This document shows positions 1 through 64,000 of a stretch of DNA of 64,000 bases, piece after piece; position 1 is the stretch's first letter, and each line of letters begins with the position of its first letter. The stretch covers positions 124,001-188,000 of the forward strand of contig JAEUTQ010000012.1 in the NCBI GenBank assembly GCA_016787445.1, given 5' to 3'. The notes under the pieces are model-generated. The model worked only from the letters and a program-made list of their open reading frames with translations, did not search any database and was not told the DNA's origin. The position numbers were made by a program, and so were the translations under genes. Origin of the DNA: Bacteroidia bacterium. Lineage in GTDB: Bacteria; Bacteroidota; Bacteroidia; B-17B0; Aurantibacillaceae.

Positions 1-883
1 TTATACGGTTGCCGGGTAATAATTCAACCAAAAAAGCATGACTTAGTGCGTTTTCTCCGATATACATTACTCCACCATTTGGACCTTTACATAAGCCTCC
101 TTGGCCATAACCATTATAATTATTGTCGGGATACAAGTCTTTGAAGTAGGAGAAAATCCCTCCGCTGAATTTCGTTGGGCCATAGCTGCTTGTTAGCCAT
201 TTGTCACCATTGCTATCGATATAAAGATTAGAAAAATTAATACCTGTTGTAATTGTAGAAACAGCAGTAGTAAAACCCGTTGAAGTGAATGTAGGATTAT
301 ACGTAAACTGCACGATGCTATTGGAGTTACAAGCCCAAATTGTATTGGAATTTTCTGCGCGTAAACTCCAAATTGAATTTGTAGGAAACAAGCCATTCGA
401 GATATTGTAATTTGTGAAGTTGGTGCCGTCAAATCTGGATAAACCACGATTCGTTCCGATAAATAACATGTTACTGTTAAATTCTAGCGAATAAATAACT
501 GTATCCGGTAAACCATTCACAATTGTATAATTCGTAAAATTAGTACCGTCAAATTTTACCAGACCTCTCGTAGTGCCAATCCACATATTTCCCAAATTAT
601 CTTCTTTAAAACAATTCACAGAAATTGGTGCCGGTAGACTTGGAGTGTTTGTTTTGTTATAGATAGTCCAGGTTGTTGTAGTTGTATTATAAACAGAAAC
701 TATAACTGAGGCAGACAATGAAGCCTGATATCCCATCCAAACTTTACCGGAATTATCCTCGTAAATGCATCTTGATGGTAACGAGGAAGACGAAGGAATG
801 GATGTGGAATAACTTGTAAAACCATTCTGCGAAAAGAATGATTTTGAAAAAATCAGGAAGAATATTAATAAAGTTTTTTTCAT
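1..883 (-). CDS. Secreted beta-propeller protein, 3'-truncated by the window edge
   Basis: Reading down from the ATG at 883 the frame stays open to base 1, giving 294 codons with the C-terminus outside the window. It starts with a signal peptide ending near FFSQN, then blade-like repeats such as GNMWIGTTRGLVKFDG and a second FIGTNRGLSRFDG, typical of two-component-regulator propellers (reg_prop). It aligns along its whole visible length with the N-terminus of the protein encoded just upstream (893-3640), so the two are tandem paralogues. Only 9 bases separate them, which suggests co-transcription. By analogy with that neighbour it probably ends in a T9SS sorting domain, but this cannot be seen. 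No kinase or membrane segment is visible. Ligand unknown. Confidence 0.85.
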   Translation of the reverse strand, partial: MKKTLLIFFLIFSKSFFSQNGFTSYSTSIPSSSSLPSRCIYEDNSGKVWMGYQASLSASVIVSVYNTTTTTWTIYNKTNTPSLPAPISVNCFKEDNLGNMWIGTTRGLVKFDGTNFTNYTIVNGLPDTVIYSLEFNSNMLFIGTNRGLSRFDGTNFTNYNISNGLFPTNSIWSLRAENSNTIWACNSNSIVQFTYNPTFTSTGFTTAVSTITTGINFSNLYIDSNGDKWLTSSYGPTKFSGGIFSYFKDLYPDNNYNGYGQGGLCKGPNGGVMYIGENALSHAFLVELLPGNRI

Positions 884-892
884 GTTATAAAT

Positions 893-3640
893 TTATTGCT
901 TCACAAACTTTTTTACTGCAAGTTGGTTACTATCAAAGTTAAGATTCAAAAAGTAAATTCCCGCATTTAATTCGTTAATATTAATGGTACTCTTACTCAA
1001 ATCACGTAGGTGTCCGGTTTTTATGGTACGTCCTGTTACATCCATGATACTGTAGTCACATTTCCCTAATTCCACATCACTTGAAATTTGCAGATAGGAT
1101 TGCGCGGGATTTGGATACAATCCAATTAAATGATTGATGCTTTCGTTTTCTTTTATGCCAATATTTATTTTCTGCAAACAATTTGGAATGGCTCCATTAT
1201 AAAAACTTCTTACTTTTCTTGCATCTTGAATTAATTTGTTTACGCTGGCTATGTTTCTGTTGCTGGTTGCAGAACTATCCACCGACCAAACTAAAGCAAG
1301 CTCAAATTCGGTTTGTCCTTTGGAGGGTAAATTAAACGGACCGCTGCTTATGTTATATCCTCTGTCACCAGCGAGATTACCTACACTAAGTTCTGTCCAG
1401 TTACTTGCGCATGGATTGTTTTGGTAATTCATCCATGGGTACACAAATTTAGTTGGCGTGGTGCCACCATAAGCATTACCACCACATGTAAAACTAGTAC
1501 TGTCTTTCCAGTAACCACTCATATAATTATAAAAATTATTTGCGTTGGAAGGCCAAGTTGTTGCTGGAGGTACGGAACCTATGTTATTATTGAAATAGTT
1601 AAACACATTCATTAAGCATCGTTCACCCGGTTCGTCTATGATGCTGTCGTTATCATTATCAATCAAATCTCCTGAATTAGCAATCGGGCCTTTTAAAATG
1701 GTGCGGCCACAGGCGGGTGGGTATAAGTCATAACCTGGAGGTCCAGCAAAGCCATAATCAGCTGAGTCGGCATTATAAATAAAACCTAGATTATCTTGAA
1801 CACTGCTGCCAATGTAATCATCCACATAACTCCCTAAATCCGCATTACTTCTATGCGCTACATACATATCGTGGTAATTATTATTACTGCGGTTATAAAT
1901 TTTATAATCGTAAAAAGTAGTATAAGCTAATTCGTTGCGGCCATTGATGACATTCGGACAACCATAAGCATAAGCCATGCAATGGATTTCAACACCCAAT
2001 GGTAAACCACCGCTCTCCTGATGATTGCCTAGTTTATCATTAAAGATGAAATAGAGAGTTTGATCGCCTTTGATTTTCGGATAATCACCTTGTTGCCAAT
2101 TGTAAATGCCGTCTCCGTTTACATCTACGAAAGGTGCTAAGTTTTTAGCTTTATTTCCTGTACCGTGCGCCGGCCAGTTTACTATATCCGGGGTTGGTGT
2201 ATAGCTTAGTGGAACATTACCCAAATTGAATTGTGTGATAAAATTATTGATATCAGTATAACTCACTTTCCAGATATGGTCATAATTCAAGGCGCTCAAT
2301 GTATCAGCTCCTCCATTGATGGTATCAAGTGGTCCGGGCCAAAAATCATTCCCGCTTTGTCGGTATGTTTGCGCCGCAATGTGTAATTGATTAGAGGCAT
2401 CTAGTCCACCTATCCAAAGGGCAGATGCAAACTCAGAGCTTGGACCATAGGGTAAGGTTTGAGGTGTAGGTACAAAATATGCATAACTACCTGTGGCTGC
2501 CATATCCCAAAACATATCACCACGATTGTAAACTCCCGCTTTAACGCGATTAATATCGAGGTATTTATAGTTGCTGTTTGTAACACTTATCGGATTTTGA
2601 CCAAATGCTTTAACGGGTGAAAAATTTGATTTATCAAAAACTATAAAGCTTGTTGTTGAGTTTGAGATAACCGAGTTCAACAAATAAATTTTGTTTGACT
2701 TGCTACTGAAGTTACTACTTAATTTAATGTTTGCAGGTGGATAATAATATTCTATTTTATTTGCAGACGTAAACTCAGCTAAGTATGGATATAAACCATT
2801 AGTATAATATGCTCCTATTGTTAAGGCTCCGTTGTTTGGACCTTGAGCAATGTTTCCATTATTGTCAAAAGTATTAGGTAAATCCGGAAACATATTTTTG
2901 AAATAACTAAAGCCTGTCGCATTAAATTTTACAGGTCCTTCAGCGCAATCCAACCATTTATTGCCAGCTGCATCAATGTAAATATCACTAAAAGTATTTG
3001 AGGTAGGCGTTGCTACAGATAAAGAATAAGAAGTTGCAGTAAAAGTAGAATTAATGTTAAACTCAACTAAGTTGTTTCCGCTAATTGCCCATAGTTTATT
3101 CGGTGTTTCTGCTTTTATAGCTTGAACAAAATTAAAAGGGAACAGAGAGTTAATTGTGTTATAATTAGTAAATGTAGTTCCATCGAATCTGGATAATCCA
3201 CCATTGAGTGTTCCGATGTATAACATGTTTCCTGCCCATTCTAAACTGTATATGAAGTTAGAAGGAAGTCCATTGCTTGTAGTATAGGTTGTAAAATTAA
3301 TTCCATCAAATTTTACGAGTCCGAGAGCTGTGCCTATCCACATATTACCTAAATTATCTTCTTTAAAGCATCTCGCTGCATTAATTGGTAAAGCAGGCGT
3401 ATTTGTTTTGTTGTAGAAAGTCCAGGCCGTTGTTGTGGGATTGTACACCGCAAAGGCAACAGCGCCTGTTGGCCCTGAATTATAACCTATCCAAACTTTG
3501 CCGGCGTTGTCAACGTAGATACAGTTTTGAGCGGTTGGTGGCGCACCTGCCGGAAGTACAGTAGAGTAGGTGGTAAAACCGTTCTGGCTTATTACCAATT
3601 TCACTGAAACCAATAATAAAATGAGTAGAAGTTTTCTCAT
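893..3640 (-). CDS. Secreted beta-propeller protein with T9SS type A sorting domain
   Basis: 915 residues. Signal peptide at residues 1-18 (hydrophobic stretch ending VISQ). Residues 20-290 carry propeller blades of the reg_prop kind (GNMWIGTALGLVKFDG, YIGTLNGGLSRFDG). The middle has little recognisable similarity but includes an acidic calcium-loop-like stretch (DVNGDGIYNW near residue 500). The last 75 residues form a T9SS type A sorting domain, with LYPNPAQ, a VTGRTI turn, LNAGIYFLN and a final KKFVKQ. The protein should therefore cross the outer membrane by type IX secretion and be attached to or released from the surface. It lies first in a minus-strand pair with the truncated paralogue at 1-883. 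In sensor kinases such propellers bind ligands; here no signalling domain is present, so the role is unknown. Confidence 0.9.
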   Translation of the reverse strand: MRKLLLILLLVSVKLVISQNGFTTYSTVLPAGAPPTAQNCIYVDNAGKVWIGYNSGPTGAVAFAVYNPTTTAWTFYNKTNTPALPINAARCFKEDNLGNMWIGTALGLVKFDGINFTTYTTSNGLPSNFIYSLEWAGNMLYIGTLNGGLSRFDGTTFTNYNTINSLFPFNFVQAIKAETPNKLWAISGNNLVEFNINSTFTATSYSLSVATPTSNTFSDIYIDAAGNKWLDCAEGPVKFNATGFSYFKNMFPDLPNTFDNNGNIAQGPNNGALTIGAYYTNGLYPYLAEFTSANKIEYYYPPANIKLSSNFSSKSNKIYLLNSVISNSTTSFIVFDKSNFSPVKAFGQNPISVTNSNYKYLDINRVKAGVYNRGDMFWDMAATGSYAYFVPTPQTLPYGPSSEFASALWIGGLDASNQLHIAAQTYRQSGNDFWPGPLDTINGGADTLSALNYDHIWKVSYTDINNFITQFNLGNVPLSYTPTPDIVNWPAHGTGNKAKNLAPFVDVNGDGIYNWQQGDYPKIKGDQTLYFIFNDKLGNHQESGGLPLGVEIHCMAYAYGCPNVINGRNELAYTTFYDYKIYNRSNNNYHDMYVAHRSNADLGSYVDDYIGSSVQDNLGFIYNADSADYGFAGPPGYDLYPPACGRTILKGPIANSGDLIDNDNDSIIDEPGERCLMNVFNYFNNNIGSVPPATTWPSNANNFYNYMSGYWKDSTSFTCGGNAYGGTTPTKFVYPWMNYQNNPCASNWTELSVGNLAGDRGYNISSGPFNLPSKGQTEFELALVWSVDSSATSNRNIASVNKLIQDARKVRSFYNGAIPNCLQKINIGIKENESINHLIGLYPNPAQSYLQISSDVELGKCDYSIMDVTGRTIKTGHLRDLSKSTININELNAGIYFLNLNFDSNQLAVKKFVKQ

Positions 3641-3747
3641 ATAAGGACGCTTTAAAGATTGTTCTTATACAATTATACTTCGGTTTTTAAGAGAAGTTAT
3701 AGCAGTTCTAATATATGGTTAGGTATTTCAAATAAGTGGTTGTTTTG

Positions 3748-3780
3748 TTGATGTGAATTTCCTAAAATATACTATCTTTG
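3748..3780 (+). promoter_or_regulatory. Bacteroidota-type promoter for the thrS operon
   Basis: A perfect TAnnTTTG -7 box (TATCTTTG, 3773-3780) is preceded, 22 bases upstream, by TTG at 3748-3750 within TTTTGTTG. This matches the known Bacteroidota sigma-70 pattern. Transcription would start near 3786, leaving a leader of about 37 bases before thrS. Confidence 0.6.
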
Positions 3781-3796
3781 TTACCCTAAATTTAAA

Positions 3797-3813
3797 CCCA
3801 CGTTGTAAGTGGG
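3797..3813 (+). promoter_or_regulatory. Leader hairpin upstream of thrS
   Basis: CCCAC (3797-3801) and GTGGG (3809-3813) form a 5-bp stem with a 7-base loop, 9 bases before the thrS start. It would lie in the short leader of the predicted transcript. In Escherichia coli ThrRS represses its own mRNA through leader hairpins; whether this one acts in that way is inference only. Confidence 0.3.
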
Positions 3814-3822
3814 GCCAACATT

Positions 3823-5769
3823 ATGATTAAAGTAACACTACCAGATGGTTCCGTTCGCGAATATCCTAAAGGAACCACCTCTATGCAAGTAGCATTGAGC
3901 ATCAGCGAAGGTTTAGCACGCAATGTATTATCGGCAAAAGTTAACGGAGAAGTATGGGATGCTTCACGTCCGCTCAACTCCGATTGCACCTTAAGTTTAT
4001 TAACGTGGAATGATGCCGAAGGAAAAGAAACCATGTGGCATAGTTCAGCGCATTTAATGGCTGAAGCTATTGAAAGCATTTTTCCGGGCGCAAAATTTGC
4101 CATCGGTCCTCCGGTTGAAAATGGTTTTTACTACGATATCGACTTTGGCGATAAAACATTTTCTACCGATCATCTCGAGCAAGTAGAGAAAAAAATGATG
4201 GAGCTTGCTTCCAAGAAAAATGAATACATCCGTAAGGAAGTTTCAAAAGCGGATGCGATTAAATATTTTACCGAAAAGGGCGACCCTTATAAATTGGAAT
4301 TAATCGATGGCTTAGCCGACGGTTCCATTACTTTTTATACGCAAGGTGAATTCACCGATTTATGCCGCGGACCGCACATTCCTAACACAGGTTTTATTAA
4401 AGCTGTAAAATTATTACGTGTGGCCGGTGCCTATTGGCGCGGTGATGAAAAAAACAAACAGCTGACCCGTGTTTATGGTATCACTTTCCCAAAGGATAAG
4501 GAGTTAAAAGAGTACTTAACCTTATTAGAGGAAGCAAAGAAACGCGATCACCGTAAATTGGGTAAGGAGTTAGAATTATTTACTTTCTCTGAGAAAGTAG
4601 GATTGGGTTTACCATTATGGTTACCGAAAGGAGCCATGTTGCGTGAGCGTTTAATTCAGTTCATGCAAAAAGCGCAAACAAAGTCGGGTTATTTACCGGT
4701 TGTTACGCCACACATTGCATTGAAAGATTTATATGTGTGCTCAGGTCACTATGAAAAATATGGCGCTGATTCATTTCAGCCTATCAATACTCCTCAGGAG
4801 GGCGAACAGTTTTTCTTAAAACCAATGAATTGTCCGCACCACTGTGAAATTTATAAATCCTCTCCTAAATCCTATAAAGATTTACCGGTGCGTTTTGCTG
4901 AGTTCGGTACTGTTTACCGTTACGAACAACATGGTGAGTTGCACGGATTAACCCGTGTGCGCGGATTTACTCAAGATGATGCGCACTTATTTGTTCGTCC
5001 GGATCAAGTGAAGGAAGAGTTTTGTAAAGTAATTGATTTGGTGTTGTATGTTTTCAATGCCTTAGATTTTAAAGATTACACCGCTCAAATATCGTTGCGC
5101 GACCCTAACAACAAAACCAAGTATATCGGAAGCGATGAAAACTGGAATTTGGCTGAGCAGGCTATTATTGAAAGCGCAGCCGAAAAAGGTTTAAAAACTG
5201 TGGTGGAAGAGGGTGAAGCAGCGTTTTATGGTCCGAAACTGGACTTTATGGTGAAAGATGCCCTTGGCCGTAAGTGGCAATTAGGAACTATTCAGGTGGA
5301 TTATAACCTTCCTGAGCGCTTCCAGTTGGAGTATACAGGATCTGATAATCAGAAACATAGACCTGTAATGATACACCGTGCGCCATTTGGCAGTTTGGAG
5401 CGATTCATTGCCGTTTTAATTGAGCATTGCGGTGGTAAGTTCCCGTTGTGGTTAACTCCTGATCAGGTAGCCATTTTACCAATCAGCGAAAAGTACAACG
5501 ATTACGCTAAAAAAGTTTTAGGATTGCTAAATAATTCCGATATTCGCGGCCTTGTTGACGACCGCAACGAAAAGATTGGTAAGAAGATAAGGGACAATGA
5601 GATAAATAAGATTCCTTATATGTTAGTTGTAGGTGAAAAAGAAGAGGCGGAAGGAAAGGTTGCAGTTCGTGAACATGGTAAAGGCGATATTGGTGTAATG
5701 ACCATTGAAGAGTTTGCCAAATTGATTAACACAACAATAGAAAACGATTTTAAACAAAAGTTAAACTAA
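3823..5769 (+). CDS. thrS: Threonine--tRNA ligase
   Basis: Charges tRNA-Thr with threonine in the cytoplasm. At 648 residues it has the full class II ThrRS layout. An N-terminal TGS domain (about 1-62) is followed by the editing domain with HSSAH (H73, H77) and CRGPH (from C181), then the catalytic core. The core includes MNCPHH, motif 2 around [12 protein letters not shown] and [13 protein letters not shown], and motif 3 with [11 protein letters not shown]. The Cys and two His expected to hold the catalytic zinc are all present. The C-terminal anticodon-binding domain ends in a Lys-rich tail. It heads the operon thrS-infC-rpmI-rplT, an order conserved in many bacteria; infC begins 15 bases after its stop, in the same frame. 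Confidence 0.98.
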
Positions 5770-5774
5770 AAAGC

Positions 5775-5779
5775 GGAGG
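5775..5779 (+). promoter_or_regulatory. Strong Shine-Dalgarno sequence for the AUU start of infC
   Basis: GGAGG inside GCGGAGGT lies 5 bases before ATT at 5785. Other genes here have A-rich leaders without such a motif, as expected in Bacteroidota, where the anti-Shine-Dalgarno end of 16S rRNA is largely masked. Its presence decides the start of infC and probably compensates for the weak start codon. Confidence 0.75.
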
Positions 5780-5784
5780 TTACT

Positions 5785-6414
5785 ATTAACGTCTTTAAAA
5801 AACCAACACCAAACCAAACTCCGGGCACGAATAAGCCGGGAGAAACTCCTTTTCAAAAACCAAGACCGAGAGGCTTAAAAGAAGGTTTTAAAAGGCCGGG
5901 TGTAAAAGAAGAACAACATAAAATTAACGAGCGAATTACAGCTCGTACAGTTCGTGTTGTTGGAGAAGATATCGAAGCGGGTGTTTATCCAATTGGAAAA
6001 GCATTAGAGATTGCCCGTGAAGCAGGATTAGATTTAGTAGAAATCGCTCCTAACGTTGATCCGCCGGTTTGTAAAGTAATTGATTACGGTAAGTTTCTTT
6101 ACGAGTTAAAGAAAAAGGCCAAGGAGATAAAAGCGAAAGCTGCAAAGGTTGTTGTAAAGGATATCCGTTTCGGACCACATACTGATGAGCATGATTACAA
6201 TTTTAAAAAGAATCACGCTATCAAGTTTTTAAAAGACGGATGTAAAGTAAAAGCAATTGTAATGTTCCGCGGACGTGAGATTGTGTTTAAAGAACAAGGC
6301 GAATTATTGTTATTACGTTTTGCAAATGAGTTAGAAGAGTTTGGTAAGGCAGAACAATTGCCGGTGTTAGAAGGAAAGAAAATGCAAATGGTAATTGCGC
6401 CAAAGAAAAAGTAA
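5785..6414 (+). CDS. infC: Translation initiation factor IF-3 (AUU start)
   Basis: IF-3 binds the 30S subunit, keeps subunits apart and checks the start codon and initiator tRNA. The frame gives 209 residues from an ATT codon. After a Pro/Lys-rich extension of about 48 residues come the conserved INERI start of the N-domain, [17 protein letters not shown], then the C-domain with [13 protein letters not shown], a FRGRE motif and LEGKKM before a basic end. No ATG, GTG or TTG occurs in frame before the conserved N-domain, and the first in-frame ATG is deep in the C-domain. AUU at 5785 with its strong ribosome-binding site is therefore the only sensible start. AUU is the classical infC start codon, used for self-repression because IF-3 rejects non-standard starts. 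It sits between thrS and rpmI. Confidence 0.95.
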
Positions 6415-6443
6415 GTACTAATAAATAAATATAAAAAGAGAAA

Positions 6444-6644
6444 ATGCCAAAAATGAAAACAAATTCCAGTGCTAAAAAGCGTTTCGCTTTCACTGGAACC
6501 GGTAAGATTAAAAGGAAGAAGGCTTTCAAAAACCACATCCTTACCAAGAAAGAAAAAGACCGTAAACGCGGTTTAGGTAAGATGGCGATTGTAAGTAAGG
6601 AAGACTTAGGTAACGTAAAAATGTTACTTTGCTTAGGTAAATAA
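6444..6644 (+). CDS. rpmI: 50S ribosomal protein L35 (bL35)
   Basis: 66 residues, the usual length, beginning [14 protein letters not shown] and continuing with [12 protein letters not shown], the typical bL35 start, and rich in Lys and Arg. It is a structural protein of the large subunit. It lies 29 bases after infC and before rplT, the standard order. The preceding leader is A-rich with no Shine-Dalgarno motif. Confidence 0.97.
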
Positions 6645-6666
6645 TCCAATTAAAATTATCGAGATC

Positions 6667-6733
6667 GGTTAATTAAAAAAACAAATGTTTAACCCGGATT
6701 TCAGTCAATAAGCTCAGAAAAACTGACACTGAA
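6667..6733 (+). promoter_or_regulatory. Possible structured spacer between rpmI and rplT
   Basis: The 113-base gap can form two hairpins. GGTTAA (6667-6672) pairs with TTAACC (6689-6694), and TTCAGT (6700-6705) pairs with ACTGAA (6728-6733). L20 is known to repress its own operon by binding mRNA structure in other bacteria. Here the structured spacer precedes rplT rather than rpmI, so a regulatory role is only a suggestion. Confidence 0.3.
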
Positions 6734-6757
6734 TTCCAAAGTAAAAAAGAAAAGAAA

Positions 6758-7102
6758 ATGCCACGTTCAGTCAATCACGAAGCCAGCAGGGCTCGCAGAA
6801 AAAAAATCCTAAACCTTACAAAAGGTTATTGGGGAGCAAGAGGTAATGTATGGACCATTGCTAAAAACACATTAGAAAAAGGTTTAATCTACGCTTACCG
6901 CGATCGTAAAGATAAAAAGCGCACTATGCGCGGTTTATGGATTCAGCGTATTAATGCCGGTGTTCGCGAACACGGTATGAGCTACTCTGAGTTTATCGGT
7001 AAATTAAATGCTAAAGGTTTAAAGTTAAATCGTAAGGTTTTAGCTGATTTAGCAATGAATCACCCGGAAGCTTTTAAAGCTGTAGTTAACTCAGTAAAAT
7101 AA
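6758..7102 (+). CDS. rplT: 50S ribosomal protein L20 (bL20)
   Basis: 114 residues, the normal length. It begins [16 protein letters not shown], then [15 protein letters not shown] and [17 protein letters not shown], which are hallmark bL20 sequences, followed by the globular domain with [10 protein letters not shown] and [10 protein letters not shown]. It binds 23S rRNA early in large-subunit assembly and in several bacteria also represses its own operon. It is last in the thrS operon and is followed by a terminator. Confidence 0.98.
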
Positions 7103-7121
7103 TTTCACTATTTATTGGTAC

Positions 7122-7153
7122 AAAAAACCCCGACAGAAATGCCGGGGTTTTTT
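7122..7153 (+). terminator. Rho-independent terminator of the thrS-infC-rpmI-rplT operon
   Basis: A perfect 11-bp stem, AAAAAACCCCG (7122-7132) with CGGGGTTTTTT (7143-7153), and a 10-base loop. The A and T flanks let it work in both directions, serving rplT and the convergent gene ending at 7160. Confidence 0.92.
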
Positions 7154-7159
7154 ATTGAT

Positions 7160-10100
7160 TTATAATTTGATTCCAATCACCAACAAGTCATCTACCTGTT
7201 CAAAATCTCCCATCCAATTGATGATGTTTTCACGTACCATATTTTCTTGCTGATGCATTGGTAAATGGTTAATGCTAAGTAAATAGTTTTTGAAATTTTT
7301 ACTCATGTATTTCTTACCGTCACGGCCGCCAAATTGATCAGGGTAACCGTCACTGGTCAGATACAATGAATCGCCTTCCTTTAATTTTAATACAGAGGCT
7401 TCATACTTAAAATTAAATTCTGTAAAGCTGGCAATACTTGCCTTAGTTGGTTTTAGTTCTTTTACTTCAGAATCTCCCACTTCAATAATCCAAAGCTGAC
7501 GATTAGCGCCCGCATAAATAACTTCTTTGGTTTTTACATTTACTTTTATCAAGCAAATTTCCATTCCGTCTTTACTCTTTCCTTCACTTTGCTGACGTAA
7601 AGTTTCTTTGATGCTGTTATTAGCTAAGTAAAGAATTTTATCCGGCTGAGTAGATTCTCTTGTCGCGTCATTTAATTTGTCCGAACAAATCATGCTCATA
7701 AATCCACCCGGTACGCCATGTCCGGTGCAATCGGCGCATGCAATTAAAAATTCATCGGCGTTTATTTGTTTAAACCAATAAAAATCACCGCTTACAATAT
7801 CTTTAGGCTTAAAGAAGATAAATAACTCTTTCCAAACTTTTTTAATTTCATTAATACTTGGCAAGATGGAATCTTGTATACCCTTAGCGTAATTGATACT
7901 GTCAGTGATTTCTCGGTTTTTATGTTCAATCAATAATTTTTGCGCATTGATTTCTTTGGTTCTGTCGGTAATGATATTTTCGAGTTTAATATTTTGCTCA
8001 CGCAAGCGCTTTAAATTTAGTTTTATTATGAGATAAATTAACGCGATTAGAGCGAGTATGTAAATAGTATAAGCCCACCAGGTACGATACCATGGCGGTA
8101 GAATCTGAAAATTAATTTTTATTTCTTGTCCCTCTATCCCCAAAATATTCTTTGATTTCACAATAAAAGTATAGTCGCCTTCATGTAAATATTCAAGAAT
8201 AATTTTTTTATTGTTTGAAAAGGCGCTGAATCCTGTATCACGACCAACTAAGTAATATGAAAACAATAATTCGTTTTTATCAATGTAATCAGAGGCACCT
8301 AAACGAATTTCAATAGAACTGTTATAGCTTAATTGAACAGTATTGAGTTTAGTGAGAGGATGTATGTTGAAGAAATATTGAGTGGTATCTGTTCCGAAAT
8401 TCAGGTTGTTTATAAAAGTATTTAGTCCGTATGATTTTGGTTTAATGCTGAGGTCGTAGCAATACAATCCGTTATTCGTACCTATATATATCAAGGATTC
8501 GTCTGAACAAAATGATTTTGTATCTGATTCTTTAATACGCGAGAGTTGAGTAGCTTTTAATTTAAAATTACCTTCTTTAAATTCTAAGCACATTAATGAT
8601 TCAATTGCTTTTGGGTCTTTTTTTAATTTCGTTGTTAGCCAAATACAGTTGTTCTTGTCGTTAAAAGCTCTGGCAACAATATATTTGTTGTTTATCAGGT
8701 TAAACCTGGAATCGAGGGAAATTTTTAATGTGCTAAAATCAGAAATCTTATAAATGCCGTTATCAGTTGCTATGAGCGTTTCATTACTGTAATTGAATAA
8801 GTAGTTTTCATTAAGATTGGGTAAACCATTTTTTTCGTTTAAAATAATAAGTGAATCGGCGTTGTTTTTTTCGTAATAGATTCCATTAGTGGTAGTGCCA
8901 AATAACACACCGTCAGGAGTAGATGACATGGTTCGGATGTCTATTTCAATATCAAAATTTTCTTTGGTTATAGTGAATGTATTGCCGTTTAAAAGTCCTT
9001 TCGCAAATCCGGTTTCTGTTCCTAAATAAATTAATTTATTAAGCGGATTAAAGAGTATAGAGTGAAGTGCAGAAGGAGTTTCATAAATTAACTCAAATCC
9101 TTTCTTAGAATCGTACTTGTAAAGCCCGTAATTGGTGCCTGCTAATAATATATTGTCGTATGATTTTAAACACCACGCAGCCTCTTTGATGATGGTTGTT
9201 TCAAAGCGCAGTGTAGTAGGGTTGTACTGAAGGAGTCCTTTATCGGTAGCTAAAAAGGCGGTTCCGTTAAATAATTCGCAAGATTCTACGGTACCTATTA
9301 CACCTTCGCTCTTTGTAAAGCGGGTGATAGGACTATTAAACTCAATTAAACTTATGCCTTTTGCTAATGCTAACCAAATGTGCCCCTGATTGTCATTATA
9401 AATATAGTTTACACCATCATCCTGCAAAGTGTTTCCTGTATTAATTTGATTGACGGGATTGAAGTTTTCATCTGTAATTAATAATCCGCCGTTCACTGAA
9501 CCAAAGGCATAAAATGAGCTTCCTATTTTTTCGGCACAGTAAACTGTTTTTTCGTTTAACCATGCATTGATAGGCGAGTTTATCTTTTCAATGGTTGATA
9601 GTTCCGGTAATACTTTGTTGAAATTAAACCGGTAGAGTGATTGTGGTGTTACAATGTAATGACAGTTTTCACCCTTAATAATGGCTCTTACTGGATTTGA
9701 ATTGTCTGCAAAAACATCACCACCTTTTAATAAGGTAAATTCGTTAGTGGCCGAAAGAATTTTTAAACCTACTCCTTTTTCGCGTAAAATAAATTTATCT
9801 TCTACTTCAAAAAATGTATGAAATCCTTCCTCGCCGGGTAAAATAGACTTAACAGTTTTATAATCGTAATCTAGAATTACCTGATTACTGCAAAAATAAA
9901 CATGTCCTTTTAAAGTTATAATAGACCAAAATCTTCCAAGGTTTTTGATTGAATCCTTGTTTAATTTTTTTAATGATTCAAATTTGAAAGCACCATTTTC
10001 ATTTTGAATAATTTTCCCAAAGTCGCCGTCGCCGGCAATGAAGATTTCTTCATTCTCATCTTTTCCCAGAGATAAACATAAAAACGGTAAGCTGTATTTA

Positions 10101-10312
10101 TCCCATTCAGAACCATTATTAACTAAAAAGCCATCGTTGTTGGCAACAAAAACTCTTCCATACATATCTTGTAAAATACAACGGTTTTGATCGGCCGCCT
10201 GATATTGTGATGGGAGATAATTATGTATGAAATAATTACCTTTTTGAGCCTTAATGGTAAAGCAAAGTAACAGGATTAGGAATGATATTTTAAACCTATT
10301 AATTGGGTACAT
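7160..10312 (-). CDS. Propeller/Y_Y_Y sensor with SpoIIE-type serine phosphatase output
   Basis: 1050 residues. Signal peptide at 1-22, then two-component-regulator propeller blades over about residues 25-630 (GHIWLALAKGISLIE, IYIGTNNGLYCYD), and a Y_Y_Y-like beta domain at about 650-735 ending in YTFIVKSKN. One membrane segment lies at about 740-760 (TIYILALIALIYLIIKL), followed by a coiled-coil linker. The C-terminal 225 residues are a PP2C/SpoIIE phosphatase domain with metal-binding motifs SGDFYWF, ACADCTGHGVPGGF and LTSDGYPDQFGG. The propeller would sense a periplasmic signal and the cytoplasmic domain dephosphorylate a serine phosphoprotein, by analogy with RsbU. No cognate anti-sigma factor or antagonist lies beside it, so the target is unknown. 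Confidence 0.9.
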   Translation of the reverse strand: MYPINRFKISFLILLLCFTIKAQKGNYFIHNYLPSQYQAADQNRCILQDMYGRVFVANNDGFLVNNGSEWDKYSLPFLCLSLGKDENEEIFIAGDGDFGKIIQNENGAFKFESLKKLNKDSIKNLGRFWSIITLKGHVYFCSNQVILDYDYKTVKSILPGEEGFHTFFEVEDKFILREKGVGLKILSATNEFTLLKGGDVFADNSNPVRAIIKGENCHYIVTPQSLYRFNFNKVLPELSTIEKINSPINAWLNEKTVYCAEKIGSSFYAFGSVNGGLLITDENFNPVNQINTGNTLQDDGVNYIYNDNQGHIWLALAKGISLIEFNSPITRFTKSEGVIGTVESCELFNGTAFLATDKGLLQYNPTTLRFETTIIKEAAWCLKSYDNILLAGTNYGLYKYDSKKGFELIYETPSALHSILFNPLNKLIYLGTETGFAKGLLNGNTFTITKENFDIEIDIRTMSSTPDGVLFGTTTNGIYYEKNNADSLIILNEKNGLPNLNENYLFNYSNETLIATDNGIYKISDFSTLKISLDSRFNLINNKYIVARAFNDKNNCIWLTTKLKKDPKAIESLMCLEFKEGNFKLKATQLSRIKESDTKSFCSDESLIYIGTNNGLYCYDLSIKPKSYGLNTFINNLNFGTDTTQYFFNIHPLTKLNTVQLSYNSSIEIRLGASDYIDKNELLFSYYLVGRDTGFSAFSNNKKIILEYLHEGDYTFIVKSKNILGIEGQEIKINFQILPPWYRTWWAYTIYILALIALIYLIIKLNLKRLREQNIKLENIITDRTKEINAQKLLIEHKNREITDSINYAKGIQDSILPSINEIKKVWKELFIFFKPKDIVSGDFYWFKQINADEFLIACADCTGHGVPGGFMSMICSDKLNDATRESTQPDKILYLANNSIKETLRQQSEGKSKDGMEICLIKVNVKTKEVIYAGANRQLWIIEVGDSEVKELKPTKASIASFTEFNFKYEASVLKLKEGDSLYLTSDGYPDQFGGRDGKKYMSKNFKNYLLSINHLPMHQQENMVRENIINWMGDFEQVDDLLVIGIKL

Positions 10313-10446
10313 ATACTGTGAGTATAAAAATAGATTTATTTTTTATAAAAGTCTTCAAATGTTAATATAACTTGTTAAGAATCTGAAATATTGCATTTGC
10401 TCACGTTGTATTTTTTATTAATTTTAATTATCAAAATTATACCCAA

Positions 10447-12903
10447 ATGAAAAAAGTATTACTCGTTCTTTTATCAATTTTTAGTGCCAATCAAATATTC
10501 TCTCAATCCATTCCAAATGGTGGTTTTGAGAGTTGGACAACGACTAATTATGAAAATCCATTAGGATTTCAAACTTCCAACTATGAAATGAAAAATAGTT
10601 CTCAGGTTGGAAACAATGCCATTAAAACGACAGATGCGCAAGCCGGAAATTACGCTATTAGATTAACCTCTATAGCAGGTACTGGTACTGTTGTAAACTT
10701 TGCTTATGTAGCCAACGGTAATCCTGGTGGTTCAGGAGCCTCTGGTGGTATTCCTTACAATCAAAAGCCTACAGGAATTAGATTTTACTATAAGAGCAAC
10801 ATCATAGGAACAGATACTGCACTTTTCATGGCGCTTTTTAAGAAAAATGGAAGCTACGTTGGTCAGTATCTTTATAAGTTTGCTACATCGCAATCCAATT
10901 ATACTTTATTTAATCCAACTTTTAGTCCCTCACTTACTGTTGTTCCTGATACTGTAATTATTGCTGCCGCATCAAGTAATGCGTTTATGAATTCAGGTTT
11001 TCAAGTTGGAAATTATTTGCAAATAGATAATATTTCATTTACCGGAGTTGTTGTTCAGCCGGCAGGATTGAATGGTAGTTTTGAAAATTGGACTAACCTC
11101 TCTGCTACAAAATTAAATGGATGGTTCATGAGTTCTTCGGGTTCTTTTCAAAGAACTACAGATGCGTATTCCGGAAATTATGCCCTTGAATTACAAAGTA
11201 TCGGTGCATCTTTCTCTAATGGACAAATGACGCCTGGCCGTGCGCAATCCGGTACACCAACACCATCAAACACGATTGGAGGGCATCCCTATACAAATCA
11301 AGTAGACACATTAGTATTTTACTACAAGTATTTACCTGCTACGCCAATGGATAGTGCGCGTATTAGTGTAACTTTTAAAAAGAATAATGTACCTGTTGGA
11401 GGTTATGCAAATCTTATCGGAATTTCAGCCTCGTATAAAAAAGTTTCTATTCCTCATAATATTGCTGTACCAATTGATTCTGTAATGATAACCATTGAAT
11501 CATCAAAATGGCCAATGCAAGGTGCTTATATAGGATCAGATTTAAAAATAGATAATCTTTATTTTGCTTCACAACGAATTCCTATTTCAAATTGTATCGT
11601 TCCGTTAACCGGTTGCGTAGGGGAACCAGTACAGTTATTAGATGTTTCTGCTAATATGCCAAACGCATGGGGTTGGATTATGCCGGGTGGAACGCCTGGT
11701 AGTTCAACTTCTCAGCATCCAACAGTGATTTACAATACGCCGGGAACAAAAACAATTACAATGATTTCCAGCAATCAATATGGCTCGGGCATGCCGATTG
11801 CAAAAACAATTACAATTAATCCTGTACCAAATGTAAACGTTACATCAACTATTACTGCGTGTGGAGGAAGTAATATTGTTTTAACTGCGAGTGGCGCTAC
11901 AACCTATACATGGAATTTTGGTGCTAATACGGCAACTATAGCGGCATCGCCAAGTGTAACCACTATTTATACAGTTACAGGTACAACTAACGGTTGTACT
12001 AACACGGCTGTTGGTATAGCTGTGGTGCCGCAAACCCCGAAACCTGATATTTGTATGGTAACAGTAGATAGTTTAAATCAATACAATGAAATTTATTGGG
12101 ATAAAACACAATACCCGAATTTAGACTCGATGATAATTTACCGTGAGGTTATTTCCAATAATTATAAAAGAATTGGAGCCGTTTCTAAAAATGCAATGAG
12201 TATGTGGGTGGATACCGCAAGAAGTGTTGGTCCGTCGAATGGTGATCCTAATATTTCAACTTACCGTTATAAAATTCAGGTTCGTGATACGTGTGGCAAT
12301 TACGGTCCGAGAAGTAACTGGCATAATACCGTTTATTTTACGCATACGGGCAGTACATTTATCTGGACCAACAACTATATGATAGAGGGACCTACTAACC
12401 CTGTTCAAACTTACAGCTTACTGGTTTGTGTTAATCCATCAGTTTCTCCAACGTATTCATTGGTAGGAACTACAACCGGTAATCAGAGTACGCTTAACGA
12501 TCCATTCTATCATTTATATTCAGCTACCGCTGATTGGCGTGTAGAAGCGGATTTAGGATATGTTTGTACAGCCACTCAAAAAATCATGGCAAGTAAGTCA
12601 GCTACTAAATCGCGTAGTAATATTCAGAATAACCGGATGATTGGCGTGAAGGAAAATGATTTGTCGTCTGTAAGAGTTTATCCTAATCCTACAAAGGATG
12701 TTGTGCTGATACAACTGTTGCCAAGCAATGAAACTATTCAAATTGAAGTTCATGATGTTTTAGGCAGAGTGGTTCAAACTGATAAAATGGAAGCCGGATT
12801 AGGCATGAAGGCTATTAATGTTTCGCAGTTAAGCAATGGAGTTTATACAATTCGTTTATCGGGCACTAATGCTGCGAAAGTTGTAAAACTCGTTAAGGAA
12901 TAA
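10447..12903 (+). CDS. Secreted multidomain protein with PKD-like domain and T9SS type A sorting domain
   Basis: 818 residues. Signal peptide at 1-19 (ending FSQS). Two homologous beta-sandwich modules follow at about 22-200 and 205-375, each starting GGFESW or GSFENW and repeating TTDAxxGNYA and LQIDNI/LKIDNL. They resemble the putative carbohydrate-binding modules common in Bacteroidota. Then come a PKD-like domain (about 385-460, GTPGSSTSQHPTVIYNTPG), an Ig-like segment and a Cys-containing region. Residues about 745-818 are a T9SS type A sorting domain (VRVYPNPTKD, VLGRVVQ, LSNGVYTIRL). It is therefore an exported surface or released protein. It stands alone between divergent and terminator-bounded neighbours. 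Substrate unknown. Confidence 0.88.
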   Translation: MKKVLLVLLSIFSANQIFSQSIPNGGFESWTTTNYENPLGFQTSNYEMKNSSQVGNNAIKTTDAQAGNYAIRLTSIAGTGTVVNFAYVANGNPGGSGASGGIPYNQKPTGIRFYYKSNIIGTDTALFMALFKKNGSYVGQYLYKFATSQSNYTLFNPTFSPSLTVVPDTVIIAAASSNAFMNSGFQVGNYLQIDNISFTGVVVQPAGLNGSFENWTNLSATKLNGWFMSSSGSFQRTTDAYSGNYALELQSIGASFSNGQMTPGRAQSGTPTPSNTIGGHPYTNQVDTLVFYYKYLPATPMDSARISVTFKKNNVPVGGYANLIGISASYKKVSIPHNIAVPIDSVMITIESSKWPMQGAYIGSDLKIDNLYFASQRIPISNCIVPLTGCVGEPVQLLDVSANMPNAWGWIMPGGTPGSSTSQHPTVIYNTPGTKTITMISSNQYGSGMPIAKTITINPVPNVNVTSTITACGGSNIVLTASGATTYTWNFGANTATIAASPSVTTIYTVTGTTNGCTNTAVGIAVVPQTPKPDICMVTVDSLNQYNEIYWDKTQYPNLDSMIIYREVISNNYKRIGAVSKNAMSMWVDTARSVGPSNGDPNISTYRYKIQVRDTCGNYGPRSNWHNTVYFTHTGSTFIWTNNYMIEGPTNPVQTYSLLVCVNPSVSPTYSLVGTTTGNQSTLNDPFYHLYSATADWRVEADLGYVCTATQKIMASKSATKSRSNIQNNRMIGVKENDLSSVRVYPNPTKDVVLIQLLPSNETIQIEVHDVLGRVVQTDKMEAGLGMKAINVSQLSNGVYTIRLSGTNAAKVVKLVKE

Positions 12904-12925
12904 TTATTTTTATTTGAAAAAGAAT

Positions 12926-12951
12926 AAGCCCCTGAATAAGGGGCTTTTTTT
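12926..12951 (+). terminator. Rho-independent terminator after the 10447-12903 gene
   Basis: AAGCCCC (12926-12932) pairs with GGGGCTT (12940-12946) around a 7-base loop, followed by more T residues to 12951. Confidence 0.9.
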
Positions 12952-12989
12952 ATGTGTAATATCACTTCTGTAATATCACGAAAGATTAG

Positions 12990-12997
12990 TAAATTTA
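12990..12997 (+). promoter_or_regulatory. Possible -7 box directly before cmk
   Basis: TAAATTTA matches TAnnTTTG except for the last base and ends only 4 bases before the cmk ATG. If used, the mRNA would be leaderless or nearly so. No good -33 element is visible. Confidence 0.3.
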
Positions 12998-13001
12998 CAG
13001 C

Positions 13002-13709
13002 ATGCCCAAAATCACCATAGCTATTGATGGTTACTCCAGTTGTGGAAAAAGCACTATTGCAAAAGCATTAGCTCAGCGCTTAAATTATTCTTATATCGAT
13101 ACCGGAGCGATGTACAGGGCAGTAACATTATACGCATTGCGTAATGGCTTAATAGATGCTAAGCGTAACATTGATAACGAGGCATTGATTAAAGCACTCA
13201 AAAAAATAAAAGTTGATTTTAAGTTTAACACTCAATCGAAGGTTTCCGAAACTTTTTTAAATGATGAAAATGTAGAGCATGATATTCGCTCGATGGAGGT
13301 TTCTGATAATGTGAGTAAGGTAAGTACCATTCATGAGGTGCGTGAAAAAATGGTGGCATTACAGCGTGAGATGGGAAAGAATAAAGGAGTAATCCTTGAT
13401 GGTCGTGATATTGGAACAAATGTTTTTCCGAATGCTGAATTAAAATTATTCATGACAGCGGATAACGAAATCCGTGCTCAGCGCCGTTTGGATGAATACA
13501 GTAGCAAAGGACAATATTTTACTTTGGAAGAAGTTAAATTGAACTTAAACAAACGTGATTACGAGGATACACACCGTAAAGAAAATCCTCTTACCAAAGC
13601 TAAAGACGCAATAGTTCTTGATAATACTGACCTAAACAAAGAACAGCAGTTAGAGTTTGTTCTCAAGTTAATTGCGGATATGCAGTTAACTAAAGATACT
13701 GTGGCTTAA
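13002..13709 (+). CDS. cmk: Cytidylate kinase
   Basis: Phosphorylates CMP and dCMP with ATP in nucleotide recycling. 235 residues, normal for the bacterial enzyme. The P-loop is GYSSCGKS at residues 9-16, followed by YIDTGAMYRAVTLYAL, the CMP-binding signature. DGRDIGT near residue 135 and a RAQRRLDEY lid-type stretch are also present. It ends exactly where the convergent Kelch gene ends (stop codons at 13707-13709 and 13710-13712), with no terminator hairpin between them. Confidence 0.96.
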   Translation: MPKITIAIDGYSSCGKSTIAKALAQRLNYSYIDTGAMYRAVTLYALRNGLIDAKRNIDNEALIKALKKIKVDFKFNTQSKVSETFLNDENVEHDIRSMEVSDNVSKVSTIHEVREKMVALQREMGKNKGVILDGRDIGTNVFPNAELKLFMTADNEIRAQRRLDEYSSKGQYFTLEEVKLNLNKRDYEDTHRKENPLTKAKDAIVLDNTDLNKEQQLEFVLKLIADMQLTKDTVA

Positions 13710-15812
13710 CTATTCAATCACCAGCTTTCCTTGCTTTACAATTTTATTATTCTGTTCTATTGAATAAAGATAAACGCCTTTTGTGATTTCTGCCTTAATA
13801 CGATTCTCACCACGGTTTATTTTTTCTTTATAAACTATCTGCCCCAATAAATTATATAAAACAAATTCAGCTTCTTCAAATGTGGAACTTACATTAAAGC
13901 TTCCATTATTCGGATTTGGATACACGGCCTGATTCCATTCAGTGTCTTTTATCGATGCAATTCCTGTACAAGCAGATACACTTTGTGTAAGTACTGCAGT
14001 ATTTGTACATCCGCTTGTGTCAGTTCCGGTTACAGTATAGGATGTGGTAACGCTCGGCGAAATGGCAATCACTGATCCTGTTGCACTTGTATTCCACAAA
14101 TAGGTAAAGGCACCATTAGCTGTGAGATTTACGGTAGAGCCAGCACAAATTAATGGATTGTCGGTAGAAATAGAAACAGTTGGCGTAATATTTACACTTA
14201 CCGTAACAGGAAGACTGTTCGAACAACCTGTAACATTGGCAACATAAATATAGGTGGCTTGACTTCCTGTGGCGCTTAAGGTTGGAGTAACAAATACGCT
14301 TCCTGTGCCAATAGTGGTTGTGCTGGAAAGTAAAGACCACTGAATTGGATTAGAAGTAGAAGTGCTGCCGGCCGTTAGTGTGGTACTATTACCATTACAA
14401 ATCATGGCATTATTACTTGATGTTAAATTAACAGGGGAGCAATCCGGAATAAAACGCCAAAGATCATTCATGTTATTAAGAGAAAATCCGGTGGCAGCAA
14501 AGCCCAATCCACCAAATAACCACATGGCGCCATTCGTTGTTGGCCAAAATGTATTGTAATAACGAGCACCGGGGGTAGTGAAAGGAGCAGGTACTGTCAT
14601 GGTTCCATAAATACCATTGCTGTTGGTTACATTCATCCCATGCACCCACATCCATTCATTTGTAAAAGTATTATACATAAACATGTCGTTTAATCTGCCA
14701 GGTGTTATTGCTGTTGCATAACCTGTTCCTCCAAACATCCAGAGATTGCCAAACTGATCGCTCCATGCTGCAGATCCATATCTTCCTCCCGGATTCACAG
14801 TAGGCGATGGGAAATTTAGAGAGCCATAATTTCCTTGTTGATTAATTGTATTCGGACCTCCCATCCAAGTCCAGTTATTTGACGTTAAATTAAATTTCCA
14901 CATGTCACTTAAAAATCCTTGTGGCATGGTAAGTGCAAATCCTCCACCTGCAAATACCCATAAATTTCCTGATTTATCCGTCCACATGGAAGGGAATTCT
15001 CTTCCTCCGGGGATATTGGCAGGAGAGGCAACATTCTTGGTGCCATAATTACCAAATTGTCCGAGTTGATTTGTTCCGCTTATCCATGTCCATTGATTCG
15101 TACTAATATTATAACGCCATAAATCATTTAATAAACCTGTTGATGCCGAAGTAGCATTACCAAAACCTCCGAACATCCATAAATTACCACTTAAATCGAT
15201 TGTAAATCCTGCACCATGTCGCGCACCCGGCACATTAGTTGATGCAGGAATATTTAGTGTGCCATAGGTTCCGGGGTCATCTGTAATATTTGAACCGTGC
15301 ATCCATGTCCACTCATTAGTTGTTGGATTGTATCGCCATAAATCATTTAAACCGCCAATTCCGCCTGCAGCAGGAAATCCTTCACCGCCAAACATCCAAA
15401 AATTTCCACTGGCATCCGTCCAATACATCATGAACTCACGCGCACCCGGCATATTCGTTGTGGAAGGAACACCAAGCGTTCCGTAAATTCCATTTTGATT
15501 GGGTAAATTAGTTCCACCCATCCATGTCCAGTTACCTGTGCTTACTGTGTATTTCCATAAATCATTTAACCAGCATAAAACTGTATTTGTTGTTACGCCT
15601 TCACCGCCAAATAACCATAAATCACCATTGTTATCCACCCAAGTTGCGGCACCATGTCGCGCGCCGGGATTGTTGGAGGGAGAGGCAACACCCATGGTGC
15701 CATAGATTCCGGGTTTGGTTAATGTGTCTGTGCCTTTCATCCAAGTCCATTCTTGAGCCTGAATACTTTTTGAAATAAATAATATCGATAGGAAAAAAAT
15801 AAGTTTTTTCAT
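13710..15812 (-). CDS. Secreted Kelch-repeat protein with T9SS type A sorting domain
   Basis: 700 residues. Signal peptide at 1-19 (ending IQAQ). Residues about 20-450 hold six Kelch-type repeats of about 70 residues. Each contains a WTWMxG start, a G-x-YGT turn, PGAR or PGGR, then LWxFGGxG and LNDLWRYN, which should close into a six-bladed propeller. Two Ig-like segments follow (about 455-615). The end is a type A sorting domain (AVYPNPNNGSF, LLGQIVYK, ITKGVYLYSI). It is thus a T9SS-exported surface protein; Kelch propellers bind proteins or sugars, but the partner is unknown. A promoter of its own precedes it. Confidence 0.9.
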   Translation of the reverse strand: MKKLIFFLSILFISKSIQAQEWTWMKGTDTLTKPGIYGTMGVASPSNNPGARHGAATWVDNNGDLWLFGGEGVTTNTVLCWLNDLWKYTVSTGNWTWMGGTNLPNQNGIYGTLGVPSTTNMPGAREFMMYWTDASGNFWMFGGEGFPAAGGIGGLNDLWRYNPTTNEWTWMHGSNITDDPGTYGTLNIPASTNVPGARHGAGFTIDLSGNLWMFGGFGNATSASTGLLNDLWRYNISTNQWTWISGTNQLGQFGNYGTKNVASPANIPGGREFPSMWTDKSGNLWVFAGGGFALTMPQGFLSDMWKFNLTSNNWTWMGGPNTINQQGNYGSLNFPSPTVNPGGRYGSAAWSDQFGNLWMFGGTGYATAITPGRLNDMFMYNTFTNEWMWVHGMNVTNSNGIYGTMTVPAPFTTPGARYYNTFWPTTNGAMWLFGGLGFAATGFSLNNMNDLWRFIPDCSPVNLTSSNNAMICNGNSTTLTAGSTSTSNPIQWSLLSSTTTIGTGSVFVTPTLSATGSQATYIYVANVTGCSNSLPVTVSVNITPTVSISTDNPLICAGSTVNLTANGAFTYLWNTSATGSVIAISPSVTTSYTVTGTDTSGCTNTAVLTQSVSACTGIASIKDTEWNQAVYPNPNNGSFNVSSTFEEAEFVLYNLLGQIVYKEKINRGENRIKAEITKGVYLYSIEQNNKIVKQGKLVIE

Positions 15813-15829
15813 TTGAATAAAGCTTTATC

Positions 15830-15859
15830 CAAATTTAGTAAAAATGAGAAATTAAACAA
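15830..15859 (-). promoter_or_regulatory. Bacteroidota-type promoter for the Kelch gene
   Basis: On the minus strand TAAATTTG (15837 down to 15830) is preceded after exactly 19 bases by TTG (15859-15857), matching both elements and spacing of the known consensus. The box ends 17 bases before the start codon. Confidence 0.65.
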
Positions 15860-15862
15860 GTG

Positions 15863-16561
15863 TTATTTTAAATGAATGATTGAGAAGTTGGATACAACGA
15901 ATAATCCGGCGGTTTCAGTTCGCAATCGGTTTTGTCCTAAAGAAATTTCAGAAAAACCTTCTTTTTTAGCCATATCGATTTCTTCTCTTGTGAAATCTCC
16001 CTCCGGACCAATCAACACCAGACTTTTTCGATTGGTTAATTCAAAATCTTTGAGCGTTTTTTTATGATTCTCTTCGCAATGCGCTATGAATTTCAAATCA
16101 GCGTCTGATTTAATCACGTCATTAAAATTTGTTAGGCCGTTTATTTTTGGAATGTAGGCTTGCAGACTTTGTTTAACAGCACTCTCCGCTATTTTAATTA
16201 AGCGCTCTTCTTTAATAACAGTTCGTTCTGAATTTTTGCAGCGCACAAAAGTAATTTCATCAATACCTGTTTCAACAGCTTTCTCTACCATCCATTCCAT
16301 GCGGTCGATGTTTTTGGTAGGAGCAATAGCAAGATGTAAATAATACGGATGCTTATTTTGTTGTTTTGGTCCTGATTGAATAGTAGCAATAGATTTTTTT
16401 TCATTCACCACTGATAATGTTCCCTCGTAAAAATTTCCGGTACCATCAATAAGGTGAATAGATTCTCCGGCTTTCATGCGAAGCACTTTGGTACAATGCC
16501 ACGATTCTTCGGAAGTGAGTTCGGCTATTTGACCGTTGATATGCGCAATGAAAATATTCAT
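15863..16561 (-). CDS. rsmE: 16S rRNA (uracil-1498-N3)-methyltransferase RsmE
   Basis: Methylates U1498 of 16S rRNA using SAM. 232 residues, the family's normal length. An N-terminal PUA-like domain with HCTKVLRMKAGE is followed by a SPOUT knot domain. That domain carries MVEKAVETGIDEITF, LVLIGPEGDF (the SAM-binding loop) and the closing ISLGQNRLRTETAG. The start at 16561 begins MNIFIAHI, which matches the family N-terminus. The Kelch gene follows on the same strand with its own promoter. Confidence 0.95.
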   Translation of the reverse strand: MNIFIAHINGQIAELTSEESWHCTKVLRMKAGESIHLIDGTGNFYEGTLSVVNEKKSIATIQSGPKQQNKHPYYLHLAIAPTKNIDRMEWMVEKAVETGIDEITFVRCKNSERTVIKEERLIKIAESAVKQSLQAYIPKINGLTNFNDVIKSDADLKFIAHCEENHKKTLKDFELTNRKSLVLIGPEGDFTREEIDMAKKEGFSEISLGQNRLRTETAGLFVVSNFSIIHLK

Positions 16562-16566
16562 ACCAA

Positions 16567-16600
16567 CAAATTTATGCTAAATTTTGACTTAGCTCGCAAA
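16567..16600 (-). promoter_or_regulatory. Promoter abutting the rsmE start codon
   Basis: On the minus strand TAAATTTG (16574 down to 16567) is a perfect -7 box with TTTG (16600-16597) 22 bases further upstream. The box ends only 5 bases before the rsmE ATG, so the transcript would begin at or next to the start codon. Confidence 0.55.
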
Positions 16601-16631
16601 CATTCGTAATTTAGTTCTCGTATTCTCTTCT

Positions 16632-17333
16632 ATGTTTATTCACACCGGTAGTCAACGAACATTTAAACACAATCTTCAGATTGCGTCGATTTTGTCGTTT
16701 GTAGCGGGCTTGGTTAATGTAACCGGTTTTTTATCCGTTGCCCAATTAACAACGAACGTTACCGGTCATTTTGCATTTTTTGTGGATGAGGTTTTTAAAT
16801 TGAATTTTGCGAAGAGTTTTGTGTACTTCCTATATATCTTTTTTTTCTTTTTGGGTTCATTCGTATCCAGTTTTATAATCGAATGGAGTTTTAAAAACAA
16901 ATACAGCAAGAGTAATCTGATTCCGGCAATTACCGAAATTTTAATTTTATTTGCTATTCCATTGCTTGAAGGTAAAATGGTGAGTAGTTATCCTGATGTT
17001 ATTGCTTGTAGTTTATTATTTGCAATGGGCTTACAAAATTCTTTTGTTACAACAATATCCAATGCGTCAGTAAGAACAACACATCTTACCGGTTTGTTTA
17101 CTGATTTGGGAATAGAATTATCTCAGTTGTTTTTTTATAAATCAACCGAACAGAGGAAAAAATTATATTCTTCCATTAAGCTTCGCATAGCAATCATAAG
17201 TTTCTTTTTTGTTGGCGGATTAACGGGAGGTGTTTTTTATAATGCTGCCGGTATTAATTTATTATACATAGGAGGACTCGTATTGGTTGTCGGATTGATT
17301 TACGATTATTTAAGTTTAGAAAGGAGCAAGTAA
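16632..17333 (+). CDS. YoaK/DUF1275-family membrane protein
   Basis: 233 residues with about six membrane segments (SFVAGLVNVTGF, YFLYIFFFFLGSFV, ITEILILFAIPLL, VIACSLLFAMGLQNSF, IAIISFFFVGGLTG, GGLVLVVGLIYDY). GLVNVTGF, TNVTGHFA and TTHLTGLFTDLG fit the DUF1275 pattern. The family is of uncertain function, proposed to be a transporter. The Crp-type gene follows 44 bases downstream on the same strand and could share a transcript, although a separate -7 box precedes it. Confidence 0.85.
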   Translation: MFIHTGSQRTFKHNLQIASILSFVAGLVNVTGFLSVAQLTTNVTGHFAFFVDEVFKLNFAKSFVYFLYIFFFFLGSFVSSFIIEWSFKNKYSKSNLIPAITEILILFAIPLLEGKMVSSYPDVIACSLLFAMGLQNSFVTTISNASVRTTHLTGLFTDLGIELSQLFFYKSTEQRKKLYSSIKLRIAIISFFFVGGLTGGVFYNAAGINLLYIGGLVLVVGLIYDYLSLERSK

Positions 17334-17359
17334 TTATTCCTTTAGTTTAATTGAATTAT

Positions 17360-17367
17360 TAAATTTG
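17360..17367 (+). promoter_or_regulatory. -7 promoter box upstream of the Crp/Fnr-type gene
   Basis: TAAATTTG is a perfect match to the Bacteroidota -7 element and ends 10 bases before the TTG start at 17378. No well-spaced -33 element is evident. Confidence 0.4.
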
Positions 17368-17377
17368 ATAGATAGAA

Positions 17378-17938
17378 TTGAATCTGGTTTCTAAAATATC
17401 TGAATTAACGCATTTAAGTAGTGAAGCGGCCGATTGGTTAAATGCTAATCTCATTGAACTATCTTTTAAGAAAAACGAAGAAGTATTAAGGTCGGGGAAG
17501 GTATGCAATCATTTATATTTTGTACAGTCGGGTATGTTGTGTGGTTATTATATTCAGGAAGGAAAGGAAATTTGCAATTGGTTGGCATTGGAAGATGATT
17601 TCGGAACCAGTTATTATAGTTTTATTTCACGTCAACCTTCGTATGAAATTATTCAAAGTATAGAGGAAACAAAAGTGCAAGCCATCAGCTTTGAAAAGAT
17701 AAATGAATTGTATGCATTGTTTCCTGAAACAGAGCGAGCAGGCCGATTGATATTAGAGGAGTATTACCGAAGATTAGAAGAAAGAATTATTTCGGTGCAA
17801 TTTAAGTCGGCGAAAGAGCGATACCAAATATTATCAAAGAATCGCCCTGAATTAATTAAGCGCGCGCCTTTAGGAAGAATAGCCTCTTATTTAGGAATTA
17901 CACAAGAAACTTTAAGTAGAATTAGAGCAGAGGTATAA
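17378..17938 (+). CDS. Crp/Fnr-family transcription regulator
   Basis: 186 residues from a TTG start, the first usable start after the upstream stop codons. Residues about 20-115 form a cyclic-nucleotide-binding-type jelly roll (LRSGKVCNHLYFVQSGMLCGYY). A dimer helix follows (ETERAGRLILEEYYRRLEERI), then a compact winged helix ending in GRIASYLGITQETLSRIRAEV. This is the usual layout of short Bacteroidota Crp/Fnr regulators. There is no Fnr-type Cys cluster, and the ligand, if any, is unknown. The neighbour at 16632 is a possible target. A hairpin terminator lies just after its stop. Confidence 0.88.
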   Translation: MNLVSKISELTHLSSEAADWLNANLIELSFKKNEEVLRSGKVCNHLYFVQSGMLCGYYIQEGKEICNWLALEDDFGTSYYSFISRQPSYEIIQSIEETKVQAISFEKINELYALFPETERAGRLILEEYYRRLEERIISVQFKSAKERYQILSKNRPELIKRAPLGRIASYLGITQETLSRIRAEV

Positions 17939-17940
17939 AA

Positions 17941-17963
17941 AAAGGGAAGCATTGCTTCCCTTT
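17941..17963. terminator. Bidirectional terminator between the Crp-type gene and fumC
   Basis: AAAGGGAAGC (17941-17950) and GCTTCCCTTT (17954-17963) form a perfect 10-bp stem with a 3-base loop. The A run at 17937-17943 becomes a T tail on the minus strand, so it suits fumC best and the plus-strand gene second. Confidence 0.85.
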
Positions 17964-17974
17964 CTGTAAGAATT

Positions 17975-18000
17975 AGTTCTCGACTTCGCTCGAACTGACA
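17975..18000. repeat. Intergenic palindrome-like element resembling dispersed Bacteroidota repeats
   Basis: The 26-base stretch contains AGTTC and GAACT arms around CTCGACTTCGCTCG and fills the gap between the terminator and fumC. From memory it resembles short dispersed intergenic repeats seen in many Bacteroidota genomes. It occurs once in this window, so the repeat status is an inference. Confidence 0.35.
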
Positions 18001-18001
18001 A

Positions 18002-19414
18002 TTATTTCAAACTTCCAATCATATCTTCAGGACGAACCCACTGATCGAATTGCTCGTTGGTTAAATAACCTAATTCAATGGCAGCTTCACGCAGAGTTTT
18101 ATTTCCTTTGTGTGCTGTTTTAGCAATTTTCGCTGCTTTTTCGTAACCAATGTGCGTATTTAAAGCAGTTACCAACATCAATGAATTTTCTAAGTGTTTC
18201 TTTATCTCAGGTAAATTAGCTTCAATACCATCAGCGCATTTTTCAGTAAAGCTTACACAAGCATCACCAATTAAACGTGCGCTTTGTAAAACATTGGCTG
18301 CAATTAATGGTTTAAATACATTTAATTCAAAATGTCCCATGCTTCCGCCAACACTTACTGCTACATCGTTTCCGATAACTTGCGCACATACCATTGTTAA
18401 AGCCTCCGGTTGTGTTGGATTTACTTTACCAGGCATAATAGATGAACCCGGTTCGTTATCAGGAATGATAATTTCTCCAATACCACAACGCGGTCCGGAT
18501 GATAGCATACGGATGTCATTCGCTACTTTCATTAATGCAACTGCACTACGCTTTAAAGCACCGCTTAATTCAACCATAGCATCATGTGCTGCTAAGGCTT
18601 CGAATTTATTCGGAGCCGTTACAAAAGGTAATTTAGTTAACTCGGCAATTTTCTTAGCCACTAAAACATCGTAACCTTTTGGTGTGTTTAATCCGGTTCC
18701 AACTGCAGTTCCGCCTAATGCTAATTCCTTCACGGCTTCTAATGCATTTTTTAATGCACGAATGCTCATGTTGATTTGTTGAACGTATCCGCTAAATTCT
18801 TGTCCTAACGATAATGGAGTAGCATCCATAAAGTGAGTACGTCCGGTTTTGATAATGCTTTCGAATGCTTTTGCTTTCTTTTGTAAGCTGTCGCGTAATC
18901 GTTCCATACCAGGAATAGTAATCTCAACGACTTGTTTGTAGGCTGCGATATGCATAGCCGTTGGATAAGTATCATTACTACTTTGTGATTTGTTCACATC
19001 ATCATTCGGGTGTAATATTTTTGGTTCGTCGGTTAATTGTCCGCCATTCATTACGTGCGCACGATATGCAATGACTTCATTGGCGTTCATGTTACTTTGC
19101 GTACCTGATCCGGTTTGCCAAATTACCAATGGAAACTGCTCATCTAATTTACCTGCGATAATTTCGTCGCAAGCTTTAGATATTAATTCACATTTTTCTT
19201 TACTTAACACGCCTAATTCATGATTTGCTAAAGCGGCTGCTTTTTTCAAATACCCGAAAGCATAAATAATTTCTTTTGGCATGCTTGCCTCAGGACCAAT
19301 TTTAAAATTGTTTCGGCTACGCTCAGTTTGTGCGCCCCAATATACATGAGCCGGTACTTTTACCTCGCCCATGGTGTCTTTTTCTATTCTATAATCCATA
19401 GTTGCTGTTTTCAT
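18002..19414 (-). CDS. fumC: Fumarate hydratase, class II
   Basis: Interconverts fumarate and malate in the TCA cycle; the class II enzyme is an oxygen-stable homotetramer without an iron-sulfur cluster. 470 residues is typical. Near the N-terminus lie the [10 protein letters not shown] region and [13 protein letters not shown]. In the middle come [11 protein letters not shown] and [30 protein letters not shown], the superfamily signature loop with the catalytic Ser, is near residue 325. The pattern separates it from aspartase and argininosuccinate lyase, although aspartase is close. Transcribed on its own, with a terminator downstream. Confidence 0.95.
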
Positions 19415-19490
19415 AATTATGATCTTTTGAATGGGTGAATTTACTGTTTTTTTGTTTCAAAAAGCAGGAGATTTATCATCACTTTTGGCC

Positions 19491-20933
19491 TTATTTTCTC
19501 TTCAGTAATTTAAATTTTTCATTTTCAAAGCTTATTTCAAAGCCTGGTTTCAATTCGGAAAAATAAGACTTTGTTGAATCATCCGTAATTTCATTACAAA
19601 TTAAAATGTACTCGGGATTTACAGTGTTTATTTCACGTTCAATTTCTTGTTTGGGCGCTAATTCAGTATTAACAAATGTTTTTCTTCCTGTAAAATAGGT
19701 AAGCGCACGAGGTTTGGCAAAAAGTATACCGTCCTCTTTTTGTGTGTTTTTCTCTATGAAGTTAAACGTTTCTTTTGCCTGAACAGAGTAGGGTCCCGGT
19801 ATTTCGTTTTTTGAAAGCAAAATTTTAGCGGCATTTTGTTTGTAGCAGAAGAGCACCAATAAGCCTAAACTAAAAACAATGTATTGTTTGTAAGGAATGA
19901 TTACTAAAACAATGAATAGAGCATAGGTGGCGAAGAATAATATCAAAGGAATAATGGGAATAAGTAAACGAAACCCCGTATCTGAATACTGATGAATTAG
20001 AATGGATAGAACATATCCCAATAGAAAGAAAAGTAGTATTTCCGGTTTTCTCGTATCGGGTTTAAATACGAATAATATAATTCCGACTAAAGACGTAAAA
20101 ACTATCCCATAAGAAACAACATAGTTTAAGAAACCTTCGTCGAAGCAACTGAAAAAATACTTTAAAACCGCATAATTGTAATTGGCATTCACAGATATTC
20201 TTTCGAAGAAAGAAAGAACCTTCGGGTTATCATAATAAATGATTTTTTGAGGGAAAATCAGATAAAACAACGCATGGAATACAAAGAATGAAATAATAAT
20301 CCATGCTTGTTGAATCAGGTATTCTTTGTCTTTTTTGTGGTTTTTGAAATATTTTACGGCCAGTTTAAATCCGATTTCTGCCAATAACGCAAAAAACAAA
20401 ACCCAACCTACATATCGTGTATTTACAGCAAAGGCAAGTATAAATCCGCAAAGAACAAGTACCCATTTCTTTTTATTATCACTCAAGTACAGAACAAAGA
20501 ACAGAAGTGATAAGGCGGCAAAAGGTAAATCACTCAATACTTCATTTTTAAAATTTAAGCATAAAGGATTATAGACGACTACAAGCGATAAGATTAATGC
20601 AGGCGTAAAATGAAACCATTTATTTAATAAGAGAAAGCTAAAATATCCAATACACACGAGGAAAAACGACATCAGTACATTTAACCAGGTAATGTTTTCA
20701 GAAGTTAGGGCAATAAGAAGTGGTAATCCCGGCGGATAGCAATTCGGACCTAAAATGTAATTAGGATTTTCAACGAAACCACTGGTGTTAATAGGATCTC
20801 CATTAGAAATGTTTTTTGCCTCTAATAAATATTGAGCAAAATCGTCACCCCAATCATGAGTTGATTTAATATTTAAAAACAAAAGCGGCAACAGACAAAC
20901 TATTACCGCTGTATGTTTTAATAATAACTTCAT
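19491..20933 (-). CDS. Polytopic membrane protein, probable GT-C-fold glycosyltransferase
   Basis: 480 residues with about ten membrane segments in residues 1-365 and a soluble tail of about 110 residues. The first extracytoplasmic loop carries HDWGDDFAQYLLEAKNI, an acidic pair placed as in GT39/GT83-type polyprenyl-sugar-dependent transferases, followed by GPNCYPPGLPLLIAL, a start also seen in that group. It would move a sugar from a lipid carrier to a lipid or protein outside the inner membrane; acceptor and donor are unknown. Its ATG overlaps the stop of the E1 dehydrogenase gene by one base (TAATG form), so translation is probably coupled despite the unrelated functions. Confidence 0.7.
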   Translation of the reverse strand: MKLLLKHTAVIVCLLPLLFLNIKSTHDWGDDFAQYLLEAKNISNGDPINTSGFVENPNYILGPNCYPPGLPLLIALTSENITWLNVLMSFFLVCIGYFSFLLLNKWFHFTPALILSLVVVYNPLCLNFKNEVLSDLPFAALSLLFFVLYLSDNKKKWVLVLCGFILAFAVNTRYVGWVLFFALLAEIGFKLAVKYFKNHKKDKEYLIQQAWIIISFFVFHALFYLIFPQKIIYYDNPKVLSFFERISVNANYNYAVLKYFFSCFDEGFLNYVVSYGIVFTSLVGIILFVFKPDTRKPEILLFFLLGYVLSILIHQYSDTGFRLLIPIIPLILFFATYALFIVLVIIPYKQYIVFSLGLLVLFCYKQNAAKILLSKNEIPGPYSVQAKETFNFIEKNTQKEDGILFAKPRALTYFTGRKTFVNTELAPKQEIEREINTVNPEYILICNEITDDSTKSYFSELKPGFEISFENEKFKLLKRK

Positions 20934-23023
20934 TAATAAGCTAAAAGGTTTTGAATCGCAGATTCTACTTTGTCAGCGTTTGGTAACATGGTTCGTTCCA
21001 AAGTTGAGTTAAGCGGAATGGCAGGAAGGTTTTCAGAACCGATCACCTTAACTGGCGCATCTAAATATTCAAAACAATTTTCGCTGATACGAGCTGCAAT
21101 ACTTTGCGCGAAGCCATTAAATACAGGCTCTTCAGTTAACACGATGCAACGTCCGTTTTTTCTTACGCTTTCAAAAATCATTTCTTCATCAACCGGGAAG
21201 ATGGTTCTCAAATCAACAATTTCAATTTGACCTTTGAAATTTTTGGCTGCATTCTTCGCCCAGTAAACACCCATTCCATAAGTTATAACGGTTATCGCCT
21301 TGCCACTTTCAGCTAAATCATTATCCGATAGCTGAACATAACGGCCTTTTCCAAACGGAATCACATAATCTTCATCCGGTTCAATGGTTTTAGCGTCTTC
21401 CGTACCTTTAATTTTACTCCAATACAAACCTTTATGTTCTAACATAACCACAGGGTTTGGATCGTAATAAGCCGATTTTAATAATCCTTTTAAATCGGCA
21501 CCTGTACTTGGATACGCAATTTTTATACCGCGAATATTCGCCAATACACTTTCAACAGAACTTGAATGATACGGTCCGCCGCTGCCGTAAGCGCCAATTG
21601 GAACACGAAGTATCATGCTCACAGGCCATTTACCATTAGTTAAATAACAAGAGCGGGCAACTTCCGTGAATAATTGATTTAAGCCCGGCCAAATATAATC
21701 TGCAAATTGCACCTCTACAATTGGTTTTAAACCTACAGCGCTCATACCAACAGTAGAGCCTACGATAAACGCTTCCTGTATTGGTGTGTTAAATACGCGG
21801 TGGTCTCCAAATTGCTGCGCTAAAGTAGCTGCCTCACGAAATACACCGCCAAGTCGAGCGCCAACATCTTGTCCGTACAATAAACATTCCGGATGCTTAG
21901 CCATTAATTCACGGATGGCAAATAAAGCACTGTCTACCATAACGGTCTTCTCCTTACCCACAGGTTCGCGCTGGCCTTTTTCTTCTGTAATTGGAGTGGG
22001 AGCAAATTCGTGTAATAATAAATCTTCCGGTTGCGGATCTTCGGCCGCTAATGCTTTATGGTAATCAGCCTCAACAAGTAATCGGGCTTCTGTTTCTATT
22101 TTTCTTAAATCTTGTTCGTCAACACCTGCCACCAACAATTGATTTCTTAAACGAGGAAGCGGATCACGTTTTGCTGCTTCTTCCAAATCATCGCGGTACC
22201 ATTCTTTACGTACACCGGATGTGTGGTGATTTAATAATGGAACTTTAGCGTGTATAAGCATTGGTCGGCGTTCCTTACGGATGATGTCTAAACATTCTTT
22301 TACCGTATTGAACGATTGTGAAAAGTCTGTACCATCAATGGTGCGGGTTTCTAATCCTTTAAAACCTTTAGCATATTCTGTAATATCCTGCGCACGAATC
22401 TCCTTTGCATTAGCAGAGATATCCCATTCATTATCCTGAACAAAATACAAAATCGGTAATTTTTTCAGTACCGCCATTTGGAATGCTTCGGCTATTTCTC
22501 CTTCTGTACAGGAAGCATCGCCCAAAGAACAAACCGCTAATGGATTTTGTCCTTTGTAATCTTTAGCCATTTTGTTTTTCTCAAGATACTGTAAGCCCAT
22601 CGCAATTCCTGTTGTTGGAATAGCCTGCATACCGGTAGCGCTGGATTGATGCGGGATTTTCGGCATGTTATCGCGACGTAAACTCGGGTGGGAGTAATAT
22701 GTTCTTCCTCCCGAAAACGGATCGTCACGCTTGGCTAATAGTTGCAGCATTAGCTCATAAGGCTCCATGCCTATGGCGAGTAAAATACTGTCATCGCGGT
22801 AATAGGCGCTCAGGAAATCCTGCGGTAACAACTGTAAGCCTAATGCAATTTGCACAGCTTCATGTCCGCGTGAAGTCGCATGAACATATTTTGCGGTTAT
22901 TTCTTTATTGGCTTCGTATAATTCACTTAAGCTTTTGGCAGTGCACATAAGCTTATAAGCCTTAAATAAAATATCTGTGGTAATTTTTGTTTTCACAGTG
23001 GGTGATTCGAGGATGGTTGCCAT
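20933..23023 (-). CDS. Fused alpha/beta 2-oxoacid dehydrogenase E1 (branched-chain type)
   Basis: 696 residues joining two chains that are separate in many bacteria. Residues about 15-330 are the alpha part, with HATSRGHEAVQIALG, YRDDSILLAIG and a thiamine-diphosphate motif from LGDASCTEGE to the Asn of QDNEWD. Residues about 360-696 are the beta part, with LYGQDVGARLGGVFR, FNTPIQEAFIVG, EVQFADYIWPGLNQ and the C-terminal EEPVFNGF domain. It should be the E1 of a branched-chain 2-oxoacid dehydrogenase complex, decarboxylating the keto acid and acylating lipoyl E2. E2 and E3 are not in the window. Pyruvate as substrate cannot be excluded. It is first in a two-gene unit with the GT-C-like gene. 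Confidence 0.88.
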   Translation of the reverse strand: MATILESPTVKTKITTDILFKAYKLMCTAKSLSELYEANKEITAKYVHATSRGHEAVQIALGLQLLPQDFLSAYYRDDSILLAIGMEPYELMLQLLAKRDDPFSGGRTYYSHPSLRRDNMPKIPHQSSATGMQAIPTTGIAMGLQYLEKNKMAKDYKGQNPLAVCSLGDASCTEGEIAEAFQMAVLKKLPILYFVQDNEWDISANAKEIRAQDITEYAKGFKGLETRTIDGTDFSQSFNTVKECLDIIRKERRPMLIHAKVPLLNHHTSGVRKEWYRDDLEEAAKRDPLPRLRNQLLVAGVDEQDLRKIETEARLLVEADYHKALAAEDPQPEDLLLHEFAPTPITEEKGQREPVGKEKTVMVDSALFAIRELMAKHPECLLYGQDVGARLGGVFREAATLAQQFGDHRVFNTPIQEAFIVGSTVGMSAVGLKPIVEVQFADYIWPGLNQLFTEVARSCYLTNGKWPVSMILRVPIGAYGSGGPYHSSSVESVLANIRGIKIAYPSTGADLKGLLKSAYYDPNPVVMLEHKGLYWSKIKGTEDAKTIEPDEDYVIPFGKGRYVQLSDNDLAESGKAITVITYGMGVYWAKNAAKNFKGQIEIVDLRTIFPVDEEMIFESVRKNGRCIVLTEEPVFNGFAQSIAARISENCFEYLDAPVKVIGSENLPAIPLNSTLERTMLPNADKVESAIQNLLAY

Positions 23024-23082
23024 TGTTAATATACAAGCCTTAAATATAAGAATTTATTTACTTTTTGTTTTGATGGAAAAGC

Positions 23083-23090
23083 CAAATTTA
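23083..23090 (-). promoter_or_regulatory. -7 promoter box for the E1 dehydrogenase gene
   Basis: On the minus strand TAAATTTG (23090 down to 23083) is a perfect -7 match, leaving a leader of roughly 55 bases. The only upstream TTG (23118-23116) is 25 bases away, longer than usual. Confidence 0.4.
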
Positions 23091-23183
23091 TTGCGGGAAA
23101 TCTCCCATTTGTTAACAATACAATGTATAAAATAAACAATCCTTCGAGGTTAGCGACGCTTATTAATGAAATAACTTCAAAAT

Positions 23184-23726
23184 GTGATTAAGTATTTTAA
23201 AATAGTTCTATTAATAGTTGTTGGAAGTTGGCTAACTGCTTGCCATTCTAAAAGCAAAACAAAAAGTACATCCGGTGAGAAACCAAAAACGGAAACTAAC
23301 GTTTCGTCCTCAAAAATGAAGAATGTAGCCGATTTGCTTGGTGTTAAGGAGTCGGAAATTAAGAATGAAGATTTGTACAAATTCATTGCGGCCTGGTATG
23401 GTACCCCTTACAAGTACGGAGGCTGTGATATAAAAGGAACCGATTGCTCGTGTTTAACCATTAATCTGTATCAGAAAGTATTTAAGAAAAATTTACCCCG
23501 TACAGCCGATGAAATGATGAAGATGTGTGACAAGTTGAGCTCTTCTAAAGTGGAGGAGGGCGACATGGTATTCTTTAAAATTGAAAGTAAGCAGGTAACG
23601 CATGTTGGGGTTTATCTGAAAAATGACAAATTTATTCATGCTTCAACAAAGAAAGGTGTTATGATAAGTGATTTAAATGAACCGTATTTCAAGAAATACT
23701 TTTACACATTTGGCCGGTTAAAATAG
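23184..23726 (+). CDS. NlpC/P60-family lipoprotein, probable peptidoglycan hydrolase
   Basis: 180 residues from a GTG start. A lipobox LTAC puts the lipidated Cys at residue 20, and a polar linker follows. The NlpC/P60 domain at about 62-180 has the catalytic Cys88 in GTDCSCL, His140 in VTHVGVYL and a second conserved His at 152. The usual motif reads DCSG; here the Gly is Cys90. Such enzymes cleave D-Glu-diaminopimelate bonds in peptidoglycan peptides. It would sit in the periplasm, anchored to a membrane by lipid. The next gene starts one base after its stop, so they are probably co-transcribed. Confidence 0.88.
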   Translation: MIKYFKIVLLIVVGSWLTACHSKSKTKSTSGEKPKTETNVSSSKMKNVADLLGVKESEIKNEDLYKFIAAWYGTPYKYGGCDIKGTDCSCLTINLYQKVFKKNLPRTADEMMKMCDKLSSSKVEEGDMVFFKIESKQVTHVGVYLKNDKFIHASTKKGVMISDLNEPYFKKYFYTFGRLK

Positions 23727-23727
23727 A

Positions 23728-24876
23728 TTGGAAGAATTACAGTTAAAAATATTCACGCGATTAAAGCTAATTAAGTCTGTTCTTGCTTTGGGGTTATTAT
23801 TCTCCATTTTATTTTCTCATAATTTATGGGCCGGACAAAGATGGTTTCCAACTTGTTCTTTAATTCAAGATTTTTATGTAGCTCCCCCTTATGATTACAT
23901 TTTATTTGGTCTCGAAATTGTTCTTTTGTTATTGTTACTTATTGCGCCGCAAACCAGGCTGTATATATTTTTAGTATTGGTGTTGCATATAGTTTGGATT
24001 TTACTGGATCAAAATCGCTTACAACCTTGGTTCTATATTTACAGTATAATGCTTCTTGTTTTGTTTTTTTATAACTGGCGAATTGATAATGTAAATAATT
24101 ACTATTCTTTTTTCATAATCCTTCAACTGTGTTTAGCGGCTGTCTATGTTTATAGTGGCTTACAGAAATTTAACCCCGCATTTATTAAAGAAACGTATCC
24201 TTGGTTCATTAATCCTTTACAAGCTGTTTTTAGTGAGCGTCAAATGATTTCGTTAAACAAAACCGGTTATATTATTCCGTTTTATGAAATTGCTTTAGGA
24301 TTTATGTTACTCATCAAGCCTATTCGTTATATAGCAATACCAATGGCAATTTGTTTGCATTTGGCAATCGTTATTTTAATGGGTCCTTTTGGTAATAACT
24401 ATAATTCAGTGGTGTGGCCGTGGAATATATTTATGATTCTATTGGTGATATTGCTTTTTTCAGGTAAAACAACAGAGCGTTATTTCGCGATTTCACACTT
24501 GTTTAAGGTGCCGGTATTTTATTTGGTTATTCTAATGTTCTGGATAATGCCGGCCTTCAATTTATTTAATAAGTGGGAAACTTATTTATCCTTTTCACTT
24601 TATTCAGGAAATAATCATGATGGTAAAATTATTCTGAGTAATAATGCTTATGGAAACTTACCATTGTATATAAGACATTATGTGAAGACAGAAAGTGATA
24701 TGTATATCTTGTATCCTAAAAGATGGTGTTTGGAAGAGTTAAATGCGCCAATGTATCCAGAACGACGAATCTTTGATAAAGTAACACGTCATTTACAAAA
24801 GCTTACATCAACCAATACCGAGGATGTAAAACTTGTTTATATCGAGAAGCAAAAAATCTTTGCAGGCCAACCTTAG
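23728..24876 (+). CDS. HTTM-like polytopic membrane protein
   Basis: 382 residues from a TTG codon 1 base after the preceding stop. It has about eight membrane segments within residues 15-270 and a soluble tail of about 110 residues. VYSGLQKFNPAFI in one loop and the VWPWNIFMILLVILLF segment resemble HTTM-domain proteins, relatives of the vitamin-K-dependent gamma-carboxylase membrane domain. The similarity is recognised by eye only. Function unknown. The upstream NlpC/P60 lipoprotein suggests an envelope role. The start could lie a few codons further in, since TTG is weak. The promoter of the next gene begins inside its last codons. Confidence 0.65.
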   Translation: MEELQLKIFTRLKLIKSVLALGLLFSILFSHNLWAGQRWFPTCSLIQDFYVAPPYDYILFGLEIVLLLLLLIAPQTRLYIFLVLVLHIVWILLDQNRLQPWFYIYSIMLLVLFFYNWRIDNVNNYYSFFIILQLCLAAVYVYSGLQKFNPAFIKETYPWFINPLQAVFSERQMISLNKTGYIIPFYEIALGFMLLIKPIRYIAIPMAICLHLAIVILMGPFGNNYNSVVWPWNIFMILLVILLFSGKTTERYFAISHLFKVPVFYLVILMFWIMPAFNLFNKWETYLSFSLYSGNNHDGKIILSNNAYGNLPLYIRHYVKTESDMYILYPKRWCLEELNAPMYPERRIFDKVTRHLQKLTSTNTEDVKLVYIEKQKIFAGQP

Positions 24877-24889
24877 CTTGGTATATTTG
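24859..24889 (+). promoter_or_regulatory. Bacteroidota-type promoter for the OmpH-like gene
   Basis: TTTG (24859-24862), a 19-base spacer and a perfect TATATTTG (24882-24889). The -33 element lies inside the end of the preceding coding region. Transcription would start near 24895, about 12 bases before the ATG. Confidence 0.65.
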
Positions 24890-24906
24890 TCTTTTAATTT
24901 AGTTTC

Positions 24907-25551
24907 ATGAAAAATATTTTATACGCGGTAATAGCCGTATTAGCATTGTGTATTGGTGTACTTTTTTATCAAGTACAGGATTTAAAAGCCAAAGTAACAG
25001 GTGATGTTAAGCCTGTGGGGAGCGTTGAATCGGTAAAAAAGCCGGTGGTAATGAATGCATCATCAGAAAAATTACCTGAAGCCAGGATCGCTTTTGTAAA
25101 TATTGATACGCTAAATGAGAACTATCTTTTTATAAGCGATTACGTAAAAGTTTTAAAAAATAAACGTCTGGCTTTAGAATCGCAATTGGAAAGTTTGAGT
25201 ATTAAATTCCAACAGGATTATGAAGCGGCGCAGCAATCTGCACAATCCGGAATTATGCCTCCTGCCGAATTGGAAAATAAAAAACGCGATCTTGAAAGAC
25301 AGCAAAGAGAGATTGAGAACAAGCAAATTCAAATGGATAAGTTGGCGGTAGAAATGCAGGAGAAGAATGAAGAATTGCAGCAGCAGGTTAAAGATTTTTT
25401 AATTCGTTTTAATGATGGGAAGTACGATTATATCATGGCATATACGAATACAGTACCTACAATTTTATTGGCCAATCCTAAGTTAGAAATTACCGCTCAA
25501 GTATTAGATGCGCTAAATACAGAATACAAAAACAAAAAATCAGGTAAATAA
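24907..25551 (+). CDS. OmpH/Skp-family periplasmic chaperone-like protein
   Basis: 214 residues. One N-terminal hydrophobic segment (residues 5-22, YAVIAVLALCIGVLFY) acts as signal or anchor. After a linker comes ARIAFVNIDTLNENY, the conserved start of the OmpH/Skp domain. A long coiled coil follows at about 90-170 (rich in Gln, Glu, Lys, Arg), then a short C-terminal beta region with KYDYIMAY. Skp-like proteins hold unfolded outer-membrane proteins in the periplasm. Bacteroidota commonly carry several paralogues. The MazG-like gene follows after 5 bases. Confidence 0.88.
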   Translation: MKNILYAVIAVLALCIGVLFYQVQDLKAKVTGDVKPVGSVESVKKPVVMNASSEKLPEARIAFVNIDTLNENYLFISDYVKVLKNKRLALESQLESLSIKFQQDYEAAQQSAQSGIMPPAELENKKRDLERQQREIENKQIQMDKLAVEMQEKNEELQQQVKDFLIRFNDGKYDYIMAYTNTVPTILLANPKLEITAQVLDALNTEYKNKKSGK

Positions 25552-25556
25552 TTATC

Positions 25557-25952
25557 ATGTCGAAATTATACGAAAAAATTAAGTCAGTGGAGGAGTTCCA
25601 CGATGTTTTCCAAATAGGAAATGCTAAGAGCATAACTTTAATCAGCGAACGTGATTATACTTTACGTTATAATCTTATCAAGGAAGAAAATGAGGAGTAT
25701 TTGGAAGCTTGTAAAAATGGAGACATACATGAGATTGCCGACGCTCTTGGCGACCAATTATATATTTTATTTGGCACTATTTTAAAACATGGACTCCAGC
25801 ATAAAATCGAAGAAGTGTATGATGAAATTCATAGAAGTAATATGAGTAAGTTGGATGAGAAGGGTCAGCCAATTTTTAGAGAAGACGGTAAAATTTTAAA
25901 AAGTAACTTGTATTTCCGACCAAACATTAAATCGGTTTTGGACGCAGAATAA
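25557..25952 (+). CDS. MazG-like/phosphoribosyl-ATP pyrophosphohydrolase-like protein
   Basis: 131 residues. It has the all-alpha NTP-pyrophosphohydrolase pattern, with an acidic EENEEYLEA helix and then EIADALGDQLYIL (ExxD), the Mg-binding set of the MazG/PRA-PH group. The DEIHRSNMSKLDEKGQP stretch resembles HisE-like proteins of phages and Bacteroidota. It would split a nucleoside triphosphate or phosphoribosyl-ATP into the monophosphate and pyrophosphate. No his genes are nearby, so house-cleaning of nucleotides is as likely as histidine synthesis. A strong terminator follows. Confidence 0.82.
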   Translation: MSKLYEKIKSVEEFHDVFQIGNAKSITLISERDYTLRYNLIKEENEEYLEACKNGDIHEIADALGDQLYILFGTILKHGLQHKIEEVYDEIHRSNMSKLDEKGQPIFREDGKILKSNLYFRPNIKSVLDAE

Positions 25953-25987
25953 ATCGCATTTTTTGCCCTATAAATGACCTTTAAAAG

Positions 25988-26011
25988 GCGACCAAATTGG
26001 TCGCTTTTTTT
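25988..26011 (+). terminator. Rho-independent terminator after the MazG-like gene
   Basis: GCGACC (25988-25993) pairs with GGTCGC (25999-26004) around AAATT, followed by seven T residues. It separates the housekeeping genes from the surface-protein operon. Confidence 0.92.
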
Positions 26012-26054
26012 ATTTGTTAAAGTGATAATATGCTGAAATACAAAAAGTTAAGGC

Positions 26055-26086
26055 TTTTGTCTTTACGTGTTTATTTAGTATCTTTA
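26055..26086 (+). promoter_or_regulatory. Probable promoter of the fibre/T9SS operon
   Basis: TTTTG (26055-26059), a 19-base spacer and TATCTTTA (26079-26086), which differs from TAnnTTTG only in the last base. Start of transcription would be near 26092, ten bases before the first ATG. The next nine bases include an A-rich leader. Confidence 0.5.
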
Positions 26087-26101
26087 ATAAATTTTTAAAG
26101 A

Positions 26102-28867
26102 ATGAGATATTATATACTTATCACCTTTGTTTTCATTTCATTTTTAGTAAAGTCTCAGGCACCGCAATCTATCAATTATCAGGCCATTGCTCGCGATGCC
26201 GGCGGTAATATTGTTACAACGTCTATTGGAATAAAATTTCAAATATATCAAGGTAGTGTTGGTGGAACCTTAGTTTATGAAGAAACCAATACAGCAACGC
26301 CAAGTAGTGCCGGTATTTTTAATATCGGAATCGGATTAGGTGTTCCTGTTGTAGGTAATTTTTCAACTATTGCATGGGGGAGCGGTCCGTATTTTTTACA
26401 AGTTAACATCGATCCGGCTGGTGGAACATCGTATTCTACCGTTGGGTCCGCACAACTCGTTTCAGTTCCTTATGCCTTATTTGCCGAAAAAGCTGGTAAT
26501 GCTACAAATTATTCAGCCGGAAATGGTATCTCCATTTCATCCGGTAGTATTACGAACTCAGCGCCTGACCAAACTGTCACATTAAATGCCGCAGGTATAA
26601 CAACCGTTAGTGGTACATATCCTACTTATACAGTTGATGTGGCTGCTCCGGTTTTGAATTTCAATAATACATCCAATGTACTTACCTTAACTCAGGGCGG
26701 TACATCTACAACTGCAACTTTAACAGGATCAGGCTCAAATACAATAAGTATTACGGGTTCAGGCATCGCAAGCGTTACACCTACAGGACCATCAAATAAT
26801 TTTACGGTAAATGTTCAACCACCCGTTTTATTGGGACAAGGTTCTACATTTGTATCCGGAGCCTGGCCAAATTATACCATCACCTCTACAAATACAAGTT
26901 ATTCAGCCGGTACAGGAATTTCAATTGCTTCGGGTTCTATTATAAATACAGCACCAAATCAATCAGTGTCAATTACAGGTGCCGGTTCAACAACTGTTAG
27001 TGGAACGTATCCAAACTATACTATTGCAACTCCAATTCCTACAGTAACACCTGCACCAAATTTTATCGGACAAGGAACTGCAACCGTAACAACTGTTGCC
27101 AATAATCATACGGTAAATGTTGCTCCGGTTGGAATGAGTTTTACGCCGGCAACCGGAATTTTAAGTTATTCTCCTGCGCCAGGAATTAACTCTTTAAATA
27201 TTAGTCCAAATGTTACATTTACTAATAATGTGTTAACAGTTGGATCAAACTCAACAACTATTGGAGGAACAGGATTATGGAGCAGACTTACAGCTACTGC
27301 GACAACTTTATCAAACGTATCAGATTATGTTGGTATCGGAACAACATCACCAACAGAAATTCTACAAGTTCAAAGTGGTGCAAACGCGGATATTTCAATT
27401 GTTGCTACAGGTTCTAATCGTGCTACATTGAATTTAGGTTCGCTAGCAAATCATTTTTTAGGTGGAATTAGTTATCATGCCGGAACTAACAATATGAATT
27501 TTACCAGTAATGGAATTCAGAATCGTTTATTCTTTGACCAAAGCGGACGAACAGCTATTGGTTATACTACCACCGTTTCTGAATTAGATGTGAATGGTAG
27601 TTTACGTTTGGCCGGAAGTCGTTTGTTTTTAGGTGCCGTAGGAGGTATTAACTCAGGTTATACAGGGATTTATGAATCGGGAAGTGATTTAAGATTCGCC
27701 GTATTTAATACGGGCGCCCCAGCTAATCCACCTTTTGCTAGCGGAAACTCTCTAGACGCAGTTACTATCAAAAGCACGACCGGAAATGTGGGTATTGGAA
27801 CAACGTCACCACAACAAAAATTAGATTTGATAGGCTATTTAAGAGTTGCGGCAGGTAACTTATCTTCTGATGAAGGTTGGTTAATTGCTACGCCATCTCC
27901 AGGTATATCATTATTAAAAGCAGGAGGAAGAGGAACAACTGAAATGAGGATTGAACAGCCTAATGCTGCACCAATGGCATTTTATACTTCCGGAATCGAC
28001 CGAATGCGTATTAGTACGGGTGGAAGCGTTGGTATTGGAACTGGAACAAATACTCCAAATGGTAAATTAGAAATCACAGATGCATCCATGAACGGTTCTT
28101 CTTTATTAGTTACAAGCAATAACACCAGTGCGATTGATGCCGGTGCTGCTATTTTTAATTCAACCGGACAAAGAAGCATTAACAATAGTGCCGTAATTGT
28201 AAATAATCTTGTTACAAAATCAGGAGGTTCGGGAAGTACTAAAATAGGATTACAAGTTAATTCAACCGGATCATGGGCACCAACAACGGGTCAGCCTAAT
28301 GTGGGTATAAAGGTGGTTGCAACCGGAGCGGATTTAAATTATGCTTTACAATTGCAAGACGGATCTCAAGGCGCAGGTAAAGTATTAACCTCTGATGCGA
28401 CAGGTAATGCAACATGGAAAGCAAATCAAATTGCATTTTTTGCCGGAGCGCATCCAACAAGTGGAACAAATACGGCTTTGGCAAATAATACAACGCTTAC
28501 ACTTTTGCTTAACTCAGGTGCGTCTTCCATTGCGTTTAATCAAGGCGGCGCTTATGCAGCAGCTACCGGCCGTTTTACAGCCCCTGTCGGCGGAGTATAT
28601 CAGTTCAATGCAAATTTGGTGTTTGCAGGGGGGACTTCTCCGTTTTTTACAATTAAACTCAAGCATAGTTCCGGCGCGACCATTATTGAACACAACGGAT
28701 CTTTCAATAGTATTGCGGCTAACTGGTATTCCGGCAACCTGCATGCAACTGTTCATCTTAATGTTGGAGAATATGTTTTTATTGAAGTAAGCACAGGTAC
28801 TGGAGGTGGATGTAATATCTATCACGACAAGTCTTCTTTTAGCGGACATCTAGTTTATGCAGATTAG
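26102..28867 (+). CDS. Fibre-like surface protein 1 with C1q-like C-terminal domain
   Basis: 921 residues. Signal peptide at 1-18 (ending VKSQA). Residues about 20-135 are a domain shared with the next three genes, with INYQAIARDAGGNI, GGTSYSTV and VPYALFAEKAG. A low-complexity beta stalk follows, rich in Thr, Ser, Gly and Asn (NGISISSGSI, repeated TVSGTYPxYT). From about 405 there are repeats of VGIGTTSP-x-KL type, as found in tail-fibre-like proteins. The last 140 residues resemble a C1q/TNF jelly roll (GRFTAPVGGVYQFNA, ending SFSGHLVYAD). I see no T9SS sorting tail. By fold analogy it is probably a trimeric surface fibre whose tip binds a partner. First gene of a tightly packed operon. Confidence 0.8.
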   Translation: MRYYILITFVFISFLVKSQAPQSINYQAIARDAGGNIVTTSIGIKFQIYQGSVGGTLVYEETNTATPSSAGIFNIGIGLGVPVVGNFSTIAWGSGPYFLQVNIDPAGGTSYSTVGSAQLVSVPYALFAEKAGNATNYSAGNGISISSGSITNSAPDQTVTLNAAGITTVSGTYPTYTVDVAAPVLNFNNTSNVLTLTQGGTSTTATLTGSGSNTISITGSGIASVTPTGPSNNFTVNVQPPVLLGQGSTFVSGAWPNYTITSTNTSYSAGTGISIASGSIINTAPNQSVSITGAGSTTVSGTYPNYTIATPIPTVTPAPNFIGQGTATVTTVANNHTVNVAPVGMSFTPATGILSYSPAPGINSLNISPNVTFTNNVLTVGSNSTTIGGTGLWSRLTATATTLSNVSDYVGIGTTSPTEILQVQSGANADISIVATGSNRATLNLGSLANHFLGGISYHAGTNNMNFTSNGIQNRLFFDQSGRTAIGYTTTVSELDVNGSLRLAGSRLFLGAVGGINSGYTGIYESGSDLRFAVFNTGAPANPPFASGNSLDAVTIKSTTGNVGIGTTSPQQKLDLIGYLRVAAGNLSSDEGWLIATPSPGISLLKAGGRGTTEMRIEQPNAAPMAFYTSGIDRMRISTGGSVGIGTGTNTPNGKLEITDASMNGSSLLVTSNNTSAIDAGAAIFNSTGQRSINNSAVIVNNLVTKSGGSGSTKIGLQVNSTGSWAPTTGQPNVGIKVVATGADLNYALQLQDGSQGAGKVLTSDATGNATWKANQIAFFAGAHPTSGTNTALANNTTLTLLLNSGASSIAFNQGGAYAAATGRFTAPVGGVYQFNANLVFAGGTSPFFTIKLKHSSGATIIEHNGSFNSIAANWYSGNLHATVHLNVGEYVFIEVSTGTGGGCNIYHDKSSFSGHLVYAD

Positions 28868-28868
28868 T

Positions 28869-30728
28869 ATGATGAAATTTAAATTATCCATATTATTTTT
28901 ATTATTTGTGACTTTGTCATTTGCACAAACTCCACAAGTCATAAATTATCAAGCCATCGCGCGTGATGCCGGGGGAAATATTGTCACCAATTCAATTGGG
29001 ATTAAATTCCGAATCCTTCAAGGAAGCACCAGTGGTACTTTGGTGTACGAAGAAATACATACATCAACTCCGTCATCAGCCGGAATATTTAATGTAGGTA
29101 TTGGGGCAGGAACGGTTATTAGCGGAAATTTTTCTGCTATTAATTGGCAAAACTCACCTTATTACTTGGAAGTAAATATCGACCCAGCCGGCGGCACAAG
29201 TTATTCAACAATCGGAACGACTCAACTGGTTTCCGTTCCTTATGCTTTATATGCTGAAAAAGCAGGGAATGCTACTTCTTATTCAGCCGGAAATGGTATT
29301 TCAATTTCTTCCGGAAGTATTACTAATGCTGCTCCCGATCAAACAGTCACACTTGCGCCTGGAACGAATGTGAATGTGAATGGTTCTTATCCAAATTTCA
29401 CAGTGAATTCAACGCCAACTTTATCCATTGCAGGAAACAGTTTAAGTATTAGCGGCGGTAATGGTGTATTGATTCCGAGCAGTGGTACATTCGTTGCAAC
29501 TCCCAATACCAGCATAACAAGTACCGGTAATGCAACCGTATCTACAATAGGTACAAATACATTTAATATAGCTGTTGCACCGCAAACATTGAGCTTATCT
29601 GCCGGTGTTTTGAGTATTTCAGGAGGAAACGCAGTTACCTTACCTTCTGCACCTAACACAACAATAACCGGCGGAGGTCTGGCAACCGTTACTCCAACAA
29701 CCGGAACAAACTTTAACGTAACAGTTCCAGCTCAAACATTATCTCTAGGCGGAAACATTTTAAGTATATCAGGCGGAAATTCCATTACTTTACCTACGCC
29801 ACCGGCGCAAACCTTAACAGGAACTGGGATTGCAGTAGTTACACCAAGTGTTGGAAATAACTTGAACGTAAACGTTATTGCTCCTTCATTTGCAGGAACA
29901 AATGGTGTTACTGTTTCCGGTTCATATCCCACTTATTCATTAGGAATAAGTTCAACAGGTACAAGTACCGCATGGAATACGAACGGAAATGCTTCAACAA
30001 ATGGGACAATAAATTTTATTGGGACAACTGATGCGCAACCTTTGACTTTTAAAACTAATAATGGCACACGTATGTTTATTTCTCCAACAGGCGCAGTAGG
30101 TATTGGAAATACTATACCATCTGCTCCTCTTGAAGTTACAGGTAAAACTATTACAGATAGTATTCAAATTAGTGGCTCGGGTACTCCATCAACAGGTGCA
30201 GTGCTCGTATCTCGTGATAATATTGGAAACGCCAAGTGGTCGGCCGGTATTAGTTTTAGAGGTGAGTTTGCGCCAGCAACACCGATTACCATTTCAACAG
30301 TAGTTCAATCCAATATCGGTAATACAGCAGGTGGATATTCAAGCGGTACAATTTTTAATAATGCACCTACAGGAGGAATTTCTTTCTTAACAACCGGTAT
30401 GCGATTTACCGTGCCTGAAACAGGTGTCTATTTTTTAGAGGCTTCATTAATGGTGGCAATTAACTCATCTGCCACAGGTAATAATTATGTTGCCCTTGAA
30501 ATTTATAATTCAACAACCGCAACCATCTTATCACGAACTATGCAATCAAATCCTGATAATGCAAGCGCAATGAATACTGTTTTGAAAACCGGTACTGCAT
30601 ATGCACTAACTAAAAACGATGTTATTATTTTACGTGTAATGGGATCAACTGCAACTGCAGGTACAATTTCCAATGCGTATCCGCAAACAAATAAAATGGA
30701 TTATTTCACCGGTTATTTATTAAGATAG
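28869..30728 (+). CDS. Fibre-like surface protein 2 with C1q-like C-terminal domain
   Basis: 619 residues from the ATG at 28869, one base after the previous stop. The next codon is also ATG, and an in-frame upstream ATG at 28857 would overlap the previous gene and spoil the signal peptide. Signal peptide ends TLSFAQ. The shared N-terminal domain follows (INYQAIARDAGGNI, VPYALYAEKAG), then a stalk with five or so repeats of the form LSISGGNxVTLP. A VGIGNTIPSAPLEV element comes next, then a C-terminal C1q-like domain (MRFTVPETGVYFLEASL, ending DYFTGYLLR). No T9SS tail. Its head differs in sequence from that of fibre protein 1, so receptor specificity may differ. Confidence 0.78.
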   Translation: MMKFKLSILFLLFVTLSFAQTPQVINYQAIARDAGGNIVTNSIGIKFRILQGSTSGTLVYEEIHTSTPSSAGIFNVGIGAGTVISGNFSAINWQNSPYYLEVNIDPAGGTSYSTIGTTQLVSVPYALYAEKAGNATSYSAGNGISISSGSITNAAPDQTVTLAPGTNVNVNGSYPNFTVNSTPTLSIAGNSLSISGGNGVLIPSSGTFVATPNTSITSTGNATVSTIGTNTFNIAVAPQTLSLSAGVLSISGGNAVTLPSAPNTTITGGGLATVTPTTGTNFNVTVPAQTLSLGGNILSISGGNSITLPTPPAQTLTGTGIAVVTPSVGNNLNVNVIAPSFAGTNGVTVSGSYPTYSLGISSTGTSTAWNTNGNASTNGTINFIGTTDAQPLTFKTNNGTRMFISPTGAVGIGNTIPSAPLEVTGKTITDSIQISGSGTPSTGAVLVSRDNIGNAKWSAGISFRGEFAPATPITISTVVQSNIGNTAGGYSSGTIFNNAPTGGISFLTTGMRFTVPETGVYFLEASLMVAINSSATGNNYVALEIYNSTTATILSRTMQSNPDNASAMNTVLKTGTAYALTKNDVIILRVMGSTATAGTISNAYPQTNKMDYFTGYLLR

Positions 30729-30729
30729 A

Positions 30730-33156
30730 ATGAAAAGAATATTACTGTTATTAATTGTTTTTTTATCGCTTGGTGTTTTTGGGCAAGCACCACAGGTGAT
30801 CAACTACCAGGCCATCGCACGCGATGCGGGTGGAAACATAGTAACCAATTCAATTGGGATTAAATTCCGAATTCTTCAGGGAAGCACAAGTGGAACCTTA
30901 GTTTATGAAGAAACTCATACAACTTCGCCATCAACTGCCGGCGTTTTCAATGTTGGAATTGGTGCCGGTTCAGTTGTAAGTGGATCCTTTTCCGGAATTC
31001 AATGGCAAAACGGTCCTTACTTTTTAGAAGTAAACATAGATCCTGCAGGTGGTACAAGTTATTCTACAGTAGGAACTACTCAGTTACTTTCTGTTCCTTA
31101 TGCTTTGTATGCAGAGAAGGCAGGTAACTTGAACTTGAGTATTGGAAATGGTTTATCACTCACATCCGGCACGCTTAGTAATTCGGCACCGAATCAAACA
31201 GTAAGTATTACTTCCGGAAGTAATATTGCAGTGACAGGTTCTTATCCTTCATATACAATTTCCAGTACCGGAACTGCATCTACTTCCGTTCCGAACACAA
31301 GCGTTACCGGAACAGGTATCGCAACAGTTACAGCAGCCGGTACGAATACATTTAATGTGGCTGTTCAAACGCCAAGTTTAGTTGGGGTAGGTTCAACAAC
31401 TGTTAATGGTTCATTTCCTTCATATACCATCAGTACTCCTGCTACCGGCGTTAGTGGTTGGTCGATTTTAGGAAATGCAGGTACTACAGATGCTACTAAT
31501 TTCCTGGGCACTACAGATAATATACCACTCAACCTGAGAATAAATAATATAAAAGCAGGACGAATTGATACGGTTGGTAGGACTCACCTAGGTTATAAGG
31601 CAGGACTATCGAATACGGATTTAGGTTCAACTGCTGTCGGATATCAGGCTTTAATGGCGAATACAAGCGGTACGGCAAGTGCTGCTTACGGATTTAATGC
31701 CTTAAGAAATAATACATCCGGATACGAAAATGCGGCATTTGGATATAACAGTTTATTGGCCAATACATCCGGAAACTATAATTCAGCCTTCGGTGCTTAC
31801 GCCTTGAATAACAATAATGCAGCAGATAATACAGCAGTTGGTAACTGGGCATTACGTATTAATACTGCGGGAAGTTCAAACACCTCTGTTGGATCGCTTG
31901 CCATGATGAATAGTTCTACCGGCTCAAATAATACAGCCGTTGGTTTTTCTGCATTATCAAATAATGGTATAGGAGCGTTTCAAAATGCTTTTGGTTCTAA
32001 CGCACTTAAGAATAATTCAGCTGGTTTTAATTTAGCGATTGGATCAGATGCTTTAATTAGTACAACCACAGGTACGGCAAATATTGGTATCGGTAATGGT
32101 ACGTTTTCTACAAATATCAATGGTATTAACAATACAGCTGTGGGTTTTGCGGCTGGGCAATTTAATAACGGTTCAGGTAATCTTTTTTTAGGTTACAAAG
32201 CAGGTCAGAATGAAACAGGTTCTAATAAATTTATCATTGCAAACACACCAACTACTAACTTAATTTATGGAGATTTTACAAGCGAGCGTGTTGGTATGGG
32301 AACTACAACACTTTCTTACAAATTACATGTTGTTGAAACAAATTCTAATGCTGCTATTGGAGCCATCAATAATTATAATGCTACTGCTGTTGGTGGAACG
32401 CATGGTTTATTTGCCTCTGCTAGTAATCCAAGTAATTTGTCGTCGGCTGTTTACGCAACTCATTCAGGTGGAGGTAATGGTATTTCAGGTATAAGTACAG
32501 CCACTACATATACCGGAACAGCCGGCGTTTATGGTTTAACATTGGGAACAGGAACAACTAACATCGGTATTCAAGCTGATGCTACGACCGGTAATTCTAT
32601 TGGCATCTTTGCGCATAGTTTTAATTCTCATACAGGTATTGCCTTCTTAGCAAGAAAGGACGCCAGTGCAGGAAGTGGTATAGTAGCTCGTATAGAGAAT
32701 CAAGTTGCTACCAATACAGCAGATGCTTTGTTTTCATCTACAAACGGACCAGGTGCAGCGGTGCATGCAGCTTCCGGGCCAGGTGTTACGTCGGCATTAG
32801 CTTTATTGCTTGAAGAAGGTCACGTAGCTTCTATTGGTACTGTACCAACAACTACTGTTATTACTTCTTTGGTTGGCGGAACAGCAACACTTCTTTCTAC
32901 ATCTACAGACGTTGCAGGACGATTAACCATAAGTTTTGGAACTGGTCCGTTTACAGCGGCAACCTATGCAGGAGTGGTTTTTAATAAACCGTATACTGTA
33001 GCCCCAATTGTAATATTAACTCCAACATCAGTTTCTGCGTCTCAAGCAAATTTTCATGTAACTTCTTCTACAACCGGATTTACCATCACATATAACACTG
33101 CACCTGGCGCAAGTACAGTTCACAGTTTTAACTATATAGTGATTGAAACAAAATAA
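30730..33156 (+). CDS. Fibre-like surface protein 3 with head-type repeats
   Basis: 808 residues, starting one base after the previous stop. Signal peptide ends GVFGQ, followed by the shared N-terminal domain. At about residues 290-500 there are roughly ten short repeats of the form NTAVGxxALxxNTSG, like YadA-head or tail-fibre beta-roll repeats. After a beta-rich stalk, the last 80 residues form a tip shared with the next gene (VVFNKPYTVAPIVILTP, GFTITY, FNYIVIE). There is no C1q domain, endosialidase chaperone or T9SS tail. The family resemblance suggests a trimeric fibre. A 29-base stretch near its start is identical to that in fibre gene 2. Confidence 0.78.
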   Translation: MKRILLLLIVFLSLGVFGQAPQVINYQAIARDAGGNIVTNSIGIKFRILQGSTSGTLVYEETHTTSPSTAGVFNVGIGAGSVVSGSFSGIQWQNGPYFLEVNIDPAGGTSYSTVGTTQLLSVPYALYAEKAGNLNLSIGNGLSLTSGTLSNSAPNQTVSITSGSNIAVTGSYPSYTISSTGTASTSVPNTSVTGTGIATVTAAGTNTFNVAVQTPSLVGVGSTTVNGSFPSYTISTPATGVSGWSILGNAGTTDATNFLGTTDNIPLNLRINNIKAGRIDTVGRTHLGYKAGLSNTDLGSTAVGYQALMANTSGTASAAYGFNALRNNTSGYENAAFGYNSLLANTSGNYNSAFGAYALNNNNAADNTAVGNWALRINTAGSSNTSVGSLAMMNSSTGSNNTAVGFSALSNNGIGAFQNAFGSNALKNNSAGFNLAIGSDALISTTTGTANIGIGNGTFSTNINGINNTAVGFAAGQFNNGSGNLFLGYKAGQNETGSNKFIIANTPTTNLIYGDFTSERVGMGTTTLSYKLHVVETNSNAAIGAINNYNATAVGGTHGLFASASNPSNLSSAVYATHSGGGNGISGISTATTYTGTAGVYGLTLGTGTTNIGIQADATTGNSIGIFAHSFNSHTGIAFLARKDASAGSGIVARIENQVATNTADALFSSTNGPGAAVHAASGPGVTSALALLLEEGHVASIGTVPTTTVITSLVGGTATLLSTSTDVAGRLTISFGTGPFTAATYAGVVFNKPYTVAPIVILTPTSVSASQANFHVTSSTTGFTITYNTAPGASTVHSFNYIVIETK

Positions 33157-33158
33157 CT

Positions 33159-35234
33159 ATGAGAAAATTTATATTATTAATATTATCAATGTTTAGCGTG
33201 GGATTGTTTTCCCAATCTCCTAACCAAATCAATTATCAGGCAATTGCTCGAGATGCAAGTGGCACTATCATTGCTTCTTCAAATATTGGTGTTAAGTTTA
33301 AAATTATTCAAGGTACCCCAACAGGTACGGTTTCTTACGAAGAAACTAATACCGTTACTTCGAGTTCTTCTGGTATATTTACGGTCGCCATTGGCGCAGG
33401 AACTCCGGTGAGTGGTTCTATGTCAACTGTGGATTGGGCGAACGGCCCTTATTACATTGAAGTAAGTATTGATCCTGCAGGAGGAACTTCTTATTCTGTT
33501 GTTGGCGTTTCGCAATTGTTATCAGTTCCATATGCTTTATATGCAGCAAAGGCCGGAGGAAGTTCGGCTATGCCAACCGGAACAACAACCGGTCAAACTA
33601 TGTATTGGAATCAATTAGGTAATAAATGGGAAGTTGACAACAATTTATTAAATAACGGTAATAAGGTAACTATTGGTGATCCGTTTATCACCAATAATAA
33701 ATTAAAAGTAGTAAGTTACAGTGGTGCAGATAGCGCCGCCATCTTAGCTTATAAACCAAACAGTAACGGCAATGCGGCAGCCGTTAGGGCTTTCGCGTCC
33801 GGAAACTCTGCTAATTCAGGTTCAATTACAATTAATCCTATTATGGGAGGGCATTTTGTCGCGTTTAACGGTAATGCTTCCGGTACTGCTATTGGGTTAG
33901 TTGGCCATGGAACTTCACCTTCCGGAGATGCTGTTGGCTTAACTGCTATTGGTTCTTCAAGTTCAACTGCCAATGGATTATCGGTGGGTTTATATGCTAC
34001 CGCTATTGGTACAAACACGTATAATTCCTATGCCGCTATTTTTGAGAAAGGAAAAGTAATAATTCGTGATTCGCTCCAGTATGATATTCCTGGTTCCGTT
34101 GGTAATGTTTTAGTAAGAGGCTTGGGAGGTAAGGCTTATTGGGGAACAGGCGGAGCAGGTCCGTGGGTACGTAATTTGATTTCAGGAAATCAGAATGTTC
34201 AGTTTAATACTAATTCTGATCTATTAAATATTGGTTTGCCTAGCGGTATTTCTGCTAATGAAAAAGTTCATATTCATAATACTAGTGGCGATGCTTATAT
34301 TAATTTATCGACGTCTAGTAATTTCGGACGAGTAGGTTTAGTATTCGGAGAGAGTACAAATTGGAGTCATGCCTTTATGAGTTTCGATAACTCAAACAAT
34401 AATTTGTCATATCGTGTAGGCGGAAAATTAGTAATGCATCATGAAGGAAACGCAGGCTCATTACATTTAGGAAAAGTACCAACATCTGCATCTTCATTAT
34501 CAAAATTAGTTGTTTACGATTCTGTTTTAACTGCGGGTTCGCGTCCGATTTTGAAACTAGTTAATTTATCAGGTTCAGGTACCGGTCCTGCCGGAATGTT
34601 TTTAGGAGAAGGAACGGGGAGTGGTGTTGGATTAGGATATATAAAACTCGGTGCACAAGAATATTTCCGCATTAGTGATCCTACACTAGTATCCAGTCAC
34701 TATTTTACATTTAAGAAAACAGGCGAATTCTATCCGGGTAGCGACGGTGTTGCAACAGGTTTAGGGTTTATTAAAGGTGGATCGGGCATAACGAATGATT
34801 TAATAGTAAGCGGACCATCACAAGCCAGTATTGTTTTTGACGGACATCTAAAAGCTGCCGGTCCAACGCCAACAGTTAGTGTATCAACATCCGGAACTAA
34901 CTTAAGTGCATTTCCTTTTACAGTTACATTTACAGGAGGAAATAATAATGATATAAAAGGAAGTTTACGTGCCATTAATACTTTCTCTTTTGTGTTTCAA
35001 ATGTACAGTACTTCAAGCGATGAGCTGACTATGACTGTTTTATTTAATCGTCCTTATGCAAATCCTCCTACAGTAGTGGTGAGTCCAAAAAACGACATAA
35101 TGGGTCTTACCTATTTTACAACCATCACGGCTGGTAACACGGGTTTTTTGATTCATGTAAGAAATCAATCTAATTCAGGTGTATCGGTTAATACAGCTAC
35201 ACCATTTGAGTTTAATTATATAGTAATTGAATAA
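33159..35234 (+). CDS. Fibre-like surface protein 4
   Basis: 691 residues, starting 2 bases after the previous stop. Signal peptide ends VGLFSQ, then the shared N-terminal domain in a more diverged form (INYQAIARDASGTI, VPYALYAAKAG). The stalk lacks the NGISISSGSI element of proteins 1 and 2 and instead carries GQTMYWNQLGNKWEV and KVTIGDP. The C-terminus resembles that of protein 3 (VLFNRPYANPPTVVVSP, GFLIHV, final FNYIVIE). This gives a mosaic pattern: one base domain, changing stalks and two kinds of tip across four neighbouring genes. No T9SS sorting domain is seen. Function is inferred only as surface attachment or recognition. Confidence 0.76.
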   Translation: MRKFILLILSMFSVGLFSQSPNQINYQAIARDASGTIIASSNIGVKFKIIQGTPTGTVSYEETNTVTSSSSGIFTVAIGAGTPVSGSMSTVDWANGPYYIEVSIDPAGGTSYSVVGVSQLLSVPYALYAAKAGGSSAMPTGTTTGQTMYWNQLGNKWEVDNNLLNNGNKVTIGDPFITNNKLKVVSYSGADSAAILAYKPNSNGNAAAVRAFASGNSANSGSITINPIMGGHFVAFNGNASGTAIGLVGHGTSPSGDAVGLTAIGSSSSTANGLSVGLYATAIGTNTYNSYAAIFEKGKVIIRDSLQYDIPGSVGNVLVRGLGGKAYWGTGGAGPWVRNLISGNQNVQFNTNSDLLNIGLPSGISANEKVHIHNTSGDAYINLSTSSNFGRVGLVFGESTNWSHAFMSFDNSNNNLSYRVGGKLVMHHEGNAGSLHLGKVPTSASSLSKLVVYDSVLTAGSRPILKLVNLSGSGTGPAGMFLGEGTGSGVGLGYIKLGAQEYFRISDPTLVSSHYFTFKKTGEFYPGSDGVATGLGFIKGGSGITNDLIVSGPSQASIVFDGHLKAAGPTPTVSVSTSGTNLSAFPFTVTFTGGNNNDIKGSLRAINTFSFVFQMYSTSSDELTMTVLFNRPYANPPTVVVSPKNDIMGLTYFTTITAGNTGFLIHVRNQSNSGVSVNTATPFEFNYIVIE

Positions 35235-35238
35235 AGTA

Positions 35239-36027
35239 ATGATAATGAAGAAAAAAATATTTTCAATAATGCTGGTTTGTTTAAGCTGGAGTTTTATTTC
35301 TCTTGCGCAACCAACTATTAGTAATAAAGTCATCAATTCAGCAGGCGGAGAAGGTACTGCCGGAACTACTACCATTTATTATAACATTGGAGAAACTGTT
35401 ATTAATACAATTAACAGTTCTTCCAACACAATAACTCAAGGGTTTTTACAGCCTGATGTATTAGGTAATTTCGGATTAAGTGTATCTACATTAATTAATC
35501 ATATTAGTTGTGTTGGTAAAACAGATGGCGCAATTGTGTTAACACCTACCATTTCTGGAATTAGCTCAGCCATTACACCGAGTTATCAATATTTCTGGAC
35601 TCCAACTTCGCTTTGTCCTGCCAATGACTGTCAAAGTCTTAATAACTTAAATGCAGGGGTATATTCGGTGACCGTTATAGCAACTTTTGGAACTAAATCA
35701 GATACAGTTGAAGTTAATAACATTACAATTAACGATAGTACAGAACCTTGTTTGTTGGAAATATTTAACGGGGTTACTCCTAATGGCGATAATAAAAATG
35801 ACTTTTTCTTTATTGGGAATATTGATCAATATCCTAAAAATAACGTTAAGATTTTCACGAGATGGGGTCAACTCATTTCTAATTTGGATGGATATGATAA
35901 TGTAACCAAACGATGGGACGGTAATATAAATGGTCAGGTGGTAGCATCAGGTACTTATTTTTATGTAATTGATTTAGGTAATGGTTCCAAGCCTATAAAA
36001 GGATGGATTGAATTATTAAATAAATAA
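35239..36027 (+). CDS. Small secreted protein with SprB-like repeat and T9SS type B sorting domain
   Basis: 262 residues from ATG 35239 (a second ATG at 35245 is equally possible; a TTG at 35227 would overlap the previous gene). Signal peptide ends ISLAQ. Residues about 20-85 include GGEGTAGTTTIYYNIGE and TQGFLQP. Residues about 85-160 resemble one SprB repeat (CVGKTDGAIVLTP, LNAGVYSVTV). The C-terminal 90 residues are the gliding-motility-associated type B sorting domain (NGVTPNGDNKNDFFFI, RWGQLI, ASGTYFYVIDL, KGWIELL). Type B proteins depend on a PorP/SprF partner, and one is encoded two genes downstream. Probably a surface adhesin or adaptor. Confidence 0.88.
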   Translation: MIMKKKIFSIMLVCLSWSFISLAQPTISNKVINSAGGEGTAGTTTIYYNIGETVINTINSSSNTITQGFLQPDVLGNFGLSVSTLINHISCVGKTDGAIVLTPTISGISSAITPSYQYFWTPTSLCPANDCQSLNNLNAGVYSVTVIATFGTKSDTVEVNNITINDSTEPCLLEIFNGVTPNGDNKNDFFFIGNIDQYPKNNVKIFTRWGQLISNLDGYDNVTKRWDGNINGQVVASGTYFYVIDLGNGSKPIKGWIELLNK

Positions 36028-36030
36028 TTA

Positions 36031-38913
36031 ATGAAATATATATATAGTATAATATTTGTTTTAATTGCGACAATCTCATTGAATGCTCAAAGCGTATTCA
36101 ATTCTAGTGGATTTTGTTTTGGCACAGCAGAATATCCCTCTTTAACAGGTGGTTTTTGGTCAAAATCAATTGTTGAAGATTTTGATGGTGATACAAAGAA
36201 AGATTTTATGTCGTTGCATTTTACAATCAATGATATAGAAGTTTACCGTTTTACAGGCAGCACTTCTCCATCATTTACTTTGGATTATACCAATCCCATT
36301 CCAACACCGAATTATTATAATGGAGTGAATTTTGCTGTTGGGGATTTTGACGCTGATGGCAAAAAAGATTTTGCAGTAATTGATACCAGTTTTTCAATTT
36401 CTATTTACAAAAACATTAGTACGTTAGGTGCAATTAGTTTTACTAACGTAACCAATTTTATTTGTAAGGTTCCTGCAGGGCCACAGTACGTTTCACCTGC
36501 AGTACACTTGGAAGCCGGAGATTTTGACGGTAATGGAAATGTTGACCTGGTTATATTTGCTTACGATCAAAACGCAGCGATTGGCACCATAGGTTATAAA
36601 ATTAAGTTTGTGCCCAATAATGGCGGCTTAGTTTTCAATACAACTAATCCTGTTTATACCGGATTCAATTCAAAGAGCATTAAGGATATTGGCGGTCAAT
36701 TCGAGTATGCCATGGAGGATTTAAATGGAGATTCCAAAAAGGATTTTGTAGTAGCCTTTCATTCATTTTCTGGCAATGATACATTATCCATTTTAAGAAA
36801 CAACAGTACCCCGGGTTCTTTTGCACTTACGGAAATAAAAATGCCGGTGACCGGTAATCAAGGTAACTACATTAAACGTGTTTATATAAAGGATATGAAC
36901 GCTGACGCAAAACCGGATATTATGAGTTTGTTTGAAAATGCAGCCGGACAACAATCTATCTGTTTTCAAAATGCAACATCAACACCTTATGTATATAGCG
37001 TTGTACCTACAAATTACAATTTACCGGTAGGAGGTACTTGTGAGTATTTTCAGATAGATGATTTAAATAATGATGGTAAAAATGAGTTAATTGGCCGATC
37101 CAGCTCAGGAGGAATTAATTTATATATTGGTAAAACTACTTCACACCCTTATTTTGATACAGTAACTTACACTCTGCCTTATTGGGTTGGTCCGCAGTTT
37201 ACACACATTTATGACTTTAATGGGAACGGCTATAAGGATTTTATATTCAATCCGGGTAATGTAGATGGAGGTGATTCCCAGCTTCAATATGTTACCAACC
37301 ACTCTTACTCACTTTCTATCGCACCTTCAAATCCAAGTTTCTGCAATCCGGATTCTGTGAAATTAACTACAAATACAAACTATACGAATGTGATTAATTA
37401 TAGCTGGTCAAACGGCGATACAACTTCATATTCATGGATTAACACTACCGGATCTGTTTGGGTAACCTATTCAATTAATTTTTCTTATAGTTCCGTTTGT
37501 TATATAAAATCAGATACAATTACAGTAAATGGATATAATCCTACACCTTTAACAACAACAGCTGTTACCGGCTTAGTTTGCTCTAATGCGCCTGTAACTC
37601 TGAATGCAAATGGTGCTATAACTTATACTTGGCAGCCCGGTAATTATAATGGTGCTTCTCCGGTAGTAAATCCGCCTGCAAATTCATATACTGTTTATGG
37701 CACGGATGCTAACGGTTGTAATACAAGTACAACCATGTCGCTAAATGTTATAAGTGCACCAACAGTGGCGATAAGTTCTAATACTCCAACAATTTGCCAG
37801 GGAACTATTGCTGTTCTTACCGCATCCGGAGCGGCAACCTATACGTTACAACCCGGTTCACAAACAGGATCTTCTTTTTCCGTAAATCCTTTAATTGCGA
37901 CTACCTATACGATTAATGGTGAATCAACGAATGGCTGTAAAGACGATGAAGTAATCACTATTAATGTTAATCCAGCTCCAACTATCTCAGCCAATCTTAC
38001 CGGTACAACTATTTGTAGCGGACAAAGCATAGGTTTAAACGCTTCGGGGGGAGTTAATTATTTATGGTTGCCGGGTAATTTAATTGGATCAACGCATACT
38101 GTTTCGCCATCCTCTACAATAACCTATACAGTATTCGGAATTGATGCCATTGGATGTGGTAATTTCGATTTGGTTAATGTAACGGTCGTTAACACTCCTA
38201 CATTATCGGTTACAAGTTCCAGCAATACAGTTTGTAAAGATGATATGGTAACGCTAAACGCAAGCGGTGCCGGTACTTATACGTGGGAGCCGGGTGGCTA
38301 TACAGGTGCTTCGGTAGGAATTTACGTCAGTGCTAATACGGTGTTTACTGTCACCGGATCATTAGTAGCAGGATGTGATGCAGTTGATTTTATCACTGTA
38401 AACGTTTGGCCTAGTAACTTTAATGCTGTAGCTTCCTCAACTACTATTTGTAACGGACAATCGGTAACCTTATCTGCAACAGGCGCCATCACTTATACGT
38501 GGAGTAATGGAAGTAATGATTCCACTATTGTTGTTAGTCCGGTTACTGCGGAAACCTTTATGATTGATGCCATCGATTCGTACGGTTGCAAATTTGTTCA
38601 AGCGATTAGTGTGGAAGTAGATCCAATTTGTGCAATTACAGTGTTTAATGGTTTAACACCAAACGGTGATGGAAAAAATGATGTTTTCTTTATTAAGAAC
38701 ATTGATCAGTATCCCGGTAATATGGTTCGCATATACAATCGATGGGGTCAAGTGATTTTTGAAACTGAAAACTATGATAATGTAAATAGAAAATGGGATG
38801 GTAGTATGTACAATAATGGAGTGAATGCTCCGGCAGGAACATATTATTATTTAATCGATTTAAAAAATGGTAAAGAACTATTAAAGGGATATATAGAACT
38901 AACATTGAAATAA
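36031..38913 (+). CDS. Secreted FG-GAP/Ig-like repeat protein with T9SS type B sorting domain
   Basis: 960 residues, 3 bases after the previous stop. Signal peptide ends SLNAQ. Residues about 35-415 hold FG-GAP/VCBS-type repeats with calcium-binding-like loops (VGDFDADGKKDFAV, AGDFDGNGNVDLVI, DLNNDGKNELIG, DFNGNGYKDFIF), expected to form a propeller. Residues about 430-860 contain five or six Ig-like modules with paired Cys and the LxASGAxTYTW pattern. The last 90 residues are a type B sorting domain nearly identical in plan to that of the gene before (NGLTPNGDGKNDVFFI, NRWGQVIFE, GTYYYLIDL). A surface adhesin or lectin-like protein secreted through T9SS. Confidence 0.9.
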   Translation: MKYIYSIIFVLIATISLNAQSVFNSSGFCFGTAEYPSLTGGFWSKSIVEDFDGDTKKDFMSLHFTINDIEVYRFTGSTSPSFTLDYTNPIPTPNYYNGVNFAVGDFDADGKKDFAVIDTSFSISIYKNISTLGAISFTNVTNFICKVPAGPQYVSPAVHLEAGDFDGNGNVDLVIFAYDQNAAIGTIGYKIKFVPNNGGLVFNTTNPVYTGFNSKSIKDIGGQFEYAMEDLNGDSKKDFVVAFHSFSGNDTLSILRNNSTPGSFALTEIKMPVTGNQGNYIKRVYIKDMNADAKPDIMSLFENAAGQQSICFQNATSTPYVYSVVPTNYNLPVGGTCEYFQIDDLNNDGKNELIGRSSSGGINLYIGKTTSHPYFDTVTYTLPYWVGPQFTHIYDFNGNGYKDFIFNPGNVDGGDSQLQYVTNHSYSLSIAPSNPSFCNPDSVKLTTNTNYTNVINYSWSNGDTTSYSWINTTGSVWVTYSINFSYSSVCYIKSDTITVNGYNPTPLTTTAVTGLVCSNAPVTLNANGAITYTWQPGNYNGASPVVNPPANSYTVYGTDANGCNTSTTMSLNVISAPTVAISSNTPTICQGTIAVLTASGAATYTLQPGSQTGSSFSVNPLIATTYTINGESTNGCKDDEVITINVNPAPTISANLTGTTICSGQSIGLNASGGVNYLWLPGNLIGSTHTVSPSSTITYTVFGIDAIGCGNFDLVNVTVVNTPTLSVTSSSNTVCKDDMVTLNASGAGTYTWEPGGYTGASVGIYVSANTVFTVTGSLVAGCDAVDFITVNVWPSNFNAVASSTTICNGQSVTLSATGAITYTWSNGSNDSTIVVSPVTAETFMIDAIDSYGCKFVQAISVEVDPICAITVFNGLTPNGDGKNDVFFIKNIDQYPGNMVRIYNRWGQVIFETENYDNVNRKWDGSMYNNGVNAPAGTYYYLIDLKNGKELLKGYIELTLK

Positions 38914-38922
38914 GAAGTGAAT

Positions 38923-39867
38923 ATGAAGAAGAACTTAATTTTAATTTTGATTATTACTACTGTAAGCACCTTTGCTCAGCAAGACCCACAATACAGTTTG
39001 TATCAGTTTAATCAATTGGTAATAAATCCGGGTTACACGGGAGCGCGCGATGCTATTGCAATTGTTGCAGATGTAAGAAAGCAATGGGCCGGAATTGATG
39101 GCGCCCCAACCACGGCAGCTTTCAGTGTGCATAGTCCGATTATGAATAATAAGCTAGGTGTAGGCTTAAATATTGTAAGCGATAAAATCGGAGCGAAAAC
39201 AGTTAGCGCATTTTATGGTAACATTTCTTATATCTTAAAGATTGGAAATACTACAAAGTTAGCTTTTGGAGCACGCGCAGGCTATGCTATGTATAAATTC
39301 AATTTTAATGAAGTAAAGTATAAGGATGCCGATGAAACAGCGTATACAGATTTAAATAATGCCAATAAGGGTTCATTGGATGTTGATGCCGGATTATATC
39401 TGCGTACAAATAAATTCTTTGTTGGCTTAAGTGCCACTCACTTAAATAACGGTCAGATTTATAAAGGAAATTTTCAGGCTCTAGATACCAATGGAGTTAC
39501 CAATGATTATTCGGTGAGTTATGTGTTGCGCCCTCATATGTTCTTAACAATGGGATATTCTTTTGTTATCAATGAAAACTTTTTGTTCGCTCCTTCACTG
39601 ATGGTGAAAACCGTTAGAGGAAGAACAAGTACAGATTTAAACTTGAATTTCTTTGTAGCAAAGCGTGTTTGGTTAGGAGGATTTATTCGTCAGGGTTATG
39701 GTTTTGGAGCATTATTTCAGGTGTATGCCACCAAGCAATTACGTATAGGTTATGCGTTTGACGCAGGCCTAGGAAAACAAAGAGTTTTAGGTAGTGCACA
39801 TGAAATCATGCTTGGTTTTGATTTTGGAAAGTATAAATCAAAAATGGTGTCACCACGTACTTTATAA
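38923..39867 (+). CDS. PorP/SprF-family T9SS outer-membrane protein
   Basis: 314 residues from ATG 38923; a GTG six bases earlier is less likely. Signal peptide ends VSTFAQ, then QDPQYSLYQFNQLVINPGYTGAR, the family hallmark. VRKQWAGIDGAPTT, HSPIMNNKLGVGLNIVSD and many alternating beta strands of an outer-membrane barrel follow. PorP/SprF proteins help export or anchor type B T9SS cargo; SprF serves the SprB adhesin of Flavobacterium. It directly follows two type B cargo genes, so it is probably dedicated to them. The same operon continues to the OmpA-like gene after 41 bases. Confidence 0.93.
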   Translation: MKKNLILILIITTVSTFAQQDPQYSLYQFNQLVINPGYTGARDAIAIVADVRKQWAGIDGAPTTAAFSVHSPIMNNKLGVGLNIVSDKIGAKTVSAFYGNISYILKIGNTTKLAFGARAGYAMYKFNFNEVKYKDADETAYTDLNNANKGSLDVDAGLYLRTNKFFVGLSATHLNNGQIYKGNFQALDTNGVTNDYSVSYVLRPHMFLTMGYSFVINENFLFAPSLMVKTVRGRTSTDLNLNFFVAKRVWLGGFIRQGYGFGALFQVYATKQLRIGYAFDAGLGKQRVLGSAHEIMLGFDFGKYKSKMVSPRTL

Positions 39868-39908
39868 AAAAATAATATTACAATTTTAAAAATAGAAACA
39901 GAGATTAT

Positions 39909-42590
39909 ATGAGTAGGAAGTTCTTAGTAATAGTTACACTGGTATTAGCAACGGGAGTTATAATGGCGCAAAAGGGTAAAGCGGATGCGTATTATTCCAA
40001 AGGATTGTATGCGAAGGCAATTCCGTTGTATGTAAAAGCATCACAAAAGAGCGGACCTGATAAGCAAGACGCATTAATTAAATTGGGTGATTGCTACCGT
40101 CTATTAAATGAATTTAAAAAGGCAGAAAGCAGTTATAAACAAGCTGTGGATCTTAAAGGTAATTTACCAGCAGACGTACATTATAATTATGGGTATGTTC
40201 TGAAAACAAACAACAATTATAATGAAGCCTTGAATCAGTTTTATGCTTATCTCGAAGAAAAACCAAATGATTCTAAAGCAAAAAATGCGATTCGTTCATG
40301 TCAGCAAATTAAATATTGGCAAACAAAGGCAATAGAATACGAAATAAAAAACGTAGAAGGCATCAATACACCACGTTCAGAGTTTAGTCCTGCAATACTC
40401 GATAATAAAATAGTATTCGTTGGCGAAAAGCAAGCTGATTTTATTGAATACCCGATTGACGAAGCAAACGGACAACCTTATATGAATGTGTTTATATCTA
40501 AAGTGGATGTAGATAAATCAAAAGGCCAAAAATCATTCAGTAGTAAAATTAATTCAAACTACCACGACGGGCCGGTTAATTTTAGTGCAGATGGTAAAAC
40601 ACTTTTGTTTACACGTGTAGAATATATCACAAAAAAGAAAGACAAGGATTTTGTGAACCGCGCGAAAATTTATTTTGCAAGCGGAAAGGGTACCAGTTGG
40701 TCAAAAATTAAACCGTTTCAATACAATAGCGATGCTTATTCTGTAGCGCATCCTTGTTTAAGCACCGACGGCAATTATTTGTTTTTTGCTTCTGATATGC
40801 CGGGCGGACAAGGCGGAAAAGATTTGTGGTATTGTAAAAAGAATGGTGATGGCTGGGATAAGCCGGTAAACTTAGGTTTTGATATTAATACAAGTGGCGA
40901 TGAAATGTTTCCTTGTATGCGTAAAGATGGAACCTTGTTCTTTTCGTCAAATGGCCTAGCCGGATTTGGAGGATTGGATATTTTCTCAGCGAAGGAAAAA
41001 GAAGGTAAATGGATTGTAAGCCGTAACGAAAGTATGTTGTTGAATAGTCAGGCTGATGATTTTTCGATTTGTTTCTTGAATGATTCAACCGGATACTTTA
41101 CTTCTAACCGTGAAGGTGGTAAGGGTAAAGATGATATTTATTGGTTTAAATACACCAATAAATACATAAGTGTTAACGGAACAATTTTGTTAACTGAAAA
41201 CATCAACGACCCCGCCAAAAATGTGAAAGTGTATTTGTTAGGTCAGGATGAGAAAAAGATGGATTCAATTCGCACCGATCAAAAAGGTTATTTCGAATTT
41301 AAAAATCTTGATTCTGATAAAAAATATTTAGCAGCGGTTGATTCGGATGATCCGATGTTTAAGGATAAGGCGCGTTTTTATATGGCAAACTCAAATGGAG
41401 TAATATCTCGTGTAACAAATAACGTTAGTGGGAATAAATACGCATTTAAGAATTTACCAATGGATCCTAATGGATTACCGGAGTTATATGCAGATGGCGA
41501 TCTTACCTTAGCGGGTAACTTATTGTTTGGTGAAAATCCAAGTAAGCCAATTAAGAATGCAAAAATCAGCATTACAAATAAATCGGGCGATGTTATCGAG
41601 ACGACAACCACAAATGAATTCGGTGCCTTTGCTTTTAGAAGCCTTCCTTCCGACCAGAATTATATCATTAGTTTAGAAGAGTCGGATTTGGAATTCCCTT
41701 CTAATACTAAAATTACTTTAACCAATAAAAGCGGAAAGGAAATTAAAAGCTTCTTTACCGGTCAGGGTAAGTTTAAGTTTAATGTGTTAGCAAGTGAAAA
41801 AGTGATGTTAACAGATCTGGATGTAAGCGATGCTGATTTAATCATGCAGCTTTATGGTTATGTTTATGATCAGGATAAAAAACCGTTTGGTAATGCAAAA
41901 CTCAAATTATATAATACAAATAATGAACTCAACCAGACTATTACAACGGATGGAAACGGTAAGTTCGAGTTTAAAAACCTGAAGGCAAACTTAGATTATT
42001 TATTCGATGTGGATGAATCTGATTCTCGTTTAGCAAATATCAAGAAGTTATACATCGCAGATAACAAAGGAAGAATTTATAAAGAGCTCATCAAAACTTT
42101 AAAAGGAAAGTTTGAGTTTAAAGTATTGTCGGTTGATAAAGTGGCTATGGGAGAATATACAGTTGATGATCCATGGTTACAGGTTTTAGAAATGAAGAAC
42201 AAAGCCAAACAGGATAGTATTAATTCAATTACCATTGTAGAAAACATTCTATATGCTTTCGGTGACCATAAATACGATGCAGCCGGACAAAAAGTATTGG
42301 ATAAGGTAATTGCTGTAATGTTATCAAATCCGAACTTAATGGTTGAATTGAGTTCTCATACCGATTCTCGCAGTAGTGATCAATTTAATTTGGCATTATC
42401 TCAAAAACGCGCTAAAACAGCAGTTGATTATATGATTGCAAAGGGCGTTGATAAAAAAAGATTAAAAGCGGTGGGTTACGGCGAAACAAAACTGCTCAAT
42501 AATTGTTCTAATAATGTAGAGTGTTCGGATGAAGAACACGCAAAGAACAGACGAACCGAGTTTAAAATTGTTGAAGCGCCAAAATTATAG
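39909..42590 (+). CDS. PorE-like TPR/propeller/OmpA protein of the T9SS
   Basis: 893 residues. Signal peptide ends GVIMAQ. Domains in order: TPR helices at about 22-130 (AYYSKGLYAKAIPLY), PD40/WD40-like propeller blades at about 145-420 (GPVNFSADGKTLLFTR, SNREGGKGKDDIY), three carboxypeptidase-regulatory-like beta domains at about 420-740, and a C-terminal OmpA domain. That domain has FGDHKYDAAGQKVLD, SSHTDSRSSDQFNLALS and NRRTEF, the peptidoglycan-binding pattern. This order is that of PorE, which ties the T9SS to peptidoglycan. With the PorP/SprF protein just upstream it forms the familiar PorP-PorE pair. A terminator hairpin lies about 50 bases downstream. Confidence 0.9.
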   Translation: MSRKFLVIVTLVLATGVIMAQKGKADAYYSKGLYAKAIPLYVKASQKSGPDKQDALIKLGDCYRLLNEFKKAESSYKQAVDLKGNLPADVHYNYGYVLKTNNNYNEALNQFYAYLEEKPNDSKAKNAIRSCQQIKYWQTKAIEYEIKNVEGINTPRSEFSPAILDNKIVFVGEKQADFIEYPIDEANGQPYMNVFISKVDVDKSKGQKSFSSKINSNYHDGPVNFSADGKTLLFTRVEYITKKKDKDFVNRAKIYFASGKGTSWSKIKPFQYNSDAYSVAHPCLSTDGNYLFFASDMPGGQGGKDLWYCKKNGDGWDKPVNLGFDINTSGDEMFPCMRKDGTLFFSSNGLAGFGGLDIFSAKEKEGKWIVSRNESMLLNSQADDFSICFLNDSTGYFTSNREGGKGKDDIYWFKYTNKYISVNGTILLTENINDPAKNVKVYLLGQDEKKMDSIRTDQKGYFEFKNLDSDKKYLAAVDSDDPMFKDKARFYMANSNGVISRVTNNVSGNKYAFKNLPMDPNGLPELYADGDLTLAGNLLFGENPSKPIKNAKISITNKSGDVIETTTTNEFGAFAFRSLPSDQNYIISLEESDLEFPSNTKITLTNKSGKEIKSFFTGQGKFKFNVLASEKVMLTDLDVSDADLIMQLYGYVYDQDKKPFGNAKLKLYNTNNELNQTITTDGNGKFEFKNLKANLDYLFDVDESDSRLANIKKLYIADNKGRIYKELIKTLKGKFEFKVLSVDKVAMGEYTVDDPWLQVLEMKNKAKQDSINSITIVENILYAFGDHKYDAAGQKVLDKVIAVMLSNPNLMVELSSHTDSRSSDQFNLALSQKRAKTAVDYMIAKGVDKKRLKAVGYGETKLLNNCSNNVECSDEEHAKNRRTEFKIVEAPKL

Positions 42591-42640
42591 CTTAACGTCT
42601 TTTAACATATTAAAAAGACTTTGGCAAAATAATTGGTATG

Positions 42641-42668
42641 AAAAGCACAGATTCTTTCTGTGTTTTTT
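42641..42668 (+). terminator. Rho-independent terminator or attenuator after the PorE-like gene
   Basis: CACAGA (42646-42651) pairs with TCTGTG (42657-42662) around TTCTT, followed by six T residues; the AAAA at 42641-42644 can extend the stem. It closes the fibre/T9SS operon, or attenuates read-through into the gene starting at 42686. It lies inside the extra codons that a start at 42638 would add, arguing against that start. Confidence 0.8.
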
Positions 42669-42685
42669 ATTTAAAACTTAGTACT

Positions 42686-45600
42686 ATGAAAAAAATATTT
42701 ACAATCATTTTTGTTTTAGCTGTAGCTGAATTGTTTTCTCAGTCAATTAGCTATAAATATAATTCCTGGCGATTTGGATTAAATATAGGCGGGATGTGGC
42801 AAACATCCGACGTAAGAAGTACAGCCGGTGTTGCCGGAGGATTTACTCTTGAAAAGGGTCTTTTTGAAAAACCCGAAAACTTTTTTAGTCTGGCAATACG
42901 CGGTCGCGGTCTTTTCGGGAATACGTATGGATTAGATTCAAAACGAAATTATAATGTTTCAAATAATCCTTCTTTAAACGGAACGTATAATCCCAATATT
43001 AATTACGCCGATACAAGTTTGAAAGTGCCTTATGTGTATAATAATTATTTAACTCAGGTGAGTGAAGGTGCTCTCGAATTGCAAATCAGTTTTAATCGCT
43101 TGCGCGAGAAAACACGCGTCATCTTAAATCTTTGGGGAGGAGTAGGGATTGCTGGATTTAGAGCTAAAACAAATTTAACGAATGATGGTTTAATGTATAA
43201 TTATGCTTTAGTTGATTCTACGGGCGGTTCATCATCAATACTTTCAAGTCATAAAAACTTATTGGATAAATCATATGAGTCGTATGCCAACGGAAGTAAG
43301 CGTGGTGATTTAATTACGTTTGCTCCATCGGCAGGAATTGGATTAGGTTATCAAATATCAAGAGGATTTGCCATTGTTTATGAATACAAAATAACCTGGC
43401 CAATGGGTGCGAATGCTGATTTTATGGATGGCATTGTAGGAAAAAACAATTATTTCATTGCCGGAAGTAACGATTACTATCACTATACCGGATTGAACTT
43501 GTTATTTACATTAGGAAAAGGTAAAACCAAAACTACTTCAACTACAAATAATAATTATGTACCACCTCCAACTAATTCAATAACCACTCAACAAACAAAT
43601 ACGGTACAAACTATTACTAATACGAATGCGCAACAGGTAAATCCTCCAATTGTGAATTTTGTTAATCCATCCGTTTCTCCTTACAGTGAACAACGTTTAG
43701 AGTCGTACAATGTGTTGGCGAATGTATTCAATGTAACAAATTCATCTCAGGTTTTTGTAACTGTAAACGGGAAGCCGGTAAATAATTTTGGTTTCTCCGG
43801 TAAGGATGTAAACTTCGAAGCGTTGTTAATGCCGGGAAATAATACCATAACCGTAAAAGCAACTAACAAGGCCGGTACCGATTCTAAAACAACAATTATT
43901 AATTTATCGGGACAACCACCTCAGATTGTTTACACCAAACCTGCCGCTAATCCTTATTCAACAACTGTAGCTGAAACGGAAGTAAATGCCACCATTTATA
44001 ATGTGAAATCGAATTACGATGTAACAGTTAAGTTCAATAACTCGCCATTAAGTAATTATTCTTACAGCACATTAAACGGCCAATTCTCTGCAATGTTACC
44101 TCTTCAAAAGGGAAGTAATGTTTTAGAGATTAATGCTATAAATAAATTTGGCAGCGACAATAAATTAATGGTGATTAATTATAATCAACCAATCGCTGTT
44201 GGTACAAATACGGGTGTAACAACACGCCCTGTTAAGGTAACCATAACAAACCCTGCCACTTCACCTACCAAAGTAAATTCTCCTTCCTACAATGTTGTAT
44301 CAGTGGTTACCGGTGTAACTTCAGCTGCTCAAGTTACCGTATCATTAAATGGAGCTTCAATTCCGTTTAACTATAATGCAGGAAATGTTACTTTCCCGGT
44401 AAATCTAATGGAAGGCAATAATAGTATTGTTGTAAGCGCTAAGAATAGTGTTTCAGCCGATGCAAAATCTGTTATTATAAATTATGAGATTATTAAGAAG
44501 TCTCCACCTCCTTCAGTTGTTATAACAAATCCGCAGCCATCACCATACACTACAAGTGCATTAACTTATCTGTTTAAAGCAACAACCAATTTCATTGATA
44601 ATGCATCACAGGCGGAGGTTAAATTTAACGGCACCGTAGTAAGCAATTTTATTTACAATGCCGGTTTTATCGAATACAATGCCACACTTAATCCGAATAG
44701 TAATAATCTATTTGAAGTAAAAGTGACCAATCCAAATGGTTCTAATTCGGCAAGTGCCATTGTAAAACACGAGCAAAAGGTAATCGGACAAACAACACAA
44801 ACAATGGTTATCTGTCATCGCACAGGTAGAATTTCGTACGAGACCATAACAATTAATGTGAGTGAATGGCCGCAACATCAGGCACACGGTGACTACGAAG
44901 GTGCTTGCAAGCCGGTAAAAGATCCGGGTCAAGTTGAAGATGCGGATATTGTTATTTGCCACAACGATGGTAATGGAGGAAAACAAACAATTACAATTAA
45001 GCAAAGTCAGTGGGCACAACACCAGGCTCACGGCGACGTGCAGGGAACATGTCCTAAAGTCGTAAACGCGGAACCTGTATTTGATCCGGATATTGTGATA
45101 TGTCATATTGAGTTAACCGGACAGCCAATTACTATGACTATTAAAGAAAGTCAGTGGGCACAACATCAGTCACATGGTGATTCAAAAGGTCCTTGTCCGA
45201 AAGCAGTAGGAAATACGAATAACACAACTCCCGATCCTGATATCGTGATTTGTCATAATGATGGAAATAACGGTAAGCAAACACTGACAATTAAACAAAG
45301 TCAATGGTCACAACACCAGGCGCACGGAGATGAAATGGGAGTTTGTCCGAGAGTTGCACCTCCTGCAGAGGAAAAGAAGATAACAATTTGCCATATTCCT
45401 CCAGGAAATTCGGGTAACCCTCAAACTATTGAAATTCCTGAAAGCGCGTGGCCGGCACATCAGGCTCATGGCGACTACAAAGGTATTTGTAATACCAGTG
45501 GAAGTATGGGCGGTGGATTCCCTAACGGAAATACAGGTGGCGGCAATAATAATTCGGGAGGAGGAAACACTCCGGAAAAGAAAATAACTATTTGTCACAT

Positions 45601-46024
45601 TCCTCCAGGAAATACAGGCAATCCTCAAACGATTGAGATTCCTGAAAGCGCATGGCCGGCGCATCAGGCTCATGGCGATAGTAAAGGTGAATGCGCTCCT
45701 TCTAACAATAACAACAGTGGAAACAGTGGAAACAGTGGAAACAGTGGAAACAGTGGAAACAGTGGAAACAAAAAAATCACTATATGCCATCTTCCTCCCG
45801 GAAAAAATCAAAATCCGCAAACGATAGAGATTGATGAAAACGCATGGCCTGCCCATCAGGCTCACGGAGACACGAAAGGCCCTTGTCCGCAAACAAAAGT
45901 TGGAGGAACAGCACCTACTACACCAACTAAAGGAGGTGCTCAGCCATTAGGAAATGAAGAAATTAAAACCGGTGAAGTGAAATCAACGGAAGGATCTAAT
46001 ATCAAAACAGGCAGACCAAGATAA
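42686..46024 (+). CDS. Outer-membrane barrel-like protein with four Ig-like repeats and seven Cys/His repeats
   Basis: 1112 residues from ATG 42686. An in-frame ATG at 42638 would add 16 residues ahead of the signal peptide and overlap a terminator hairpin. Signal peptide ends ELFSQ. Residues about 20-290 look like an outer-membrane beta-barrel (WRFGLNIGGMWQ, SAGIGLGYQISRGFAIVYEYK, YTGLNLLFTLGKG). An Asn/Thr/Pro linker leads to four Ig-like repeats at about 320-705 (VNFVNPSVSPYS, VYTKPAANPYS, VTITNPATSPT, VVITNPQPSPY). Residues 709-1067 hold seven repeats, each with CH near its start, then Trp, H-x-x-HGD, Gly and a final Cys. An in-frame NSG run splits the last two. Function unknown; metal binding is conceivable. 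Confidence 0.82.
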   Translation: MKKIFTIIFVLAVAELFSQSISYKYNSWRFGLNIGGMWQTSDVRSTAGVAGGFTLEKGLFEKPENFFSLAIRGRGLFGNTYGLDSKRNYNVSNNPSLNGTYNPNINYADTSLKVPYVYNNYLTQVSEGALELQISFNRLREKTRVILNLWGGVGIAGFRAKTNLTNDGLMYNYALVDSTGGSSSILSSHKNLLDKSYESYANGSKRGDLITFAPSAGIGLGYQISRGFAIVYEYKITWPMGANADFMDGIVGKNNYFIAGSNDYYHYTGLNLLFTLGKGKTKTTSTTNNNYVPPPTNSITTQQTNTVQTITNTNAQQVNPPIVNFVNPSVSPYSEQRLESYNVLANVFNVTNSSQVFVTVNGKPVNNFGFSGKDVNFEALLMPGNNTITVKATNKAGTDSKTTIINLSGQPPQIVYTKPAANPYSTTVAETEVNATIYNVKSNYDVTVKFNNSPLSNYSYSTLNGQFSAMLPLQKGSNVLEINAINKFGSDNKLMVINYNQPIAVGTNTGVTTRPVKVTITNPATSPTKVNSPSYNVVSVVTGVTSAAQVTVSLNGASIPFNYNAGNVTFPVNLMEGNNSIVVSAKNSVSADAKSVIINYEIIKKSPPPSVVITNPQPSPYTTSALTYLFKATTNFIDNASQAEVKFNGTVVSNFIYNAGFIEYNATLNPNSNNLFEVKVTNPNGSNSASAIVKHEQKVIGQTTQTMVICHRTGRISYETITINVSEWPQHQAHGDYEGACKPVKDPGQVEDADIVICHNDGNGGKQTITIKQSQWAQHQAHGDVQGTCPKVVNAEPVFDPDIVICHIELTGQPITMTIKESQWAQHQSHGDSKGPCPKAVGNTNNTTPDPDIVICHNDGNNGKQTLTIKQSQWSQHQAHGDEMGVCPRVAPPAEEKKITICHIPPGNSGNPQTIEIPESAWPAHQAHGDYKGICNTSGSMGGGFPNGNTGGGNNNSGGGNTPEKKITICHIPPGNTGNPQTIEIPESAWPAHQAHGDSKGECAPSNNNNSGNSGNSGNSGNSGNSGNKKITICHLPPGKNQNPQTIEIDENAWPAHQAHGDTKGPCPQTKVGGTAPTTPTKGGAQPLGNEEIKTGEVKSTEGSNIKTGRPR
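44810..45886 (+). repeat. Seven tandem Cys/His-rich repeats (coding)
   Basis: Seven units of 32-34 residues separated by linkers of 8-36 residues. In every unit CH is followed after 16-18 residues by W, then two residues, H, two residues, HGD, two residues, G, one residue and C. Units 1-4 are of one kind (SQWAQHQAHGD), units 5-7 of another (CHIPPG or CHLPPG, AWPAHQAHGD). Units 5 and 6 are very similar at DNA level too, pointing to recent duplication. Confidence 0.95.
45713..45766 (+). repeat. Six perfect copies of a 9-base unit in frame
   Basis: AACAGTGGA repeated six times without change, encoding Asn-Ser-Gly each time, between the sixth and seventh Cys/His repeats. Slippage would change the linker length by whole residues without a frameshift. 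Confidence 0.97.
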
Positions 46025-46026
46025 TT

Positions 46027-47208
46027 ATGAACTTGATTTTAATTGATGATAAAAAAGTATGGCAGCAGTTATTGCCATTAACCTATACTCGCCCTGTATC
46101 TGAAATACGAGTTGGAATTCTTACGATTCGTGAAAAATGGGAGAAGCATTTGAAAGTGAAAGCTTCTTATCAAACAGAAGTTTATTTATCCGGGAAATTC
46201 CAGTTTTCCGCTTCAAAGGGCGATTCATTGTTTATTAATTCCTGCGTAATTCCGGATGATAAACTCATAGCTAAAATTAAAAAGCTAAAATCCGGACAAG
46301 GCTTAAAACACGATAATAAATGGATTGCTTATAAAAGTGAAGCAATAAATTTTAACGAAAATACTGTTTTACAGAACAGCGAAGCGTATTCAAATTCATT
46401 AGTCTTAATAGAACACGTTTGGGATATTTTTAAAAAGAATGGAGAGGCTATACAATTGGATTTTTCTTTACTAACAAAAGGACGCAAGAGTCAGGTTTTA
46501 TCCAAATCAAATACAGTAATTGGTAAGAGAAATCAGATTTTTCTGGAGAAAGGCGCAAAAGCAGAGGCCGCTATTTTTAATACCACATCCGGACCAATTT
46601 ACATTGGTAAAAATGCCGAAGTTATGGAAGGTTCTGTGATACGCGGTCCGTTTTCTCTAGGCGAAGAAAGTGCCTTAAAATTGTCGTGCAAAGTATACGG
46701 ACCAACAACTATTGGCCCGCATAGCAAAGTAGGTGGAGAGGTAAATAATTCTGTGATTTTTGGTTATAGTAACAAAGCACACGATGGTTTTTTAGGCAAC
46801 AGTGTATTGGGAGAGTGGTGTAATTTAGGCGCCGATACCAATAACAGTAATTTGAAAAATAATTACGGTAATGTGAAGTTACATAGTTATGCTACCGGTA
46901 AAAATGAAGATACCGGTTTACAGTTTTGCGGTTTAATCATGGGCGATCATTCTAAATCAGGTATTAATACGATGTTCAATACAGGAACTGTTGTTGGTGT
47001 AGGAGCCAATATATTTGGAGGAGGATTTCCACCAACTCATATCCCTTCATTTACATGGGGCGGTGCGGAAGGTATGGAAACCTATCGCTTAGATAAAATG
47101 TTCGAAACAGCTCAACGTGTTTTTGAAAGAAGACATTTAAATTTGGAAGCGGAAGACAAAAAAATATTGGAACATATTTTTGAAACAACTTCCGGTTTGA
47201 GAGATTAG
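46027..47208 (+). CDS. GlmU-like sugar-nucleotide enzyme of the Bacteroidota type
   Basis: 393 residues, beginning 2 bases after the previous stop. Residues about 1-180 are a divergent nucleotidyltransferase-like part starting MNLILIDDKKVWQQLLPLTYTRP. Residues about 180-340 form a left-handed beta-helix of hexapeptide repeats (GPIYIGKNAEVMEGSVIRGPF, YGPTTIGPHSKVGGEV). This matches the alternative GlmU family of Bacteroidota, proposed to carry out the acetyltransferase and uridylyltransferase steps to UDP-GlcNAc. The classical LxAGxGTRM loop of GlmU is absent from the N-terminus. The activity is therefore inferred from the family, not from conserved catalytic residues. Confidence 0.85.
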   Translation: MNLILIDDKKVWQQLLPLTYTRPVSEIRVGILTIREKWEKHLKVKASYQTEVYLSGKFQFSASKGDSLFINSCVIPDDKLIAKIKKLKSGQGLKHDNKWIAYKSEAINFNENTVLQNSEAYSNSLVLIEHVWDIFKKNGEAIQLDFSLLTKGRKSQVLSKSNTVIGKRNQIFLEKGAKAEAAIFNTTSGPIYIGKNAEVMEGSVIRGPFSLGEESALKLSCKVYGPTTIGPHSKVGGEVNNSVIFGYSNKAHDGFLGNSVLGEWCNLGADTNNSNLKNNYGNVKLHSYATGKNEDTGLQFCGLIMGDHSKSGINTMFNTGTVVGVGANIFGGGFPPTHIPSFTWGGAEGMETYRLDKMFETAQRVFERRHLNLEAEDKKILEHIFETTSGLRD

Positions 47209-47774
47209 CTCAACCTTTTTCCTATAATCTTCAAGAGATTGCCAAAAACCTGGCCGGGCGAAAATTTCCGCCAGTGAAAATCATTTAATTCTCCATCAGA
47301 AATAAAGTAATAATCAATATTGGCACGTTTGAATTCTTTTAAAACGTGTTCTCTGAAATTCAGGAACACAATCCATCCGTCTTCACCAATATCATCGAAC
47401 CATTCTTCATAATACGAGTCATCTGAATAGTGGAAATTCAACACGTTTTCGCCAATGATGATGAATTTATTAATACCCGCATAAATCAGTTCATCAATTA
47501 TATCCCTTTTCAATAACATGATGTCATTATTGATAGCGTCATTCCATTCGCCAATTAATTCGATGATGGCAAATCCTTCCTCATAATCGCTGAATAGTAC
47601 TTTGATATACAGCGTTTCACTGCCAATATCATCCCACTGAGGGTGTATGTAATAATTATAAATTGTATTCGAATATTCAAACTCACTGTATTCACGTCCA
47701 TAGAATGGCGATTGCTCGTCCTCTGAAGCAATATATAAATGCCGCCAATTATAAAATGGTTCTATGCTGTGCAT
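47205..47774 (-). CDS. Conserved-looking acidic protein of unknown function
   Basis: 189 residues, not recognised. It is rich in Asp, Glu, Tyr and Trp, with no signal peptide or membrane segment, so cytoplasmic. Segments include YNYYIHPQWDDIGSETLYIKV, cut here into an HPQWDD turn, plus NKFIIIGENVLNFHYSDDSYYEEW and WIVFLNFREHV. The alternation of beta and alpha stretches suggests a small globular alpha/beta domain. Its stop overlaps the stop of the GlmU-like gene by two bases (convergent). A perfect -7 box lies 4 bases before its ATG. Composition matches the neighbours, giving no sign of transfer. Confidence 0.7.
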   Translation of the reverse strand: MHSIEPFYNWRHLYIASEDEQSPFYGREYSEFEYSNTIYNYYIHPQWDDIGSETLYIKVLFSDYEEGFAIIELIGEWNDAINNDIMLLKRDIIDELIYAGINKFIIIGENVLNFHYSDDSYYEEWFDDIGEDGWIVFLNFREHVLKEFKRANIDYYFISDGELNDFHWRKFSPGQVFGNLLKIIGKRLS

Positions 47775-47778
47775 ACTG

Positions 47779-47786
47779 CAAAGGTA
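47779..47786 (-). promoter_or_regulatory. -7 promoter box abutting the 47774 start codon
   Basis: On the minus strand TACCTTTG (47786 down to 47779) is a perfect TAnnTTTG match ending 4 bases before the ATG, so the transcript may be leaderless. No -33 element is clear. Confidence 0.4.
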
Positions 47787-47906
47787 GTTAGTTAAGCTTA
47801 TTTTTTTTTGTAATTATTATAAAAAACAAGATAAAATAGCGGATTTATACACTAAAGCCATTTAATAACCTACCCTCAATTCCTCTCTAAAATGGGGGTT
47901 ATTCAC

Positions 47907-47914
47907 TATATTTG
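47907..47914 (+). promoter_or_regulatory. -7 promoter box of the polysaccharide cluster
   Basis: TATATTTG is a perfect -7 match ending 8 bases before the TTG start of the exporter permease gene. It is the only such box found between 47774 and that gene, and would drive most of the cluster with almost no leader. No TTG lies at the usual -33 distance. Confidence 0.45.
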
Positions 47915-47922
47915 TACTTATC

Positions 47923-48747
47923 TTGAAAACAGTTATTGATAGTGGTTCTACCGGGCGTTTAAGTCTAAGCGAAATTATTCGTTTTAAAGGGTTGCTTTGG
48001 AACCTTTCTATGCGCGATGTTTTGGTTAGATACAAACAAACCTTAATAGGTGTTTTATGGGCTGTTGTGCGACCTGCTATTAATATCGCCATATTTGTTT
48101 TCTTTTCCATGTTCATTGAAGGTGGTTCTGACTTGCAAGAAAGGATTGTAAATGTTGGTGCAGGAATTATTATTTGGGGATTAATATCTACCTCCATTAC
48201 TGATGTAAGCAATTCGTTGCTTAATAATTCTAATATCCTTACAAAAGTATATTTCCCGAAATTGATAATTCCAATTTCTACGTTGGCGGTATGTTTAATT
48301 GATTTCCTTATTTCTTTTTTTATTCTTTTGATTTGTAAAATCGCAATTAATGGTTTTCCGGGACCGGAATTCTTTTTGTTCCCGGTATTTGTTCTTTATG
48401 CTATCTTGTTTTCATTTGCTGTTGGTTTATTTTTCGCAACATTAAATGTAAAATATCGCGATATTAAATTCACTCTACCTTTTTTGTTGCAAATTGGTTT
48501 TTATGTTTGCCCTGTCTTTTTAAGCTCTTCATTTTATCTTGAAAAATTACCGTCCTCACTCGCTCCGATTTTCATGTCGAATCCACTTGTTACTGTTATT
48601 GAAGGATTCAAATATTGTTTTTTAGGACAATCTTTTAGTGTTGACATGGTTTATGTTTTATCCGGCCTTTGCTTTACCCTATTAATATTGATATTTAGCT
48701 TGAGATACTTTATGAAATTTGAAAAAACTTTTGCCGATTTTATTTAA
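47923..48747 (+). CDS. wzm: Polysaccharide ABC exporter, permease subunit (Wzm type)
   Basis: 274 residues from a TTG start. Six membrane segments, preceded by a cytoplasmic helix with LLWNLSMRDVLVRYKQTLIGVLWAVVRP, shown here only as MRDVLVRYKQT and the GVLWAVVRP turn typical of ABC-2 O-antigen permeases. FLLQIGFYVCPVF and SNPLVTVIEGFKYCFLG near the C-terminus are equally typical. Together with the next gene it should move a finished lipid-linked glycan across the inner membrane. Its stop overlaps the start of the ATPase gene by one base (TAATG form), indicating coupled translation. Confidence 0.92.
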   Translation: MKTVIDSGSTGRLSLSEIIRFKGLLWNLSMRDVLVRYKQTLIGVLWAVVRPAINIAIFVFFSMFIEGGSDLQERIVNVGAGIIIWGLISTSITDVSNSLLNNSNILTKVYFPKLIIPISTLAVCLIDFLISFFILLICKIAINGFPGPEFFLFPVFVLYAILFSFAVGLFFATLNVKYRDIKFTLPFLLQIGFYVCPVFLSSSFYLEKLPSSLAPIFMSNPLVTVIEGFKYCFLGQSFSVDMVYVLSGLCFTLLILIFSLRYFMKFEKTFADFI

Positions 48748-49994
48748 TGAGTCAAGTAATAATCACAGCCAACAATGTGGGCAAAAAATATAGTTTAAAG
48801 CATCTTTCCGGAAAAAGTAAAGATGATATGTTTTTTGGCTCTATAAAGGCAAAAGCTAGAGGATTATTTTCTAAATCAAGTGAGGAGGAAGAATTCTGGG
48901 CATTAAAGGATGTTTCTTTTGAAATAAACCAAGGCGACAGAGTAGCTATTTTAGGACGTAATGGTGCGGGTAAATCTACTTTACTTAAAATTTTAAGCAG
49001 AATTGTAGCACCAACAACAGGTAGAATCGAATTTGACGGTAGAATGGCGGCTCTCCTTGAAGTTGGTACTGGTTTCCATGGCGACCTTACGGGGCGTGAA
49101 AATATTTTCTTGAATGGTTCTATTTTAGGAATGACCAAATCAGAAATCAAAAGCAAATTTGATGAAATTGTTGCATTTTCTGAAGTGGAAAAATTTCTGG
49201 ATACGCCGGTAAAAAGATATTCTTCGGGTATGTATGTGCGTTTGGCATTTGCCGTTGCAGCGCATCTCGATCCTGAAATATTAATAGTTGATGAAGTTTT
49301 AGCCGTAGGTGATGCAGCTTTTCAAAAGAAATGTTTGGGTAAAATGAAAGAGGTATCAGGCGGTGGAAAAACCATACTGTTTGTGAGTCATAATATGGCG
49401 GCTGTTCAAAATATTTGTGATAAATCCATTTATTTAAAAAACGGACAGTTGGTAGATTATGGAAAGACGGAAGACATCCTTCCACTATACATGCGCTCGT
49501 CTCAGGCAACCCGTTTGGCAGATTTAGGAAACAGACCCGATAGAATGGGAAATGGTGCTATTCGTTTTAAATCAATAAATATCAAAGATCAATCCGGTAC
49601 AGTTGTCGCATCAGCTCAATGTGGTTCTCCTTTAACGATCGAATTAGAAATTGATGCCAATCCTTCATTTGATTTGTCTTATGTTCGTTTTTCAATTGGT
49701 ATTGATGATGATTTCGGCCAACGCATTACTCATTTAAGTAATGATGTCACAGAACAAATTTTTGAGAAGGTAAAACAAGGGCGTTCAGTCGTAAGTTTTC
49801 AAATACCGGAATTACCATTAAAGCGAGGCGATTACACATTAACTCTTTTCTGCGCAGTAAATGGAGACGTCGCAGACTGGATTCAGGAAGCAGCTGTAAT
49901 TAATGTGGAAGCAGGTGATTTTTTCAAAACCGGAAAGCTTCCTGAAGAAAGCCAAGGTAATTTTTACATGAAACATTCGGTTACAATATATTAA
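48747..49994 (+). CDS. wzt: Polysaccharide ABC exporter, ATPase subunit with C-terminal carbohydrate-binding-like domain (Wzt type)
   Basis: 415 residues. Nucleotide-binding domain at about 1-245 with Walker A GRNGAGKST, the signature YSSGMYVRLAFAVA and Walker B ILIVDEVLAVGD, followed by the switch His in FVSHNM. The insert GTGFHGDLTGREN is usual for glycan exporters. Residues about 265-415 are a beta-sandwich of the Wzt C-terminal kind (FKSINIKDQSGTVV, ELPLKRGDYTLTLF). In O8/O9a systems that domain recognises the modified non-reducing end of the glycan before export. Its presence suggests that this polymer also carries a terminal modification. Confidence 0.94.
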   Translation: MSQVIITANNVGKKYSLKHLSGKSKDDMFFGSIKAKARGLFSKSSEEEEFWALKDVSFEINQGDRVAILGRNGAGKSTLLKILSRIVAPTTGRIEFDGRMAALLEVGTGFHGDLTGRENIFLNGSILGMTKSEIKSKFDEIVAFSEVEKFLDTPVKRYSSGMYVRLAFAVAAHLDPEILIVDEVLAVGDAAFQKKCLGKMKEVSGGGKTILFVSHNMAAVQNICDKSIYLKNGQLVDYGKTEDILPLYMRSSQATRLADLGNRPDRMGNGAIRFKSINIKDQSGTVVASAQCGSPLTIELEIDANPSFDLSYVRFSIGIDDDFGQRITHLSNDVTEQIFEKVKQGRSVVSFQIPELPLKRGDYTLTLFCAVNGDVADWIQEAAVINVEAGDFFKTGKLPEESQGNFYMKHSVTIY

Positions 49995-49996
49995 AC

Positions 49997-50707
49997 ATGT
50001 TTAAGTATTTTAATATTTTTAAAAAAGAAATTAATCGCCTTAAAAGTGATGAACCAAATCACCCTTCTTATAATTCTTTATGGCGATATTTTTTTCAATG
50101 GAAGCGCTTGGCTCATTCTAACTCGGTTGAGGCACAATTACCATGGATAAGTTTTCCTGTGATCGACTTTTTAAATAGAACTTTAAATAAAAAATCAAAA
50201 GTTTTTGAATATGGTGGAGGTGGATCGACACTTTTTTTTCTCAATCGGTGTTCTGAAGTCGTAACTGTTGAGCATAATAAGGAATGGTATGAGGTTTTAA
50301 GTGATAATATTAAACAGAAATCTGCATGGAAAGGATTATTTATTGAGGGTGAATTAAGAAAAGATACTGAAGAAACAAATTTCGCTAATCCTAATCTGTA
50401 TTTATCATCAGATAAAGATTATATTAAGTATAGTTTTAAAAATTATGCTTCTTCAATTGATACCTATCCAACTAATTATTTTGATGTGGTTTTAGTTGAC
50501 GGAAGAGCTCGCCCTTCTTGTATCATGCATGGTATCCCTAAAATTAAGCAGGGCGGTTTTTTAATTTTAGATAATTCTGACAGACCTTACTATACAGAGA
50601 ATTTTATTCATACGTTAAAGAGTGATTTCACAGAAATTATTAATTACAGTGGACCAACACCATTCTGCACATGGTTTAATCGCACAAGCGTTTGGCAGAA
50701 AAAATAA
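49997..50707 (+). CDS. SAM-dependent methyltransferase-like protein
   Basis: 236 residues, 2 bases after the ATPase gene. A Rossmann-type motif I, VFEYGGGGSTLFFL, is followed by VVTVEHNKEWYEVL with the acidic residue expected to bind the ribose of SAM. YFDVVLVDGRARPSCI and GGFLILDNSDR complete the core strands. This is the pattern of class I methyltransferases found in polysaccharide clusters. The substrate is unknown, most likely a sugar of the exported polymer. Its stop overlaps the next start by one base. Confidence 0.75.
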   Translation: MFKYFNIFKKEINRLKSDEPNHPSYNSLWRYFFQWKRLAHSNSVEAQLPWISFPVIDFLNRTLNKKSKVFEYGGGGSTLFFLNRCSEVVTVEHNKEWYEVLSDNIKQKSAWKGLFIEGELRKDTEETNFANPNLYLSSDKDYIKYSFKNYASSIDTYPTNYFDVVLVDGRARPSCIMHGIPKIKQGGFLILDNSDRPYYTENFIHTLKSDFTEIINYSGPTPFCTWFNRTSVWQKK

Positions 50708-51627
50708 TGAGTTTAGCACCAATTATATTATTTGCGTATAACCGTCCTGATCACACACGACAAACATTAAGCGCTTTAAAAAATAATGTACTGGCAGATC
50801 AATCTGTATTACATATTTACGTGGATGGTTTAAAATCGGGCGCTAGCAACGAGGCTAAAGAAAGACATGAAGAATTAAAGCGTATTGTTAAATCGGAGCA
50901 ATGGTGCAAGGAAGTGGTTATCCATGAATCTGAGAATAACTTAGGGCTCGCAAATTCAGTTAAAAAAGGAGTAACGGAAATAGTAAATCAATTCGGTAAA
51001 GTAATTGTGCTGGAAGATGATTTAATAACAGGAAAATATTTTTTAAAATTCATGAATGATGCTTTGGTGATGTATGAGAATTCACCAGAGGTTATTTCAA
51101 TAACAGGATACATTTATCCGGTGAAACGATTAATGCCTCAAACCTTTTTCTTAAGAGGCGCTGATTGTTGGGGATGGGCAACCTGGAAAAGAGGATGGGA
51201 TTTGTTTGAAGACGATGGTAAGAAATTATTAAACGAATTAGAGTCGAAAAATTTAATTGATGATTTTAATTTTTACAAATCGTATCCTTATGCCCAAATG
51301 CTTCGTGATCAAATTGAGGGCAAGAACGATTCATGGGCAATTTTATGGTACGCATCTGCTTTTATAAAGGATAAATTAACTTTGTATCCCGGTATATCAA
51401 TGGTTCATAATATAGGAATAGATGGATCCGGTATGCACAGTGGAGCCTATACCGATAAGTTCAATGTTAAGCTAAATAACAACGAAGTGAAATTAGTATC
51501 AATTCCTACAAAGGAAAACGAACGTTGTAAGGTGAATATAGCTGAGTATTTTTATGAGGTTTTTGGCACTAAAGAAAAAACCTTCTTCGAAAAAGTAAAA
51601 CATAAATTATTTGGAAAGAATGCTTAA
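50707..51627 (+). CDS. Glycosyltransferase, family 2-like
   Basis: 306 residues from ATG 50707, which overlaps the previous stop (TAATG). Starts SLAPIILFAYNRPDHTRQTL, as in a group of Bacteroidota GT-A transferases. VIVLEDDLITGKYFL carries the acidic DxD-type motif, and GADCWGWATWKRGWDLF is a further hallmark of this group. DSWAILWYASAFIKDK and the GIDGSGMHSG loop near the end are also typical. A cytoplasmic enzyme adding one sugar to the growing glycan; donor and linkage cannot be told from sequence. Confidence 0.82.
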   Translation: MSLAPIILFAYNRPDHTRQTLSALKNNVLADQSVLHIYVDGLKSGASNEAKERHEELKRIVKSEQWCKEVVIHESENNLGLANSVKKGVTEIVNQFGKVIVLEDDLITGKYFLKFMNDALVMYENSPEVISITGYIYPVKRLMPQTFFLRGADCWGWATWKRGWDLFEDDGKKLLNELESKNLIDDFNFYKSYPYAQMLRDQIEGKNDSWAILWYASAFIKDKLTLYPGISMVHNIGIDGSGMHSGAYTDKFNVKLNNNEVKLVSIPTKENERCKVNIAEYFYEVFGTKEKTFFEKVKHKLFGKNA

Positions 51628-52639
51628 GATCTATTCAGATGAATTATGGCTGCCTGCTAATACAAATCATACTGTGTTATTATATCCTTTTTGGGGCGAA
51701 ATTCCGGTGCCTCCGGGTGAACCCGACACTAATAGATTTAAAAACTTCGTGCTAAATGTTCATACAGCTGTAAATTTAGTTAATGAACCTAATATTGCAG
51801 ATGTATTTGTTCTGCCATTTGAATATCGTAGTGATGCCTTGTCGTTAGATTTAGCTAATAAGGCAGCGCAGTCAGCAAAACGTTACGGTAAGAAATTAAT
51901 AATCTTCTTTAATTCCGATTCGCCGGAACCTATTCATATTGAAAACACCATTGTATTTAGGACTTCTTTTTATAAGTCTGAAAGAAGGAAGCATGAATAT
52001 GCTTTTCCCGGTTGGAGTGTAGATTTCACGGAAGCGTATTCTAATGGGTTTTTTCCAAAAAAGAAGGAGTCTGACCCAAGCGTGTGTTATTGTGGCTATG
52101 TCAACAATAAACGACTTGGTCTAAAGCAAGCGCTTAAGAATATTCTTGTAAAACCAAAATCAAAATCTTATGAATACGGAGCATATATTAGAGGCAAAGC
52201 TGTAGAGCGATTATTAAGAAACAATAAGATTAAATGCGATTTTATTATACGTGATGATTTTTGGGCCAGTCAGTCGAAAGGACTAAAGGAAACACGTAAA
52301 GAATACGCTAATAACATGCTGAATAATCCATATGCGTTAGTAACTCGTGGAGCCGGTAATTTTTCTTATCGCTTTTACGAAGTTTTTAGTTGCGGACGTA
52401 TACCTGTTTTTATAAATACCGATTCTGTTTTACCATTTGAAGAATTTATTAATTGGAAGGAACATATGGTGTGGGTAAACGATACTGATATAAATAGCAT
52501 TGGAGAGATATTGCTGGACTTTCATAATAAAATTTCTCCAGAAGCTTTTATAGAACTTCAGATTAGAAACAGAAAATTATATGAAGACTGGTTATCACCA
52601 TTGGGTTATTTTAGCCATTTGAAAGAATATATAAAATGA
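51620..52639 (+). CDS. Exostosin-like glycosyltransferase (GT47 type)
   Basis: 339 residues from ATG 51620, overlapping the end of the previous gene by 8 bases; a TTG at 51611 is less likely. The C-terminal half has GNFSYRFYEVFSCGRIPVFIN, given here as RFYEVFSCGRIPVFI, then LPFEEFINWKEHMVWV, the nucleotide-sugar-binding pattern of exostosin proteins. The N-terminal half is a divergent Rossmann-like domain (VLYPFWGEIP, VFVLPFEYRSDAL). Exostosin-type enzymes are known best from animals and plants but occur in bacterial glycan clusters. Sugar specificity unknown. Confidence 0.78.
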   Translation: MLKIYSDELWLPANTNHTVLLYPFWGEIPVPPGEPDTNRFKNFVLNVHTAVNLVNEPNIADVFVLPFEYRSDALSLDLANKAAQSAKRYGKKLIIFFNSDSPEPIHIENTIVFRTSFYKSERRKHEYAFPGWSVDFTEAYSNGFFPKKKESDPSVCYCGYVNNKRLGLKQALKNILVKPKSKSYEYGAYIRGKAVERLLRNNKIKCDFIIRDDFWASQSKGLKETRKEYANNMLNNPYALVTRGAGNFSYRFYEVFSCGRIPVFINTDSVLPFEEFINWKEHMVWVNDTDINSIGEILLDFHNKISPEAFIELQIRNRKLYEDWLSPLGYFSHLKEYIK

Positions 52640-54282
52640 TGCCTGTTGTATACATACATCTTGGAAATTTACCGGCTTATTTAAAATTGTCGGTACAACA
52701 AGTCCGTAAGTATAATCAGCGCGTTGTGTTAATTTCTGATTCTAAACCCGATTTCGATTGTGAATGGGTAGATGTGGCATCGGTTTCTGAGGATGTTCAG
52801 CGTTTTTCTTCCGTGTACGCACATATGAGCACGAACTCCAAAAAGTTTGAGCTGATTTGTATCAAACGCTGGATTATTCTGCGTAATTATATGACCAAGC
52901 ATAATGTTAATGTCGCTTACTATACCGATTCTGATGTGATGATTTATGATAGTTTAAGCGACATTTATAATACACACTATTCGAATTATGAGGTGTGTTA
53001 TACCATGCCAGCTGATCAGGAAAATTTTCGTTGGACCGCCTCGTCCTGTTGTTCATTTTGGACTATTAAATCTATAAAAGCCTTCGTTGATTTTATTTTT
53101 CATTGCTATGATGTAACAGGTATTAAAAAACTGGAAGAGAAGTGGAATTATCATATGAAGAACGGTATTCCCGGTGGTGTGTGCGATATGACCTTGTTGT
53201 ATTTGTTTCACGATAAGCTTAATTTTTGTTCTCTTTCCTCTGTAAGCGGAAATATAACTTTTGATCAAAATTTTATTGATGGCGAGAATTATTATAGAAA
53301 TGAATATGCAACTGAATATGCAGTCGATTTCGATTTAAATATAAAGAAATTGAGTTGGGAAAATAATCAGCCCTACGCTAATAATTTAAAACTGAACAAA
53401 AAGATTCGTTTTGTAGTGCTCACTGAGTACGCCAAATTACTTACCAATGTCAAGCAAAATGAATCAAAGCCGAATCCTATTATCAGTTTAGCCAAACGTG
53501 TTGTGAATAAGCTCAAACGATTATTTCAAGGTGAAAGTAAAAGTCGACACGGTTGGTTTGGAAATTACAAGTCTTGGCAGGAAGCGAAAGCAAAATGTTC
53601 AGGTTATGATACGGATGTTATTTATAATAAAGTTCGTGAATCTTTACTGAAAGTAAAAAATGAAGAAGCTGTATATGAACGGGATTCTGTTTTGTTTAAT
53701 CAGATTCAGTATTCTGTTCCATTATTAGAGGCATTAAAGACCGTTAGTCAAAACCATGAACTTAGTATTATTGATTTTGGAGGTTCATTAGGGAGCACTT
53801 ATTTTCAAAATCGCGATTTGCTTTATTCCATTAAGAAGATAAATTGGTCAATTGTAGAACAGAAACATTTTGTGGATGGGGGTAAGAAAGAGTTTGAATC
53901 TGAAAGTTTGAAGTTTTTTTATGATATTCCTACCGCCATTCAATATACCGGAAAAAGAGCTATTCTCTTATCCAGCGTTATACAATATTTCGAGAAACCG
54001 TATGATTTAATTAAAGAGGTAATGAATCACGGTTTCGAATATGTTATTATCGACAGAACTGCATTTATAGAGGGAGAAGAGAGAATTACAGTTCAAATAG
54101 TTCCGGATTCTATTTACAAAGCGTCATATCCTGCCTGGTTTTTGAATGAGACAAAATTCAAAAATGTATGGGGTGAAAAGTATCAATTAATAAATGAATT
54201 CGACAGTAAGTTTGATCCTGAATCTGTAATGGAGGATGGAAAAAAGGTGTATCGTAAAGGTTTTTTGTTTAAATTAAAGTAA
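52636..54282 (+). CDS. Fusion of a glycosyltransferase-like domain and a TIGR04325-type methyltransferase
   Basis: 548 residues; its ATG overlaps the previous stop (ATGA form). Residues 1-270 are GT-A-like, with the DSD metal motif at 98-100 in YYTDSDVMIY and GIPGGVCDMTLLY further on. After a basic linker (about 275-300, KRVVNKLKRLFQG), residues about 305-548 match the TIGR04325 methyltransferase type. That part opens with HGWFGNYKSWQEA, has motif I in IIDFGGSLGST near 378, and carries ILLSSVIQYFEKPYDL and YVIIDRTAF. One protein could thus add a last sugar and methylate it. In O8/O9a systems a terminal methyl mark stops growth and is read by Wzt; that parallel is inference. Confidence 0.8.
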   Translation: MMPVVYIHLGNLPAYLKLSVQQVRKYNQRVVLISDSKPDFDCEWVDVASVSEDVQRFSSVYAHMSTNSKKFELICIKRWIILRNYMTKHNVNVAYYTDSDVMIYDSLSDIYNTHYSNYEVCYTMPADQENFRWTASSCCSFWTIKSIKAFVDFIFHCYDVTGIKKLEEKWNYHMKNGIPGGVCDMTLLYLFHDKLNFCSLSSVSGNITFDQNFIDGENYYRNEYATEYAVDFDLNIKKLSWENNQPYANNLKLNKKIRFVVLTEYAKLLTNVKQNESKPNPIISLAKRVVNKLKRLFQGESKSRHGWFGNYKSWQEAKAKCSGYDTDVIYNKVRESLLKVKNEEAVYERDSVLFNQIQYSVPLLEALKTVSQNHELSIIDFGGSLGSTYFQNRDLLYSIKKINWSIVEQKHFVDGGKKEFESESLKFFYDIPTAIQYTGKRAILLSSVIQYFEKPYDLIKEVMNHGFEYVIIDRTAFIEGEERITVQIVPDSIYKASYPAWFLNETKFKNVWGEKYQLINEFDSKFDPESVMEDGKKVYRKGFLFKLK

Positions 54283-55334
54283 TGAAACTTAATTTTTGCA
54301 CATTATTTAATGCTAATTACCTCTCTCGTGGTGTTCTTATGTACCATTCCCTGCAAAGGCATTGTAAAAATTTTCATTTGTATGTTTATGCTTTCGATGA
54401 TAAAACTTACGATTATTTATCTCAAGCTAATTACCCTAATCTCACAGTTATTTCCTTAAAGCAATTTGAAGATCCCGAGTTATTGCGCATTAAGCCTACT
54501 AGGAGTGCAGGAGAGTATTGTTGGACATGCTCGTCTTCAACCATTTTATATTCGATCGAAAAATATAATTTGGATAATTGTACCTACATTGATGCGGACA
54601 TGTGTTTTTATTCCGACCCAAAGGTATTAGTGGATGAAATGGGCGATAATTCCGTATTAATCACCGAACACCGATATACTTCAAGCTATGATCAATCAGC
54701 AATAAGTGGAAAATATTGTGTCCAATTCGTAACGTTTAAAAACACACCGGAAGGAATGAAAGTGCTGAAATGGTGGCGAGATGCCTGCATTGATTGGTGT
54801 TATGGCTATGTGGAAGATGGAAAATTCGGTGACCAAAAATATCTGGATACGTGGACGCGTGATTTTAAAGGCGTACATGAGTTAAAACATTTGGGTGGAG
54901 GATTAGCTCCCTGGAATATGCAACAATATGCTTTTACCAAGGAAGGTAAGACCATCCAGGGAAAAGAATTAAGCAGTGGGAAAATTTTTGAAGCAGTGTT
55001 TTTTCATTTTCACGGGTTGAAATTATTCAGTAATGATATGGTTTCATTAACCGGTGAGAATTATGAAATGAATAGGGAGGCGATTGATATTTTCTTCAGG
55101 CCGTATGTAAAGGAACTCATGCAAGTTTTTGAGGAAATCCGGAAAAGGGACGATAGTTTTAATTCAAACGGAGCAAATCAACCTACAGATAAGGAACCAA
55201 TGACATTCGCTCAAATACTTAAGTTTTTCCAGTACGATGTCAGGATGAACCCTGTGAATATATTCGGCTCCAAAACCCGCTCCCGACTGGCACATTATCA
55301 CTATTATAAGGTTAGTGATTTTATTAATAAATAA
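54282..55334 (+). CDS. Glycosyltransferase, GT8-like
   Basis: 350 residues, start overlapping the previous stop by one base. It begins LNFCTLFNANYLSRGVLMYH, and a DAD motif lies at residues 104-106 in TYIDADMCFYSDP, the metal-binding motif of retaining GT-A enzymes. FGDQKYLDTW and HLGGGLAPWNMQQY match the C-terminal acceptor side, with FFHFHGLK further on. This type is frequent in Bacteroidota polysaccharide clusters. The linkage is unknown. A gap of 55 bases with no visible signal follows. Confidence 0.82.
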   Translation: MKLNFCTLFNANYLSRGVLMYHSLQRHCKNFHLYVYAFDDKTYDYLSQANYPNLTVISLKQFEDPELLRIKPTRSAGEYCWTCSSSTILYSIEKYNLDNCTYIDADMCFYSDPKVLVDEMGDNSVLITEHRYTSSYDQSAISGKYCVQFVTFKNTPEGMKVLKWWRDACIDWCYGYVEDGKFGDQKYLDTWTRDFKGVHELKHLGGGLAPWNMQQYAFTKEGKTIQGKELSSGKIFEAVFFHFHGLKLFSNDMVSLTGENYEMNREAIDIFFRPYVKELMQVFEEIRKRDDSFNSNGANQPTDKEPMTFAQILKFFQYDVRMNPVNIFGSKTRSRLAHYHYYKVSDFINK

Positions 55335-55389
55335 GACTTTTTGCATTTTATTTTATTCTTTAAATGGTTAACTTGCTTACGCATTAAGC

Positions 55390-56127
55390 GTGGCTAAATT
55401 CTCAATAATAACAATCAATTATAATAACTCCATCGGTTTGGAAAAAACGATGAGCTCGGTATTTAATCAAACGTTTAAAGACGTTGAATACATTGTTATT
55501 GACGGATGCTCGCAGGATGGGAGTAAAGAATTAATTGAGAAGAATGCATCCCGAATCAGTAAATGGATTTCTGAAAAGGACAGTGGAATTTACAATGCCC
55601 AAAATAAAGGAGCAAAAATAGCTACCGGCGAATATTGTTTGTTTTTAAACTCAGGTGATTATTTAGCTGATAATTCCGTCTTACAAAAAGTTTCGGATGC
55701 CGGCTTATCGGAAGATTTTGTTTATGGCGATTTGTTATTAGAGAACAATCAAGGGCAAATCGAAAAGGCTTTTTCTCCTGATAAATTAAACGTACATCAC
55801 TTTATGATTTCTACACTTTGGCATCCTTGCACATTTATTCGACGCGAGGTGTTTGTGAAGTATGGTTATTATAAAGAAAATTATAAAATCACAGCGGATT
55901 ATGAGTTTTTCATCCGCACTGTATTGAAACATAAATTAAAATACAAGCATTTGAGTTTATTCGTTGCTGTATTTAATACGGGTGGAATTGGTAGTACCGA
56001 CACGAATAGAAAATTACAAGAGAAGGAACGGGAACAAAGTTGGTTGGAGAATTACTCACCCCTAACTTACAGTTGGTTTAAATTTAAAACAAAATTGAAG
56101 CGGTATAAGGAGGCCAAACTCGCATAA
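55390..56127 (+). CDS. Glycosyltransferase family 2 (WcaE-like)
   Basis: 245 residues from a GTG start. Typical GT2 pattern: FSIITINYNNSIGLEKTMSS, EYIVIDGCSQDGS, then EKDSGIYNAQNKGAKIATGEY and FLNSGDYLAD, with the acidic motif expected to bind metal and nucleotide. TLWHPCTFIRREVF and ITADYEFFIR follow. The EKDSGIY and NSGD pairing is that of the colanic-acid WcaE group. Its stop overlaps the next start by one base. No membrane segment, so it acts at the inner face of the membrane. Confidence 0.88.
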   Translation: MAKFSIITINYNNSIGLEKTMSSVFNQTFKDVEYIVIDGCSQDGSKELIEKNASRISKWISEKDSGIYNAQNKGAKIATGEYCLFLNSGDYLADNSVLQKVSDAGLSEDFVYGDLLLENNQGQIEKAFSPDKLNVHHFMISTLWHPCTFIRREVFVKYGYYKENYKITADYEFFIRTVLKHKLKYKHLSLFVAVFNTGGIGSTDTNRKLQEKEREQSWLENYSPLTYSWFKFKTKLKRYKEAKLA

Positions 56128-56888
56128 TGAAGGAGTGGTTGTATTATAAACGTAAGAGTATTTTGTCGGCGTTGCGTAAGTTGGGTCGCTCAACCCGGCG
56201 CATTTTCATGAATGATTTTTTAAGCGAGAAAGACAGTTATGCCGTTCCAATAATCATTAATAACTACAACCGTATAACTTATTTGAAGACCTTAATCGAG
56301 TGGTTGGAGAAGAATGGATATACGAATATTATTATTCTCGATAATAATTCTACCTATCCTCCTTTATTAGATTATTACAAAACCACGAAGCATAAAATCG
56401 TTTATTTGAAAGACAATTTGGGTTATATGGCTTTATGGAAGAGTACCTTTTTTAAAGAAGTAAAGAATTCATATTATGTTTATACCGACCCGGATGTGGT
56501 ACCAAATAGTGATTGTCCGAAGGATTTGGTTTTTCAATTATACAAAGTGCTAAAAGCAAATAATCAAATAGAGAAGGCAGGAGCAGCTTTGAAGTTAGAT
56601 GATTTACCTGATCATTATAACCTCAAAAGCGAAGTTATCAAAGCAGAAGAAAAGTACTGGACGAAAAAGGTAAGCGATAATGTGTACGATGCCTTAGTAG
56701 ATACGACCTTTGCTTTATACAGGCCATTAGCTTTTGGCAATGCAGAAGAATGCAAGGCGTATCGTTTGGGAGGTAAATACAGTCTGCATCATTTGCCGTG
56801 GTATGAGAACAGCTCTCAACAAAACGAAGAAAATCAATTTTATAAAAACAGTATTGTAAAAAATACCACGGTGTGGTCACAACAATAA
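56127..56888 (+). CDS. Glycosyltransferase-like protein of the polysaccharide cluster
   Basis: 253 residues with a basic N-terminus (KRKSILSALRKLGRSTRR). PIIINNYNRITYLKTLIEWL and IIILDNNSTYPPLLDYY form the first Rossmann-like half, KDNLGYMALWK follows, and YYVYTDPDVVPN holds the acidic DPD motif near residue 115. The later DTTFALYR and HLPWYENS fit a GT-A acceptor region. It resembles short GT2-like proteins of Bacteroidota clusters but is more divergent than its neighbours. Donor and acceptor unknown. The next gene begins immediately after its stop codon. Confidence 0.75.
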   Translation: MKEWLYYKRKSILSALRKLGRSTRRIFMNDFLSEKDSYAVPIIINNYNRITYLKTLIEWLEKNGYTNIIILDNNSTYPPLLDYYKTTKHKIVYLKDNLGYMALWKSTFFKEVKNSYYVYTDPDVVPNSDCPKDLVFQLYKVLKANNQIEKAGAALKLDDLPDHYNLKSEVIKAEEKYWTKKVSDNVYDALVDTTFALYRPLAFGNAEECKAYRLGGKYSLHHLPWYENSSQQNEENQFYKNSIVKNTTVWSQQ

Positions 56889-57821
56889 ATGAAGCCATTA
56901 GTCTCCATATGTATTCCTGCTTATCAGCAAACACATTATTTAAAAATGTGTATTGATTCGGTATTAAAGCAAACATATGAGAATGTTGAAGTGATAGTTA
57001 CCGACGATAGTAAGGACGATTCTGTAAGGAAGTTGATAGAATCTTATAATAATTCTCAATTACAATATTTCCATAATACACCTTCTTTAGGAAATCCACT
57101 CAATTGGAACTCTGCTATGGAGAGGGCTAAAGGCAAATACATTAAAATTATGCATCACGATGACTATTTTCTTAAGGAAGATAGTTTAACCAAATTGGTA
57201 AATGCTGCAGAGAAAGCTAAAGCGGATTTTGTGTTTTGTAATACCGAAGTATGGCATCAAAATGATAATACACGACGAATTGCCAAGCCTAATTCAGCAC
57301 AATTAAAACGACTCGAAAAAGACATTAATTTTTTGTTTTTTAAAAATGTAATAGGCGCTCCATCCGCTACTTTATTTTTGAATAATAAAACGTATTTCGA
57401 TTCAAAATTCAAATGGTTAGTAGATGTTGAATTCTATATACGTTTTTTAAAGGCGGCAAAATTTGCTTATATAAATGAGGCTTTGATTTGCACGGTACAC
57501 GAAGCGCCCGGTCAAGTTACGCAAGCCGTAAAAGGTACAAGAAATGTGGAATTGAAAGAGAATATTTTGTTGTTTTCTTTATTACTGCCACAGTTGAAAC
57601 AAACTAAAAACTACGAGTTGTTTTTTGAGTATTTTTTCAGGGATTTTGAAATTAAGAAAATAGAAGAACTGGAAGCATTAACTGATTTAAGCAGGGAATT
57701 GAAAAAAATATTCGAAAGAATTTTAAATAAAAAGGACAAAAACGTAACCTTAAAAAGATTAATTTGGCGTTTATATAACAGCCGTTATAATAAACGTTAT
57801 TTTAAATTAGAGCAGTTTTAA
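56889..57821 (+). CDS. Glycosyltransferase family 2
   Basis: 310 residues. Starts VSICIPAYQQTHYLKMCIDSVL, then VEVIVTDDSKDDS and GKYIKIMHHDDYF, the GT2 nucleotide-binding and metal-binding motifs. KWLVDVEFYIRFLKAA and EAPGQVTQ follow in the acceptor part, and the tail is basic. It probably adds one sugar of the repeat unit. It directly adjoins both neighbours, with no spacer, in the middle of the glycosyltransferase run. Confidence 0.88.
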   Translation: MKPLVSICIPAYQQTHYLKMCIDSVLKQTYENVEVIVTDDSKDDSVRKLIESYNNSQLQYFHNTPSLGNPLNWNSAMERAKGKYIKIMHHDDYFLKEDSLTKLVNAAEKAKADFVFCNTEVWHQNDNTRRIAKPNSAQLKRLEKDINFLFFKNVIGAPSATLFLNNKTYFDSKFKWLVDVEFYIRFLKAAKFAYINEALICTVHEAPGQVTQAVKGTRNVELKENILLFSLLLPQLKQTKNYELFFEYFFRDFEIKKIEELEALTDLSRELKKIFERILNKKDKNVTLKRLIWRLYNSRYNKRYFKLEQF

Positions 57822-58703
57822 ATGATTATTGTCAAATTAATGGGCGGACTGGGTAACCAGATGTTTCAATACGCGGCAGGGCGTTGTTTGGCTCATTTAC
57901 ACAAAACTGAACTAAAATTGGATTTGTCTTATTTGGAAGCAGATCCTCAAAACAAATACACGAAGCGGCATTATGCTTTGGATGTGTTTAATATTCATGC
58001 AGCCATAGCTACTGAAGGAGACATTAAACCGTTTCTTCCCCTATATCGTAACAAATATCATAGTACTTTGCAGCGTAAGCTGCCTATATTGTTTTCAAAA
58101 ATTGTAGCCAATGAAAGCGGCCACGCCTTTATGAAAGAATTCTACAGTTTTCCTGCCAAAACGTATTTAAATGGTTTTTGGCAATCGGAATTGTATTTTC
58201 AGGAGGTGAGAGAATTACTCTTAAATGAATTTACAATCAAGCAGGAGCCGGATGCTGCAAATATGGCATTAGCAGAAAAAATAAAATCATTAACGGCAGT
58301 GAGTTTACATATCCGTAGAGGAGATTATGTTACAAACAAGGAAGCTAACACGTTTCACGGGAGTTGTACTTTAGCTTATTACCATCAGGCAATTTCCTAC
58401 ATTAAAACTGTTTGTGAGTCGGCACACCTATTTGTTTTTTCTGATGATGTTGCCTGGGCGAAAGCGAATTTAAACTCTGTAATTCCCGTAACTTACATTG
58501 ACATAAACCAGGGAAAGCCGCAATATGATATTTGGCTGATGAGTTTATGCAAACATCATATCATTGCGAATAGCAGTTTTAGTTGGTGGGGTGCCTGGCT
58601 CAATCAATATCCCAATAAACTGGTAATTGCTCCAACTCAATGGTTTGCGGGTGTGGAAGCGCACTCGCACAACATTTATCCCGAAAAGTGGATAATTATG
58701 TGA
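57822..58703 (+). CDS. Alpha-1,2-fucosyltransferase (GT11)
   Basis: 293 residues, the normal length for GT11. Motifs: MGGLGNQMFQYAAGR at the N-terminus, LHIRRGDYVT (the HxRRxD GDP-fucose-binding motif) near residue 165, FVFSDDVAWAK near 205 and HHIIANSSFSWWGAWL near 245. The enzyme transfers L-fucose from GDP-fucose in alpha-1,2 linkage, usually to galactose. It implies that the exported glycan carries fucose. GDP-fucose synthesis genes are not in the window. Last gene of the polysaccharide cluster. Confidence 0.92.
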   Translation: MIIVKLMGGLGNQMFQYAAGRCLAHLHKTELKLDLSYLEADPQNKYTKRHYALDVFNIHAAIATEGDIKPFLPLYRNKYHSTLQRKLPILFSKIVANESGHAFMKEFYSFPAKTYLNGFWQSELYFQEVRELLLNEFTIKQEPDAANMALAEKIKSLTAVSLHIRRGDYVTNKEANTFHGSCTLAYYHQAISYIKTVCESAHLFVFSDDVAWAKANLNSVIPVTYIDINQGKPQYDIWLMSLCKHHIIANSSFSWWGAWLNQYPNKLVIAPTQWFAGVEAHSHNIYPEKWIIM

Positions 58704-58804
58704 GTGAAATCGTAAGTAAATTTTAATAAAATTTAGTCTTTTCCTGAGTTAAATCGTCTGTTAAAAGGCTAATCTTTAGTATTTTTAGCTTTTAATCTTT
58801 TATT

Positions 58805-61630
58805 ATGACCAACATGAACGAAAAGCCTAAAAAGAGCTTGATAAAGCGCATTTTAAAATGGACAGGAATTACATTCCTTATATTGATCATTTTAATTATC
58901 GCAGCTCCATTTTTGTTTAAGGATAAAATTGTAGCTCTTGTAAAAGAGGAAGCAAATAATAATCTGAATGCAAAAGTTGATTTCGGCGATTTTGATTTAA
59001 CCCTCATCAGTACTTTTCCTGATTTTCATTTTGTGATTAAAGATGTACGAATTGTTGGTATCAACGAATTTGAAAAGGATACATTGGCCTACATTGGCGA
59101 GTTAAGCACCAACATCAATTTGAAAAGCGTATTAAGCGGCGATAAATATCAGATTAATTCAGTGGTGATCGACAAGGCACGTATTAAAGCGGTGGTGTTA
59201 CATGATGGTAAAGCGAACTGGGATATTGCTAAGGCAAGTGCCGATACTACTACCACTACTGAAGCTCCAAGTGAACCAACTAAATTTGCCTTACAGCTAA
59301 AGCAATTTAAGATTAGCGATACTTATATTGTTTACGATGATAAGCAAGGTGACATGTATGGGAAATTAGAAGGGTTTAATTACGAATTGAAAGGTGATTT
59401 TACTCAGGATGTTTTTGTGATGGAGAATTTACTTGATATCGCTAAAACAACCTATAACATGGGCGGTGTTGGTTATTTAACAGATGTACATATTCACTCT
59501 AAAGCGGATTTAGACATGGATATGCCGAACATGAAATTTACATTCAAGGAAAACGAATTAAGTTTAAATGATTTGACTTTAGGATTTGATGGTGTTATTA
59601 CCATGCCAACGGATGACATTGGCTTAGATGTTACTTTCAAAGCAAAACAAACCGAATTCAAATCAATTTTATCTTTAATTCCTGTTGTATACTCCAAAGA
59701 CTTTGCGGGATTAAAAACATCGGGTAAACTCGCTTTAAACGGACATGCAAAAGGTACCTATAATGATAAGCAATATCCTGCTTTCGGTGTAGAGTTAACT
59801 GTTGCTGATGGTATGTTTAAATATCCTTCTTTACCGAAATCAGTGAACAATGTAAACATTGATGTGAAAGTGAAAAATCCTACCGGTGTACTGGATGCTA
59901 CAACCATTGATGTCAATAAATTTCATGTAGAAATGGGAGGGAATCCTGTTGATTTATGGGCACATGTTGCTACGCCAATTTCAGATCCGAATATTGACGC
60001 GCAAGTGAAAGCGAAAATTGTTTTGGCAACTGTAAAAGAATTTATTCCGCTTGAAAAGGGCGATGAAATGAATGGAACCATTACGGCAGATATCGAGATG
60101 GCAGGACGAATGAGTTCTATTGAGAAGAAGGAATATGAGAAGTTTAAAGCACAAGGTGTTCTTGAAATTGCGGGAATGAATTATAAAAGCGCAACACTGC
60201 CATACGAAGTTTTACTGAATATGATCAAGTTTAATTTTACGAATCAATTCGTAGAGCTCGCTGGTTTTGACGCTAAAATGGGTAATACTGATATTCAGGC
60301 AAACGGTAAGATTGAAAATTTCATGGAGTATATATTCAAGGATTCATTAATCACCGGGCACTTTAATATGACATCTAACGTAATTGACTTAAACCAATTA
60401 ATGGGTCCTGAAGAAGCAACGCCAACCGAAACAACTGCAGCTGCGCCAACTTCAACTGCCGCAACGGGTGTTATTGAGGTGCCGGGTAATATCGATTTTG
60501 TTTTGAACGCAAAAATGGGAAAGATAATTTATACCAACCTTAATTTGGAAAATGTTGCCGGTAATATTGTGGTTCGTAAGAAAAAAGTAGACATGACGAA
60601 TTTAAAACTGAATGTACTTGGCGGCGCTATGTTATTGAATGGTTATTATGAAACAACTAATCCAACTAAGCCTAAGGCAAACTTTACTTTGAAGTTGGAT
60701 AACTTTGATATTCAAACAACATTCAACGCGTTTAATTCAGTGCAAAAACTAGCGCCGATTGGTAAATACGCAAAAGGGATGTTCTCGGCAGTTATCGAAG
60801 ACTTTGACATGGTGTTAAATGATAAAATGGAACCGGATTTAAATACAGCACACATGCATGGTAAATTAAAAACGAATAAAGTAAGTGTTGGTGGATATGA
60901 GCCATTTGTAAAACTAGGCGATGCTTTAAAGATTGAGCAATTAAAAAATCTGGATTTCCAGAATATGGATGTGTCATTTGAGATGAAAGATGGTAGGGTT
61001 GAGACAAAACCTTTTGATGTAAAAGTAAATCAAATCAATACTAACATCAGCGGAAGTACCGGTTTAGATGAAACCATCGATTACAAATGGAAAATGGAAA
61101 TTCCACGTGCTATGTTTGGTGCACAAGCCAATAGCGCATTAAACAGTTTGATGGCGCAGGCTAACCAAGCTGCAGGTACAAATGTTAGTTTAGGTGAAAA
61201 AGTAAAAGTAAATATCAACTTCGGTGGTACTGTTACAAAACCTACTATCAAAACCGGATTAAAAGATGGCGACAAACCTGCCGTTGAGCAAGTGAAAGAA
61301 CAAGTTGTAGCTGCGGTGGTGGATAAAGCCAATGAAGAAGCTCAGAAAATTTTAGATGATGCTAAGGCTCAGGTAGAGAAAATGAGAGCAGAAACCCAAG
61401 CTCAAGTGGATAAGTATAAGGCGGAAGGTTATGCCGCAGCTGATAAACAAGTAGAACAAGCTACTAATCCTATTGCTAAGATTGCAGCCAAGAAAGCGGC
61501 AGAATTAGCGAAGAAGGAGGTTGATAAGCAAGCGCAAAAGATGGTGGATGAAAGTGAAAAACGTTGTCAGAAAACATTGGATGATGCGAAAATAAAAGCC
61601 GATGAAACGGCGAATAAACAAAAGAAATAA
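58805..61630 (+). CDS. AsmA-family envelope protein with long helical tail
   Basis: 941 residues. One N-terminal membrane helix (about 20-40, WTGITFLILIILIIAAPFLF) is followed by AsmA-type beta repeats (VDFGDFDLTLISTFPDFHF, VVIDKARIKAVVLHDGKANWDIA, each given in part). A C-terminal AsmA region follows at about 600-830. AsmA/TamB-type proteins are thought to form grooves that carry lipid between membranes. Residues about 840-941 form an Ala/Lys/Glu-rich coiled coil (EEAQKILDDAKAQVEKM), which is not part of the core family. The protein faces the periplasm. The MMPL-type gene follows after about 56 bases on the same strand, so both may act in envelope lipid handling. Confidence 0.85.
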   Translation: MTNMNEKPKKSLIKRILKWTGITFLILIILIIAAPFLFKDKIVALVKEEANNNLNAKVDFGDFDLTLISTFPDFHFVIKDVRIVGINEFEKDTLAYIGELSTNINLKSVLSGDKYQINSVVIDKARIKAVVLHDGKANWDIAKASADTTTTTEAPSEPTKFALQLKQFKISDTYIVYDDKQGDMYGKLEGFNYELKGDFTQDVFVMENLLDIAKTTYNMGGVGYLTDVHIHSKADLDMDMPNMKFTFKENELSLNDLTLGFDGVITMPTDDIGLDVTFKAKQTEFKSILSLIPVVYSKDFAGLKTSGKLALNGHAKGTYNDKQYPAFGVELTVADGMFKYPSLPKSVNNVNIDVKVKNPTGVLDATTIDVNKFHVEMGGNPVDLWAHVATPISDPNIDAQVKAKIVLATVKEFIPLEKGDEMNGTITADIEMAGRMSSIEKKEYEKFKAQGVLEIAGMNYKSATLPYEVLLNMIKFNFTNQFVELAGFDAKMGNTDIQANGKIENFMEYIFKDSLITGHFNMTSNVIDLNQLMGPEEATPTETTAAAPTSTAATGVIEVPGNIDFVLNAKMGKIIYTNLNLENVAGNIVVRKKKVDMTNLKLNVLGGAMLLNGYYETTNPTKPKANFTLKLDNFDIQTTFNAFNSVQKLAPIGKYAKGMFSAVIEDFDMVLNDKMEPDLNTAHMHGKLKTNKVSVGGYEPFVKLGDALKIEQLKNLDFQNMDVSFEMKDGRVETKPFDVKVNQINTNISGSTGLDETIDYKWKMEIPRAMFGAQANSALNSLMAQANQAAGTNVSLGEKVKVNINFGGTVTKPTIKTGLKDGDKPAVEQVKEQVVAAVVDKANEEAQKILDDAKAQVEKMRAETQAQVDKYKAEGYAAADKQVEQATNPIAKIAAKKAAELAKKEVDKQAQKMVDESEKRCQKTLDDAKIKADETANKQKK

Positions 61631-61686
61631 TTGGCCTTTTTAGCAAAATTGTATTAATAGAATGCCGAAAGGCTGGTACTTTAATT

Positions 61687-64000
61687 ATGTGGAGAAAGTT
61701 TTCAGGATTGTTACTAAGAAATAAAGCTGTTTTTACTGTTGTTGTTTTGTTAGCAACAGTTTTTATGGGTTATGAGGCATCTCAGATAGAGTTGTCTTAT
61801 GATTTTGCACGTATTTTACCGGACGACGATCCTGCTTATGTAGAATACCAAAAATTCAAAAAGCAATTTGGTGAGGATGGAAATGTAATGGTAATTGGAT
61901 TTGAGGATAAGAATTTTTATACGCTCAATAAATTCAACGACTGGTACCATCTAAGCAAAACCATTAAAATTATTCCTGGAATCAAAGAAGTTCTATCAGT
62001 TCCTACGGCTTATAAATTGATTCGTAACGATAGTCTCTCCAAATTTGATTTTGTTCCGGTTATTACCAAAATTCCAAGAACGCAGGCGGATGTAGATAGT
62101 ATTAAATTGGAAATGGATAGACTCAAATTCTATGAGGGTATTATTTACAATAAGGAAACGGGCGCCACTTTAATGGCTATTACTTTTAATACATCAACAC
62201 TCAATTCAAAGCGCCGTTTAGATATTGTGCGCGACATTAAAACCCTTACGGAGGGATTTGGAATTAAACATCATGTGCAAATGCATTATTCAGGGATGCC
62301 ATACATCCGCTCTCAGATGATGGAAAAAATTTCGCATGAAATGACCTTGTTTTTAGTGTTGGCGATTTTAATTACCGGATTTATTCTTTGGATGTTTTTC
62401 CGCTCCGGCGCCAATGTGTTCTTTAGTATAGTAATCGTTTTAATTGGTGTATTATGGTCGCTGGGTGTCCTTGAGTTATTCGGATATAAAATCACCGTCT
62501 TAACCGGACTTGTCGCACCGCTCATAATGGTTATCGGTATTCCAAACTGTATTTTCTTAATTAATAAATATCAGGCTGAGTTTGTTCTTCACGGTAATAA
62601 AATCAAAGCTTTATCGCGCATGATCGAAACAATTGGTGTTACATTGTTTTTGGCTAACGTTACTACTTCCATCGGCTTCGGTGTATTATATTTTACTAAG
62701 AGTACAATGTTAGTGGAGTTTGGTGTAGTGGCCGCGATAAGTGTAATGGCTACCTATATCATTACGCTTATTTTGATTCCTGTTCTATTGTTTTTACTAC
62801 CCGAGCCCAAAGCAAAACATACTAAACATTTGGAAGCTAAACGCATCAATAAAATTTTGGATGTTGTAGATAATTTGGTTCAAAAGCAAAGGCCTGCCAT
62901 TTATATAAGTACTGTTATCATTACAGTTGTGGGAGCTATAGGAATGCTTAAGATTAGTTTAGTAGGATATGTAGTGGATGATTTGCCAACGAAAGATCCG
63001 GTTTATACCGATTTACATTTCTTTGAGAGTGCATTCCATGGTGTGTTACCATTTGAAATTTCGGTTGACAGTAAAAAAGAAAATGGAATTTTTGCAGAGA
63101 ACGCCAAGGTACTTTACAAGATGAAAGCTTTACAGGCTTTATTTGGTGATTATAAAGAGTTTTCTAAACCACTCTCTGTGGTTGAGGCGGTGAAGTTTTC
63201 TTATCAGGCCTATAAGGATGGAGCGCCTAAATATTATCGTTTACCTTCTATTACCGATTTAAAAACGTTATCGGAATATTCGGGTTCATTAAGCGGACAA
63301 AATAACCGGATGAAATTTTTCATCGATAGTACGAAACGAATTACACGCATTAGTTTCCAAATGGCAGATGTAGGCTCCAAAAGAATAAAGGAATTGGTAG
63401 CGGAACTTCGCCCGAAAGTAGATTCTATTTTTCCGCCGAAAGATTATGACGTTAGTTTAACCGGCCACAGCTTAGTGTTTTTAAAGAGCAATGATTATTT
63501 GTTGTATAATTTATTTGAAAGCTTAATCATTGAAATTATTCTGATTGCCATTGTTGGAATGGCTTTATTCCGTTCGGTGCGAATTATTGTGTTATCCAAG
63601 TTACCATGTTTGATTCCATTAATCATTACAGCGGGCGTTATGGGTTTCCTTGATATTCGATTTAAACCCTCTACCATTTTAATTTTTAGTATAGCCTTTG
63701 GTATAAGTTCGGATGGAACCATTTATTTCCTTACAAAATACCGTCAGGAGTTAAGAAAACTAGGAGGCGATGCCTTTAAAGCAATCAGCGTAGCCATTAA
63801 GGATACAGGCTTCAGTATGATTTATACTTCGGTGATTTTATTCTTCGGGTTTTCAATTTTCTCTGTTTCCAGTTTTGGCGGTACAGCTGCTTTAGGAGTA
63901 CTTATTTCGTTAACCTTGATCATGTCGTTAATTACTAATTTGGTTTTACTTCCTGCTATTTTATTATCTATTGCCAATAAAAAGCAGAACAAAGAAATAA
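61687..64000 (+). CDS. MMPL/RND-family membrane transporter, truncated by the window edge
   Basis: The frame from ATG 61687 stays open to the last base, giving 771 codons; the TAA at 63998-64000 is out of frame. One N-terminal membrane helix is followed by a periplasmic domain (DFARILPDDDPAYVEY). Two blocks of membrane helices of the sterol-sensing/MMPL type come at about 215-385 (GVLWSLGVLELFGYKITVLTG) and 605-760. A second periplasmic domain lies between them. The block after residue 680 has IAFGISSDGTIYFLTKY, an acidic residue in the place of the proton-relay Asp. It should use the proton gradient to move lipids or hydrophobic molecules. Only a short C-terminal piece is likely missing. Confidence 0.88.
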   Translation, partial: MWRKFSGLLLRNKAVFTVVVLLATVFMGYEASQIELSYDFARILPDDDPAYVEYQKFKKQFGEDGNVMVIGFEDKNFYTLNKFNDWYHLSKTIKIIPGIKEVLSVPTAYKLIRNDSLSKFDFVPVITKIPRTQADVDSIKLEMDRLKFYEGIIYNKETGATLMAITFNTSTLNSKRRLDIVRDIKTLTEGFGIKHHVQMHYSGMPYIRSQMMEKISHEMTLFLVLAILITGFILWMFFRSGANVFFSIVIVLIGVLWSLGVLELFGYKITVLTGLVAPLIMVIGIPNCIFLINKYQAEFVLHGNKIKALSRMIETIGVTLFLANVTTSIGFGVLYFTKSTMLVEFGVVAAISVMATYIITLILIPVLLFLLPEPKAKHTKHLEAKRINKILDVVDNLVQKQRPAIYISTVIITVVGAIGMLKISLVGYVVDDLPTKDPVYTDLHFFESAFHGVLPFEISVDSKKENGIFAENAKVLYKMKALQALFGDYKEFSKPLSVVEAVKFSYQAYKDGAPKYYRLPSITDLKTLSEYSGSLSGQNNRMKFFIDSTKRITRISFQMADVGSKRIKELVAELRPKVDSIFPPKDYDVSLTGHSLVFLKSNDYLLYNLFESLIIEIILIAIVGMALFRSVRIIVLSKLPCLIPLIITAGVMGFLDIRFKPSTILIFSIAFGISSDGTIYFLTKYRQELRKLGGDAFKAISVAIKDTGFSMIYTSVILFFGFSIFSVSSFGGTAALGVLISLTLIMSLITNLVLLPAILLSIANKKQNKEI

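Follow-up and report, generated by a model that had tools for sequence, protein, structure and literature searches.

The window, a stretch of 64,000 nucleotides from the genome of a member of the Bacteroidia, carries four fibre genes at 26102-35234, all on the plus strand and separated by 1-2 bases in the list of open reading frames. Their products of 921, 619, 808 and 691 amino acids had been noticed in a preliminary description made from the letters alone, and positions, lengths and strand were found to be as described there. Fibre 1 (26102..28867) is composed of a signal peptide, a base domain, a stalk and a C1q tip. Fibre 2 (28869..30728), for which an in-frame ATG upstream at 28857 gives an alternative length of 623 aa, ends in a weakly scoring C1q-like tip at about 30393-30722. 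Fibre 3 (30730..33156) consists of a base, a head-repeat stalk with NTAVG motifs and an H-lectin-like tip, and fibre 4 (33159..35234), an orthologue of which is retained in the sister species, ends at about 34860-35231 in a tip of the same family as that of fibre 3. A signal peptide and a beta-sandwich base are common to all four proteins, whereas stalks and tips differ.

The N-terminal domains, which had been recognized as a common feature, are 59-71% identical to that of protein 1 and were detected in this genome in the four fibre genes alone (E 4e-72 to 5e-44), a similarity well outside what chance would give. Concerning the stalks, the wording of the preliminary description was generous, as VGIGTTSP occurs in two exact copies, both in protein 1, and otherwise in degenerate copies in proteins 1-3. 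The NTAVG-type repeats do exist but are confined to protein 3, where they belong to the head-repeat stalk, a part of which is phage-like (about 31582-32319, plus strand).

Between the upstream OmpH-like/PRA-PH genes and the fibre operon lies a terminator-like stem-loop with a T run (25983..26009, plus strand; 12-pair stem, T tail). Since such sites are no commoner in the region than in shuffled sequences, it is the position of this one that speaks for it. The Bacteroidota promoter consensus is TTTG/TAnnTTTG, and a putative promoter of this type, TTTG-N19-TAtcTTTa, can be read at 26056..26086 on the plus strand, 15 nt 5' of the first start codon.

In the other direction the operon runs on, as had been noted, into T9SS cargo and PorP/SprF genes, all on the plus strand. 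The first encodes a small type-B-CTD protein (35227..36027; CHU_C E 3.3e-23) of about 261-266 aa, which adjoins fibres in many genera. It is followed by a 960-aa FG-GAP/Ig protein, again with a type-B CTD (36031..38913; PF13517, PF19081, PF13585), which is found in some fibre operons and is absent from others, by a PorP/SprF-like outer-membrane protein (38917..39867; PF11751 E 5.2e-65) and by a PorE-like protein (39909..42590) with TPR, beta-propeller (PD40), carboxypeptidase-regulatory and OmpA domains, an order that agrees with the description of PorE in PMC9143113.

Two further genes of this region may be mentioned. In the 1128-aa protein encoded at 42638-46024, a motif resembling ICHIPPGN-PQTIEI-ESAWPAHQAHGD--G-C is repeated many times; the spacing of its Cys and His residues hints at metal binding or disulphides. 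Relatives of this gene come after PorE in the sister loci L055 and L058. An ABC transporter with a Wzt C-terminal domain, of the O-antigen export type, is encoded at 48747-49994, downstream of the fibre operon and separated from it by a few genes.

To characterize the base, an alignment of 52 N-domain sequences from many Bacteroidota genomes was used. One NCBIfam model, NF053851 (Bdello_MAT_N), fits this domain: all 52 sequences match it at E<=1e-3 (best 3e-15). As a shared signal peptide could inflate these scores, the search was repeated with the mature domain alone, which gave E values of 2e-7 to 2e-12 (1.8e-7 for the base of fibre 1 at 26159..26500, plus strand), while the signal peptide alone had no matches to the model. 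The curated cut-off of 60 bits was not reached, neither in the window (best 48.7 bits) nor in any of 198 genomes of the phylum among the matches listed, and the main matching stretch spans about half of the model; the Bacteroidota domains are therefore placed as a sister branch outside that subfamily. On this sequence evidence the Bacteroidota base appears to be homologous to the base of the MAT fibres of Bdellovibrio, and it has the features of the MAT superfamily in the broad sense, namely a predicted beta-rich domain of ~130 aa after a signal peptide.

The base of fibre 4 was modelled with confidence as a beta-sandwich (pLDDT 91.4). Searches of the PDB with the base gave nothing convincing by sequence and no significant match by structure, where generic immunoglobulin-like sandwiches were all that was obtained (Foldseek E>=0.004, Z<=6.5); Caulton et al. 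(2024, PMC10769870) report the like for the MAT N-domain of Bdellovibrio. A kinship of the base to predicted viral proteins was also considered on account of four matches at E<=1e-3, but with TM values of about 0.4-0.5 these were judged to reflect merely a common fold. The base domain is present in 50 of 60 related genomes, the Bdellovibrio model itself is matched by 55 of 198 genomes across the phylum, and tandem arrays of 2-4 fibre genes recur among the N-domain loci. No paper describing a Bacteroidota counterpart of the MAT fibres was found in our literature searches, which took in the text of PMC10769870.

The C-terminal tips had been described as being of two kinds. The tip of fibre 1 (28526..28855, plus strand) matches the C1q family PF00386 at E 1.6e-11, its 44.9 bits lying above the cut-off of 23.7, and in a sequence search of the PDB it matches solved adiponectin and C1q-like structures (adiponectin E 6.8e-10). 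For tip 2 the score against PF00386 is 17.0 bits (E 0.0072), under the cut-off, and no PDB entry was matched by sequence, profile included. The claim that proteins 1 and 2 end in C1q/TNF-like domains is thus well founded for protein 1, whereas for protein 2 the label is plausible but short of proven because of the weak family score and the missing PDB match. In solved structures, ends of the C1q/TNF and S74 types form trimers.

Proteins 3 and 4 do carry another, common tip, as had been stated: the two are 33% identical and belong to one family of at least 24 sequences. Tip 3 (32800..33153, plus strand) reaches 24.1 bits against PF09458, for which the cut-off is 24 bits, when it is searched alone, compared with 21.1 bits for the whole of protein 3 and 15.2 bits for protein 4. 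Its model, built from the 24-sequence alignment, is confident (pLDDT 90.5). The structures ranked highest for this model were discoidin II, the tailspike ends of phages LKA1 and phi297, Helix agglutinins and the R1 pyocin fibre, with a best Foldseek E of 0.03 (Helix agglutinin) and a maximal VIA Z of 6.6 (discoidin II, 79 residues, 2.7 A), both below significance. By sequence, the tip-3 profile found nothing in the PDB, and a two-sequence profile ranked snail agglutinins first at E 0.17. The same set of structures is matched by the lectin foot of R-pyocins, which has been described as a discoidin-like lectin domain (PMC6363177). Tips 3 and 4 look like discoidin/H-type-lectin-like jellyrolls, a lead rather than a proof.

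A survey of 101 N-domain proteins, covering at most the last 250 residues of each, revealed 17 S74, 10 collagen, 6 Lcl_C, 3 C1q, 2 H_lectin and 2 FISUMP ends in addition to collar, K1-lyase and other domains. Among 21 Bdellovibrio MATs, S74 forms the end of 13, and tips of the TNF/C1q-like type are also known from Bdellovibrio (PMC10769870). In agreement with the preliminary description, a domain search detected a T9SS sorting domain (Por_Secre_tail or CHU_C) in none of the four fibres, nor in any of the 101 relatives.

The place of the array is fixed in the sister species, where it is flanked by the OmpH-like/PRA-PH pair on one side and by the CHU_C-PorP-PorE genes on the other; G007 and G002 each have four fibre genes and G006 has three. 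All four fibres are kept at 90-92% in the near species G007. The comparison of the locus among related strains, which had been suggested as a check, also revealed an exchange of tips. The first fibres of loci L057 and L058 are 48-88% identical per 50-residue window over residues 1-727, one insertion apart; past residue 727 identity is 18-44% over short gapped pieces, and the tips are unrelated. The first fibre of L058, which is fibre 1 of the sister species G006, carries instead a tip with 68% identity to that of fibre 2 in the window. Tip exchange between sister species is therefore visible, base and proximal stalk being common and the tip replaced, and exchanged tips are a mark of MAT fibres. 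In addition, two neighbouring paralogues in L058 (15087-18143 and 11772-15083) share 594 identical nucleotides (codons 19-216), a tract that spans the mature base and runs into the stalk; just beyond it identity falls to about 60%. The simplest reading is recombination or gene conversion through the common base; an assembly artefact is possible.

The genes behind the fibres form a recurrent unit. The order of fibre(s), small type-B-CTD protein (about 165-270 aa), sometimes a larger type-B protein, PorP and PorE is found beyond the genus (L014, L066, L073, L079, L082, L087-L094, L098, L100, L103 and others), and it is new that such fibres head a conserved operon with these three partners. The genome contains 15 PorP/SprF genes. 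Orthologues of the PorP in the window were delimited by score (>=197 bits, against <=180 bits for paralogues), and association was scored as a fibre base within 15 kb upstream of PorP on the same strand. This was the case for 25 of 37 orthologues but for just one of the 48 paralogues (Fisher p 1.8e-11, for loci that are not independent owing to shared ancestry), and the association extends over eleven genera, which belong to five families. That one paralogue with a fibre base just upstream (G029:C24:1595-4650) accompanies a fibre whose tip belongs to the family of fibres 3 and 4.

Twelve PorP orthologues are without an upstream fibre. Four of these lie near contig edges, one of them (L138) with a fibre tip. 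Seven others were inspected, L131 to L137, of which L135 is cut by the contig end. In L132-L134 a large type-B protein replaces the small one directly upstream of PorP and the fibre is absent, and L131 has the whole unit with the small protein and no fibre. Conversely, L099 has fibres but not the small type-B-CTD protein. In the remaining two, fibrous and partly collagen-like proteins lacking a recognized base are encoded upstream of the small type-B-CTD/PorP/PorE unit at L136:7094-12876 and L137:1-3174 (5' end cut), where they perhaps represent another base type on the same platform.

Taken together, these data make it very probable that the four proteins are recognition fibres of the MAT type, and likely that their tips bind glycans. 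The suggestion of interchangeable receptor-binding fibres is well supported by the base homology to Bdellovibrio MAT fibres, by lectin- and adhesin-type tips and by the tip exchange between sister species. The preliminary description had left the modes of secretion and anchoring open; the conserved synteny with PorP, PorE and the small type-B-CTD protein points to a specific surface complex on which the fibres might dock. In Porphyromonas, a type-B protein is joined with PorP and PorE in one complex, PorE being the member that binds peptidoglycan, and an adjacent PorE has been proposed to mark non-mobile, wall-anchored cargo (PMC9143113). This complex and the lack of C-tail cysteines in the PorP of the window lead us to propose docking on a static, wall-tied platform, to which we assign somewhat less than an even chance. 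The overall reading, trimeric MAT-type surface fibres with swapped tips that are tied to the type-B-CTD/PorP/PorE platform, is moderately probable.

In the mechanism that we envisage, the fibres would be exported by Sec and form long, probably trimeric structures whose common beta-sandwich base remains at the cell surface, with a rod-like stalk of variable length presenting the C-terminal tip, be it C1q, C1q-like or a discoidin/H-type-lectin-like jellyroll, which would most likely bind glycans on other cells or surfaces. The T9SS would deliver the small type-B-CTD protein to the surface, where PorP would hold it and PorE would tie PorP to the peptidoglycan; the fibre bases would dock on this platform, with the small protein as candidate surface receptor. 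Recombination between the tandem copies would homogenize the base and swap stalk and tip. This complete picture of a fibre turret, in which MAT-type fibres with swappable lectin tips dock on a type-B-CTD protein that the T9SS delivers, a dedicated PorP holds this protein, PorE ties it to peptidoglycan and gene conversion through the common base renews the set of tips, is put forward tentatively, as a possibility that falls below even chances.

With somewhat less than an even chance, the fibres are MAT-like but anchored or exported independently of the neighbouring genes, the gene order being no more than inherited synteny of surface genes. Any gene of the unit was found nearby in 34 of 90 N-domain loci, over half of the sampled loci thus being without one, and the exceptions L131 and L099 point the same way, as do the Bdellovibrio MATs, which are displayed on the surface (PMC10769870) in a phylum without a described T9SS. 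Against this stand the specificity of the association for one PorP orthologue group across so many genera and families, and the finding that the inspected orthologues with a large type-B protein directly upstream in place of the small one are fibreless whereas nearly all with the small one have fibres. Most N-domain loci outside this group have no such unit, so that docking on it cannot be the general rule, and since Bdellovibrio has MAT fibres while descriptions of the T9SS come from Bacteroidetes and allied phyla, the anchor there must differ.

Alternatively, the small type-B-CTD protein might act as a secretion carrier with which the fibres are co-exported through the T9SS pore. The fibres have neither a T9SS CTD nor an autotransporter barrel among their domain hits and yet must cross the outer membrane, and their spacing to the carrier gene is operon-like; however, no precedent for such T9SS cargo was found in the literature searched, and the Bdellovibrio MATs become surface-exposed by some other route, which makes this explanation unlikely. 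More improbable still are SprB-like gliding adhesins moved along the T9SS track, a notion suggested by the PorP/SprF-family protein in the operon because SprF carries SprB (PMC12635249, PMC9143113). SprF requires a C-tail Cys-Xaa-Cys for gliding (PMC12635249), and cysteine is absent from the last 40 residues of the PorP in the window and of three orthologues, so that this protein was rejected as a gliding SprF; the neighbouring PorE would signal non-mobile cargo, and the fibres lack an SprB-type CTD.

The resemblance to phages noted earlier applies to the stalk of protein 3, which is 31-40% identical to proteins of tail-fibre or adhesion type from 67 phage records, whose hosts range from cyanobacteria to Bacillus, and also resembles PHROG structural families; apart from this it is limited to tips 3 and 4, weakly and by fold. 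An origin of the genes from the tail-fibre region of a decayed prophage or tailocin is nevertheless scarcely credible, as the fibres carry N-terminal signal peptides, a search of 50,697 phage records matched neither the base nor the C1q tip, the identified flanking genes are non-phage at a place fixed in the sister species, and phage structural genes are absent from the flanks of all related loci inspected.

Compared with known systems, the fibres come closest to the MAT fibres of Bdellovibrio bacteriovorus (PMC10769870), with which they share the signal peptide followed by a base of ~130 aa with sequence homology and a predicted beta-rich fold, mosaic stalks, exchanged C-terminal tips including TNF/C1q-like and, in the wider family, S74 ends, and several copies per genome. 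They differ in a base that scores under the NF053851 cut-off, in the tandem operon tied to T9SS type-B-CTD/PorP/PorE genes and in the discoidin/H-lectin-like tip; moreover, Bdellovibrio is a predator, and no evidence points to predation by the present organism. The downstream genes match the Porphyromonas complex in domain make-up, but in the window fibre genes stand at the head of the unit, a link that was not found in the accessible text of PMC9143113. With the foot of the R-pyocin tail fibre (PMC6363177) tip 3 has a statistically weak ranking of structures in common, but it belongs to a signal-peptide protein outside any phage or tailocin. The NTAVG-like head repeats of protein 3 recall YadA-type trimeric autotransporter adhesins; unlike these, the fibres have no C-terminal barrel anchor among their Pfam hits and their common domain is N-terminal.

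The fibres, then, are of a kind already known but found here in new surroundings: they form a branch of the MAT type in Bacteroidota, are tied in conserved fashion to a T9SS anchoring complex, and extend the principle of the Bdellovibrio prey-recognition fibres to a large phylum. The natural tip swaps between sister species could open their specificity to study. Which surface element is bound by the MAT-type base was left open by Caulton et al. (PMC10769870); the small type-B-CTD protein, PorP and PorE are a concrete candidate anchor, and the fibre-turret reading, if true, would name the kind of element concerned.
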